This document shows, piece by piece, positions 1-40,392 of a stretch of 40,392 bases of DNA. The DNA is from an uncultured Sulfurovum sp. Its GTDB lineage: Bacteria; Campylobacterota; Campylobacteria; Campylobacterales; Sulfurovaceae. The stretch is taken from NCBI GenBank assembly GCA_902727895.1, contig CACVAP010000033.1:1-40392 (forward strand), read 5' to 3'. The stretch's first letter is position 1, and every line of letters begins with the position of its first letter. Below the pieces are notes generated by a model. The model made no database searches. It was not told the DNA's origin and worked only from the letters and a program-made list of their open reading frames with translations. The position numbers were made by a program, and so were the translations under genes.

Positions 1-2576
1 TAGGAAATGACTTCATTATGGCAGATGGTACAAGCACCAATGTAAGTGCTGGAAACTTTAATAGTAGATCAGGAGCTAATACAACATTACAGATAGTAGA
101 TGTATCAGGAACAATGGATGTTGATGCCATAAAAGAGTTGTTATTAAGTGCTGCGATTACAGTTGGATTAGATACGAATATGCATGGTGAGAACATTACT
201 CAAGATGGTGAGATGACGATTGGTGGAGCATTAACATTAAATGCAGATGCAAATATGAACCAAAATGCCAATACGACTGTAACAGGTGGCGACATGACCG
301 TGACAGCAGGAAATGACTTCATTATGGCAGCTGGTACAAGTACGAATGTAAGTGCTAGAAACTTTAATAGTATTGTAGAGGGAGATACTACCCTACAGAT
401 GATGGACGTGTCAGGAAGTATGGAGGTTGATTCTGATGAGGATGTTGTACTTGCAGGTGCCTTGAATGTTACTGGAGATACTGGCTTAAATGGTTTAAAC
501 ATTAGCCAAGATGGAGAAATGATTGTTGGTGGAAGTAGCACAATAGCAGCTGGTGAAAATTTCAGTCAAAATGCTAATACTAGCTCAGTTGGTGATATGA
601 ATGTTACAGCAGGAAATAATTTCATAATGTCAGAAGGCACTAGTACAACTGTTAGTGCTGGTAAGTTACTTGCTGATGCTAAAGGTGATACTACCCTTCA
701 AGCCATGAACATCTCAGAGAGTATGAATGTGACAACTGCGAATGAGATGATATTAAACAATACTGTTCAAAGTGGTCTAGAGACAATATTAACTGCTACA
801 AATGTAAGCCAAGAAGCAAAACTTAGCGTTGGTGGTGTACTAGATATTAAAGTTAGTAATGACTTTACACAAAATGCAGAACAAGATGTGAGTAAGACCT
901 TAACTATTAATGCTGGTAATAACATTACTCAAAATGCTAATACGCTTACCGTTAATGATATACGTATGACAGCAGGAAATGACTTTATTATGTCAGAAGG
1001 TACAAGTACGACTGTGAAAGAAGGTAACTTTAGTAGTACTTCTGAAGGTTTAAGTACTTTAAATACGATGCTAATATCCAATGGTAGTCTGGCAGTAGAT
1101 GCTAATAAAGCGTTACTCTTAAATGGTGCAATTACAGCTGGCTTAGATACAAATATGCATGGTGAGAACATTACTCAAAATGCTGATATAAGTATTGGAG
1201 GAGCATTAACATTAAGTGCTGACAGCAATATAAACCAAAATGCTAATACAAGCGTAATGGGTGGAAGTATGAGAGTTACAGCTGCTAATGACTTCTTGAT
1301 GGCAGAAGGTACAAGTACCAATGTAAGTGCTGGAGACTTTAATAGTACTTCAGGAAGTTATACGACTTTACAAACGGTAAATGTATCAGGGAGTATGAAT
1401 GTAAATGCAGGAAAATCGTTGTTACTAAGTGGCACGATTACAGCTGGCTTAAGTACAAGTATGCAGGCTGAGAATATTACTCAAAATGCTGATATGAACA
1501 TTCGTGGAAGATTGACATTAAATGCAGATGCAAACATTAATCAAAATGCCAATACCAGCGTAATGGGTGGAGACATGAGTGTTAGAGCTGGAAATGACTT
1601 CATTATGGGAGACGGTAGCAGTACCAATGTAAGTGCTGGAAACTTTAATAGTAATTCAGGAGGTAATACAAGTTTAGAACAAATGACTGTTTCAGGGTCT
1701 ATGAATGTAAATAGCAAAGGTGATTTATTATTAAATCAATTTGTAGAAGTAGGAGGTAGTCTAATAATCAAAGCTGGAGGTAGTATTATTCAAAATCAAA
1801 ATATTGATGTTGAAGGTGATATTACTTATGAGGCAGATGATAATATTATTATGGATGCTGAGACGGAAACAGTTTCGAATGTTGGAAATATTGACTATAC
1901 AGCGAGTGGTGCAGTCTTTATCTCAAACCTTATTACGCATGGGAATACCGTTTCATTAAATGTTTCAAACGTTAATTCTGTTTTAGATTCCAATAACAAT
2001 GAAGATTCAAATATTAATGCTTCAGAGTTTCATTTAACGGTTAATTCATTTGATGATGATAACAATGCTATTGAGATTACTGAAAATAGAGGAATTCAAG
2101 TTGCAGTAACATCGACAAGTTTAAATTCATTAGCAAGTGATGAAGAAAATTTAGTATTCAATTCTGATGAGAATGTTTTAGTGATTGATAATGAAGTGTT
2201 CTCTTTTGAAGAGGCAGAAAGTGCTATAGCAGTCTATATTTTTGCTACATTAGAGTCTAGCTTAGAGTTAACAAGCCAAAATCTATCAGGCTTCTATGAA
2301 GAGTTAGAAGAATCAGATAAAAATTTAGTTGAATCGATTTCTTTAGATACAGAAGAGGGACTAGTTCTAAATGGAGTAAATGAAGAGTTAGACTTAGATG
2401 ATTTATTTGGAAAGCAACAGTTTATGGAAGATAACTTTGAAACTTTCTATAAGCAGTTGAGTTTCTTATATGACTCAGGTATGCCATTGTTTGATTTATA
2501 TGCATCTGAAGAGTATGAAAATTCAACTATTATAAATTCAAACATTGAATATTGGATTGAAGATATAGCAATTTAA
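1..2576 (+). CDS. Giant repetitive surface/exported protein, C-terminal part (5' end outside window)
   Basis: The reading frame is open from the first bases of the window, so the start lies upstream and at least 857 residues are visible. The first ~570 residues are imperfect repeats of about 102 residues, each with a GNDFIM, a STNVSAGNF-like, a VSGSMNV-like and an ITQNA/NINQNANT block. They are rich in N, T, S, G and hydrophobics alternating as in right-handed beta-helices of filamentous-haemagglutinin type. From about base 1730 the repeats stop and a non-repetitive, strongly acidic region follows, ending in WIEDIAI. No anchor helix, barrel, sorting signal or RTX nonapeptide is visible. The gene is first in a tight plus-strand series with TolC-, HlyD-, M50- and SecA-like genes, so it is the probable substrate of that machine (inference). 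An adhesin or matrix protein is likely, but the N-terminus is unseen. Confidence 0.75.
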   Translation, partial: GNDFIMADGTSTNVSAGNFNSRSGANTTLQIVDVSGTMDVDAIKELLLSAAITVGLDTNMHGENITQDGEMTIGGALTLNADANMNQNANTTVTGGDMTVTAGNDFIMAAGTSTNVSARNFNSIVEGDTTLQMMDVSGSMEVDSDEDVVLAGALNVTGDTGLNGLNISQDGEMIVGGSSTIAAGENFSQNANTSSVGDMNVTAGNNFIMSEGTSTTVSAGKLLADAKGDTTLQAMNISESMNVTTANEMILNNTVQSGLETILTATNVSQEAKLSVGGVLDIKVSNDFTQNAEQDVSKTLTINAGNNITQNANTLTVNDIRMTAGNDFIMSEGTSTTVKEGNFSSTSEGLSTLNTMLISNGSLAVDANKALLLNGAITAGLDTNMHGENITQNADISIGGALTLSADSNINQNANTSVMGGSMRVTAANDFLMAEGTSTNVSAGDFNSTSGSYTTLQTVNVSGSMNVNAGKSLLLSGTITAGLSTSMQAENITQNADMNIRGRLTLNADANINQNANTSVMGGDMSVRAGNDFIMGDGSSTNVSAGNFNSNSGGNTSLEQMTVSGSMNVNSKGDLLLNQFVEVGGSLIIKAGGSIIQNQNIDVEGDITYEADDNIIMDAETETVSNVGNIDYTASGAVFISNLITHGNTVSLNVSNVNSVLDSNNNEDSNINASEFHLTVNSFDDDNNAIEITENRGIQVAVTSTSLNSLASDEENLVFNSDENVLVIDNEVFSFEEAESAIAVYIFATLESSLELTSQNLSGFYEELEESDKNLVESISLDTEEGLVLNGVNEELDLDDLFGKQQFMEDNFETFYKQLSFLYDSGMPLFDLYASEEYENSTIINSNIEYWIEDIAI
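18..1907 (+). repeat. Tandem ~306-bp coding repeats in the giant surface protein
   Basis: The codon for the M of the GNDFIM block recurs at 18, 324, 627, 990, 1299 and 1605. Spacings are 306, 303, 363, 309 and 306 bases, all multiples of three. Copies share long near-identical nucleotide stretches around this anchor. The unit from 627 is longer by 60 bases, that is 20 residues, the size of one beta-helix coil. The array extends beyond the left edge of the window. The last unit, from 1605, decays into non-repetitive sequence, so the right boundary is approximate. Confidence 0.85.
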
Positions 2577-2602
2577 AAAATTAAAAAAAGGGATAAGAAA
2601 AA

Positions 2603-4201
2603 ATGTATAATAAATATATTATAGTTTTATTAGTAAGTATGAGTATTAGTGTACACGCAAGTATAGAGGAGTCTATTGATAAGTCATTATTGGCAGGCTC
2701 TTGTAACGGATGTGAATTGGTAGAGCTGTCACTTAATGGTTTAGTTAATGAGGTAGTGAAACGAAACTTTGAATTATATTCAGAAAAGAGTAAAGTTGAG
2801 ATTTCCGAGCATAAGATAGGTATAGAAGAGGGAATTTTTGAGCCAAAATTTCAAGCATCAGCAGGTATTTCTAGAACGAATGTACCCAATTCAGCTGATC
2901 AAAGGGTGTCACGAGGATTTCAAGACAGTTATAGTGATCGAACGCGAAGTTTTGACACAAGTATTAGTGGATTGATTGACACAGGGGGAGAATGGAAAGT
3001 TGGATTTACTGATCAGAAAAAAAGAAGTAATTTAATTAGTGAGACTCAAGATTATGATACTGAATATAGTGATGGGTTTAATCTTTCATTTAAGCAGCCT
3101 TTATTAAAAGGTATGGGTAAAGATGTTACCCATGCTAAGATTAATATGGCAAAAATTGGAAATAACATTAATAAGACAGAATATAAAAATAAACTGATGG
3201 GACTGGTAGCAACAACGATTCGTTTATATTGGCGTTTGTATGGAACTGAAAAATTGTATGAAAGTTGGACAAAGACCTTAACAATTTCAGAACAACAATT
3301 AGAAAATATTCAGCTGTTGGCACAATATGGGAAAATACCTGAAACAGAAGTACTTGAAGCACGAAGTTCGATTATTGAAAAAAGAACAGAATTAATGAGT
3401 TTAAAAACAAGAATTGATGAAATTAAAAATCAATTACTTTCTTTATTAAATGTTTCTAATTCAGCATTTACTTCAACGCTTTTTCTTGTAAAAGATATAC
3501 CAAATATTGGACAAGCTAGTGAGACATTTAGTATAGATGAAAGTTATCAAAAAGCCATTAAAAATTTACCAGAGTTACAGTTGGCTGAATTACGTGTGGC
3601 ATCGAAGAGACTAGAGCAAAAATATAATGAAAATCAACTCTTACCTGAGTTAAGTTTGGATAGTGGTTTATCTACTTTAGGATTAAGTAATATTCAAAAC
3701 AATGCAAGATTTTGTAGTGCTGGAAGGTGTAATGATCAAGTTTCATGGAATGTAGGTCTTAATTTTGAAATGCCAATTTATGGGAATACTCAAGCAAAAG
3801 AGAACTTGGCGATTTCTAAGATTAATCTAAAAAATTCTGAGTTAGCCATTGAGTCATTTGAAAAAGAGATTTATAATGTTATTACAACAAAAATTGAACA
3901 ATTAAAGATAGAAAAGTATAAGTTAGAACAATATAGAGAAGAGGTTCGAATGAAAGCTGAACTTTTAGACATAGAACGCCAAAAGATGAGGCTTGGAAAG
4001 TCTAGAATGAGAAATATTTTAGAGTATGAAGATAAGTTAATGAGTACTGAAAGAAAATGGTTGAGTTCTATTGTTAATTGGAAAGTATCTGAGGCTTTAT
4101 TATTAAAAGCAACAGGTGATTTGTTAGTACATCAAAACATTGATCTAGATTTTTCGGGAGATTATCAGGGAAACTCTGAAAATTTAAATTTATTAAAATA
4201 G
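2603..4201 (+). CDS. TolC-family outer-membrane efflux/secretion channel protein
   Basis: This 532-residue protein is probably the trimeric outer-membrane exit duct of the neighbouring export system. It has an N-terminal signal peptide (MYNKYIIVLLVSMSISVHA), then the two-fold repeated long-helix architecture of the OEP/TolC family. Visible hallmarks are the SFKQPLLKGMG strand segment around residue 165, heptad-like helices rich in E, K, L and Q around 200-280 and 400-500, and a second beta-strand segment near 375-390 (GLNFEMPIYGN). The length is slightly above the usual 450-500. The mature N-terminus carries a CxxC pair (SCNGCE) and a second Cys pair lies near 372-377, which could form disulfides. 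It starts 26 bases after the giant protein, with an AAAAAGGGATAAG ribosome site, and precedes an adaptor gene by 22 bases. Confidence 0.85.
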   Translation: MYNKYIIVLLVSMSISVHASIEESIDKSLLAGSCNGCELVELSLNGLVNEVVKRNFELYSEKSKVEISEHKIGIEEGIFEPKFQASAGISRTNVPNSADQRVSRGFQDSYSDRTRSFDTSISGLIDTGGEWKVGFTDQKKRSNLISETQDYDTEYSDGFNLSFKQPLLKGMGKDVTHAKINMAKIGNNINKTEYKNKLMGLVATTIRLYWRLYGTEKLYESWTKTLTISEQQLENIQLLAQYGKIPETEVLEARSSIIEKRTELMSLKTRIDEIKNQLLSLLNVSNSAFTSTLFLVKDIPNIGQASETFSIDESYQKAIKNLPELQLAELRVASKRLEQKYNENQLLPELSLDSGLSTLGLSNIQNNARFCSAGRCNDQVSWNVGLNFEMPIYGNTQAKENLAISKINLKNSELAIESFEKEIYNVITTKIEQLKIEKYKLEQYREEVRMKAELLDIERQKMRLGKSRMRNILEYEDKLMSTERKWLSSIVNWKVSEALLLKATGDLLVHQNIDLDFSGDYQGNSENLNLLK

Positions 4202-4223
4202 AAGTATAAAAAAGGAAAGAAGA

Positions 4224-5069
4224 ATGAAAAATTTTAGATTATTAATTGGACTAGTACTATTAAGTAGTATGATACTTAAAGCAGATGCATTTGTAGGGAT
4301 TATAAAACCTATTAAAGATATACGATTAAGTGTTGATTTAGATGGAACAGTAGATAAACTTTATGTTAAAGAGGGTTCTTTTGTAAAAAAGAATCAAAAG
4401 CTTTTAAAACTTAAGAGTCACCTACAGGAGTTAGAACTTAATAAGCGAAAAGTAATTTGGAAAGATCAAGCTCAGTTAAATGCAGCTAGAAAAAATAGAG
4501 AAATTCAAAAATCTTTATTGGATTCAACACAAGAGTTATATGATCAAACACGTGCCGTAAGTCGAGATGAATTGAGTATGTTAGAAAGTAAGTATCATAT
4601 CCTGAATGGTGAAATTAGGATGAGGGAAGAAAATGAAAAAAAAGAGAAGCTTGAGTATCGAATTGCACGAGAAATGCTGTCTAAATATACAGTTAAGTCA
4701 CCTATTGCAGGTGTTGTAACTGAGCTTGCTGTACAAAAAGGTGAGTGGGCTAAGACAGGAAAACCATTTATACGTGTGGTTAATGCAAATGTTTGTTATA
4801 TTGATATTAATATTGATGAAGCTTATAGTAGTACTTTAAAAGTAGGGGACAATATTGATTTTACTGTTGAAGCAAAAAGTGTTACAGCAAACAAAAAGGG
4901 AAAAGTTACATTTATATCACCCATTGCTGATATGGCAAGTGGTTTAATACGTATTAAAATACAATTCTCTAATCTTAAAAACCGTGTGACACCAGGGCTT
5001 TCGGCTACAATTAATATTGATGCTTTTTCAAAACCAGAAAAAAAGAGTTTAGATGCCTCAAGAGAGTGA
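4224..5069 (+). CDS. HlyD-family periplasmic adaptor (membrane fusion) protein
   Basis: This 281-residue protein has a cleavable signal peptide (about residues 1-22, ending ADA) and no transmembrane anchor, so it is probably periplasmic. Residues ~25-65 and ~155-190 form the two halves of a biotinyl-lipoyl-like domain (DGTVDKLYVKEGSFVKKNQ and SPIAGVVTELAVQKGEW), separated by an alpha-helical hairpin (~70-150). A beta-barrel domain follows and ends in TPGLSATINI. This is the standard order of RND/HlyD adaptors, but the protein is shorter than typical 350-400-residue members. It lies between the TolC-like gene and the GAF/HlyD fusion, overlapping the latter by 17 bases, which suggests translational coupling. 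Its role is inferred: linking the inner-membrane parts of the system to the TolC-like channel. Confidence 0.85.
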   Translation: MKNFRLLIGLVLLSSMILKADAFVGIIKPIKDIRLSVDLDGTVDKLYVKEGSFVKKNQKLLKLKSHLQELELNKRKVIWKDQAQLNAARKNREIQKSLLDSTQELYDQTRAVSRDELSMLESKYHILNGEIRMREENEKKEKLEYRIAREMLSKYTVKSPIAGVVTELAVQKGEWAKTGKPFIRVVNANVCYIDINIDEAYSSTLKVGDNIDFTVEAKSVTANKKGKVTFISPIADMASGLIRIKIQFSNLKNRVTPGLSATINIDAFSKPEKKSLDASRE

Positions 5070-6936
5070 TGTTAGATATGAACCCAAAGAGCTAATAGAA
5101 TATATACAATCTTTAAGAGAGTCAACTGATGATAAGCAGACCTCTTTATTAAATTATTTAAAGTATTCTGCTTTATTAGTCAAGTCTCCTTTTGCACTTG
5201 TTTTAAAAGAGGGTAATAAAAAAGATTGGAATTTATTGGGTAGTTATGCTTTTGAAAATGTAAAAGAGCAAGAAGATGAAGTAATACAATTGGCATTGGG
5301 TATGTATGCTCGGGTTGTAAAAAAAGGCTTTGCCTATGAACGTGTAACTATAGAGTCTTGTAATATAACGAATCAGATGGCTTTTGCTGTAAAAATAGAT
5401 AAAGGTATAGAAGGGGCAGCATCATTTCTTTTTTTTGTTGTTGAGTATCAAGATTCAAAACAATTATCAGAGATGATTATACGTACACTGATGAATACGG
5501 ATATTCCTCATTTATTATTTAACAAGGAAGTTACATCTAAAACAGAGAATGTTCCTGCCTTATCAGATGAGAAGCTAAATACGTTAAATATCGAGGTTTT
5601 AGATATTTTATCACAAATTATTTTTCAAGAAAAATTTCTTTTGGCTTCAATGTTTTTGGTTAATGAAATTGCAACACGATTTAATTGTTCTCAAGTAAGT
5701 CTTGGTTGGGAGAAGGGGGCTTATGTTAATCCTGTGGCTATTTCTCATATTGAAAAATTTGATAAGAATATGGAAACAGTACAAGATTTACAAGCATTGT
5801 ATGAAGAAGCAGCCGATCAAGACGAAGAGATTATTTATCCTGTTCATGAAATAAGTGATAGCATTGTTTTCGCACATCATCATTATGTAGACAAAACAAA
5901 AGCAACAGAGGTCTTCTCTGTACCATTTAGGACAAATGACCGAGTTGTTGGGGTTATGACTTGTGAAAAAATAAATGGTTCATTTTCAGAAGAAGAGTTA
6001 ATCCTTTTACGTTTACTTTCTAATTATATTACACCTTGGTTAAAAGAGATTCATGATAAAGATCGTTGGATTGGTGCCAGAGTACTATCAAAGTCTAGAC
6101 AGAGTTTAGGTAAGTTTTTTAGTTTAAAAAATACGTTTTTAAAATTTTCTGCTGTATTGGTTTCAGCTTTTATAATTTATGCCCTTTTAGGAACATGGAA
6201 TTATAAAGTAGAGGTTGTAAGTTCTTTAGAAACAGATAATGTAGCTTTTGTTTCGGCGCCATTTAATGGTTTGGTTTACAAGGTGGATGTTCATGTTGGA
6301 GATAAGGTTCAAAAAGGAGATAAGCTTTTAAGTTTTGATAAAGATGAACTATATTTAAAGGAAGCAGAAGCACTGGCTGATATTAACAAATATAAAAGTG
6401 AGTCAGAAAAAGCGAGGGCTAAAAATTCATTGGCTGATATGCGTGTGGCACTTTCTAAGAAAAAAGAATCAGAACTAAATTTGGAACGTGTACATTATTA
6501 TCTTAAGAAGTCAGATATGTTTTCTTCATTAGAAGGGGTAATTATTGCAGGAGATAAAGAAGAACTTTTAGGTGCACCTGTTTCTAAAGGGGATGTTCTT
6601 TTTAAGGTAACACAGTCAACAGAGTTGTATCTTAAGCTACAGATTCCAGAGCGTTATCTTGATGAAGTTAATAGTACCTTAGGTGGTGAATTTGTACTAC
6701 TCTCTTCTCCTGATAAAAAATACCATTTTCAAATAGATAATATCATTCCAATGGCGAGTGTTGACCAAAGTGAAGGGAATGTCTTTGTTGGAAGAGCTAA
6801 GGTGATTGGTATTCCTGAAGATTGGTGGAGACCAGGTATGAGTGGTGTAAGTAAAATTGAAGTCGGTGAAAAAAACATTGCATGGATATTGACACATGAT
6901 TTCGTAGAGTTTATACGTATATACTTTTGGATATAA
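5053..6936 (+). CDS. GAF-domain / membrane-anchored HlyD-type adaptor fusion
   Basis: In this 627-residue protein, residues ~1-345 are soluble and predicted cytoplasmic, with a GAF-like domain around 190-330 (block ending FSVPFRTNDRVVGVMTCEK, then FSEEELILLRLLSNY). A single transmembrane helix lies at ~362-381. The rest is an HlyD-like periplasmic part: lipoyl half SAPFNGLVYKVDVHVGDKV near 401, a short helical hairpin ~430-490, a second lipoyl half and a barrel ending WWRPGMSGVSKIEVG. There is a further hydrophobic stretch at the extreme C-terminus. The gene overlaps the upstream adaptor by 17 bases and ends 3 bases before the M50/HlyD gene. A cytoplasmic sensory module on an adaptor is unusual and may gate export. 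The domain assignment is confident; ligand and role are unknown. Confidence 0.8.
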   Translation: MPQESDVRYEPKELIEYIQSLRESTDDKQTSLLNYLKYSALLVKSPFALVLKEGNKKDWNLLGSYAFENVKEQEDEVIQLALGMYARVVKKGFAYERVTIESCNITNQMAFAVKIDKGIEGAASFLFFVVEYQDSKQLSEMIIRTLMNTDIPHLLFNKEVTSKTENVPALSDEKLNTLNIEVLDILSQIIFQEKFLLASMFLVNEIATRFNCSQVSLGWEKGAYVNPVAISHIEKFDKNMETVQDLQALYEEAADQDEEIIYPVHEISDSIVFAHHHYVDKTKATEVFSVPFRTNDRVVGVMTCEKINGSFSEEELILLRLLSNYITPWLKEIHDKDRWIGARVLSKSRQSLGKFFSLKNTFLKFSAVLVSAFIIYALLGTWNYKVEVVSSLETDNVAFVSAPFNGLVYKVDVHVGDKVQKGDKLLSFDKDELYLKEAEALADINKYKSESEKARAKNSLADMRVALSKKKESELNLERVHYYLKKSDMFSSLEGVIIAGDKEELLGAPVSKGDVLFKVTQSTELYLKLQIPERYLDEVNSTLGGEFVLLSSPDKKYHFQIDNIIPMASVDQSEGNVFVGRAKVIGIPEDWWRPGMSGVSKIEVGEKNIAWILTHDFVEFIRIYFWI

Positions 6937-6939
6937 GTA

Positions 6940-9090
6940 ATGAGTGAACAAATATTTTCTAATTCTTGGCACATTGTTTCAGGATTAAACGTTTCATTAC
7001 TAACCACTGTTACGGTGCAAAAACAACACTACAGAGGAGAAGAGTGGTATGTCTTAAAAGATAGTTTTAATAATAAGTTTTTTCGGATTAAACCTGAAGC
7101 TTATAAGTTTATTGTACGGTTACATACAGATGCTTCTGTGGAAGAAATTTGGGAAGAGTATCTTTCAAAATATCCTCTTATTGCACCTACACAAGATGAA
7201 GTAGTTAAATTATTGTCGCAATTACATTTAAATAATTTACTATTTTTTAAAAATAAAGCACAAAGTGAAGAGGTGTTTGAACGCTATAAGGAACAAAAAA
7301 GAAAGTTTCTAAAAAGTAAGGTTATGAGTTTCTTATTTATTAAAGTTCCTCTATTTAATCCTAATAGGTTTTTAGATTCTATTCATCCTCTAACCAAAGC
7401 TATTTTTAGCCGTTTTGGCTTTCTTCTTTGGTTAGTTATGATTATTTATGCTTTAAAAATAGTTATTGATAATAGTTCTTTAGTCTCTTCTCAAGTACAA
7501 GGAATGCTCTCTCCTAATAACTTAGTTTATCTATATATTACGCTCTTTTTATTAAAAATTCTACATGAATTTGGGCATGCTATGGTTTGTAAGAAATTTG
7601 GAGGACCGGTACATACATTGGGATTAATGTTTCTGGTTTTTACGCCATTACCTTATATGGATGCTAGTAGTAGTTGGGGATTTAGAAATAGGTGGCAAAG
7701 AGTATTTGTTGGTTCAGCAGGAATGCTGGTAGAACTTTTTATTGCAGCAGTAGCCACTGTGATTTGGATTAATACTGGAGATGGTTTTATTCATGCTCTA
7801 AGTTTTAATGTAATGATTATAGGTTCAGTTTCAAGTTTGATTTTTAATGCTAACCCTTTACTGAAACTGGATGCATATTATATGCTTTCTGATGTTTTAG
7901 AAATTCCAAACCTTGCAAAACGTGCTAATCAACAGTTTTTTTATTTCTTTAGAAAGAACCTTTTTAAAGTTGCTAATATTTTTCCACCAGGTCGTACATC
8001 TAAAGAGGTGTTTTGGTTAAATACTTATGCAGTTTTGAGTTATTTATATAGACTTTTAGTTTCTTTAACAATTATGTTTTTTGTAGCAGATCAGATTTTC
8101 ATACTTGGGGTAATAGTAGGGATTATGTCTCTATTTTTATGGGTTCTTAAACCTCTTTATAGTTTGTTTAATTATCTTTTAAAGAATCCTGAGTTAAATC
8201 AAAGTAGGGCAAAAGCTACTTTGATTTCATCGATATTCTTTGCCTCACTTTTAATCATGTTTATGTTTATTCCTTTTTCGAACTCTATTCGTGCTTCTGG
8301 GGTACTGTATGCTCAAGGTTTCTCTTCGGTTTATGCTCCAAGTGAAGGAGAATTACTAAAAGTTGATGTCTCTGATGGTCAAGAGCTTAAAAAAGGAGAT
8401 TTAATTGTTAAGTTTATTAACACAGAGATGGAGATTGAAATAGAAACTTTAAAAGTTAATCTTGAAGAAACGTTGGCATTAGAGTTAAAAGCACAAAAAG
8501 AAATCTCAGACTTAGAACCTCTTAAAAAACGGGTAGAACTTTTGAAAAATAAGATTAAAGTCTTAGAAGAGAAGAAAAATGATTTATTCGTTTATGCAGA
8601 AGTATCAGGAGTTTGGATATCCAAGAAAATAAAAATTAGAGAAAATAGTTTTATTAATAATGGAACACATTTAGGAGATATTATCCCTCAAGATAATTTT
8701 GAATTTATTGCTGTTGTTTTTCAAGAAGAAGCTTATAATTTATTTGAAACTACTCTTATGGAATCCTCTATAAAAGTACATGGTAGTGTTGAAAGTACCA
8801 TTGAAATTGATGATATTAAGTTAATTCCTTATAAACAATATATGTTACCTTCTTCTGTTTTAGGTTGGCTTGGTGGAGGAGATATTAAGGTTTCTCAAAA
8901 AGACCCTTCTGGAAGAAAAAGTATGGAAGCCTTTTTTGAGATTAGAGCGAATGTTTCTATGGCAGAGGGAAATCCTTTATTGTATCATCATCGTTCTGGT
9001 ATTTTAAATATTAAGTTAGCGGATGCTTCATTGCTAGAGCAGTTTACACGTTACATTAAACAATTAATGCAACGAAAATATCAGATTTAG
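6940..9090 (+). CDS. PqqD-like / M50 site-2-type metalloprotease / HlyD fusion membrane protein
   Basis: The protein has 716 residues in three modules. Residues ~30-105 resemble a PqqD-type winged-helix peptide-binding domain (RGEEWYVLKDSFNNKFFRI then a helical part). Residues ~150-430 are polytopic and carry the M50 zinc site: H209-E210-F-G-H213 in a helix, and N305-P306...D311 as the probable third ligand motif. After the last transmembrane segment (~425-440) comes an HlyD-like module: lipoyl half VYAPSEGELLKVDVSDGQ, a coiled-coil hairpin of about 80 residues (~480-555) and a second lipoyl half with a barrel. Fusion of an intramembrane protease to an adaptor is known from 'peptide zinc metalloprotease' annotations in export and bacteriocin clusters. 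Here it may be the inner-membrane core, replacing an ABC or RND pump (inference). It is followed 8 bases later by the SecA-like gene. Confidence 0.8.
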   Translation: MSEQIFSNSWHIVSGLNVSLLTTVTVQKQHYRGEEWYVLKDSFNNKFFRIKPEAYKFIVRLHTDASVEEIWEEYLSKYPLIAPTQDEVVKLLSQLHLNNLLFFKNKAQSEEVFERYKEQKRKFLKSKVMSFLFIKVPLFNPNRFLDSIHPLTKAIFSRFGFLLWLVMIIYALKIVIDNSSLVSSQVQGMLSPNNLVYLYITLFLLKILHEFGHAMVCKKFGGPVHTLGLMFLVFTPLPYMDASSSWGFRNRWQRVFVGSAGMLVELFIAAVATVIWINTGDGFIHALSFNVMIIGSVSSLIFNANPLLKLDAYYMLSDVLEIPNLAKRANQQFFYFFRKNLFKVANIFPPGRTSKEVFWLNTYAVLSYLYRLLVSLTIMFFVADQIFILGVIVGIMSLFLWVLKPLYSLFNYLLKNPELNQSRAKATLISSIFFASLLIMFMFIPFSNSIRASGVLYAQGFSSVYAPSEGELLKVDVSDGQELKKGDLIVKFINTEMEIEIETLKVNLEETLALELKAQKEISDLEPLKKRVELLKNKIKVLEEKKNDLFVYAEVSGVWISKKIKIRENSFINNGTHLGDIIPQDNFEFIAVVFQEEAYNLFETTLMESSIKVHGSVESTIEIDDIKLIPYKQYMLPSSVLGWLGGGDIKVSQKDPSGRKSMEAFFEIRANVSMAEGNPLLYHHRSGILNIKLADASLLEQFTRYIKQLMQRKYQI

Positions 9091-9098
9091 GGTAGCAG

Positions 9099-11069
9099 AT
9101 GAATTTATCAGAAAGTTATGATCAAAAAGTATTTAGAGAAGATGAAAAACCTTTAGATGGTTTTGATGAATTTATGCAAATGCTATCTGGTAAGTTTTAT
9201 GCTTTTTATCCTCATCGTATGTTTTTATTGAAAGAAGCAAATCAAATAGCTAAACTAAGCTTGACTTATGAACTATTAAATGAGGAACAGTTTAGTCAAA
9301 AAGTTCAAGAGTATAGGTCAAAATTTAAATTAGGAGTTGTACCTAAAAATAGAAAATTATTACATCAAGCATTAGCATTGATTTGTGAAGCCTCATTTAG
9401 AACTTTAGGAATACGACCTTATAGTGTACAGATATTAGGGGCATTAGCAATGTATGAAAATTTTGTAGTTGAAATGCATACAGGAGAGGGAAAAACTATT
9501 ACAGCAGGCTTGGTAGCTGTATTATATTCTTGGGCTGGAAAGCCCTGTCATGTTGTAACCTCTAATGATTATTTAGCACAAAGAGATGCTGAGGAGTTAC
9601 GTGAGTTTTATGAGTTTTGTGGTTTGTCTGTAGGGTTTGTTGGTGGTGATATGCAACGAGACGAGCGTAGAGATAATTATAAAAAATCAATTATTTATGC
9701 AACGAGTAATGAAATTTTAGCTGATTTTCTTCGTGACCAAATGGAAAGTTCATATGCAACAAGCTTTAATTCTTTACTTCTACAAGGGGTAAAAAGAGAA
9801 CATAGAGATGATTCTGTTATACAAGGTTTACATAATATTATTATAGATGAAGCAGACAGTCTCTTAGCTGATGAAGCGATCATTCCTTTAATTATTTCTG
9901 TCCCCAAAGAAAATAAACCTTTGATAGATGCTATTCTTAGTACAAGAAAGGTTTCGACTCTTTTAGAAGAGAAAAAGCATTATACACTTAGTAATAAACA
10001 TAAAGAAGTTTTTTTTACAGAAGAAGGTGAAGAATTTATTGAGGGTATTGTTGACGCTTTAACCCCTCTTTGGAAATCAAAAAATCGACGAGAGTATCTT
10101 TTAAAACAAGCAATTATTGCTAAAAACTTTTATTTAAATGGAACACATTATGTCATTTCTGAAGGTAAGCTTGTTATTGTTGATGAAAAAACTGGAAGAT
10201 TAATGCCTAATCGTTCTTGGGGTAATGGATTGCATCAAGCTGTAGAAGCAAAAGAAGGCATAGAGTTAAGTGATCCTACTGAAACTCATATTCAGATGAG
10301 TTTTCAGAGGTTTTTTCGACTTTATAAAAATGTTTGTGGGATGAGTGGAACATTACAAAAGTTAGAATCTGAACTTTGGCACATTTATAACTTAGCAACA
10401 TTGAAAATTCCAAAGAGAATACCAAATAAATATAAGGTGCTAAAAGAACAAATTTTAGAGACAAAAGAGAAGAAATGGCAAGTTGTAGTTGAAGAGATTG
10501 CAAATATCCATCAAAAAAAACAACCTATTTTAATAGGAACACGAAGTATTGAAGATAGTGAAAACTTATCATTAGCATTAACAAAAAAATCCATTGAACA
10601 TCAAGTACTTAATGCCCTGTATCATGAAGAAGAAGCTGAGATAATTACTAAAGCAGGAGAACTAAATATGGTTACGATTGCTACAAATATGGCAGGAAGA
10701 GGGACAGATATAAAGGTATGTGAAGAGGCTTTAACTGTTGGTGGTTTGCATGTTATCGCCACAGAACGACATGATTCGGAACGGGTAGATAAACAACTTT
10801 TTGGAAGAACAGCTAGAAAAGGACAACCTGGAACAGTACAACAGATAGTAAGTTTAGAAGATGAGTTATTAATGAACAATAGTTCTACATGGTTTAGAGA
10901 CAAAGTGGGTAGTAAGATTGACAATGGTTTTTGGAGATACATTCTTTTGCTAAACTATAAAAGGTTACAGAAAAAGAGTGATAAAAAAGCATCGAAAATG
11001 AGAAAAAATATTTTAAAAAATGACTTTTCTATAAAAAGAATGTTGTCTTTTTCCTCTAAGTCGCATTAG
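9099..11069 (+). CDS. SecA-like ATPase, short form lacking the canonical C-terminal half-domains
   Basis: This 656-residue protein has clear SecA DEAD-motor motifs: Walker A TGEGKT at ~128-133, TSNDYLAQRDAEE, Walker B IIIDEADSLLADEA at ~247-260, a preprotein-cross-linking-domain region containing VIVDEKTGRLMPNRSWGNGL, SGTL, then the second RecA fold with GTRSIEDSE, ATNMAGRGTDIK and the ERHDSERVDKQLFGRTARKGQPG arginine-finger motif. After SLEDELL only ~75 lysine-rich residues remain. Most of the helical scaffold and wing domains and the zinc tail of an 850-900-residue SecA are missing. The DEVDS of housekeeping SecA is DEADS here. Last gene of the TolC/HlyD/M50 operon, 8 bases after the M50 gene. 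It is likely a dedicated motor for the giant protein rather than the general SecA, which should be encoded elsewhere (inference). Confidence 0.85.
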   Translation: MNLSESYDQKVFREDEKPLDGFDEFMQMLSGKFYAFYPHRMFLLKEANQIAKLSLTYELLNEEQFSQKVQEYRSKFKLGVVPKNRKLLHQALALICEASFRTLGIRPYSVQILGALAMYENFVVEMHTGEGKTITAGLVAVLYSWAGKPCHVVTSNDYLAQRDAEELREFYEFCGLSVGFVGGDMQRDERRDNYKKSIIYATSNEILADFLRDQMESSYATSFNSLLLQGVKREHRDDSVIQGLHNIIIDEADSLLADEAIIPLIISVPKENKPLIDAILSTRKVSTLLEEKKHYTLSNKHKEVFFTEEGEEFIEGIVDALTPLWKSKNRREYLLKQAIIAKNFYLNGTHYVISEGKLVIVDEKTGRLMPNRSWGNGLHQAVEAKEGIELSDPTETHIQMSFQRFFRLYKNVCGMSGTLQKLESELWHIYNLATLKIPKRIPNKYKVLKEQILETKEKKWQVVVEEIANIHQKKQPILIGTRSIEDSENLSLALTKKSIEHQVLNALYHEEEAEIITKAGELNMVTIATNMAGRGTDIKVCEEALTVGGLHVIATERHDSERVDKQLFGRTARKGQPGTVQQIVSLEDELLMNNSSTWFRDKVGSKIDNGFWRYILLLNYKRLQKKSDKKASKMRKNILKNDFSIKRMLSFSSKSH

Positions 11070-11229
11070 ATTTATTGAGAAGTTTAGGGAATGTAATAAA
11101 TTTTTTTTCTGGACTTATGTACATTTTCTAATCTTCATATAGTTTGAAATTTGCAGAGTTTCTTCTTTAGTGTTTAAACTTGAATTACTGTAATCACTCT
11201 AGCAACTTCTATCAAATCTCACTTTTTAA
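11070..11229. other. Intergenic stretch between the export operon and the permease/uvrA unit
   Basis: About 160 AT-rich bases after the SecA-like stop. I see no gene, no strong hairpin and only an oligo-T run near 11101-11108, so no convincing intrinsic terminator for the operon. The promoter of the next unit follows immediately. Confidence 0.5.
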
Positions 11230-11238
11230 TGCTATAAT
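11230..11238 (+). promoter_or_regulatory. Extended -10 promoter (TGCTATAAT) for the TauE/SafE-uvrA unit
   Basis: A perfect TGnTATAAT extended -10 lies 30 bases before the ATG at 11269. No recognisable -35 is present, as is usual for Campylobacterota vegetative promoters. An AGGAG ribosome site follows in the leader. Confidence 0.65.
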
Positions 11239-11268
11239 CCCTCTTTACCTTTAGGAGCTTCATAAAAC

Positions 11269-12009
11269 ATGGAAATCATATTAATTTTAGTTGGTGTACT
11301 AGTTGGAATTCTCTCTGGTTTCTTTGGTATTGGTGGGGGTATGATACTCATCCCGATTCTTATGTTTTTAGGCATTGATATTAAAACTGCTATTGGAATT
11401 TCTATTGTACAAATGGTTTTCTCTTCTCTTTATGGCTCTTACTTAAATCACAAAAAAGGTTCACTTGTTATTGGTGAAGGTATTTGGGTAGGGGTTGGTG
11501 GTTTTGTAGGTGGTTTTGCTGGGGCTTATGTCTCAAATATGATTTCAGCTACTGTACTTGAATATATGTTTCTCTCTTTACTCACCTTTGCACTATTCCG
11601 ACTTTTTTCTGCTAAAACTAATGATGATGCAACAGTTAAGAGTTTAAACTCTATGGTGCTTTTTTTAGTTGGTGTACTCATTGGAGTTTTTGCCATTGCT
11701 TTAGGGGTAGGTGGTTCTATTTTACTAACACCTATTTTGGCTGGATTTTTACATTACCCCATTAAAAAGGCTGTTTCAGCTGGGTTGTTTTTTGTGGCTT
11801 TCTCATCAATAGCTGGGTTAGTTTCTCATTACACGGCAGGAACGATTGATTTAGAAAAAGGTCTCTATGTGGCTTTTGCTTCTTTACTAGGTGTGTTTAT
11901 AGGGATTTGGTTAAAAGACCAAGTTTCTTCTTCGCGACACAAAACTTATTTGCTTATTATGTACGTTGTAGCAATGATCTTACTTATGAAAAAAATGTTT
12001 TTAGGATAA
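11269..12009 (+). CDS. TauE/SafE (TSUP) family permease
   Basis: This 246-residue polytopic inner-membrane protein has the TSUP family's internal duplication. The N-terminal half carries GILSGFFGIGGGMILIPIL and the second half VFAIALGVGGSILLTPIL, the glycine-rich paired signature of this family, and about eight hydrophobic helices fit the sequence. Family members move sulfite, sulfoacetate, taurine-derived or other organic anions; the substrate cannot be read from sequence. Length is normal. It is preceded by an extended -10 promoter and an AGGAG site, and uvrA begins six bases after its stop, so the two are probably co-transcribed although no functional link is evident. Confidence 0.85.
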   Translation: MEIILILVGVLVGILSGFFGIGGGMILIPILMFLGIDIKTAIGISIVQMVFSSLYGSYLNHKKGSLVIGEGIWVGVGGFVGGFAGAYVSNMISATVLEYMFLSLLTFALFRLFSAKTNDDATVKSLNSMVLFLVGVLIGVFAIALGVGGSILLTPILAGFLHYPIKKAVSAGLFFVAFSSIAGLVSHYTAGTIDLEKGLYVAFASLLGVFIGIWLKDQVSSSRHKTYLLIMYVVAMILLMKKMFLG

Positions 12010-12015
12010 TATAAT

Positions 12016-14847
12016 ATGAAAAATCAAAAAATTGAAGTCTTCGGGGCTAAAGAAAATAATTTAAAAAATATAGATGTAACCATTCCTAAAAATCAGTTGG
12101 TGGTTATTACAGGGATTTCTGGTTCAGGTAAGTCTACTTTGGCTTTTTCAACGCTTTATGCAGAAGGTCAACGACGTTATATTGAATCTCTTTCTTCATA
12201 TGCACGTCAGTTTTTAGGACGTGTGGGTAAACCAGATGTAGATAAGATAGAAGGGTTAACACCTGCTATTGCCATTGACCAAAAGACTACTTCTAAAAAT
12301 CCACGTTCTACAGTTGGAACGATTACTGAAATCTATGACTACTTACGTCTTCTTTTTGCACGTGTCGGAAAACAACATTGTCACGAGTGTGGAAAACCTA
12401 TTTCTTCTATGTCAGCTGCTGATATTATTGAAGAAGTTTTAAAGTTACCAGATGGTGCTAAACTTGTCATTATGGCACCTTTAGTTAAAGAGAAAAAAGG
12501 TTCTTTTGCAGACATGATAGAGTCGCTTCGTCATAAAGGGTATGTTCGTGCGATGATTGATGGGGTAATGGTTCGTCTTGATGAAGAGATAGAACTTTCT
12601 AAAACTAAAAAGCATACGATTAAAGTAGTTATTGACCGTGTGGTTATCAAAGAAGAAAGCCGAGACAGAATAGGGCAAGATGTTGAAAAAGCACTTAAGG
12701 AAGCTTATGGTGAAGTAGAATTGGAAGTACTTAACCATGAAGAATTTCCTCAAATAGATAGACAGCATATTCATTACTCTGAGCATCTAGCATGTTTTGA
12801 TTGTAAGCTTTCATTTGAGCCCCTTGAACCTGTTTCTTTTTCGTTTAACTCACCAAAGGGTGCTTGTCCTACTTGTGATGGTTTGGGTATTCGTTATGTT
12901 ATTGACTTAACGAAAGTAATAGACACAGCACTTTGTATAGATAAGGGTGCAGTTAAGATTATGTATGGTTTTAATAAAAGTTACTATACGAAGTTTTTAA
13001 CAGCCTATTGTGAACAAAATGAGATACCAACGGATGTTCCTTATGAAAGTTTAGAAGAGTATCAAAAGAAGTCTATTTTATATGGTGGAGGTGCAAATGT
13101 TGATTTTACATGGAAGCGTCATAGCCTTAACCGTGAATGGCCAGGTGTTGTAAAGTTTGCTCACGAGATGTTCTCAGATGAAAAGGATATGTCTGAATAC
13201 ATGACAGAGAAAGAGTGTGACAAGTGTGATGGTCATAGACTTCGCCCACGTTCATTGGCTGTTAAGATAGAAGGTAAGAATATTGCAGATATTATTGATA
13301 TGCCTATTGAAAAGTCTTATGAATTTTTTAAGAATGAAGAGAGTTTTATTCATTTAACAGAACAACAAAAACTCATTGCAGCGTCTGTATTAAAAGAAGT
13401 ACAGGAGCGTTTGTTCTTTTTATATGATGTTGGACTAACGTATTTGACACTTTCACGTGATGCACGGACTATTTCTGGTGGAGAAGCACAGCGTATTCGT
13501 ATTGCTTCGCAGATTGGTTCTGGGCTTACGGGTGTTATGTATGTGTTGGATGAACCAAGTATTGGACTACATGAACGTGACACGATGAAGCTTATTCGGA
13601 CATTACGTTCTTTACAAGAAAAAGGGAATTCAGTTATTGTCGTTGAGCATGATAAGGAAACCATTATGTCAGCTGATTATGTTATTGATATTGGTCCTGG
13701 TGCTGGTAAATATGGTGGAAATGTTGTGTTCGCTGGAACAGGGCAAAAGATGATGAAAGCTAAAACATTAACAGCTCAGTATCTGTTTGGAGAGAAAAAA
13801 ATATCTTATCCTCATAATAAACCTCAAGAGGATTGGATTGAGATTAATAATGTAACCTTGAATAACATTACAAATGTTTCAGCTAAAGTTCCTTTGAAAA
13901 ACTTTGTTTGTGTTACAGGTGTTAGTGGGTCTGGAAAGAGTTCTCTTATTTTACAAACACTTTTACCAGTAGCAAGAGAGCTACTTAACCGTGCAAAAAA
14001 AGTAAATAAAGTTGAAGGTGTTGAGATTAATGGATTGGATAAAGTAGATAAAGTTATCTCTTTAGATCAAAGTCCCATTGGTCGTACACCACGGTCTAAT
14101 CCTGCTACTTACACGGGGATTATGGATGAAATACGTAAACTTTTTTCTCAGACAAAAGAGGCAGAGCTTCGTGGTTATAAAATAGGACGTTTCTCTTTTA
14201 ATGTTAAAGGTGGTCGTTGTGAAAACTGTACTGGTGATGGACAGATTAAAATTGAGATGCACTTTTTACCAGATGTTCTAGTCGAGTGTGATACCTGCCA
14301 TGGTACACGTTACAACGCACAAACGCTAGAAGTGATGTATAAAGGTAAATCTATTGCAGATGTCTTAGCTCTGTCTGTTGCTGAAGCAATGGAGTTCTTT
14401 AAAGCTGTACCTTCTATTGCCATTAAGCTTAAAACACTTATGGATGTTGGTTTAGATTACATAACACTTGGTCAAAATGCAACAACGCTTTCAGGTGGTG
14501 AAGCACAGCGTATTAAGTTAAGTAAAGAATTAAGCCGTAAAGATACTGGACAAACACTTTATATTTTAGATGAACCGACAACAGGACTTCATTTTGCAGA
14601 CGTAGATAGATTGACAGGGGTATTACACCATTTAGTTGATTTAGGTAACTCTGTAGTGGTTATTGAGCATAACTTAGACATGATTAAAAATGCTGATTAC
14701 ATTATTGATATGGGACCTGAAGGTGGTAATAAAGGAGGACTTATTGTTGCGACTGGTACACCAGAAGAAGTAGCTGAGACACATAAAGAGACAGGTTCAT
14801 ACACAGGTAAATATTTAGTTGAAGAGTTAAAAGCACTTAATAGCTAG
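12016..14847 (+). CDS. uvrA: Excinuclease ABC subunit A (UvrA)
   Basis: This is the damage-recognition ATPase of nucleotide excision repair; it loads UvrB on damaged DNA. The full length of 943 residues matches the family. Both ABC modules are complete: Walker A GISGSGKSTL near residue 34 and GVSGSGKSSL near 637, two signature motifs (TISGGEAQRIRIAS and TLSGGEAQRIKLSK), and Walker B VLDEPSIGLHERD and ILDEPTTGLHFAD. Zinc modules are visible as CFDC...CPTC around 258-290 and CENC...CDTC around 735-766. It starts six bases after the permease gene. Nothing unusual. Confidence 0.97.
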   Translation: MKNQKIEVFGAKENNLKNIDVTIPKNQLVVITGISGSGKSTLAFSTLYAEGQRRYIESLSSYARQFLGRVGKPDVDKIEGLTPAIAIDQKTTSKNPRSTVGTITEIYDYLRLLFARVGKQHCHECGKPISSMSAADIIEEVLKLPDGAKLVIMAPLVKEKKGSFADMIESLRHKGYVRAMIDGVMVRLDEEIELSKTKKHTIKVVIDRVVIKEESRDRIGQDVEKALKEAYGEVELEVLNHEEFPQIDRQHIHYSEHLACFDCKLSFEPLEPVSFSFNSPKGACPTCDGLGIRYVIDLTKVIDTALCIDKGAVKIMYGFNKSYYTKFLTAYCEQNEIPTDVPYESLEEYQKKSILYGGGANVDFTWKRHSLNREWPGVVKFAHEMFSDEKDMSEYMTEKECDKCDGHRLRPRSLAVKIEGKNIADIIDMPIEKSYEFFKNEESFIHLTEQQKLIAASVLKEVQERLFFLYDVGLTYLTLSRDARTISGGEAQRIRIASQIGSGLTGVMYVLDEPSIGLHERDTMKLIRTLRSLQEKGNSVIVVEHDKETIMSADYVIDIGPGAGKYGGNVVFAGTGQKMMKAKTLTAQYLFGEKKISYPHNKPQEDWIEINNVTLNNITNVSAKVPLKNFVCVTGVSGSGKSSLILQTLLPVARELLNRAKKVNKVEGVEINGLDKVDKVISLDQSPIGRTPRSNPATYTGIMDEIRKLFSQTKEAELRGYKIGRFSFNVKGGRCENCTGDGQIKIEMHFLPDVLVECDTCHGTRYNAQTLEVMYKGKSIADVLALSVAEAMEFFKAVPSIAIKLKTLMDVGLDYITLGQNATTLSGGEAQRIKLSKELSRKDTGQTLYILDEPTTGLHFADVDRLTGVLHHLVDLGNSVVVIEHNLDMIKNADYIIDMGPEGGNKGGLIVATGTPEEVAETHKETGSYTGKYLVEELKALNS

Positions 14848-14957
14848 ATAAATATTCTTATTTCTTATTATTAAATATTTATATTAAATATAAATTAAGT
14901 ATATACTAACTTAATTTAAGGTATAACTAATGTATAAAGTTAAGAAAAGGAATGGTA

Positions 14958-15308
14958 ATGAAAAATATGATGTTTGTTAGTTATGCTTTTGGGATTTCTT
15001 TTATTTTGTCTGCTTGTGGTAGTGTAGAGACTCCAGTACATGTTGAGAAAAATATAGGTTACTTTGTAAGTGACTTTAATACTAATATTGATTATGCCTG
15101 TGGAAGTGAACGTAAACATATGAATGAGAGTGGTAAGTTTGAATGTGATTCATTCCCTATTTCTTTTTATATGGATCAAATGAAAATAGGTCAAATATCT
15201 AGCATTCATAATGATGGGTATGTTTACCCTCAAGACATTATTGTCATTGAGGATAAAGCTCCTATTTATACGAGCGAAGGAAATATGAGTTTCCTTGTTA
15301 TTGAGTAG
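14958..15308 (+). CDS. Small lipoprotein of unknown function
   Basis: This 116-residue protein has a lipoprotein signal sequence; the lipobox ILSAC puts the lipidated cysteine at residue 20. An in-frame ATG six bases upstream (14952) is less likely because the AAGGA ribosome site at 14947-14951 would touch it, whereas spacing to 14958 is six bases. The mature part has two further cysteines (DYACGSE and FECDSF), perhaps a disulfide, and ends with a short beta-rich segment. I recognise no domain. It stands alone after ~110 AT-rich bases and is convergent with glnK. Confidence 0.6.
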   Translation: MKNMMFVSYAFGISFILSACGSVETPVHVEKNIGYFVSDFNTNIDYACGSERKHMNESGKFECDSFPISFYMDQMKIGQISSIHNDGYVYPQDIIVIEDKAPIYTSEGNMSFLVIE

Positions 15309-15314
15309 TGTTCA

Positions 15315-16857
<1,543 letters not shown>

Positions 16858-17013
16858 TTATCTTCCTTTTATAATTGTAAATTTTTTGATTTTATCTGTA
16901 TTTATTTTTTAAAACAAGAGAAAATTGATTAAAAAATAAACAATTTATGGTTTTTTGATGAAATGTTTGGCTGAAATGGAGTAATTAAGTTATGATAAAA
17001 ATATAATGAGGAG

Positions 17014-17051
17014 AAAAAGAGAAGAGATTAAAAAGAGAAGAGATTAAAAAG
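17014..17051. repeat. 16-base tandem repeat, 2.4 copies
   Basis: AAAAAGAGAAGAGATT occurs at 17014-17029 and again at 17030-17045, and a third partial copy runs into the left arm of the terminator hairpin. It is purine-rich and non-coding, upstream of amt. It may be a slippage product. Confidence 0.8.
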
Positions 17052-17072
17052 ACAAGAAAAACTTGTCTTTTT
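17046..17072 (-). terminator. Intrinsic terminator of the superoxide reductase unit
   Basis: Stem AAAAAGACAAG (17046-17056) pairs perfectly with CTTGTCTTTTT (17062-17072) around a five-base loop. Read on the minus strand it lies about 20 bases past the stop of the superoxide reductase gene and ends in a T-run. The A/T flanks would let it work in both directions. Confidence 0.8.
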
Positions 17073-17092
17073 ATTTGTTCTTATGATAAACC

Positions 17093-17476
17093 TTAGTTTA
17101 CTTCGATTACTTTTTCAGTACCTTCCCAGATACCGTGTTTTGTACAGTAACCATGAGCAGTTAACTTAAGTTTTTTTCCTGTTGGAATAATTGTAAATGT
17201 AGTTGTGTTATGTGCTTTTGTATTTCCAAGAGTTCCTGGAACGTAAGAAGCTTTTGCTAATTGAGTTTCACCATTAAAAAGAGTTACAGACTCAATGAAG
17301 TGATCAAAATCATCTGGATGAGTGTATTCGTTACCCATTTTTACAGTTACTTCAAATGGTTCACCAGCAGTTGCTGTCTCTGCACAGTGAATAAAAGGTG
17401 AGTGTCTGTCAATAAGGTCTTTTTTTGCTTCTCTATCTACTTCTGAGATATCTACGTATTTGTTGATTTTTGGCAT
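17093..17476 (-). CDS. Superoxide reductase (neelaredoxin/desulfoferrodoxin-like, class II)
   Basis: This 127-residue protein is expected to reduce superoxide to peroxide at a mononuclear [Fe(His)4Cys] centre. All five ligands can be placed: H25 (RHSPF), H53 (YTHPDD), H59 (FDHFIE), C111 and H114 (GYCTKHGIW). There is no N-terminal rubredoxin-like Cys4 domain, hence class II. The usual E-K-H triad just before the first ligand is D23-R24-H25, so the conserved lysine is an arginine. An AAGGA ribosome site is eight bases before the ATG. It is last in the minus-strand series after the haem-binding protein gene and is followed by a good terminator. Confidence 0.9.
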   Translation of the reverse strand: MPKINKYVDISEVDREAKKDLIDRHSPFIHCAETATAGEPFEVTVKMGNEYTHPDDFDHFIESVTLFNGETQLAKASYVPGTLGNTKAHNTTTFTIIPTGKKLKLTAHGYCTKHGIWEGTEKVIEVN

Positions 17477-17543
17477 GTTTTAAATCCTTGAATAAAATTT
17501 GTAGGATTATAGCTAAAGTATTTTAAATAGGAGTAAATCTATC

Positions 17544-17981
17544 CTATTTAAGTTTTTCTTTTAATTCTTTAGACCAAGATTTGAGTAGTTTCTTCTCATC
17601 TTTTGTAAGTCTGACTTCTTCATGCATGTATAAGTAAGATTGCATAGGCATACGAATCACAATGGCTTTTGGTAGTTTTTTAAGAAATTTTGATTGTCTT
17701 TCTTTTGAATAACTGTTCCACTTGGAAAAGTTTATGATGTTACGGGCATTTTTAACATGAAGTTGTGCATACCATGAGACAGGTGCTATTTCATAATACC
17801 AAGGTGCTTTTACTTCTGATGAATGACAGTCATAACAGGAACGTTTTAAAATACTAAGTACTTCTGTGGGTGCTTGGAGCTCCTCATTCTTATTTATGGG
17901 TTGGCTAGCAGGGATACTGAGCGAGAAGAATTGGATGACTATAAATAATATAAGTACCCAAAACCAAAAACTTTTTAACAT
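17544..17981 (-). CDS. Haem-binding domain protein, membrane-anchored
   Basis: This 145-residue protein has one N-terminal hydrophobic helix (~4-23), then a single c-type haem motif C49-Y-D-C52-H53 followed by SSEVKAPWYYEIAPVSW. That pattern is typical of the small haem-binding domain family annotated as Haem_bd. The rest is basic and helical, with WNSYS and MPMQSYLYMH segments that may supply the distal ligand. It is probably periplasmic and tethered to the inner membrane. It starts nine bases after the unknown membrane protein and precedes superoxide reductase in the same direction; a link to oxygen or redox stress is plausible but inferred. Confidence 0.8.
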   Translation of the reverse strand: MLKSFWFWVLILFIVIQFFSLSIPASQPINKNEELQAPTEVLSILKRSCYDCHSSEVKAPWYYEIAPVSWYAQLHVKNARNIINFSKWNSYSKERQSKFLKKLPKAIVIRMPMQSYLYMHEEVRLTKDEKKLLKSWSKELKEKLK

Positions 17982-17990
17982 ATTGATTCC

Positions 17991-19079
17991 TTAGATGATG
18001 ATTGAACGTAATTTTGTGGTGAAAACAAAAAGTTTTCTAATAAAGTAAAAAAGTCCTAAAAAGCTTATGACATACAGTAGGCTGTTTGGAATTTTTTTGA
18101 GTAGAGCATTAAAAAGAGAGTCTAGATTCCCTTTATAGGTGGTTTTAGCTAAATTTGAGGTGAAGCCAACCCTTTTAATAAATTTACTTGCACCCAGTTT
18201 ATTCATTCCTTTTAATCCTTGCTCTCCATAAGTAGAAGCATAAAGGAAGTTCTTTTTAGAAACATTTGGCATTTTTTTCATGTATGTTAGTGCAGAATTA
18301 TTACTAGACTTTAGCAAAACCTGACTTTTTTTTCCAAAACGTGTGGCAAATTTATTGAGTGAGGTTAACTCTTTTAGATTCCGACTTTTACTTAGTAAAT
18401 ACAATGTTTGGTTGAGTCCAACTTTATTGTAAAGTTTTTGTATTGGTTCGAGTAATTTTTGTACTTCTTTTAGTGATTTCGTTTTTTTGGCTAATTCTGT
18501 TTGTTTTATGAGTTTTGTTTGTAGCCATATAGGTATTTGATTAAGTCGTTTACCGTACTTTAAAAGTGAAATTGAACCTTTTATTGGAGCAGTGGCACCT
18601 AATGAATAGACAGTTGTAGCACTTGCTAGCAGACCAAGTGTAGAGAGTGAGAGAATGAGTTTATCTACTTTTTCACCATTGTTATAGTGCATACCTTCAA
18701 TGGCTAAATCTCTAATGTCTCCTATAACTAAAAAATCAGAGGCAATGGCTGAAGTACGTCCTATATCATCATCACTTTTCCCTTGAATAATGCCTTCAAG
18801 GAATTTATCTGTTTTATATGAAAATGAATTACGTTTTTCTTGAATTATTTGTATAAGTTTTGAAGATTTTGGGTTGTTTTTTACATAATCATAAGCCATA
18901 AAATAGGTGAGATATTCTTCTGCTTCAACATATTTTTTTTGTTTTATAAGTTTTTCTGTGTGAGGAATAGGATCTATATGTACAAGAGTGCTAACATCAA
19001 AAGTTCTGCGTTCCTCTAAGATGAGAAGTGAAGCAATAAGCAATAACAAAACAATAAAAGGAGTCAACAGCTTGAACAT
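17991..19079 (-). CDS. Membrane protein of unknown function
   Basis: I do not recognise this 362-residue protein. It has an N-terminal hydrophobic segment (~4-22, signal anchor), a helical region ~40-110 with a YVEAEEYLTYFMAYDY tract resembling a TPR-like helix pair, hydrophobic helices around 145-170, a long lysine-rich helical central part (~180-310) and a C-terminal transmembrane helix (~335-352). The positively charged middle suggests membrane- or nucleic-acid-proximal function, but nothing specific can be claimed. It lies between ftsY (31 bases upstream) and the haem-binding gene (nine bases downstream) on the minus strand. Confidence 0.65.
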   Translation of the reverse strand: MFKLLTPFIVLLLLIASLLILEERRTFDVSTLVHIDPIPHTEKLIKQKKYVEAEEYLTYFMAYDYVKNNPKSSKLIQIIQEKRNSFSYKTDKFLEGIIQGKSDDDIGRTSAIASDFLVIGDIRDLAIEGMHYNNGEKVDKLILSLSTLGLLASATTVYSLGATAPIKGSISLLKYGKRLNQIPIWLQTKLIKQTELAKKTKSLKEVQKLLEPIQKLYNKVGLNQTLYLLSKSRNLKELTSLNKFATRFGKKSQVLLKSSNNSALTYMKKMPNVSKKNFLYASTYGEQGLKGMNKLGASKFIKRVGFTSNLAKTTYKGNLDSLFNALLKKIPNSLLYVISFLGLFYFIRKLFVFTTKLRSIII

Positions 19080-19110
19080 TGATAACTCCTCTTTAACTTG
19101 TTTTAATTTT

Positions 19111-19980
19111 CTAAATGAAAATTGAGTCTAAAATGGTATTTACATAAGCATTTGCTTTAAACTCAATAAGGTCATCTGGTTGTTCACCTGTACCTATGAA
19201 GTAAATTGGCATTTTTAATTCATGAGCAATAGAGAGTACTGAACCACCTTTGGCTGTACCATCTAGTTTAGTAATGATTATACCATCTATTCCTATGAGT
19301 TCGTTAAACACTCTTGCTTGGTTAATACTTGATGAACCTTGTGTCCCATCTAAAACGAGCATTTTTCTATGAGGTGCATTGGGCATGGCTTTGTCTGCAA
19401 TACGCACCATTTTCTTAAGTTCTTCACCTAGATTTGTTTGGGTATGTAGTCTCCCTGCTGTATCAAGTAACACTCGGTCAGCATTTTTTGCTTTAGCAGA
19501 AGAAATGGCATCAAAAACTACAGCTGATGGATCATGACCTTGTTGAGTAGACACAATAGGTACATCTAATTTTTTTGCCCAACGTGTGAGCTGTTCTATA
19601 GCAGCAGCTCTAAAGGTATCAGCAGCACCTAAAATTACTGATTCGCCATTTTTTTTGTGGTAATTGGCTAATTTTGCGATGGTTGTTGTTTTACCAGCAC
19701 CATTTACGCCAATAATCATTTCAACAAATGGTTTATCTGTAATGTTCTCTTTCATATCTATATCGTATTGGAAAACAGAAATAAGGGTATTAAAAGCGTG
19801 TATTCTTTCAATTTTTGAAGGAAGTTCATCTAGAAATTTTTCTACTAATTCATAATTGACATCTGCTTCAAGTAAGATATCTTCAAATTCATCTTTGGTG
19901 ATTTTTTTCTTTTTTTGAGGGGCAACATCTGTAATGGCTTTCTCAGTTCTAGAAAAGACTTTTTTTAATATGTTAAACAT
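19111..19980 (-). CDS. ftsY: Signal recognition particle receptor FtsY
   Basis: This GTPase receptor docks SRP-ribosome complexes at the inner membrane for co-translational targeting. The 289 residues comprise a short basic N-terminus rather than the long acidic A domain, an N-domain helical bundle (~25-85) and a complete G domain: G1 GVNGAGKTTT, DTFRAAAIEQL (insertion box), DTAGRLHT (G3), TKLDGTAKGG (G4) and GTGEQPDDL (G5). The DGTQGSSSINQA segment differs from the enterobacterial version but fits my recollection of Campylobacterota FtsY. It follows the TlpA-like lipoprotein gene by ten bases, an order I recall from C. jejuni. Confidence 0.96.
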   Translation of the reverse strand: MFNILKKVFSRTEKAITDVAPQKKKKITKDEFEDILLEADVNYELVEKFLDELPSKIERIHAFNTLISVFQYDIDMKENITDKPFVEMIIGVNGAGKTTTIAKLANYHKKNGESVILGAADTFRAAAIEQLTRWAKKLDVPIVSTQQGHDPSAVVFDAISSAKAKNADRVLLDTAGRLHTQTNLGEELKKMVRIADKAMPNAPHRKMLVLDGTQGSSSINQARVFNELIGIDGIIITKLDGTAKGGSVLSIAHELKMPIYFIGTGEQPDDLIEFKANAYVNTILDSIFI

Positions 19981-19990
19981 TTCGACCTTA

Positions 19991-20611
19991 TTATTTTTTT
20001 ATTTTTTCAAGCAATTGCTTTATATCACTTTCTATCATCTCTTCAGGTATCATACCTTCGTAGTGTGTAAAGTATTTTCCACGTACAAAAACCAAGGTTA
20101 AGGGCATAGGGAAATCCTTGTCTAAACCAAGTTTGGGTGTAATCATCTCTGTAAATCTTAGATTTTCTTTTTGATTTGTAGAAACGTAAAAGAGCATTTT
20201 TTGAGCAATGATAAATTTATCAAGCTTTTCAATTGATATGTCATCATGAATTAGAGTTGACATAACAAAAACATTTTCTTTAAATTTTTGTTGTAATTTT
20301 GATAGATGTGGTATTTGTCCTCGACAAGGAGGACACCACGTTGCCATGACAGTTATAATAACAATTGGTTGCTTAATATTTTTAAAAGTGTATTTATCAT
20401 CTTTAATATCTAAAATATTTGCCTGTTTTTTTGAATTTTCAAATTCAAAATGATATTTTATTGAAGGGAGACTTTTTGAAGTTTTTATTTTGTCAGTAGT
20501 ATTATTTTGAGCGTTTAGTTTGGAGTCATCTCCCGTTTGATTTGTATTCTCACCACAGGCAGATAATAAAAAGCTAAGGAGAACTAATATGAGATAAAAT
20601 TTATTTTTCAT
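19991..20611 (-). CDS. TlpA/ResA-like thioredoxin-fold lipoprotein
   Basis: This 206-residue protein has a lipoprotein signal with lipobox LLSAC (Cys19). A low-complexity N/T/D linker follows, then a thioredoxin-like domain (~65-205) with active site WCPPC in the sequence TVMATWCPPCRGQIPHL, and a downstream cis-proline region (FPMPLTLVFVRG). Such proteins are periplasmic thiol reductants, often for cytochrome c or other cysteine proteins. It is first in the minus-strand series leading to ftsY and the haem-binding protein, and divergent from 5-FCL. Confidence 0.88.
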   Translation of the reverse strand: MKNKFYLILVLLSFLLSACGENTNQTGDDSKLNAQNNTTDKIKTSKSLPSIKYHFEFENSKKQANILDIKDDKYTFKNIKQPIVIITVMATWCPPCRGQIPHLSKLQQKFKENVFVMSTLIHDDISIEKLDKFIIAQKMLFYVSTNQKENLRFTEMITPKLGLDKDFPMPLTLVFVRGKYFTHYEGMIPEEMIESDIKQLLEKIKK

Positions 20612-20646
20612 TATATAATAGGGTCTTTTATAAGTAAGTTTTGGTG

Positions 20647-20652
20647 ATTATA
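20647..20652 (-). promoter_or_regulatory. Candidate -10 for the TlpA-ftsY unit
   Basis: TATAAT on the minus strand (ATTATA on plus) lies about 35 bases before the lipoprotein ATG in the divergent intergenic region. No clear -35. Confidence 0.5.
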
Positions 20653-20661
20653 TCAAAAAAA

Positions 20662-20667
20662 TATAAA
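20662..20667 (+). promoter_or_regulatory. Candidate -10 (TATAAA) for 5-FCL-rny
   Basis: TATAAA ends ten bases before the ATG at 20678. If used, the leader would be only a few bases. No Shine-Dalgarno sequence is visible between. Confidence 0.35.
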
Positions 20668-20677
20668 GTGTGAACCA

Positions 20678-21253
20678 ATGGATAAAAAAACTTTTAGAAA
20701 AATTTGTATAGAGAGAGCTAAAGAACATAGAAATGTCAACACATATAAGTTGGATAAAGACCTAAATAAAATACTTTTTGACTATATTAGACAAGAAAAA
20801 GCAAATACAATTATGCTTTATATTCCCTTGAAAATAGAAGTAGATATATCAGCTTTGATTCTAAAATTAAGAAAAGATAAAAAAACAATTTTAGTTCCAT
20901 TTATGGAGGGTGAAAGCTTCAGCTTGGTAAAATATACATTGCCTTTAGATAAAAAACAATTTGGTGTAAAAGAACCTAAAAATACAAATAAATATAAACA
21001 TAAAATAGATTTAGCAATAGTTCCGATAATTGGAACAGATGATACAATGAGACGTGTAGGATTCGGTAAAGGATTTTACGATAGATTTTTTGAAAAAAAT
21101 CATAAGAGAATTAATAAAATTTTATTTGTAGGTCGAGAATACTGTGTCTCGTCTGAAGTGATTTCTGATGATCATGATGTCAGAGGAGATGTTTATTTGA
21201 CAGCTAAGTGTTGTCATCAAAAAAGTTATTTAAAAAGAAAATTAAGGGTTTAG
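20678..21253 (+). CDS. 5-formyltetrahydrofolate cyclo-ligase family protein
   Basis: This 191-residue enzyme converts 5-formyl-THF to 5,10-methenyl-THF with ATP. The family signature is the C-terminal loop MRRVGFGKGFYDRFF (~126-140), preceded by DLAIVPIIGTD, with the N-terminal basic KKTFRKIC helix and YIPLKIEVD strand at expected places. Length is typical. It is divergent from the TlpA-like gene and followed 21 bases later by rny, an arrangement I recall from C. jejuni (Cj1208-Cj1209). No ribosome site is evident before the ATG. Confidence 0.9.
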   Translation: MDKKTFRKICIERAKEHRNVNTYKLDKDLNKILFDYIRQEKANTIMLYIPLKIEVDISALILKLRKDKKTILVPFMEGESFSLVKYTLPLDKKQFGVKEPKNTNKYKHKIDLAIVPIIGTDDTMRRVGFGKGFYDRFFEKNHKRINKILFVGREYCVSSEVISDDHDVRGDVYLTAKCCHQKSYLKRKLRV

Positions 21254-21274
21254 GCTCCTTAGAAGGAGAATATA

Positions 21275-22798
21275 ATGACAGAGAATACACTGGTGGTACT
21301 ACTCTTAATTCTTGTTGGAGTAGGTATTACTTATTTAATTATGCGTAATGCTAATAATAAACAATTTAAGCATTTAGAGAGTGAAGCAAAAGCAAAAGCT
21401 TCTGCGATTGAGTATGAAGCAGAGCATTTATTACATGAGGCTAAGGTAAAAATTCAACAAGATGAAGTTTTATTAGAAAAAAAGTTTCAAGATAAAGATA
21501 TAGATATTTTAAAACAAAAGACAGCTTTAGAGTTAGAGTTAAAAACTCTATCCAAAAAAGAAAACGAAATATCAAGAGCTAGAAAGGGTTTGCAAAAAAG
21601 AGAGCTTTCTTTAAATACTTTAGAAAATCAGAAAAAAGAAGAGATTGCAAAAAGTATTGTTTTACTTGAAAAAGCTGCTTTTATGACACGGGATGAGGCT
21701 AAAAAACATCTATTAGAGGAATTGAAAAATGAATCTAAACTAGAATTAGCACTAATTACTCAAAAGTATGAAAAAGAAGCACATTTAACAGCTAAAAAGA
21801 AAGCTGATTATATACTTTCTCAAGCTGTTACCCGTTATGCTGGTGAGTTTGCTGGTGAACGTTTAATGAATATTATTAATCTACCTAGTGATGAGCATAA
21901 AGGTAGAATTATTGGGAAAGAAGGTAGAAATATTAAGAGCTTGGAACAGCTTTTAGGTGTTGATATAATCATCGATGAAACTCCTGGTGTTATTCTTGTT
22001 TCTAACTTTAATCTATATAGACGTGCTATTGCTACTAAGACCATTGAGCTTTTAGTAGAAGATGGCAGAATTCATCCAGGTAGAATTGAAGAAGTCCATG
22101 CAAAAGTAGAATCTGAATTTGAAGAAAAAATCCTAGAAGAGGGTGAAAATATTGTTGTTGAACTTGGTCTTTATCCAATGGCTGAAGAGTTAATGCGTCT
22201 ATTGGGTCGTATGCGATATCGAGCAAGTTATGGGCAGAATGCCTTAGCACATACTTTAGAGGTTGCTAAACTGGGAGCCATTATGGCAGTAGAAATGGGT
22301 GGAGATGAAAAGCTGGCACTCAGAGCTGGTTTACTTCATGATATTGGTAAGGCGTTAACACAAGAGCAGGGTGGGAATCATGTAGACTTAGGTGTTGAAG
22401 TTTGTCGGCGTCACAATGAACACCCCACAGTTATCAATGCAATTTATGCGCATCATGGACATGAAGAACCAGATGGGGTGGAATCAGCAGCTGTTTGTGC
22501 TGCTGATGTACTTTCAGCTTCAAGACCAGGAGCCAGACGTGAAGTACTTGAAAGTTTTGTGCAACGTGTGAAAGAAGTTGAAGAGATAGCACTGTCTAAA
22601 AAAGGTGTGTTAGATGCCTATGCAATTAATGCTGGTCGAGAGATAAGAGTTTTTGTAGATGCAGGAAAAATTGATGATGCTACTGTCTATTTATTATCTA
22701 AAGAAATTGCAAAAGATATAGAAAATAAGGTACAATACCCGGGTGAAATTAAAGTAAATGTCATTCGTGAAAAACGTGAAATTCAATACGCAAGATAA
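21275..22798 (+). CDS. rny: Ribonuclease Y
   Basis: This 507-residue membrane-anchored endoribonuclease initiates mRNA decay. Domains in order: N-terminal transmembrane helix (~5-22); long coiled coil (~25-190) dense in K, E, L and A; KH domain with GRIIGKEGRNIKSLE (~210-225); HD domain with the metal-binding LLHDIGKA motif and upstream HTLEVAKLGA; and the characteristic C-terminal domain ending PGEIKVNVIREKREI. Length matches the family. The start is supported by AAGGAG eight bases upstream. Confidence 0.95.
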   Translation: MTENTLVVLLLILVGVGITYLIMRNANNKQFKHLESEAKAKASAIEYEAEHLLHEAKVKIQQDEVLLEKKFQDKDIDILKQKTALELELKTLSKKENEISRARKGLQKRELSLNTLENQKKEEIAKSIVLLEKAAFMTRDEAKKHLLEELKNESKLELALITQKYEKEAHLTAKKKADYILSQAVTRYAGEFAGERLMNIINLPSDEHKGRIIGKEGRNIKSLEQLLGVDIIIDETPGVILVSNFNLYRRAIATKTIELLVEDGRIHPGRIEEVHAKVESEFEEKILEEGENIVVELGLYPMAEELMRLLGRMRYRASYGQNALAHTLEVAKLGAIMAVEMGGDEKLALRAGLLHDIGKALTQEQGGNHVDLGVEVCRRHNEHPTVINAIYAHHGHEEPDGVESAAVCAADVLSASRPGARREVLESFVQRVKEVEEIALSKKGVLDAYAINAGREIRVFVDAGKIDDATVYLLSKEIAKDIENKVQYPGEIKVNVIREKREIQYAR

Positions 22799-22818
22799 AC
22801 ATAATAGGAGATGAATAA

Positions 22819-23418
22819 ATGAAAAAAACAATTGGAAGCATCGTAATGATAGCGATGCTATTATTAACTGGATGTAATGCAAAAGATACAAATAGCACTC
22901 AAGTTAAAGAAGAAACCTCAACTGTAACAAGTGAAGTAACTAAGTCAGAGGGAACGACTGTCGTCTTAAAAACAAATCAGGGTGATATAGAGTTAAAAAT
23001 GTTTCCAGAAGTTGCTCCTTTAGCTGTTGAGAACTTTGTTACTCACGCTAAAAATGGTTACTATGATGGTTTGATTTTTCACCGTGTTATCAAAGACTTT
23101 ATGATTCAAGGTGGAGATCCAACAGGTACAGGTAGAGGTGGTGAATCTATTTGGAAAAAAGAGTTTGTTAATGAACATGCAGCGAATGTAGTTTTTGATA
23201 GACCATTTTTACTTGCTATGGCAAATCATGGACCAAATACTAATGGAAGTCAATTTTTTATTACAACTGAAGTGACATCATTTTTAAATGGAGGCTATAC
23301 TATTTTCGGTGAAGTTGTTTCAGGAAAAGAAGCTGTTGAAAAAATTGAGAATACAAAAACAGGTAGAGCTGACAGACCAATTGATAAACAAACCATAAAA
23401 AAGGCTATTGTTAAGTAA
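22819..23418 (+). CDS. Cyclophilin-type peptidyl-prolyl isomerase, lipoprotein
   Basis: This 199-residue protein has a lipoprotein signal with lipobox LLTGC (Cys19), a short T/S/E-rich linker, then a complete cyclophilin domain (~48-198). Catalytic and substrate motifs are FHRVIKDFMIQGGDPTGTG, with the conserved F-H-R, and MANHGPNTNGSQFFIT. The domain is close to the PpiA/PpiB bacterial type. A periplasmic folding role at the membrane is inferred from the lipobox. It has a good AGGAG ribosome site and is followed by cmoB after two bases, so coupling is likely. Confidence 0.92.
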   Translation: MKKTIGSIVMIAMLLLTGCNAKDTNSTQVKEETSTVTSEVTKSEGTTVVLKTNQGDIELKMFPEVAPLAVENFVTHAKNGYYDGLIFHRVIKDFMIQGGDPTGTGRGGESIWKKEFVNEHAANVVFDRPFLLAMANHGPNTNGSQFFITTEVTSFLNGGYTIFGEVVSGKEAVEKIENTKTGRADRPIDKQTIKKAIVK

Positions 23419-23420
23419 TT

Positions 23421-24338
23421 ATGGAAATAGTTGACCTTAACATTTTACGTGAAGAGCGTTTAAAATGCCTTAACTGGAAAAATATAAAACCTTATTGGGA
23501 GGCGATAGAAGCCCTCCCCACTCCAAAAAATATTCAAATTAAGCTTTCAGATACTGTTGAAATGCTTTCTGAACACTTCTCGGATGAAGAAGAGAAAGTT
23601 ATCCATGATACAGCTAAACTTATGCACCCTTGGCGTAAAGGACCTTTTCAAGTTTCAAAAACTTTTATAGATGCTGAATGGAAAAGTAATTTAAAATACA
23701 ATTTATTACGTCCTCATTTTAATTTAAAAAATAAAATTGTTGGAGACATTGGTTGTAATAATGGCTATTATTTATTTAAAATGATGGAAGATGAACCTAA
23801 GCGTTTAATAGGTTTTGATCCTTCAGCTGTTACCTATTGTCAGTTTAAATTTTTAGACCATTTTATGCAAAGTGGAATTAATTATGAACTTTTAGGTATT
23901 GAGCATGTGGAGCATTATGAACATAAGTTTGATGTTTTATTTTGCTTAGGTGTTTTGTACCATCGAGCTGATCCTATTGGTATGCTGAAGTCTCTTTTTA
24001 AAGGTTTAAATCAAGGTGGTGAATTGATTTTAGATACATTTATGATAGATGGAGAAGATGATATTTGTTTAACGCCAAGAGATCGTTATTCTAAGATGGG
24101 TAACATATATTTCATTCCAACAGTGAATGCACTCAAGAATTGGTGTTATAGAGCAGGGTTTGAAGAGATTGAGATACTAGATATAGTCAAAACAGAGCAT
24201 GAAGAACAGAGAAAAACAGAATGGATTAGTACTCAGTCGTTAGATGATTTTTTAGACAAAGAGGATCAAAATAAAACAGTAGAAGGCTATCCTGCACCTA
24301 AAAGGGTTTATATTAAGGCGAAAAGACTAAAAAAATAG
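23421..24338 (+). CDS. cmoB: tRNA U34 carboxymethyltransferase CmoB
   Basis: This 305-residue enzyme transfers the carboxymethyl group of carboxy-SAM to 5-hydroxyuridine at tRNA wobble position 34. The N-terminal helical part contains the basic HPWRKGPF segment. The class I methyltransferase fold follows: IVGDIGCNNGYYLFKM (motif I), LIGFDPSAVTYCQF, FDVLFCLGVLYHRADPIGML (motif IV region) and GGELILDTFMIDG. Length is close to the usual ~320. Start ATG lies two bases after the cyclophilin stop. The partner CmoA is not in this window. Confidence 0.93.
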   Translation: MEIVDLNILREERLKCLNWKNIKPYWEAIEALPTPKNIQIKLSDTVEMLSEHFSDEEEKVIHDTAKLMHPWRKGPFQVSKTFIDAEWKSNLKYNLLRPHFNLKNKIVGDIGCNNGYYLFKMMEDEPKRLIGFDPSAVTYCQFKFLDHFMQSGINYELLGIEHVEHYEHKFDVLFCLGVLYHRADPIGMLKSLFKGLNQGGELILDTFMIDGEDDICLTPRDRYSKMGNIYFIPTVNALKNWCYRAGFEEIEILDIVKTEHEEQRKTEWISTQSLDDFLDKEDQNKTVEGYPAPKRVYIKAKRLKK

Positions 24339-24424
24339 CTCAAAAAGTAAAAAAAACATCAGAAGCTTCATAAATAAGGTATAATTAAAGAAATATTAGT
24401 AGTTTTAAAAAATTATTGGACTTA

Positions 24425-24447
24425 AAAAATAATATAATATTATTTTT
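24425..24447. repeat. 23-base AT-only inverted repeat upstream of the HsrA-like gene
   Basis: AAAAATAATAT at 24425-24435 is mirrored by ATATTATTTTT at 24437-24447 around one A. It is perfect but composed only of A and T, so chance is a real possibility. It lies about 40 bases upstream of the candidate -10 of the response-regulator gene, within ~180 bases of otherwise featureless AT-rich spacer. Confidence 0.4.
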
Positions 24448-24463
24448 AATATATACATTTATT

Positions 24464-24489
24464 TTTAACTGGGTTTAATCTGCTATAAC
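24464..24489 (+). promoter_or_regulatory. Promoter with direct TTTAAn hexamers before the HsrA-like gene
   Basis: TTTAAC (24464-24469) and TTTAAT (24474-24479) form a direct repeat directly upstream of TGCTATAAC, an extended -10-like sequence (24481-24489). HP1043-type regulators are reported to bind TTTAAG direct repeats in this position. The spacing here is ten bases rather than about eleven. The ATG is 34 bases after the -10. Autoregulation is inferred. Confidence 0.4.
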
Positions 24490-24522
24490 TACTACATAAT
24501 ATAAAAGAGATATAGGATAAAG

Positions 24523-25188
24523 ATGAGAATATTAACCATTGGGTTTGATGATGAATTCACTAAAGAGTTAGAAGTTGAACTTGAAAAATATTTTATCTGT
24601 ATCGTTGATGTTGCAAAAGATTTATATGATGCAACTAACTTTACAGACTTCCGTCATTATGAACTAATTATAGTTGTAGATGAAGGTGAAAAATATACTT
24701 TAGAGAAGTATAGTAATGAAGTAAAAAAGAAAAAAAGAGAGACAAAGATAATTGTCTTAACAGCCAATGAAAAAAATCAAATTGCACTTTTTGGTTTAGG
24801 GGTAGATGATGTTCTTGTTAACTTTATTGACTCTCCAGAAGTAATTGCCGTACGTGTACTTTCAAATATGAGAAAACTTTTTGGAACACAGATTGATGTT
24901 GGGAAATTGGTAATTGATATTGCTAATAAAAAAATTGAGTATGATGATAAAATTGTCTCTTTAAATGGAAAAACATTTGATATTCTAGCTTATTTAGCAC
25001 TTCGTGAAGACAGAGTATTCTCAAAAGATGAAATTATTAATGCACTTTGGGAAGAGCCAGAATATGTTTCTGACAATACAGTTGAAGTAGCAATTAACCA
25101 AATTAGAAAACGTTTGAAAAGTATTTTAGGTTTTCAAGTAATTCATACGGTTAGAAGAAGAGGGTATAAGTTTTCATATGAGAAGTAG
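24523..25188 (+). CDS. hsrA: Orphan atypical OmpR-family response regulator, HsrA-like
   Basis: This 221-residue protein has an N-terminal degenerate receiver (1-115) and a C-terminal winged-helix DNA-binding domain (~130-220: LNGKTFDILAYLALREDRVFS, WEEPEYVSDNTVEVAINQIRKRL, VRRRGYKFSYEK). The C-terminal part closely resembles Helicobacter HP1043/HsrA, an essential phosphorylation-independent regulator. At the phosphoacceptor position (YELIIVVDEG) the aligned residue is V52, with aspartate shifted to 53, matching the atypical receivers of this family. No sensor kinase gene is adjacent. Confidence 0.85.
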   Translation: MRILTIGFDDEFTKELEVELEKYFICIVDVAKDLYDATNFTDFRHYELIIVVDEGEKYTLEKYSNEVKKKKRETKIIVLTANEKNQIALFGLGVDDVLVNFIDSPEVIAVRVLSNMRKLFGTQIDVGKLVIDIANKKIEYDDKIVSLNGKTFDILAYLALREDRVFSKDEIINALWEEPEYVSDNTVEVAINQIRKRLKSILGFQVIHTVRRRGYKFSYEK

Positions 25189-25204
25189 GGTTTAGAAGCC
25201 CTAC
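25185..25204. terminator. Short hairpin over convergent stop codons
   Basis: GTAGGG (25185-25190) pairs with CCCTAC (25199-25204), loop eight bases. It overlaps the stops of the plus-strand regulator and the minus-strand hydrolase. No long T-run follows, so termination is only possible, not certain. Confidence 0.4.
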
Positions 25205-25803
25205 GAATTCTGCACAGTTTCAATCCAGTACGGCATAACTTTTTGTTCTTCTTTTAATGTTGTACTCATTCCATGACCAGGATATATGGTAAAATCTTCT
25301 TCTATCTTCATCGCTTTTTCTAAACTTTTTATCATTTTTTCTCCCGATGAAAATGGAAAGTCCCATCGTCCAATAGACTGTTGAAAAAGAAAGTCACCTG
25401 AAAACCAAACATCTTTGATTTCTATAATAGAGTTTCCTGGGGTATGCCCAGCAAATTGTCTATATTGAATTTCAATTCCTTGGATATTAAGTTTCTCATC
25501 TCCATTTACTAAGTAATCAGCTGTTGATTCTGGAACATTCTGACCTAGTGGGCATTCGTCTAACATAAAAGCATCATCTTTTTGAATATACAGTGGTATA
25601 TCTAATGCATCTTGTAAAGCATCATTAGACCATACATGATCAAAATGTCCATGAGTATTAAGAATGGCAATGGGATTTGTTGTATTTTTCTTTATCCAAG
25701 ACAGTGCACCCATTCCTGGATCTATAATTAAGTCTTTATTGTCTATTGTTACAATATAACAGTTCGTTTGGGTAGCTCCCATTGGTTTAAATTTAATTTC
25801 CAT
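25201..25803 (-). CDS. MBL-fold metallo-hydrolase (glyoxalase II-like)
   Basis: This 200-residue metallo-beta-lactamase-fold hydrolase has the full zinc motif set: LNTHGHFDHVWSN (HxHxDH), AGHTPGN, FSGDFLFQ and YPGHG near the C-terminus. It is the short glyoxalase II/YcbL type without the C-terminal substrate domain of true GloB. The substrate is unknown; thioester or persulfide hydrolysis are family possibilities. The motif ETHE...DCR of persulfide dioxygenases is absent. It is convergent with the regulator gene and divergent from the DUF455 gene. Confidence 0.88.
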   Translation of the reverse strand: MEIKFKPMGATQTNCYIVTIDNKDLIIDPGMGALSWIKKNTTNPIAILNTHGHFDHVWSNDALQDALDIPLYIQKDDAFMLDECPLGQNVPESTADYLVNGDEKLNIQGIEIQYRQFAGHTPGNSIIEIKDVWFSGDFLFQQSIGRWDFPFSSGEKMIKSLEKAMKIEEDFTIYPGHGMSTTLKEEQKVMPYWIETVQNS

Positions 25804-25819
25804 TATGATGCCTTTAGGT

Positions 25820-25825
25820 TATAAT
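25820..25825 (+). promoter_or_regulatory. -10 TATAAT close to the DUF455 start
   Basis: A perfect TATAAT ends five bases before the ATG at 25831. A start of transcription six or seven bases downstream would fall on the ATG, giving a leaderless mRNA. No ribosome site lies at a usable distance. Confidence 0.45.
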
Positions 25826-25830
25826 ATGCT

Positions 25831-26643
25831 ATGAATTTTTATAAAATCTTAGAAGAAGCAATAGAGAGTGATTGTATTGCCACCAAAGAAAAATTAACAA
25901 AGCAATGTTTTTTGTATTGTAGCCAAAATGAATTAATAGAAAAGCCTGAAAGAAAAGCTAAAACTTTTACTGCACCATCTTATATCAATAAATGTAAAAT
26001 AGTTGAACCAAGAGCATTAAAAACACGCAAAGACTTTGATACAAAAGAAGGTTTAGCAAGCTTAGTACATGCGATTGCTCATATTGAGTATTCAGCAATA
26101 GACTTAGCTTTAGATGCTGTCTACCGTTACCCTGATATGTCTAAAGCTTATGTTGTAGATTGGCTAGAAGTTGCTCAAGACGAAATAAGACATTATCTTA
26201 TGTTAGAGGAACTTTTAATTGAATTAGGATTCTCTTATGGTGACTTTTCGGTACATTCAGGACTTTTTGATGCTGCCGTTCAAACAGCAGAAAATCATTT
26301 AGATAGAATGGCAATTGTTCCACGTTATTATGAAGCCAGTGGATTAGATGTAACTCCTCAGATATTGAAAAAGTTAGACAATAAAAGAAAATTACCTTTT
26401 GTTCATAAATTTATCAATATTTTAAATATTATTTATAAAGAAGAAATTGAACATGTTCAAAAAGGTGATTATTGGTTTAAAACTCTATGTAAGCAAGAAA
26501 ACAAAAATATAAATATTTATTTTGAAATCTTAGATAAATATAAGCTTATGGACAAGCATAGACCCCATTTAAATGCTGATGCAAGAAAGGAAGCAGGCTT
26601 CTCATGTGCCGAGATTAAGTTATTAGGTGATGGTACATGTTAA
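25831..26643 (+). CDS. DUF455 ferritin-like domain protein
   Basis: This 270-residue ferritin-like helical bundle has the pattern expected for a di-iron site: AHIEYSAIDLALDA (first Glu), VAQDEIRHYLMLEELL (E..H), a further glutamate in VQTAENHLD, and YKEEIEHVQKG (E..H) near residue 210. The function of the DUF455 family is not established; ferritin-like oxidases or hydroxylases are structural relatives. Length is typical. It is divergent from the MBL gene with only 27 bases between them, and has no Shine-Dalgarno sequence. Confidence 0.88.
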   Translation: MNFYKILEEAIESDCIATKEKLTKQCFLYCSQNELIEKPERKAKTFTAPSYINKCKIVEPRALKTRKDFDTKEGLASLVHAIAHIEYSAIDLALDAVYRYPDMSKAYVVDWLEVAQDEIRHYLMLEELLIELGFSYGDFSVHSGLFDAAVQTAENHLDRMAIVPRYYEASGLDVTPQILKKLDNKRKLPFVHKFINILNIIYKEEIEHVQKGDYWFKTLCKQENKNINIYFEILDKYKLMDKHRPHLNADARKEAGFSCAEIKLLGDGTC

Positions 26644-26752
26644 GTATACTCATTTCTTGCGAAGTCATTAAAAAAATAACATAATTCCACTTAAACTAAA
26701 AAAAACAGTATAAAATAAATTGTGTTTAACATTATATTTAATATAAATAGAG

Positions 26753-26758
26753 TATAAT
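26753..26758 (+). promoter_or_regulatory. -10 TATAAT for the DegT-lpxK-argB unit
   Basis: A perfect TATAAT lies 35 bases before the ATG at 26794. Transcription would begin near 26765, just past an in-frame TTG at 26761, which argues for the ATG at 26794 as the real start of the next gene. Confidence 0.55.
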
Positions 26759-26793
26759 CATTGAGTATAAAATTAAAACAAAAAGTGAACAAA

Positions 26794-27930
26794 ATGCAAA
26801 ATACAATAGAATTTTTTAAACCATCAATTCAAGAAAATACAAAAAAATATATAGATGATGTTTTAAACTTTTCAGATAATGGGAAAGTTGATAAACTAGA
26901 AAATGCTGTTAAAAAATTTATCGGTTGCGAGAATGCTCTCGCTGTAACCAGTGGGACGGCAGCACTACATTTAGCAATGTGTGCTTTAGATTTTAAAAGA
27001 GGTGATAAAGTAATCTGTAGTATCAATGTTTTCCCTTCAGTTCCTCAGGCTGTTAGACACTTTGATGCAGAGCCAATCTTTGTTGATATTGAGGGAAAAG
27101 ATTACAACATAGATTTAGTGAACTTAGAGGCAGCACTAAAAAAGAATAAAAGTAAAAAGCTAAAGGCTATTGTTTTAAATCATATGGCTGGAAATATAGT
27201 TGATTTAGAAGCTGTTTATGCATTAGCTGATGAGTATAAAGTGAAAATTATTGAAGATGCTTCAAATGCACTTGGTGCGCAATATAAAGGTAATTACATT
27301 GGTAATACAGGAGCTGACATAACAATCTTCTCTTTTGCCCCACATCTATGTAATTCTACTGTTAATGGTGGAATCTTAATATGTAAAGATGAGAGTGTTC
27401 ATAAACGGGCCGAACTTCTTGGTTTTCATGGTATGAAAAATAGACACTGTGATACATTTGGTTCAGTTAATTATATTTATGATGTTGTTGATATTGGTTG
27501 GAAGTATGATTTAAGTCAATTAGAGGCAGCTTATTGTTTAGCAGAGTTTGAAGCTTTAGCTTCTACCTTAACTAGACGGAAAGAAATCCGAAAAATCTAC
27601 GCTACAGAGCTTGCTGGTGTAGACCATGTAACTATTCCTACAATTGATGAGGATGCTGTTATTTCTCAATATATAGTTGAAATTGATAAAAACCGTGATC
27701 ATTTTGTTGGACAATTAAAAAAAGAAGGTATAAATATTTCTGTGCATTATATGCCTCTACATTTAACGGAATATTATAAACAGAAATATTCAATGAAAGT
27801 TTTTGATTATTCAGTAGCACTTGGTTGTTTCCAGCGTGTAATGTCTTTACCTATGTATGCTTCTTTAACAAATGATGAAGTTAAACGTGTTTGTGATGCC
27901 ATTAAAAAAGTTGCGAATGAACACGTCTAG
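26794..27930 (+). CDS. DegT/DnrJ/EryC1/StrS-family protein lacking the Schiff-base lysine
   Basis: From ATG 26794 this protein has 378 residues and a fold-type I aminotransferase pattern of the sugar-aminotransferase family: FIGCENALAVTSGTAALHLAM, INVFPSVPQAVRHFDAEPIFVDI, KIIEDASNALGAQYKG, INISVHYMPLH and a C-terminal LPMYASLTNDEV. In family members that form the PLP aldimine, a lysine occupies the sixth position of SFxPxK; here the loop is SFAPHLCNSTVNGG, with leucine at that position and no lysine in the loop. The EDAxQ motif is EDASN. So it resembles PseC-type transaminases but is probably not a normal transaminase. A TTG at 26761 in frame is less likely given the promoter. It overlaps lpxK by 14 bases. 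Confidence 0.8.
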   Translation: MQNTIEFFKPSIQENTKKYIDDVLNFSDNGKVDKLENAVKKFIGCENALAVTSGTAALHLAMCALDFKRGDKVICSINVFPSVPQAVRHFDAEPIFVDIEGKDYNIDLVNLEAALKKNKSKKLKAIVLNHMAGNIVDLEAVYALADEYKVKIIEDASNALGAQYKGNYIGNTGADITIFSFAPHLCNSTVNGGILICKDESVHKRAELLGFHGMKNRHCDTFGSVNYIYDVVDIGWKYDLSQLEAAYCLAEFEALASTLTRRKEIRKIYATELAGVDHVTIPTIDEDAVISQYIVEIDKNRDHFVGQLKKEGINISVHYMPLHLTEYYKQKYSMKVFDYSVALGCFQRVMSLPMYASLTNDEVKRVCDAIKKVANEHV

Positions 27931-28849
27931 TCTGACTGTTTTTTTCGAACGACTTTTCTTTAAACCCAATCTTTTAGATTGGGTTTTAATCTTACTCCTT
28001 TCTCCCTTTTCTCTTCTCTATGCAAGTATTATGTTGTTTAGACGACTACTTAGCTTTAAAAAATCTTATTCTGTTGCTATTGTTAGTATTGGAAATTTGA
28101 CTGTGGGTGGTTCAGGGAAAACACCTTTTGTTATTGCTTTGGCTAAAAATTATGAAAATGCCTGTATTATCTCAAGAGGTTATGGACGAGAGAGTAAAGG
28201 ATTAGTAGAAGTAAGTAGAAGAGGACAAATACTATCTGATGTCTTTAACTCAGGTGATGAAGCAATGCTTATGGCTAAGTCCCTTCCTCAAGCTTCTATC
28301 ATAGTTAGTGAAGATCGTGAAATTGCCATAGAAAAAGCTATCGAAGATGGTGTGAAAGTGATTTTTTTAGATGATGGATTTAATAGAGTAAATATCAAAA
28401 AATATGAAATTTTACTTTTTCCTAAAAAAATCATTAATTACTTTACTTTTCCTTTTGGTCCTTTTCGAGAGTTTTTCTTTATGAAGTATATGGCAAATTT
28501 AGCTTTATATGAGAATATAGACTTTAAAAGATTGGTTAATATAGAGAATAAAACAGAGAAAATGTTGTTAGTTACGGCAATTTCAAACCCTGAAAGATTG
28601 AATTCTTTTTTACCTGAGGGGGTAATTGGACAAGTTTATTTCGAAGATCATGCTTACTTTAATGAGGCAGACTTAAGAGAAAAGTTTGTTGATTTTGGTG
28701 CTACTTCTCTTTTGATTACACAAAAAGATGAAGTAAAAATGGAAGGCTTTCAGTTACCTCTATCGGTCATGAAGTTAGAATTAGAAATTAAAGATAGTAT
28801 TTTAGAAAATATTAATACCTATATTAAGGAATATAATAATGCAAGATAA
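27917..28849 (+). CDS. lpxK: Tetraacyldisaccharide 4'-kinase LpxK
   Basis: This inner-membrane kinase phosphorylates the 4' position of the lipid A disaccharide precursor. With the ATG at 27917 it has 310 residues, close to the usual 310-340. An upstream in-frame ATG at 27872 would lie deep in the preceding gene and add a non-homologous stretch. Features: an N-terminal hydrophobic segment (LLDWVLILLLSPFSLLYAS), Walker A-like IGNLTVGGSGKTPFVIAL, SRGYGRESKG, GDEAMLMAKSLP and the Walker B-like FLDDGFNRV. The start overlaps the DegT-like gene by 14 bases and the end overlaps argB by 11, indicating translational coupling. Confidence 0.93.
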   Translation: MNTSSLTVFFERLFFKPNLLDWVLILLLSPFSLLYASIMLFRRLLSFKKSYSVAIVSIGNLTVGGSGKTPFVIALAKNYENACIISRGYGRESKGLVEVSRRGQILSDVFNSGDEAMLMAKSLPQASIIVSEDREIAIEKAIEDGVKVIFLDDGFNRVNIKKYEILLFPKKIINYFTFPFGPFREFFFMKYMANLALYENIDFKRLVNIENKTEKMLLVTAISNPERLNSFLPEGVIGQVYFEDHAYFNEADLREKFVDFGATSLLITQKDEVKMEGFQLPLSVMKLELEIKDSILENINTYIKEYNNAR

Positions 28850-29690
28850 GATTGATGTGGTAAAAACACTTTTAGAAGCTTTACCATATATTAAAAAGTT
28901 TAGAGATGAAAAGATAGTTATTAAGTATGGTGGTTCAGCTCAAACCTCTGAAGATTTGAAACAGAAATTTGCACAAGATATTGTACTTTTACATACGGTT
29001 GGGATGAAGCCAATAGTTGTACATGGTGGAGGTAAAAGTATTACTGATATGTTAAATAATTTGGGAGTAGATACGAAGTTTGTAGATGGACAACGTGTAA
29101 CAACTAAAGAAGTAATGAAAATAGCTGAGATGGTACTTTCCGGCTCTATTAATAAAGAAATTGTCTCTCTACTTAATAACCAAGGTGGGAAAGCCATAGG
29201 TATTTCTGGTAAAGATGCTAATTTTTTAGAAGCCATTCCAAAAGATTTTGAAAACTTTGGTTATACAGGAATTATTCAAAATGTTAATCCAGAGATGGTT
29301 TCTAATATAATCGATGATGGTTTTGTACCTGTGATTGCTCCTATTGCTGCTTCAGCTAATGTTGGGCATCCTGGATTTAATATTAATGCTGACTTGGCTG
29401 CAAGTAAGGTAGCTGTAGCTTTACAAGCTAGGAAAGTAGTGTTTTTAACAGATACACCAGGTGTTTTGGATAAAAATATGGAACTTATATCAACCATGGA
29501 TATTCAAAAAACAAATGCGTTAAAAGCTGATGGAACAATTAATGGTGGGATGGTTCCTAAAGTTGATGCATGTATTGAAGCATTACGAGGAGGCGTTAAA
29601 AAAGCACATATCATTGATGGTCGAGTAGAGCATTCAATTTTACTTGAAATTTTAACATCTTCTGGTATTGGAACATGTATTGAGTTGTAA
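28839..29690 (+). CDS. argB: Acetylglutamate kinase
   Basis: This 283-residue enzyme phosphorylates N-acetylglutamate in arginine biosynthesis. Motifs: VIKYGGSAQ (G-rich N-terminal loop), VVHGGGKSITDML, GQRVTTKEVMKIAEMVLSG, GFNINADLAASKVAVALQARKVVFLTDTPGVLD and a C-terminal GGMVPKVDACIEAL. The N-terminal helix ahead of the kinase core (DVVKTLLEALPYIKKF) is the extension found in arginine-sensitive hexameric forms, so feedback inhibition is plausible. It overlaps lpxK by 11 bases; no other arg gene is near. Confidence 0.96.
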   Translation: MQDKIDVVKTLLEALPYIKKFRDEKIVIKYGGSAQTSEDLKQKFAQDIVLLHTVGMKPIVVHGGGKSITDMLNNLGVDTKFVDGQRVTTKEVMKIAEMVLSGSINKEIVSLLNNQGGKAIGISGKDANFLEAIPKDFENFGYTGIIQNVNPEMVSNIIDDGFVPVIAPIAASANVGHPGFNINADLAASKVAVALQARKVVFLTDTPGVLDKNMELISTMDIQKTNALKADGTINGGMVPKVDACIEALRGGVKKAHIIDGRVEHSILLEILTSSGIGTCIEL

Positions 29691-29720
29691 ATTATTGATA
29701 CTAATTAATTACATGTAAAA

Positions 29721-29739
29721 GAGAATGATAATTAGTGAC
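29721..29739. promoter_or_regulatory. Fur-box-like sequence upstream of the DUF1538 gene
   Basis: GAGAATGATAATTAGTGAC matches 14 of 19 positions of the classical GATAATGATAATCATTATC box, including the full AATGATAAT core. It lies about 60 bases upstream of the candidate -10. AT-rich sequence gives such matches by chance, so this is only a candidate. Confidence 0.3.
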
Positions 29740-29799
29740 AAAATATGAACAATAAGTAGAAGTTCATTAGTTTATTTGTTAATGTAATACTTTAATTTG

Positions 29800-29805
29800 T
29801 ATAAT
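29800..29805 (+). promoter_or_regulatory. -10 TATAAT directly before the DUF1538 start
   Basis: A perfect TATAAT (in TTTGTATAAT) ends six bases before the ATG at 29812. Transcription starting seven bases after the hexamer would begin at the A of that ATG. Confidence 0.45.
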
Positions 29806-29811
29806 ATCGCT

Positions 29812-31323
29812 ATGAATGAGAGTATAAAAATATTTATGAATGATCTTAAAGGTTCCTTTAAAGATCTTCTTCCCATTATTGTTGTTGTAGCATTTTTTCA
29901 AACATTTATTATTCAAGCTATGCCAGACAATCTGACATCAATTGTTATAGGTTTAACCATTGTTGCTGTAGGTCTGGCATTGTTTATTAGAGGTTTGGAA
30001 CTTGGTATTTTCCCTATTGGTGAGAATTTAGCCATTGATTTTGCAAAAAAAGGGTCAACTTTTTGGCTTTTATTATTCGCATTTACTATAGGCTTTTCTA
30101 CCACGGTTGCCGAACCAGCATTAATAGCCATTGCAGAAAAAGCAGCAGTTATTTCAGGTGGATTAATTGATGCCTTTTGGCTGAGAATGACGGTAGCCCT
30201 TTCTGTTGGTTTTGCCATTGCTTTGGGTACTTTACGAATTCTTCTTGGACATCCAATACAGTATTATATTATTACAGGTTATATTTTAGTTGTGGTAATG
30301 ACCTTCTTTGCACCAAAAGAAATTATTGGTTTAGCTTATGACAGTGGTGGGGTCACGACCTCAACCGTAACGGTACCTTTAGTTGCAGCCTTGGGTATTG
30401 GTTTGGCTTCTAGTATTAAGGGTCGTAATCCAGCTATTGATGGTTTTGGACTGATTGCTTTTGCTTCATTAACACCAATGATATTTGTACAAGTATATGG
30501 AATTATTGTTTACTCATTAGGAGATGCTTCGAGTGTTTCGGCTATTGCAGATACTATTGTTGCAACAAAAGAAGTAGTTGTCCAGCAAGCTTTCTCATTA
30601 AAAGAGACATTTTTCGACTTACTAGGTGTAATTAAAGATGTTGCCCCAATTTTAATTGTTATTTTCTTTTTTCAATATATTATTATTAAAAAGTCTGTAC
30701 CACATTTACCAAAAATTGTTGTTGGTATTATTATGGTTATTTTAGGGCTTTATGCTTTTATCGTTGGTTTAGAGATGGGACTTTTTCCTATTGGTGAAAG
30801 TATTGCTTTTGCTTTAACGGCGATGGGAAATAATGCACTCATTTATCTTTTTGCTTTTCTTATTGGTTTTTCAACAACCATGGCAGAGCCTGCTCTTTTA
30901 GCCATTGCGATTAAAGCAGAAGAGATTTCAGAAGGTAAAATAAAGCAAAATGTACTTCGTTTTGTGGTAGCATTAGGAGTGGCAATTGGTATTGCATTAG
31001 GATCTTATCGCTTAGTTTCTGGTGACCAAATACACTATTATATTATTGTTGGATATTCCGTAGTTATTATTTTGACTTACTTTGCACCAAAATACATTAT
31101 CCCCATTGCTTATGATAGTGGGGGAGTGACAACTTCGACGGTTACTGTACCATTGGTAGCAGCATTAGGTTTAGGTTTAGCACAGAATATTGAGGGGAGA
31201 GACCCTCTTATTGATGGGTTTGGACTCATTGCTTTTGCCTCTTTATTTCCTATGTTAACGGTAATGAGTTATGGTATCTACGCCGAATATAAAAAACGAC
31301 AACTAAATAAGGAGATTGCATGA
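29812..31323 (+). CDS. DUF1538 polytopic membrane protein with internal duplication
   Basis: Counted from ATG 29812 the protein has 503 residues; a TTG at 29797 is unlikely because it precedes the -10 hexamer, and ATG 29836 is an alternative. Two homologous halves are obvious. Each has an F..LL....PI.VV.FFQ start, then G.ELG(I/L)FPIGE, then F.IGFSTT(V/M)AEPAL, and finally [21 protein letters not shown] followed by [11 protein letters not shown]. About twelve to fourteen hydrophobic helices fit. The duplicated, motif-rich helical hairpins suggest a transporter with inverted or tandem repeats; the substrate is unknown. It overlaps the next, PII-like gene by four bases (ATGA), implying a functional pair. 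Confidence 0.85.
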
Positions 31324-31670
31324 AGTTTACAGCATTGGTCGCAATAATTGAAGATAAAGATGAAGCAGCAGCTATTGACGTAGCTAAAGAAGCTGGAGCA
31401 GGTGGAGTAACCATTATACATGGTAAAAACATTGGACTTGAAGAGAAAAAAGTATTTTTTGGATTGACTTTAGAAGAGAATGTCTCTGTACTTTTATTTG
31501 TACTTCCTCGTAAATTATCGATGAAAGTTATGAAGGCTATTCGTACAAAATTTGATCTTGATAATGCACAGAATGCTGGGTTAGTATTTACCTTACCCTT
31601 AAGTCATGTTGCTGGATTGGATACGGAAGAGCTACATAAGTTTGAAGACGGCATTAAGTCAATGATATAG
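31320..31670 (+). CDS. PII-like protein partnered with the DUF1538 membrane protein
   Basis: This 116-residue protein has a ferredoxin-like beta-alpha-beta pattern as in PII proteins: [35 protein letters not shown], then [20 protein letters not shown]. It lacks the YRGAEY T-loop tyrosine of GlnB/GlnK, so it would not be uridylylated there. The start codon overlaps the DUF1538 stop. By analogy with AmtB-GlnK and SbtA-SbtB it may bind a nucleotide or metabolite and regulate the transporter (inference). Confidence 0.7.
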
Positions 31671-31717
31671 ATTAAAGCGTTAAAATATATTTATAAATAT
31701 TTAAAAAGGAAGATTAA

Positions 31718-32116
31718 ATGTTAGTTGAAAATGTAATGACTCGAGCTGAAGGACTTGTAAAAATTTCTCCAATGTCAACAGTACGTGATGCCTTAAAACT
31801 TATGAAAGAGAATGATGTACGTTCAGTAATTGTTGAAAAAACAGTGAACAGTGGTGCCTATGGACTACTTACTTTTAAAAACCTACTACAGAGTATTGTG
31901 GCAGAAGATGGTGATATTGATTTACTGAATGTTTATGACATTGCTGTTATGCCTGCTTTTTCTGTTTCTGGAAAACTAGATATACAGTATGCAGCAAAAA
32001 TGATGGTAAATTCAAGCATTAAGCGTTTACTGGTTATTGATAATAATGAACTTATAGGTATTTTAACCATGTCAGATATTATTGAAGTACTTATGGAAAG
32101 TGTTGATGCACTATAG
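31718..32116 (+). CDS. Tandem CBS-domain protein
   Basis: This 132-residue protein is essentially two CBS motifs: VENVMTRAEGLVKISPMSTVRDALKLMKENDVRSVIV...YGLLTFKNLL, and VMPAFSVSGKLDIQYAAKMMVNSSIKRLLVIDNNELIGILTMSDIIEVL. A stand-alone CBS pair (Bateman module) typically binds adenine nucleotides and acts as an energy sensor or regulatory subunit. A ribosome site AAAAGGAAG precedes the ATG. It lies 47 bases after the PII-like gene in the same direction, so it may belong to the same regulated unit. Confidence 0.9.
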   Translation: MLVENVMTRAEGLVKISPMSTVRDALKLMKENDVRSVIVEKTVNSGAYGLLTFKNLLQSIVAEDGDIDLLNVYDIAVMPAFSVSGKLDIQYAAKMMVNSSIKRLLVIDNNELIGILTMSDIIEVLMESVDAL

Positions 32117-32125
32117 TCTTTCAGT

Positions 32126-33040
32126 ATGCAGATAATTTTTGGACCCGTTAATTCCAGACGTTTTGGAAAATCTTTAGGCATAGACCTAAGCCCCTCAAAA
32201 AAACAGTGTAACTTTGATTGTCTTTACTGTGAATTAGCTCCTGCTAAAACAATGGATAGCTATGAAGATGTAGTTTCAATAGAAGAGATTATGGATGCAT
32301 TAAAAAATACTTTAGGAGAGCATCAAGACATTGATGCTTTAACCGTTACTGCCAATGGTGAACCAACACTTTATCCTCATTTATCTGAACTCATGGATGA
32401 GATTAATAAAGTAAAAGGGAATATCAAAACACTTATACTTTCTAATGCTGCTAATATTCATGAGCCTTACATCCAAGAAGCTTTACAAAAATTTGATACG
32501 GTTAAGCTCTCGTTGGATTGTGCGACAGGACGCTGTTTAAAACGACTTGATAGAGCGCATAAGAGTATTGATGTAGAAGATATTAAGTCTGGAATGTTAA
32601 CGTTTAAAGAAAAGTTCTTAAAACCTTTGATTATTGAGATACTTATTGTAAAAGGTGTGAATGATGGAGAGGAAGAGATAAAGGCTTTAAATGAGTATCT
32701 TTTGACGTTAAAACCCACACGTATTGATATTGGAACCATTGATAGACCTCCTGCTTATTATGTTGAACCATTATCGTATGAAGACTTACGCGCAATATCT
32801 TTGAAATTTGACAGGACTTTACCTGTTTATATTGCGTCAAGAAAAACAGTAACAGGGAAAGCATCAGCTTATTCAAATGAAGACATTCTAGAAACCATTA
32901 AAAAACGTCCTCTTACCTTGGATGACATAGAAGTACTGTTTGATGAAGAGAGTAAGCGAAGATTAGAGAAATTAGTAGATACAAAAGTGATTAAGACAGA
33001 AAATTGTGCTGGTTATGATTTTTTTGTACAAAATCCTTAA
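32126..33040 (+). CDS. Radical SAM protein (COG0731-like Fe-S oxidoreductase)
   Basis: In this 304-residue protein, the radical SAM cluster motif is C-N-F-D-C-L-Y-C (CxxxCxxC) near residues 28-35, preceded by FGPVNSRRFGKSLGIDLSP. The AdoMet-binding TANGEPTLYPHL (GEP motif) follows, then a TIM-barrel-like remainder and a small C-terminal winged-helix-like region (RPLTLDDIEVLFDEESKRRLEKLV). The family is widespread but poorly characterised; it is distantly related to wybutosine TYW1. The reaction is unknown. It starts nine bases after the CBS gene. A start without a clear ribosome site leaves the exact N-terminus slightly uncertain. Confidence 0.88.
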   Translation: MQIIFGPVNSRRFGKSLGIDLSPSKKQCNFDCLYCELAPAKTMDSYEDVVSIEEIMDALKNTLGEHQDIDALTVTANGEPTLYPHLSELMDEINKVKGNIKTLILSNAANIHEPYIQEALQKFDTVKLSLDCATGRCLKRLDRAHKSIDVEDIKSGMLTFKEKFLKPLIIEILIVKGVNDGEEEIKALNEYLLTLKPTRIDIGTIDRPPAYYVEPLSYEDLRAISLKFDRTLPVYIASRKTVTGKASAYSNEDILETIKKRPLTLDDIEVLFDEESKRRLEKLVDTKVIKTENCAGYDFFVQNP

Positions 33041-33067
33041 ACCTATGAATAAAATCTTAAAAACCTC

Positions 33068-33096
33068 TTGACATAAAAGAAGTTTTTGCCTATAAT
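33068..33096 (+). promoter_or_regulatory. Consensus sigma-70 promoter of the tRNA-Asn pair
   Basis: TTGACA (33068-33073), a 17-base spacer and TATAAT (33091-33096): both hexamers perfect at optimal spacing. It ends 37 bases before the first tRNA. Such a complete -35 is exceptional in this window and fits a strong stable-RNA promoter. Confidence 0.9.
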
Positions 33097-33133
33097 TGCA
33101 CTCCAATTTAAGCATTAGCTTTAAATTGTATGT

Positions 33134-33208
33134 TCCGGATTAGCTCAGTGGTAGAGTAGATGACTGTTAATCATTTGGTCGTTGGTTCGAATCCAACATC
33201 CGGAGCCA
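33134..33208 (+). tRNA. tRNA-Asn (GTT), copy 1
   Basis: A 75-base cloverleaf: acceptor TCCGGAT pairs with ATCCGGA, D-loop AGCTCAGTGGTAGAGT, anticodon loop CTGTTAA with anticodon GTT, T-loop GGTTCGAATCC, and encoded CCA at the end. It reads AAC/AAU, asparagine. Confidence 0.97.
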
Positions 33209-33260
33209 TAAAAAACTATAAGTTATTTAAATAATTTATAACTCACATTTCAATTTCTGT

Positions 33261-33335
33261 TCCGGATTAGCTCAGTGGTAGAGTAGATGACTGTTAATCA
33301 TTTGGTCGTTGGTTCGAATCCAACATCCGGAGCCA
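33261..33335 (+). tRNA. tRNA-Asn (GTT), copy 2, identical
   Basis: Same 75 bases as copy 1, base for base, including the encoded CCA, beginning 127 bases downstream. The 52-base spacer shows no second promoter that I can identify, so both are probably cut from one precursor. Confidence 0.97.
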
Positions 33336-33495
33336 CTTTTAAACAATTCCCACAATAAAATTTATTTTTCAAACTATAAGTAGCGTAGGAAGATTTATGG
33401 TAATATTCTCTGAATAAATATAGTTTTTTAATCCCATATATGATACTATCCGAAATACTTATTATAAGAATTTAATAATTAATAAAGGATAAGAA
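33336..33495. other. Leader region before the MOSC gene
   Basis: 160 AT-rich bases with no gene seen. An AAAGGA ribosome site lies just before the ATG at 33496. No convincing terminator for the tRNA transcript was recognised. Confidence 0.4.
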
Positions 33496-33942
33496 ATGTC
33501 GAATGGAAAAGTTTTAGCACTTTATATGACGATGCCTGCTGCAATGCGTTCTGGTCATAGAATGACCTGTGAAGATTTTGACTGTGATCCTGATGGAATC
33601 ATAGGAGATATGAATTACGAGACCTCAGAAGACAAAGTGATGTTACTTACTTGTCAGACAAGTTATGACATTGCAGAGGAAGCTGGTATTGTTATTAGTC
33701 AAGGTGTATTACTTGAAAGCGTTCATGTAGATATAGATCTTTACCATCTAAAAGCTGGTGATGTCATTGAGTTAGGTGAAACGCTGGTAGAAGTTACAGC
33801 ACCTTGTGAAGTTTATGGGTATTTGTATTCATTAGCACCAGAGTTACCTGAACTTATTCAAGGAAAACGTGGTCTTTTTATACGTCCGTTGGACTATGGA
33901 AGAGTAGCTGTAGGAGATGTTGTAAAAGCGCATAAAAAGTAG
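33496..33942 (+). CDS. MOSC-domain-like protein
   Basis: This 148-residue protein shows the pattern of a stand-alone MOSC domain, the beta-barrel domain of Moco sulfurases and YiiM/YuaD proteins: a G-D-rich start, VMLLTCQTSYDIAEEAGI, GVLLESVHVDIDLYHLKAGDVIELGETLVEVTAPCEVYGYL with a conserved-position cysteine, and a C-terminal GLFIRPLDYGRVAVGDVV. Substrate or carrier function is unknown; sulfur carriage to metal cofactors is the family hypothesis. It stands alone with its own AAAGGA ribosome site, and is convergent with truD across a strong hairpin. Confidence 0.72.
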   Translation: MSNGKVLALYMTMPAAMRSGHRMTCEDFDCDPDGIIGDMNYETSEDKVMLLTCQTSYDIAEEAGIVISQGVLLESVHVDIDLYHLKAGDVIELGETLVEVTAPCEVYGYLYSLAPELPELIQGKRGLFIRPLDYGRVAVGDVVKAHKK

Positions 33943-33968
33943 GTTCTTGTCTCTCAAGTACCTACTTT
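33936..33968. terminator. Bidirectional terminator between the MOSC gene and truD
   Basis: AAAGTAGGT (33936-33944) pairs with ACCTACTTT (33960-33968), with an inner CTTG/CAAG helix after one mismatch. The stem overlaps the MOSC stop codon and lies nine bases from the truD stop. A/T flanks give a modest T-run each way. Confidence 0.7.
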
Positions 33969-33976
33969 CTAATTTT

Positions 33977-35074
33977 CTATCTTCTAACTACCTTTGGCTT
34001 TAAAGAAAACTTCCCAATTTCTTCTAAAAAGGTAGTTGCATAAGCCCCTTTAGGAAGATAGAAGTCAATGGTCAGCTCTTGACTCTCTTCGTTGTATTTC
34101 AAATTTAAATCCTCAGGAAAAATCCAAGCAAAACGTCTGTCACCTTTTAGTGCATAGAGTTCATTGTCATCATAGGGTAATTCTAGGTGTTTGGCATCTG
34201 CCATGGCTCTAGGTACTTTTGACCCAACAAGTAGACCTGTTGGGCTTGCTTTATGTCCTTGAAACTCATTTGTTGCTTTGTCAAAGTTTTGTACAAAGTA
34301 ACTTTTTCCAAACGGGTAAGCTTGCATGTCATCACCAATGAAAAGTTTAAAGAATTGTTTTTGTTTACTTAAAACTTTGACGAGTTCAAGAGGGTATTCC
34401 AAAATCTTAGCTGCATCTTCAACTTTATTTTTACTAATTGTTTTTGAGATGTTAATACGTTCACTTAGCCATTCATTGTAGAGATAAGATTGATAGGCAG
34501 AAACCAAAAGTTTTTCTTTAGCACCTTTTAGTTTTTTACCTGAATGGGCTATCTCTTTCCCTTGTAAGTAAGACCTTGAATCTTCACCAAAACGTTGGTA
34601 ACCGTAATAGTTTGGGATGCCTTTCTCTATCATCTCTGTTGCAATTTTTTCAATAGAAGCTTTGGCTTCTTTACTTACTTTATGCAGTACGATAGAGAAT
34701 TTATTACCTTTAAGTTGACCTACTTTGATGGGAAATTTTGAGTAGAACTTTTCTAAGATTTCTATTTTTTCTGTGGTCAAATTTTTAACTACATCTCTTT
34801 CATACTGTTTAGGAATAGAAATGTATTGAATGGTAGTTGCATTTTTGTCTTTTAACCCAGCATAACCTATGTCACGTTGTTCAAGTTGGGTTGCTTTTGC
34901 AATAACAGTGATGAGTTTAAAGGTACTCATATCTGACTTTTTAATTTTTAAAATAAGGTTAGAACCTTTATCTGCATATTTGAAAAGTGGGATCTCTTCA
35001 ACAAAAAAGCGTTCTATGGTTTGAGCGAAGTTAAATTTTATAGGGTCATGGCTGTAAGCGTAGGTTTTATTCAT
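33977..35074 (-). CDS. truD: tRNA pseudouridine(13) synthase TruD
   Basis: This 365-residue enzyme isomerises U13 in tRNA. The catalytic aspartate is D76 in GYAGLKDKNATTIQ. Other family blocks are the N-terminal FVEEIPLFKYADKGSNLIL, KGNKFSIVLH, the signature PNYYGYQRFG and the AYQSYLYNEWLSERI helix leading into the TRUD insertion domain. Length fits. The gene is single, with a possible promoter only in the ~35 bases before the next minus-strand gene. Confidence 0.95.
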   Translation of the reverse strand: MNKTYAYSHDPIKFNFAQTIERFFVEEIPLFKYADKGSNLILKIKKSDMSTFKLITVIAKATQLEQRDIGYAGLKDKNATTIQYISIPKQYERDVVKNLTTEKIEILEKFYSKFPIKVGQLKGNKFSIVLHKVSKEAKASIEKIATEMIEKGIPNYYGYQRFGEDSRSYLQGKEIAHSGKKLKGAKEKLLVSAYQSYLYNEWLSERINISKTISKNKVEDAAKILEYPLELVKVLSKQKQFFKLFIGDDMQAYPFGKSYFVQNFDKATNEFQGHKASPTGLLVGSKVPRAMADAKHLELPYDDNELYALKGDRRFAWIFPEDLNLKYNEESQELTIDFYLPKGAYATTFLEEIGKFSLKPKVVRR

Positions 35075-35108
35075 GCGAAATTATAACATAAAACCTAGCT
35101 AAGTGTGA

Positions 35109-36188
35109 CTATTCAAATTCTCCTGAAAAGTCTAATTCATAAAGGGTGGGATCAAATGAAAAGATGTACTTACTAAAAGCCTCACTGGACATGTAGGCTT
35201 TGTAGTTGTCTATAAAAGTAATACCTTCAACCTGTCCTTGCAAAGCATTTTTAAAGTTCAGTCGTTTTCTGTTACCACTAAAAAAGTCATTCGCTCTATA
35301 GTTTGAAAATGCCCATACATTTACATTGAGTAAAGAAGAGTAAGTTGTAAGTAAAAGTATGTCAAGTTCCTTGTTGATACTTGCAGCTGTTACCATTCCT
35401 TGAATGTTAAAGGTAGAAATATGTTTGGCTGTATGTTTTCCTACTTGGGTACTTAGTTCATAAAGACGTGTTTTATTGTCTTGCCAGTTTTTTGAGAAAA
35501 GATAGATTTTACCATTGTTTACGGTTATTGCTTCACAGTCATAGTTATGCTTTTGAGGTCGTGAAGTAAAATTCTTTTGATCACTGTAGTTAAAATTGAT
35601 AACTTCAGCTTTCACACTTTTCTCTGTTCTGAGTGCAGCACGAGGTATTTTATAGATTTTAAGATCTTTACGGTTTCCTTTATTGTTTCCAACATCAGCA
35701 ATGTAAACATAGTTGTCATCGTAAGCGATGTCTTCCCAGTCTTTATTTTTTGCGTTTTGGATACTAATACTTTTTACAATGTCTCCATTACGTTCATTTA
35801 TTTGATAGAGGGCTGCTTTGCCACCACTATCATTAAATGTCCACAGTCTATTGTCTAGTTTAATTAGCCCAGAAGTTTCTTTAATGCTATTGGGTAATTT
35901 GAATCTCTTGGAAAAATGACTTTGTCCATATTTTGGTGTTGGTCTGACTATAGGAGCTGGGGTAGAAGGAATGCTCTGTTGTAGAGTTTCACTTCTAGGA
36001 CTAGGAAGAGTGGTTGAAATCGTTTCTGAAATGGGTCTACCTAAAGAAGGTCTAGGTGCTTGCTGTACGGTAGTTGTAGGAGGAACTTGTACTTGAGTTG
36101 GGGTTGAACCGGCAACTGGCTTTGTTGAACAGTTAAGAATGAAGAGTGGTAAGCTAAGTGTGAGTAGGAGATTTATTTTATTTTTCAT
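35109..36188 (-). CDS. Lipoprotein with proline-rich linker and propeller-like domain
   Basis: This 359-residue protein has a signal sequence ending FILNC with the candidate lipid cysteine at residue 20; asparagine at -1 is atypical but tolerated in some bacteria. Residues ~25-85 are a P/T/S/Q-rich linker. The rest looks like a beta-propeller: ETSGLIKLDNRLWTFNDSGGKAALYQIN, DWEDIAYDDNYVYIADVGNNKGNRKDLKIYKI, YDCEAITVNNGKIYLFSKNW, and VEGITFIDNYKAYMSSEAF. These blocks resemble proteins annotated as esterase-like or SdiA-regulated propellers. A surface or periplasmic role is likely; no enzymatic residues can be assigned. Confidence 0.7.
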   Translation of the reverse strand: MKNKINLLLTLSLPLFILNCSTKPVAGSTPTQVQVPPTTTVQQAPRPSLGRPISETISTTLPSPRSETLQQSIPSTPAPIVRPTPKYGQSHFSKRFKLPNSIKETSGLIKLDNRLWTFNDSGGKAALYQINERNGDIVKSISIQNAKNKDWEDIAYDDNYVYIADVGNNKGNRKDLKIYKIPRAALRTEKSVKAEVINFNYSDQKNFTSRPQKHNYDCEAITVNNGKIYLFSKNWQDNKTRLYELSTQVGKHTAKHISTFNIQGMVTAASINKELDILLLTTYSSLLNVNVWAFSNYRANDFFSGNRKRLNFKNALQGQVEGITFIDNYKAYMSSEAFSKYIFSFDPTLYELDFSGEFE

Positions 36189-36250
36189 GCCTAGGAGTAT
36201 AGCAAAAAAACGTCACTTGCGTTATAATTCATGAAAAATAAGAAAGATTT

Positions 36251-37537
36251 ATGGTGAAAAAAATATTACAAAAAATGTTGATTTTATTGATTTTTACTGA
36301 GCTGGCTCTTGCTACTTGTTCAAATGACAATAGGGTATGGCAAAATAAAATAGCAAATAGTAGCTCCCTTGAGGCATTCTTTATGACTAATTATTCTTGT
36401 AAAGATAGCTTTTATAAAAGTTTATCTACCCCTCAAAAGATATATTTTGACACAGTGCTATATCCGAATAACTTAGGAGAAAGAGCTTATGTAAATAGAT
36501 GGAAATCTATGTTACTAAATGACAAAAATTTTTTTAAAGAATTTAACTTTTTCAATAATTATTTTACCACTCATCATAAAAAAGTAACGCAGTCTGAACT
36601 TGGATGTTTTCAAAAACAAAAAGGTTTCGCTGGAAATGTTGCTTCTCATAATTTTTATACGAATTTAGCACAAAGAGATATGTTACATGATGTGAGTTAC
36701 CTTTACCCTCTTATTCGTTGGGCATATGTACATAATGGGGTAGACATGGATCTTAGTCGAGAACGTGTGCAAAAGGCTGAAAAAACTTTTGGCATAAAAA
36801 AGGGACAAGTAGGTAACAATGAACAGTTCGCAAGGTTTATTACTTTGTTTGATTATGAATATAAGAGTGTATCAACTTCTCTTGCAAGTACACTCAATAT
36901 CTCTCAGATTAAAGCTTATAAACTTATGTTGATTATTACTTATTTAGAGTCTCGTGGAAATATTTTTGCAGTTTCTAGAACAGGGGCATTTGGTCCAACA
37001 CAACTTACTTTACATTACTACATGATGTATGGAGAGCCTAACAACCCTTTCTCTGTAAAAGCAAGTCTTATTAAATTAGCCAATAAGTTTGTACACTATC
37101 ATCGTATTGGAAAGTCTTTAGACAGTTCTGTTGTTGCCTATAAGTCAGGTAGTCTTAGTAAGTGTCAAAATAGAGTGAACACTACAGATGTGGATTGTAG
37201 GTACTATAATGATTATAAACGTTATATGAGAGAGATGAGTCGAATGAATGATAAAAATGATATCTCTCGACATTTAAGTGGTAAGTCTTATTTCTATGAC
37301 TCTATAGCTAACTTGAACCGTACTAAAAGTGAACATGATTTGGAACATTATGAACCTTATCAATATGCCGTTTTAAAAGGTTCTACTTTAAGTAGTAGAG
37401 CTAAAAAAAGTCAATATTTAAATGGTAATTATTTTAATTCATTGGGAAAAATGAAGCGTAATGAGATTTATGAATTACAAGATCAATTTGGTAGTAGAAA
37501 TATTGGGGTCATATCTGATAAGAAGGTTTGTTATTAG
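36251..37537 (+). CDS. Lytic transglycosylase-like (SLT-domain) protein
   Basis: This 428-residue protein has an N-terminal signal peptide (~1-21). The N-terminal ~200 residues are unfamiliar, with several cysteines. An SLT-like goose-lysozyme-fold domain (~222-330) follows, with catalytic Glu233 in YLESRGN and then SRTGAFGPTQL, matching the ES..GAxGxxQ pattern of lytic transglycosylases. A C-terminal ~100-residue tail is of unknown function. It is expected to cleave murein glycan strands in the periplasm. It is divergent from the propeller lipoprotein and convergent with the small lipoprotein. Confidence 0.78.
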   Translation: MVKKILQKMLILLIFTELALATCSNDNRVWQNKIANSSSLEAFFMTNYSCKDSFYKSLSTPQKIYFDTVLYPNNLGERAYVNRWKSMLLNDKNFFKEFNFFNNYFTTHHKKVTQSELGCFQKQKGFAGNVASHNFYTNLAQRDMLHDVSYLYPLIRWAYVHNGVDMDLSRERVQKAEKTFGIKKGQVGNNEQFARFITLFDYEYKSVSTSLASTLNISQIKAYKLMLIITYLESRGNIFAVSRTGAFGPTQLTLHYYMMYGEPNNPFSVKASLIKLANKFVHYHRIGKSLDSSVVAYKSGSLSKCQNRVNTTDVDCRYYNDYKRYMREMSRMNDKNDISRHLSGKSYFYDSIANLNRTKSEHDLEHYEPYQYAVLKGSTLSSRAKKSQYLNGNYFNSLGKMKRNEIYELQDQFGSRNIGVISDKKVCY

Positions 37538-37556
37538 AGGGGAAATTCCCTCTAAT
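37533..37556. terminator. Bidirectional terminator after the transglycosylase gene
   Basis: ATTAGAGGG (37533-37541) pairs exactly with CCCTCTAAT (37548-37556), loop six bases. It overlaps the TAG of the plus-strand gene and lies nine bases from the minus-strand lipoprotein stop. Confidence 0.65.
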
Positions 37557-37564
37557 TAAGTTAA

Positions 37565-37717
37565 CTATATGTTGGGAATAGAAGGTGGTACTTCTTCTTT
37601 ATTCTCAATAACAGGTGAAGTTGGTCCATTTTGCTCTGTCGTATCTGTTTGGTTTGCATTTTCTTCACCACAGCTTATAAATAGTAAAAATATAAATCCT
37701 AAAAATAGTACTTTCAT
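37565..37717 (-). CDS. 50-residue lipoprotein abutting the propeller gene
   Basis: A short gene easily missed by length filters. It has a hydrophobic signal MKVLFLGFIFLLFISC with the lipid cysteine at residue 16, then 34 residues rich in E, N, T and P ending PPSIPNI. Its ATG follows the TAA of the upstream propeller gene with no gap (TAAATG). An AAAGGAG ribosome site lies inside the end of that gene, seven bases before the ATG. This strongly suggests translational coupling. It could serve as a small membrane anchor or partner of the propeller protein, but no function can be read. It ends at a bidirectional hairpin. Confidence 0.7.
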   Translation of the reverse strand: MKVLFLGFIFLLFISCGEENANQTDTTEQNGPTSPVIENKEEVPPSIPNI

Positions 37718-40105
37718 TTAATTCTCCTTTGTTGTTAATTCTTTGGTTATGACGCTGTCTTGAGAGAAGAAGCTTACATATGTTGTGTTATTTAAGTCAA
37801 AAATTAAACCTCTATGTTCTCCCCAGTCTGAGTTGTTGTCCTCTAATCCTTCATAACTTTTCAATGAATCATTATCGACTTGGTAAATACCTAAGTGGTT
37901 TGATCGTTGATAATTATTGAATTCCGAAGCATAGTTAGAAAATGGAAAAGCAAAAAGGTTATCAATTGGTCTATAGGCTAAGGCTTTATGATTCGTTTCC
38001 AACTCAGAATGTGTTCCCTGATCTAAAGTAATACTATCTAAAGAACTAGGGTTCTCAAAGTCTGAAATGTCAAAAAGTTCTATTTTAACGCCTTGTCTTA
38101 CACCTGACTCATCACTATCTTGACCAATACCTAAAAGTTTGTCATCTCCTATAGGATGTAAATAAGCAGAGTAGCCATTTACTTCAAGTTCACCCATTTT
38201 TTTAGGTGCTTTTGGATTTGAAAGGTCAATGGTATAAAGAGGATCAGTAGTTCTAAAGGTCACAAGATACGCTTTTGTATCAATGAATCTAACAGACTTG
38301 ATGGTTTCTCCTTCTTTACCTAAACCACTTAAAGTACCTTCTATATTTAAAAATTTATTGTTTTCTTTAAGTGTATAGAGTGTGTTTTTAGTTACAGAAT
38401 TTCCCCAAGAGAATCCCTCTGTCGTTGCAATACGTAAAATACTTTCATGTTCACTCAGTGAAAATTGATTTAGTGTTGTGCCATAAACAGAACCTACAGC
38501 TTTGTAAGATAAGTTCGCATCAAAATCAAATTTATAAATTTGTGAACGACTCTTATAGTTGTTGAAATCATAAAAGAACGGGTAATCATTAGACACTAAA
38601 TAGAGAGAATTTGATGAGGCATACTCCACAGCTGAATTACCAATGTAAGAAGTACTTTGTAGATAGGTTCCATCATCAATGGAGAAGTTAGAAATACTGG
38701 TTATGGTAGTACTCTGTTCTTGTTTAGATGAGGCAAACAGTTTTGTTGGGGTGACCAGTGTTTGACTATTTAAAGTATTACTTGAAATTTTTGGTAGAAG
38801 TTGTACTGTTTTGATGTCTGGCTCATCATAGTTATAACGAAAATATCCATCAGTATCTTTGTTGATGCCATAACAGCTTGTATGGTCACTGTTTGTAGTT
38901 ATTTCACCATTAACATAGTCTTCACAAGGGCTTGAAATAGTAAGGTACTCTTTGGGATAGCTAATGTCGTATTGAGGATAAAAGCTAGAAATTAAATAGA
39001 GATTGTTGTTGATGACGCGAGAGTTTTTTAATGAACCATCTATAATGGTTTCAGATATATTTTTGATATTATTAATATCTGAAATATCAAAGACATTAAT
39101 AAAGGTTTGTACTTGATTGTCATAACTCATTGAGAGTACCGTTAGTTTATCTTCTGTAAGGTAAAAAGAATCTATGTTTTGACTCTCATCTAAAGAGATA
39201 GTAGCCAGAGTACTTTTTGATTTTTTAGTAAGGTCTTCAAAAGAAGTAACATTGATGTGTCCTCTTTTATCATTTTCTTTGCCGACGTAAAAAATGTATT
39301 TATCATTATGTTTCAGTATATCAGATTCATCAACATCAGATTCTTGTAGGTTTGTACTACTTGTATTAGAAGCTGTATCAGCTGATACAGCTACTTCTGC
39401 TGTAAAGGTTAGAGCTTCATTAAAGGGTTCAATTCCACAGATTAAACGTTTATCTATACTTGCACGTTCTTTTATGAATGTTAATATTTCTTCATCACTA
39501 TTAAAGTTGTGTAGTTTTAACGATTCATCTATAATAGAAATATTTTTATCTTCATTGGCTTTAAGCCAAATTCCATCAGAATTTTTGATGTGTCCAAGTT
39601 TAGGAATATTGGAGGTTTCCACCGTATTATTAGCCAATTCCCATTGTGTATCATTATATTTCCATGTGGTCATTCCCTTAAAGATATCTGGAGAAACTAC
39701 AGTATCTATGGGTAAAGAGATGAGGTTCCAACCTTTTTTAAGTTCAATAACATCAGAACTTGTAGCCTGAACTGGTTGAGAACTTAATATTTTGTCTTCA
39801 AAAACCATAGTCCAGTCTTCTTTAGACTTTATCCAAAAACCATGCCAACTTTTTAGGTGACTAAGTGTGCCAATATTCTGTGCTTCTATTTTCTTTTGTA
39901 TCGTACTGTCAGGAGAGTAGCCTAGCCATGTTTGGGTAGTAGCATCAAAATGCCATACTTGTTCAACATTTTTAAGACTAAACTTTGACATGTCTTGTAA
40001 GGAGACAGAAGAACCTATAAGCTGCCATCCTTTTTTAATTAAGAGGGTAGAGTCTGCCATACTTAAAGAAAAGAGTAGGCTAATGAGTATTATTATTTTT
40101 TTCAT
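37718..40105 (-). CDS. Secreted beta-propeller protein with duplicated N-terminal domain
   Basis: This 795-residue protein has a signal peptide (~1-17, MKKIIILISLLFSLSMA). Residues ~22-95 and ~120-190 are two copies of a small domain (GWQLIGSS.../GWNLISLP..., then HFDATTQTW/KYNDTQW, then LSHLKSWHGFWIK/LGHIKNSDGIWLK). From ~255 to the end the protein has the pattern of the C-terminal beta-propeller family (COG4880-like): ESDVDESDILKHNDKYIFYV, YLTEDKLTVLSMS, VRFIDTKAYLVTFRTTDPLYTIDLSNPKAPKKMGELEVNGYSAYLHPIGDDKLLGIGQD. It is presumably extracytoplasmic. It precedes the 50-residue lipoprotein with TAAATG coupling and lies downstream of an M48 peptidase gene on the same strand. Function unknown. 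Confidence 0.82.
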   Translation of the reverse strand: MKKIIILISLLFSLSMADSTLLIKKGWQLIGSSVSLQDMSKFSLKNVEQVWHFDATTQTWLGYSPDSTIQKKIEAQNIGTLSHLKSWHGFWIKSKEDWTMVFEDKILSSQPVQATSSDVIELKKGWNLISLPIDTVVSPDIFKGMTTWKYNDTQWELANNTVETSNIPKLGHIKNSDGIWLKANEDKNISIIDESLKLHNFNSDEEILTFIKERASIDKRLICGIEPFNEALTFTAEVAVSADTASNTSSTNLQESDVDESDILKHNDKYIFYVGKENDKRGHINVTSFEDLTKKSKSTLATISLDESQNIDSFYLTEDKLTVLSMSYDNQVQTFINVFDISDINNIKNISETIIDGSLKNSRVINNNLYLISSFYPQYDISYPKEYLTISSPCEDYVNGEITTNSDHTSCYGINKDTDGYFRYNYDEPDIKTVQLLPKISSNTLNSQTLVTPTKLFASSKQEQSTTITSISNFSIDDGTYLQSTSYIGNSAVEYASSNSLYLVSNDYPFFYDFNNYKSRSQIYKFDFDANLSYKAVGSVYGTTLNQFSLSEHESILRIATTEGFSWGNSVTKNTLYTLKENNKFLNIEGTLSGLGKEGETIKSVRFIDTKAYLVTFRTTDPLYTIDLSNPKAPKKMGELEVNGYSAYLHPIGDDKLLGIGQDSDESGVRQGVKIELFDISDFENPSSLDSITLDQGTHSELETNHKALAYRPIDNLFAFPFSNYASEFNNYQRSNHLGIYQVDNDSLKSYEGLEDNNSDWGEHRGLIFDLNNTTYVSFFSQDSVITKELTTKEN

Positions 40106-40201
40106 AAATTTTCCTTATTATTTATAGGTAGAGTGTAATATAAAGAATATTAGATATACGTGTAGTATCAAGTAAAGGAAGATATTTTAGTTCATGAAAG
40201 T

Positions 40202-40227
40202 GCAGTTATTCTTTCTAGAATAACTGC
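40202..40227 (-). terminator. Perfect 11-bp hairpin after the M48 peptidase gene
   Basis: GCAGTTATTCT (40202-40212) pairs with AGAATAACTGC (40217-40227) around a four-base loop. It lies seven bases beyond the peptidase stop on the minus strand. The following T-run is short. Confidence 0.65.
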
Positions 40228-40233
40228 TATAGA

Positions 40234-40392
40234 TTAACGTCTAGAAGCCTCATACATAGGTATGGTTTGTGGAAGTAGCGCTTTAATTTCAGCAATACGA
40301 TTGGCTGGAGCAGGGTGAGTTGACATGTACTCAGGTGGTGTTTCTCCACTTGCACCAAACTTTTCCCAGAATGACAATGCTGATCTTGGATT
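40234..40392 (-). CDS. M48-family metallopeptidase, C-terminal fragment (5' end outside window)
   Basis: The last 52 residues are visible: FWEKFGASGETPPEYMSTHPAP, then NRIAEIKALLPQTIPMYEASRR and stop. The segment E-Y-x-S-T-H-P-x-x-x-x-R-I is the conserved C-terminal signature of periplasmic M48 peptidases of the BepA/LoiP type. The HExxH zinc site would be upstream, beyond the window edge. It is probably a membrane-associated quality-control protease. The gene ends at a good hairpin about 130 bases before the propeller gene. Confidence 0.85.
   Translation of the reverse strand, partial: NPRSALSFWEKFGASGETPPEYMSTHPAPANRIAEIKALLPQTIPMYEASRR

Follow-up and report, generated by a model that had tools for sequence, protein, structure and literature searches.

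Closest described systems

Giant adhesins of the LapA, SiiE and BapA types are exported by type I secretion, and the cargo of this pathway carries a C-terminal signal. The locus described here shares with these systems a TolC duct, an HlyD adaptor and an operon containing a very large repetitive protein. It differs from them in that no ABC ATPase is encoded in the operon, where a SecA-derived ATPase is found instead, and in that three HlyD-type proteins are present, of which one carries an M50 core and another GAF domains as fusion partners. In addition, the partner giants of this gene set bear an N-terminal leader.

The accessory Sec systems (SecA2/SecY2) of Gram-positive bacteria serve giant repetitive adhesins and thus also feature a second SecA devoted to giant surface proteins. 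In contrast, the short SecA of the locus falls in a clade separate from the one SecA2 that was compared, stops short of the SecY-engaging parts and adjoins genes for TolC and HlyD proteins. Membership in an accessory Sec system is not supported by this comparison with one SecA2.

A composite secretion system for glycine-acylated lipoproteins (PMC7943197) is another non-classical, composite export route. Its cargo is small and acylated, whereas giants are concerned here. Passages of a review (PMC8277102) make no mention of a system such as the one described below, and a literature search in PMC, with preprints and most subscription journals outside its scope, yielded no description of the gene set as a system among the matches listed. 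A prior description of the system may exist outside this scope. The leader of the partner giants is the one captured by the NCBIfam model NF012209 (LEPR-8K), which names the giant alone; the link between giants with this leader and the M50-HlyD gene set is a result of this analysis.

Gene content and arrangement of the locus

The window, i.e. the whole stretch of 40,392 nucleotides that was analysed, is the entire contig C33 of an assembly (labelled G000) with a size of 2.96 Mb and a completeness of 96.2 percent. Six genes are located at its start:

3–2576, plus strand, open at the 5' end: giant repetitive protein, 3' end only (857 aa), with DUF5649 repeats (Pfam/NCBIfam)
2603–4201, plus strand: TolC-family outer membrane duct (532 aa); OEP 2.1e-34, TIGR01844 4.2e-25 (under the model cut-off)
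4224–5069, plus strand: HlyD/RND-type periplasmic adaptor (281 aa); HlyD_D23/HlyD_3, TIGR01730 113.8 bits (above the cut-off)
5053–6936, plus strand: GAF-HlyD fusion (627 aa); GAF_2 5.7e-05 (under the cut-off) and HlyD_D23
6940–9090, plus strand: fusion of a PqqD-like domain, an M50 membrane core and an HlyD part (716 aa); M50 25.5 bits (slightly below the Pfam cut-off), HlyD-like
9099–11069, plus strand: short SecA-like ATPase (656 aa); SecA_DEAD, SecA_PP_bind, SecA P-loop

The intergenic gaps are 26, 22, -17, 3 and 8 bases in this order. Gene number, order, strand and gaps are as given in the first-pass annotation of this DNA and were confirmed by the ORF coordinates. Its protein identities hold for the TolC, HlyD and SecA families, which are supported by Pfam and NCBIfam, while the PqqD domain is unmatched in the window protein and the GAF_2 and M50 matches remain under their cut-offs. 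Three characteristics were absent from that annotation, namely the LEPR leader, the neighbouring SapC and DUF3467 genes and the truncated C-terminus of the SecA. When read by eye, the GAF-HlyD protein appeared to have one membrane helix between its GAF and HlyD parts.

The giant gene and its probable continuation

Since the window is a complete contig, the giant gene is incomplete and interrupted at the contig start. A second contig of the same genome, C54 (26.8 kb), carries the same repeats with an identity of up to 86 percent. Its reading frame comprises 8,062 codons and is open at the start; the final few dozen codons are an assembly gap, beyond which the repeats resume. The 5' portion of the window giant, with about 8,000 further residues, is most likely located on this contig. 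The ends of the two contigs do not overlap, and the link between them is instead based on the repeat similarity and on the gene arrangement in the nearest relative with the gene set, G009. A search of the window's genome for an additional contig bearing the start of the giant gene recovered only C54. A search of the same genome with NF012209 gave no match, and the start of the window giant lies outside the assembled sequence.

In G009, a SapC gene is followed by the giant gene on contig C44. The giant begins with a basic stretch and the leader LEDRILLSGD. Across about 7,260 residues, it shares 45 percent identity with the giant of C54. The end of C44 shares an exact overlap of 56 bases with the end of the contig that harbours the remaining cassette; as a join of the two contigs this overlap is only suggestive, given that it lies within repeats. 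The full gene order is likely to be SapC, giant, TolC, HlyD, GAF-HlyD, M50-HlyD and SecA.

In an inspection by eye for a common C-terminal signal, the C-termini of the giants of the window, G009, G056 and Pseudomaricurvus appeared alike, with the pattern YW-x-E-D/N-x-x-hydrophobic, an ending that most of the other giants displayed do not share.

Conservation of the gene set

The GAF-HlyD fusion was found in 3 of 149 genomes of relatives (counting that of the window), which indicates that the set is patchy at this level. On a broader scale, eight aligned M50-HlyD proteins served as the query for a scan of 84,980 species, each represented by one genome. At least 572 relatives were detected, the best 80 of which were analysed. 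These 80 loci span ten named phyla: Pseudomonadota (35), Planctomycetota (15), Verrucomicrobiota (8), Thermodesulfobacteriota (7), Campylobacterota (4), Nitrospirota (3), Chlorobiota (2), Lentisphaerota (1), Myxococcota (1) and Omnitrophota (1), with three loci unplaced. Two of them (L018 and L050) are contigs of G009 and G056 recovered again. Our own profiles were used to score 79 of the 80; locus L042, in which SecA and M50 are present, was left out due to an unresolved M50 ORF.

Among these best 80 of at least 572 loci, a SecA-like gene was found in 68 of the 70 with at least 1 kb of downstream sequence, and, with the ORF starts assumed here, it begins between -100 and +300 bases from the M50 gene in 58 of these 68. 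The GAF-HlyD gene is located directly upstream of the M50 gene in 72 of the 74 loci with at least 1 kb of upstream sequence. As the loci were picked by their M50 protein and their nearness to the window, both rates are valid for the near branch. The two near-branch loci without SecA belong to Lentisphaerota (L031) and Omnitrophota (L085), the genome of the latter featuring a second M50 gene that is adjoined by a short SecA. The first-pass annotation had proposed looking for genomes in which the short SecA, M50-HlyD and GAF-HlyD proteins co-occur, and these counts bear out the co-occurrence.

A wider panel was drawn by taxonomy from the class of Neptuniibacter and comprises 321 genomes (350 requested). 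Its 24 loci with a strong M50 match (L152–L175) carry SecA directly behind M50 in 17 cases and another gene in five, while two are cut and hence undecidable. Pairwise distances of 66 loci gave a correlation of 0.94 between M50 and GAF-HlyD and of 0.70 between M50 and SecA, values that were reached in none of 1000 shuffles. The recurrence of the gene set is far beyond chance. An assembly quirk was considered and rejected because the same order recurs in unrelated genomes.

LEPR-leader giants as probable cargo

Where the start is readable, giants encoded beside the set or in the same genomes feature a Lys/Arg-rich stretch followed by the motif LE(P/D/E/S)R-x-LLS(A/G)D(P). The LEPR model NF012209 (24 residues) scored above its cut-off in five of seven giant starts scanned, slightly under it in that of Azospirillum and gave no match in that of E. 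coli. The leader pattern, which was written from the first cases, is fitted by 58 of 65 loci examined, a count in which some genes appear twice and from which the seven loci without the motif are omitted. A 12-residue stretch with a mean hydropathy of at least 1.6 occurs near the motif (60 residues before to 25 after it) in 12 of these 58 rows, compared to 91 of 104 TolC and HlyD starts (first 60 residues). Open frames of LEPR-XLL proteins reach 18,012 residues in the genomes searched here. The literature passages on these proteins name neither an export route nor a secretion machine.

In the panel of 321 genomes, M50-HlyD was detected in 46 (E 1e-20, with up to three candidates scored per genome), LEPR in 30 (E 0.01) and both in 26. 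With shared ancestry ignored, this co-occurrence corresponds to a one-sided Fisher value of 9e-22, or of 5e-21 without the centre genome, which was picked for having the set. Four of the 30 genomes with LEPR are without M50-HlyD. Of the 24 genomes whose M50 match is strong (at or above about 490 bits), 19 contain LEPR and five do not. In 14 of the 26 genomes with both, the two matches are located on one contig.

None of 14 control genomes gave a LEPR match at E 0.01. At the more permissive E 0.1, 14 of the 16 genomes picked by hand for having the system were positive for LEPR, including three Campylobacterota, as was one of the 14 controls; G056 and G161 were negative. A giant that is always adjacent to the set, the pattern asked about in the earlier annotation, is not what these genomes show: the LEPR gene of the 14 positive genomes is present somewhere in the genome. 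The upstream neighbours of five loci (L020, L021, L026, L030 and L036) have, by eye, a Sec- or lipoprotein-like start in place of the LEPR leader, and the L030 genome encodes LEPR giants at other sites. The results support LEPR giants as the co-occurring cargo of the cassette.

The short SecA

The short SecA of the window has kept both ATPase folds and the clamp (PPXD), and Walker A, DEAD and motif VI are present. A profile of 45 short SecAs matches residues 10–609 of the B. subtilis SecA (1tf2_A, 844 residues). In line with this, the AF2 model of the short SecA (mean pLDDT 88.8) fits the substrate-engaged SecA structure 6itc with 2.6 Å over 586 residues, the fit ending at residue 616 of 6itc. 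We take the SecA parts beyond the end of the match to be the helical-wing domain, the two-helix finger and the C-tail, which have no counterpart in the short SecA by either profile or structural match. The full domain set of a housekeeping SecA is therefore not found in the 656-aa protein of the window. The two-helix finger is the part of SecA that inserts into SecY.

In a tree with 54 rows, 32 short SecAs form one clade apart from the 22 others (21 housekeeping SecAs and one accessory SecA2) with an SH-aLRT support of 100, obtained in a quick LG+G4 search with SH-aLRT and no bootstrap values. The sole SecA2 (L212), which adjoins its own SecY gene, is placed outside the short clade. A housekeeping-type SecA in addition to at least one short SecA was found in all 16 hand-picked genomes with the system; in the window's genome, the second SecA has 867 aa and is encoded elsewhere. 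The housekeeping SecA of G161 is itself just about 730–740 aa in length, and the short SecA of G153 is a degenerate form.

The ATPase motifs examined are present in 73 of 78 aligned SecA rows; one of the 78 is a housekeeping SecA, and the window and G009 are represented more than once. They are lost in four SecAs of Burkholderiales (L038, L051, L053 and L056), while the sequence of L015 is cut at that place. The four loci keep M50 and GAF-HlyD, and three of the four are accompanied by LEPR giants.

The PqqD-M50-HlyD protein

At four positions, namely H209, E210, H213 and D311, no variation was seen among the 50 aligned M50-HlyD proteins. A Pfam match at E 0.01 was obtained for M50 in 48 of 50 relatives and for PqqD in 22 of 50, the window protein being without a PqqD match. 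Judged from its sequence, the protein has the features of an M50 site-2 protease, namely HExxH, an aspartate as second metal ligand and a membrane core.

The AF2 model (mean pLDDT 86, pTM 0.67) features a strand-rich N-terminal domain, helices, a helical membrane region with predicted long helices and an adaptor-like C-terminus. Residues 1–110 gave no sequence match in the PDB. When the whole model was used in a fold search, adaptor-type chains (MacA, MexA and AcrA-like) were among the 50 matches listed. PqqD folds bind leader peptides. The protein is a candidate for both the receptor and the inner-membrane core of an export system.

Proposed mechanism

We propose that the cassette mediates dedicated, TolC-dependent export of LEPR-leader giants, with the PqqD-M50-HlyD protein as receptor and core and the short SecA as motor, and assign a probability of about 0.6 to this reading. 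It builds on the conserved cassette, the separate clade and the shortening of its SecA, the invariant metal-site residues, the leader and its association at genome level. The PqqD-like domain would read the LEPR-xLLSAD leader in the cytosol, and the M50 membrane part together with GAF-HlyD could form an inner-membrane platform. Judging by their families, the HlyD parts of both fusions and the small HlyD protein would connect this platform to the TolC duct. The short SecA may grip the unfolded chain and drive it by ATP hydrolysis into the platform rather than into SecYEG, as suggested by the fact that the clamp and ATPase are kept while the SecY-inserting finger is missing. The intact M50 site could cleave the leader near LLSA-D.

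In its most far-reaching form, the proposal describes a minimal, finger-less SecA that left SecYEG for a PqqD-M50-HlyD/TolC trunk. There it would power the one-step export of LEPR proteins whose lengths range from several thousand to far above 10,000 residues, with M50 acting as both leader peptidase and inner-membrane gate. This would constitute an unnamed secretion class of diderm bacteria; we put it forward tentatively, at slightly less than even odds.

The idea of universal SecA power is contradicted most strongly by relatives without a private SecA and by the ATPase-dead SecAs mentioned above. In a remoter M50-HlyD group (Azospirillum, an E. coli plasmid), operons consist of giant, TolC, HlyD, HlyD and M50-HlyD genes and SecA is absent. 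The giants of Azospirillum and the E. coli plasmid begin with MALEPRFMFDAAG and contain, deeper in the protein, LESRQLFDGAA ahead of a DUF4347 domain. In L082, where SecA is present, a DUF4347 domain is likewise located behind the LEPR leader. Nine of the 22 panel genomes with remoter M50-HlyD proteins were inspected; eight have a full-length SecA only and one was too fragmentary. Among the five closer panel genomes that lack SecA behind M50, two encode a short SecA at another site, whereas G370, G454 and G354 have none.

Based on the SecA-less relatives, the common core consists of the leader, M50-HlyD and the HlyD/TolC trunk, while the short SecA belongs to one large branch, in which it is frequent. 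Since relatives without short SecA and ATPase-dead SecAs both exist, the claim of a SecA motor is not a general one, and the motor step is the weakest part of our explanation. The hybrid route with SecA power and an M50 core that the first-pass annotation had put forward is upheld as regards the conserved cassette free of a linked ABC partner, to which LEPR cargo can now be added, while power from SecA and a channel role of M50 are putative.

If the cassette exports LEPR giants, this would be a new mode of powering TolC-dependent secretion and would mean that a SecA operates without its SecY-engaging parts. The minimal portion of SecA able to move a polypeptide would then become directly testable. 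The set occurs in named cultured strains and can thus be tested by gene removal. Examples are Neptuniibacter caesariensis MED92 (locus L094), in which a LEPR gene with an open frame of 7,974 aa is located upstream of the cassette, and Methylobacterium segetis 17J42-1 (locus L092).

Alternative explanations

One alternative is a two-step route. In this case, the short SecA, either by itself or together with the normal SecA, would push the giant through the ordinary SecYEG, the HlyD and TolC proteins would handle the outer membrane and M50 would remove the leader. The clamp and ATPase motifs, which 73 of 78 aligned rows have preserved, the Sec-like starts seen by eye in some neighbours and the fact that accessory Sec systems also serve giant repetitive adhesins are consistent with such a route, and SecA-less relatives could rely on their normal SecA. 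However, the SecA part that inserts into SecY is missing, which, as judged from the profile and the model, would be the strongest hint against passage through SecYEG. Moreover, most LEPR starts are devoid of a hydrophobic stretch and the single accessory SecA2 in the tree lies apart from the short SecAs. We consider a two-step route unlikely.

Rather than being a translocation motor, the short SecA could also hold the giant in an unfolded state and deliver it, in the manner of a chaperone or clamp, the energy being provided by the proton motive force or by folding on the outside. Such a role would fit the Burkholderiales group, in which the SecA is ATPase-dead and the rest is kept, as well as the relatives that possess giants and no short SecA. 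A mere clamp would have no need for the ATPase motifs that most of the aligned rows retain, and this explanation appears quite improbable to us.

In comparison to dedicated export by the cassette, ordinary type I secretion via an ABC exporter encoded elsewhere, with M50 and SecA doing another job, is very improbable. The TolC and HlyD components are of the kinds used in type I secretion, and an LssB-type match at E 1e-100 was found in 10 of 15 genomes with the system, seven of them above the cut-off of the model. However, no such match was obtained in G000 (39 of 42 candidates scored) or G009 (34 of 34), and an ABC ATPase pattern (own regular expression) occurs in only one of the 79 scored loci from the best 80 of at least 572, at a distance of 10.8 kb, while SecA, M50 and GAF-HlyD are adjacent across phyla. 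The TpsB/ShlB transporter of two-partner secretion (ShlB, PF03865, E 1e-5) was detected in 6 of 15 genomes with the system and in none of G000, G009 and G056. As far as searched, the set is devoid of the ABC exporter expected for type I secretion and of the TpsB transporter expected for two-partner secretion, and a linked ABC or TpsB partner was rejected on the basis of the single ABC pattern and the lack of ShlB and LssB-type matches in G000 and G009. The absence of canonical partners, as claimed in the earlier annotation, stands for the window's genome with regard to ShlB and LssB-type exporters. That annotation had also allowed for such a partner just upstream of the window; the nearest relative has a SapC gene ahead of its giant. 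The results speak for a distinct cassette that is conserved and to which no ABC partner is linked.

A processing cassette, in which PqqD-M50 matures an unseen small peptide in the manner of a daptide-type membrane protease, can practically be dismissed: the model of the daptide intramembrane protease does recognise the M50 part with 2.7e-48, below its cut-off, but TolC and three adaptors share the operon and the link to LEPR giants emerged in whole-genome searches.

SecA-like gene and systems lacking SecA

In four Burkholderiales loci (L038, L051, L053 and L056), the ATPase motifs have been lost from the SecA-like gene, while its position in the cassette is unchanged. SecA appears to be ATPase-dead at these loci and is retained next to the M50-HlyD and GAF-HlyD genes.

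The Escherichia coli plasmid loci L012 and L101 carry a sister system without SecA, in which the giant protein is of the DUF4347 type. When the M50-HlyD gene of this system was used in a near search of 5426 complete E. coli genomes, 24 of them carried it, and 21 of its 25 places were plasmid-borne. One giant, at locus L082, combines a LEPR leader with a DUF4347 domain and adjoins a SecA-bearing cassette:

15683-22033, giant protein with LEPR leader and DUF4347 domain

Apart from this giant, DUF4347 was seen in systems without SecA.

Giant proteins and neighbouring genes

The LEPR leader was found on open frames of 18,012 residues (G150:C10:53906) and 15,464 residues (G162:C5:20029). An acidic/aromatic C-terminal tail is alike in the giants of the window (2400-2576; EYWIEDIAI) and of loci L010 (EYWIEDIAI), L011 (DYWSENIAV) and L019 (EYWTEDVVL); the tail may serve as a second signal or anchor.

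Genomes G377 and G240 have good LEPR matches in open frames of 7,373 and 726 aa, respectively, and a search for M50-HlyD at E 1e-20 did not find it in either. Either these assemblies are incomplete, or the LEPR proteins use another route. At L020, L021, L026, L030 and L036, the gene upstream of the cassette encodes, in place of a LEPR giant, a protein whose start looks Sec- or lipoprotein-like by eye.

Two small genes recur near the cassettes, namely SapC (PF07277; L006, L014, L019, L032, L044, L052 and L259) and DUF3467 (PF11950; L008, L009, L016, L069, L070 and L095).

Follow-up and report, generated by a model that had tools for sequence, protein, structure and literature searches.

This locus raises the question of what a single protein that joins a PqqD-like domain, an M50 intramembrane protease and an HlyD-type adaptor is doing beside the gene for a giant repeat protein. 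To our knowledge, the export of bacterial proteins of 5,000-20,000 residues is poorly understood. We analyzed a 40,392-nucleotide stretch of DNA from an uncultured Sulfurovum sp. (contig CACVAP010000033.1), henceforth referred to as the window. The fusion protein and its parts are located as follows.

6940..9090, forward strand: PqqD-like / M50 / HlyD fusion, 716 aa, with an ATG start (profile matches, alignment and AF2 model)
6991..7248, forward strand: PqqD/RRE-like domain, residues about 18-103 (PF05402 in 21 of 41 relatives; profile match to 3g2b)
7411..8184, forward strand: M50 membrane protease part, residues about 158-415 (PF02163, NF041824 and AF2 model)
7564..7578, forward strand: HEFGH zinc/catalytic motif, residues 209-213 (H209, E210 and H213 invariant, n = 72)
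7852..7872, forward strand: NPLLKLD third-ligand motif, residues 305-311 (N305, P306, L307 and D311 invariant, n = 72)
8272..9045, forward strand: HlyD-type adaptor domain, residues 445-702 (VIA-align Z of 12-14 to EmrA, MexA, AcrA and MacA)

The window fusion is matched by PF02163 (M50; E = 9.6e-6), which also matches 39 of 41 relatives, and by TIGR01843 (HlyD; E = 1.2e-7). Among named families, NF041824 (daptide intramembrane protease) scores best for the PqqD-M50 part (E = 2.7e-48, residues 22-401). The score of 165 bits is under the curated cut-off of 300 bits, and the fusion is thus related to this family and not a member of it. There was no Pfam match to PF05402 (PqqD) in the window fusion, where the PqqD-like domain was assigned by alignment to relatives; the best E-value among the 21 matching relatives is 9.9e-8. 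Profiles of the fusion family also found the PqqD structure 3g2b, with an E-value of 0.012 for the whole protein and 0.025 for the N-domain alone. In the AF2 model of the fusion (mean pLDDT 87.9), the PqqD-like region consists of strands followed by three helices. A VIA-align fold search with the whole model, in which the adaptor domain filled the match list and which bears on the adaptor fold only, identified residues 445-702 as a barrel-sandwich fold with a hairpin.

We identified seven hydrophobic helices in the fusion. The proposed cytoplasmic parts contain 22, 1, 7 and 2 lysines and arginines versus 0, 0 and 0 in the periplasmic loops. From the seven helices and the positive-inside rule, we predict a cytoplasmic location for both the PqqD-like part and the active site and a periplasmic one for the adaptor. 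A preliminary description of this DNA had proposed these three modules, in this order and on these sides of the membrane, and the profile matches, the adaptor fold match and the predicted topology bear it out. The HEFGH and NPLLKLD motifs are intact and lie exactly where it had placed them. Residues W10, R49, W71, H209, E210, H213, N305, P306 and D311 are invariant in 72 full-length fusions, so the motifs are not due to chance, and because the catalytic residues never vary, the M50 part is likely an active protease.

The fusion is encoded by the fifth gene of a six-gene operon with intergenic gaps of -17 to +26 bp. The order is giant repeat protein, TolC, adaptor, GAF-HlyD, fusion and SecA-like ATPase; beyond the operon lie TauE and then uvrA. 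The remaining features of the operon are listed below.

3..2576, forward strand: giant repeat protein, C-terminal part, the presumed substrate (DUF5649 repeats; runs off the contig start; ORF with an ATG start from 18)
2436..2573, forward strand: conserved tail at the C-terminus of the giant, with NIEYWIEDIAI as its last residues (near-identical in genome G009; related endings at loci L031, L035, L051 and L057)
2603..4201, forward strand: TolC-type outer-membrane channel, 532 aa (TIGR01844, E = 4.2e-25, under the model cut-off; PF02321)
4224..5069, forward strand: periplasmic adaptor (MFP), 281 aa (TIGR01730, over the cut-off)
5053..6936, forward strand: GAF-HlyD fusion, 627 aa (PF16576, PF13437 and a weak GAF match)
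9099..11069, forward strand: accessory SecA-like ATPase, 656 aa (domain matches, alignment to B. subtilis SecA and a model)

The GAF-HlyD protein has a cytoplasmic GAF-like part, one transmembrane segment at about 362-380 and an HlyD-type adaptor. Profile searches found no ABC transporter among the operon genes, and none of these genes was identified as a decarboxylase, an aminotransferase or a methyltransferase. The whole operon is also present in a second Sulfurovum genome (G009), including the tail of the giant protein, with 63-64% identity to the window for the fusion and the SecA-like protein.

The C-terminal ending of the giant (window 2540-2573; also L013, L031, L035, L051 and L057) has an aromatic/acidic-Trp-x-Glu pattern, as in EYWIEDIAI. 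Such endings are common to giants of Sulfurovum, gammaproteobacteria and Burkholderiaceae, and possibly represent a second signal. At several other loci (L031:4816-5556, L043, L050, L060 and L024), a conserved gene for about 240-260 aa lies between the giant and TolC; it looks like SapC and is annotated so in L024. DUF3467 occurs near the giant at other loci, and the window has neither DUF3467 nor a SapC-like gene. The window also carries tandem tRNA-Asn (gtt) genes (33134-33208 and 33261-33335).

We compared the last protein of the operon to SecA. It comprises the SecA_DEAD domain, the preprotein cross-linking domain (PPXD, the clamp) and a P-loop domain, with NBD1, NBD2 and Walker A/B present, and neither the Walker A nor the DExD residues vary among 56 relatives. 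The match to B. subtilis SecA stops at residue about 605-615, where the protein itself ends. We take this position to be inside the first scaffold helix, based on the domain borders of SecA, and the protein therefore lacks the helical wing domain, the two-helix finger and the C-tail. Relatives are similar in length (620-760 aa). Over 587 residues, the model (pLDDT 91.2) fits the SecA chain of 6itc, a SecA-SecY complex, at 2.9 A. The window's genome also encodes a canonical SecA of 871 aa. In public annotations, the SecA-like gene of L018, L019 and L024 is named a DEAD/DEAH helicase or a prepilin peptidase.

Scanning a single genome for each species with a profile, we detected relatives of the fusion in at least 582 genome stretches. 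The best 80 of these are from Campylobacterota, alpha-, beta- and gammaproteobacteria, Desulfobacterota, Verrucomicrobiota, Planctomycetota, Nitrospirota, Chlorobiota and Fibrobacterota. Considering only loci among these 80 with room (at least 2.5 kb of flanking sequence), a SecA-like gene lies downstream of the fusion in 64 of 66 and a GAF-HlyD gene upstream in 67 of 70. In 51 of these 64 loci the SecA-like gene lies no more than 100 bp from the fusion, and the median overlap is 4 bp. Because these 80 loci are the closest relatives, the 64 of 66 is the rate of the clade and not of the whole family. Between loci, the distances of the M50 fusion, the SecA-like protein and the GAF protein correlate (rho 0.81-0.82, 67 loci), and the presence of SecA on the fusion tree requires 4 changes versus 27 in shuffles.

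We also surveyed an unselected sample of 196 genomes from the order around Pseudomaricurvus, 46 of which encode the fusion. We define the main branch as fusions scoring >500 bits (18 of the 46) and refer to the other 28 as the distant branch. Most main-branch fusions are accompanied by GAF-HlyD and SecA-like genes. One sub-branch of the main branch (L126-L128, L130, L132, L133 and L022) has GAF-HlyD without an adjacent SecA, and a search of six of its genomes for SecA retrieved canonical SecA only. In the distant branch, HlyD is shorter and the SecA-like gene is missing, and again only canonical SecA was found in the distant-branch genomes checked. The SecA-like protein is thus a clade-specific partner and not part of every machine, and we rejected it as a universal motor. 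Distant-branch versions without SecA also occur on plasmids of E. coli (L021, NZ_CP081687.1) and Citrobacter, where the Enterobacteriaceae gene set comprises a giant Ig-like protein, TolC, an adaptor, HlyD and M50-HlyD. On the small Magnetospirillum gryphiswaldense plasmid pMSR-1 (L020, 7950-14034), a distant-branch cluster lies beside an ELWxxDGT repeat protein.

LEPR-XLL (NCBIfam NF012209) marks the N-termini of giant proteins, and the open frames that start with it reach 20,466 aa. In the Pseudomaricurvus-order sample, all 17 genomes with LEPR-XLL carry the fusion: 13 of 18 main-branch genomes and 4 of 28 distant-branch genomes, versus 0 of 150 without it (Fisher 2.7e-13 for the main branch, inflated by relatedness). 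In ten of these genomes the motif is on the contig of the fusion, at 1.2 to 60 kb. Among 189 Verrucomicrobiota genomes, LEPR-XLL occurs in 15 of 15 main-branch genomes, 1 of 23 of the distant branch and 1 of 151 without the fusion (Fisher 2.2e-20, likewise inflated). Although the Fisher values overstate the evidence because related genomes are treated as independent, the pattern holds in both groups. When the two samples are pooled, LEPR-XLL giants are present in 28 of 33 main-branch genomes, 5 of 51 distant-branch genomes and 1 of 301 genomes without the fusion. The motif is likewise present in all five additional genomes with the fusion, which belong to Verrucomicrobiota, Planctomycetota, Nitrospirota and Desulfobacterota.

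The preliminary description had connected the fusion to the giant protein, and this co-occurrence across genomes strongly supports the connection. It mentioned neither the SecA-like ATPase next to the fusion nor the recurrence in many phyla, nor the LEPR signal at the N-terminus. Computation thus establishes the anatomy and predicted topology of the fusion, its conserved operon, its invariant catalytic residues and its tight link to LEPR-XLL giants.

The leader consensus of the main branch is [FY]x[LI]ExLEPR[LV]LLSADP, and that of the distant branch is LEPRxMFDGA or a similar variant (L144, L145, L149 and L153). LEPRxLLSADP and LEPRxMFDGA are apparently branch-specific signals. The G009 giant begins with MSSLHGLRR...FKIDALEDRILLSGDPVL, its N-terminus has LEDRILLSGDPVL, and there is no hydrophobic Sec-type signal stretch. 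Its frame of 7328 aa reaches the end of contig C44, and a C-terminal part starts off-edge in contig C20; the two may be one gene. The N-terminus of the window giant was not found in the assembly, which we searched with NF012209 and the G009 N-terminus, and it may fall in a gap or have diverged. LEPR-XLL was found in 0 of 298 sampled Campylobacterota genomes, including three with a distant-branch fusion, and the motif is thus of no help as a test in this phylum.

These N-termini bear on how the giants would cross the inner membrane. One alternative is export in two steps, in which housekeeping SecA/SecYEG carries the chain across the inner membrane, the fusion, adaptors and TolC act in the periplasm, and the SecA-like protein is a helper paralogue. 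The persistence of the fusion, the adaptors and the giants in branches without the SecA-like gene is consistent with such a scheme, as is the canonical SecA in the window's genome. However, the LEPR N-terminus that we examined lacks a hydrophobic signal, the PqqD-like domain is predicted to face the cytoplasm, and the SecA-like protein lacks the finger that engages SecY. We regard two-step export as quite unlikely.

What the protease might do is suggested by the daptides. In these pathways, the site-2 protease (MpaP/DapP) carries an RRE at its N-terminus, the precursors have the leader motif ELExMEAP, and Leu(-7) and Met(-4) are important for a second RRE protein to recognize the leader (PMC10036551). 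Leader removal has been attributed, as a proposal, to the RRE-dependent protease MpaP (PMC10036551). Aligned with ELExMEAP, the LEPR leaders (FELENLEPR in L036, for example) keep its register, and this likeness is weak, being reached by 4,184 of 100,000 column permutations (4.2%). Because it is only modestly better than permuted columns, we keep it as a hint, and the binding and clipping of LEPR are inferred rather than claimed.

The likeness to daptide proteases could also be taken literally, with the fusion maturing peptides in a daptide-like pathway and lying beside the giant gene only incidentally. NF041824 is indeed the best named match over residues 22-401. Against this, the score of 165 bits compares with a cut-off of 300, the same secretion neighbours accompany the fusion across phyla, and the secretion operon and LEPR giants recur without peptide-modifying genes. 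As the operon encodes none of the modifying enzymes, we rejected a daptide-type peptide pathway as the role here; such a role would be highly improbable.

We instead propose, with a probability of about 0.62, that the fusion sits in the inner membrane as the hub of a TolC-type, ABC-free exporter whose cargo would be giant surface proteins, and we envisage four activities. The cytoplasmic PqqD/RRE-like domain would bind the LEPR leader of the unfolded giant. In the window's clade, the minimal SecA-like ATPase, with a clamp and a motor and without a SecY-engaging finger, would feed the chain to the membrane. The site-2 protease active site, on the cytoplasmic side, may cut the leader at LEPR or directly behind it, in the way proposed for MpaP. 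The HlyD domain of the fusion would join GAF-HlyD, the free adaptor and TolC in a periplasmic conduit. That the fusion processes the giant is suggested by analogy to the daptide RRE-protease together with the LEPR leader.

The protease core may have another use in such a conduit. It could serve mainly as a gate or scaffold, with proteolysis acting elsewhere (for example, to clear a stalled chain or release the GAF-HlyD anchor) and the LEPR leader left in place. The adaptor fusion suggests a structural role, the cut site in the leader is putative, and the likeness of LEPR to ELExMEAP is weak. The zinc ligands and the catalytic Glu never vary (n = 72), however, and the named family nearest to the fusion is proposed to remove a leader (PMC10036551). 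A gate or scaffold is therefore unlikely in our assessment, and leader clipping within the ABC-free exporter is the reading that we retain.

In its most specific form, the proposal would describe a new secretion system in which an RRE-guided site-2 protease-adaptor replaces the ABC transporter and reads and clips LEPR, while a finger-less SecA (in one clade) moves giants as long as about 20,000 aa through a TolC conduit independently of SecY. We offer this version tentatively and would not yet favor it. Our literature search, which left most subscription journals outside its reach, found no description of the gene cluster; within the same scope, LEPR-XLL is a named motif with passing mentions, and we found no paper giving it an export function. 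The proposed export machine is widespread and apparently undescribed, and it appears to secrete some of the largest bacterial proteins. The link ties the LEPR-XLL motif to one machine whose candidate recognition domain and protease, along with a possible motor, can be named, and it brings the peptide natural-product biology of RRE-proteases together with giant-protein secretion. The leader, the cut site, E210 and the finger-less SecA are predictions that can be tested in culturable marine bacteria; Neptuniibacter caesariensis MED92 and Marinobacterium mangrovicola are examples that carry the operon.

We compared the system to known ones. Like type 1 secretion (HlyB/HlyD/TolC, with giant adhesins such as LapA and SiiE), it has an HlyD-type adaptor, TolC and a giant repeat substrate, whereas the window operon lacks an ABC transporter, the linked signal is the N-terminal LEPR, and protease and SecA-like parts are present. 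It shares with accessory Sec (SecA2) a second SecA paralogue, probably for special substrates; unlike in accessory Sec, the SecA-like protein ends in the first scaffold helix and is paired with M50-HlyD and TolC genes. Daptide MpaP/DapP also has an N-terminal RRE/PqqD-like domain on an intramembrane site-2 protease in a pathway with leader-bearing precursors. No HlyD adaptor has been reported for it, whereas the window fusion has one, and daptide substrates are short peptides, nearly all from Actinomycetota and Bacillota, in contrast to the presumed giant substrate of the window. As for the LEPR-XLL proteins (NF012209), the giants bearing the motif track the fusion and are often encoded nearby. 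The exporter is thus probably distinct from type 1 secretion in lacking an operon ABC transporter, from accessory Sec in lacking the finger, and from daptide maturation in its adaptor and giant substrate.
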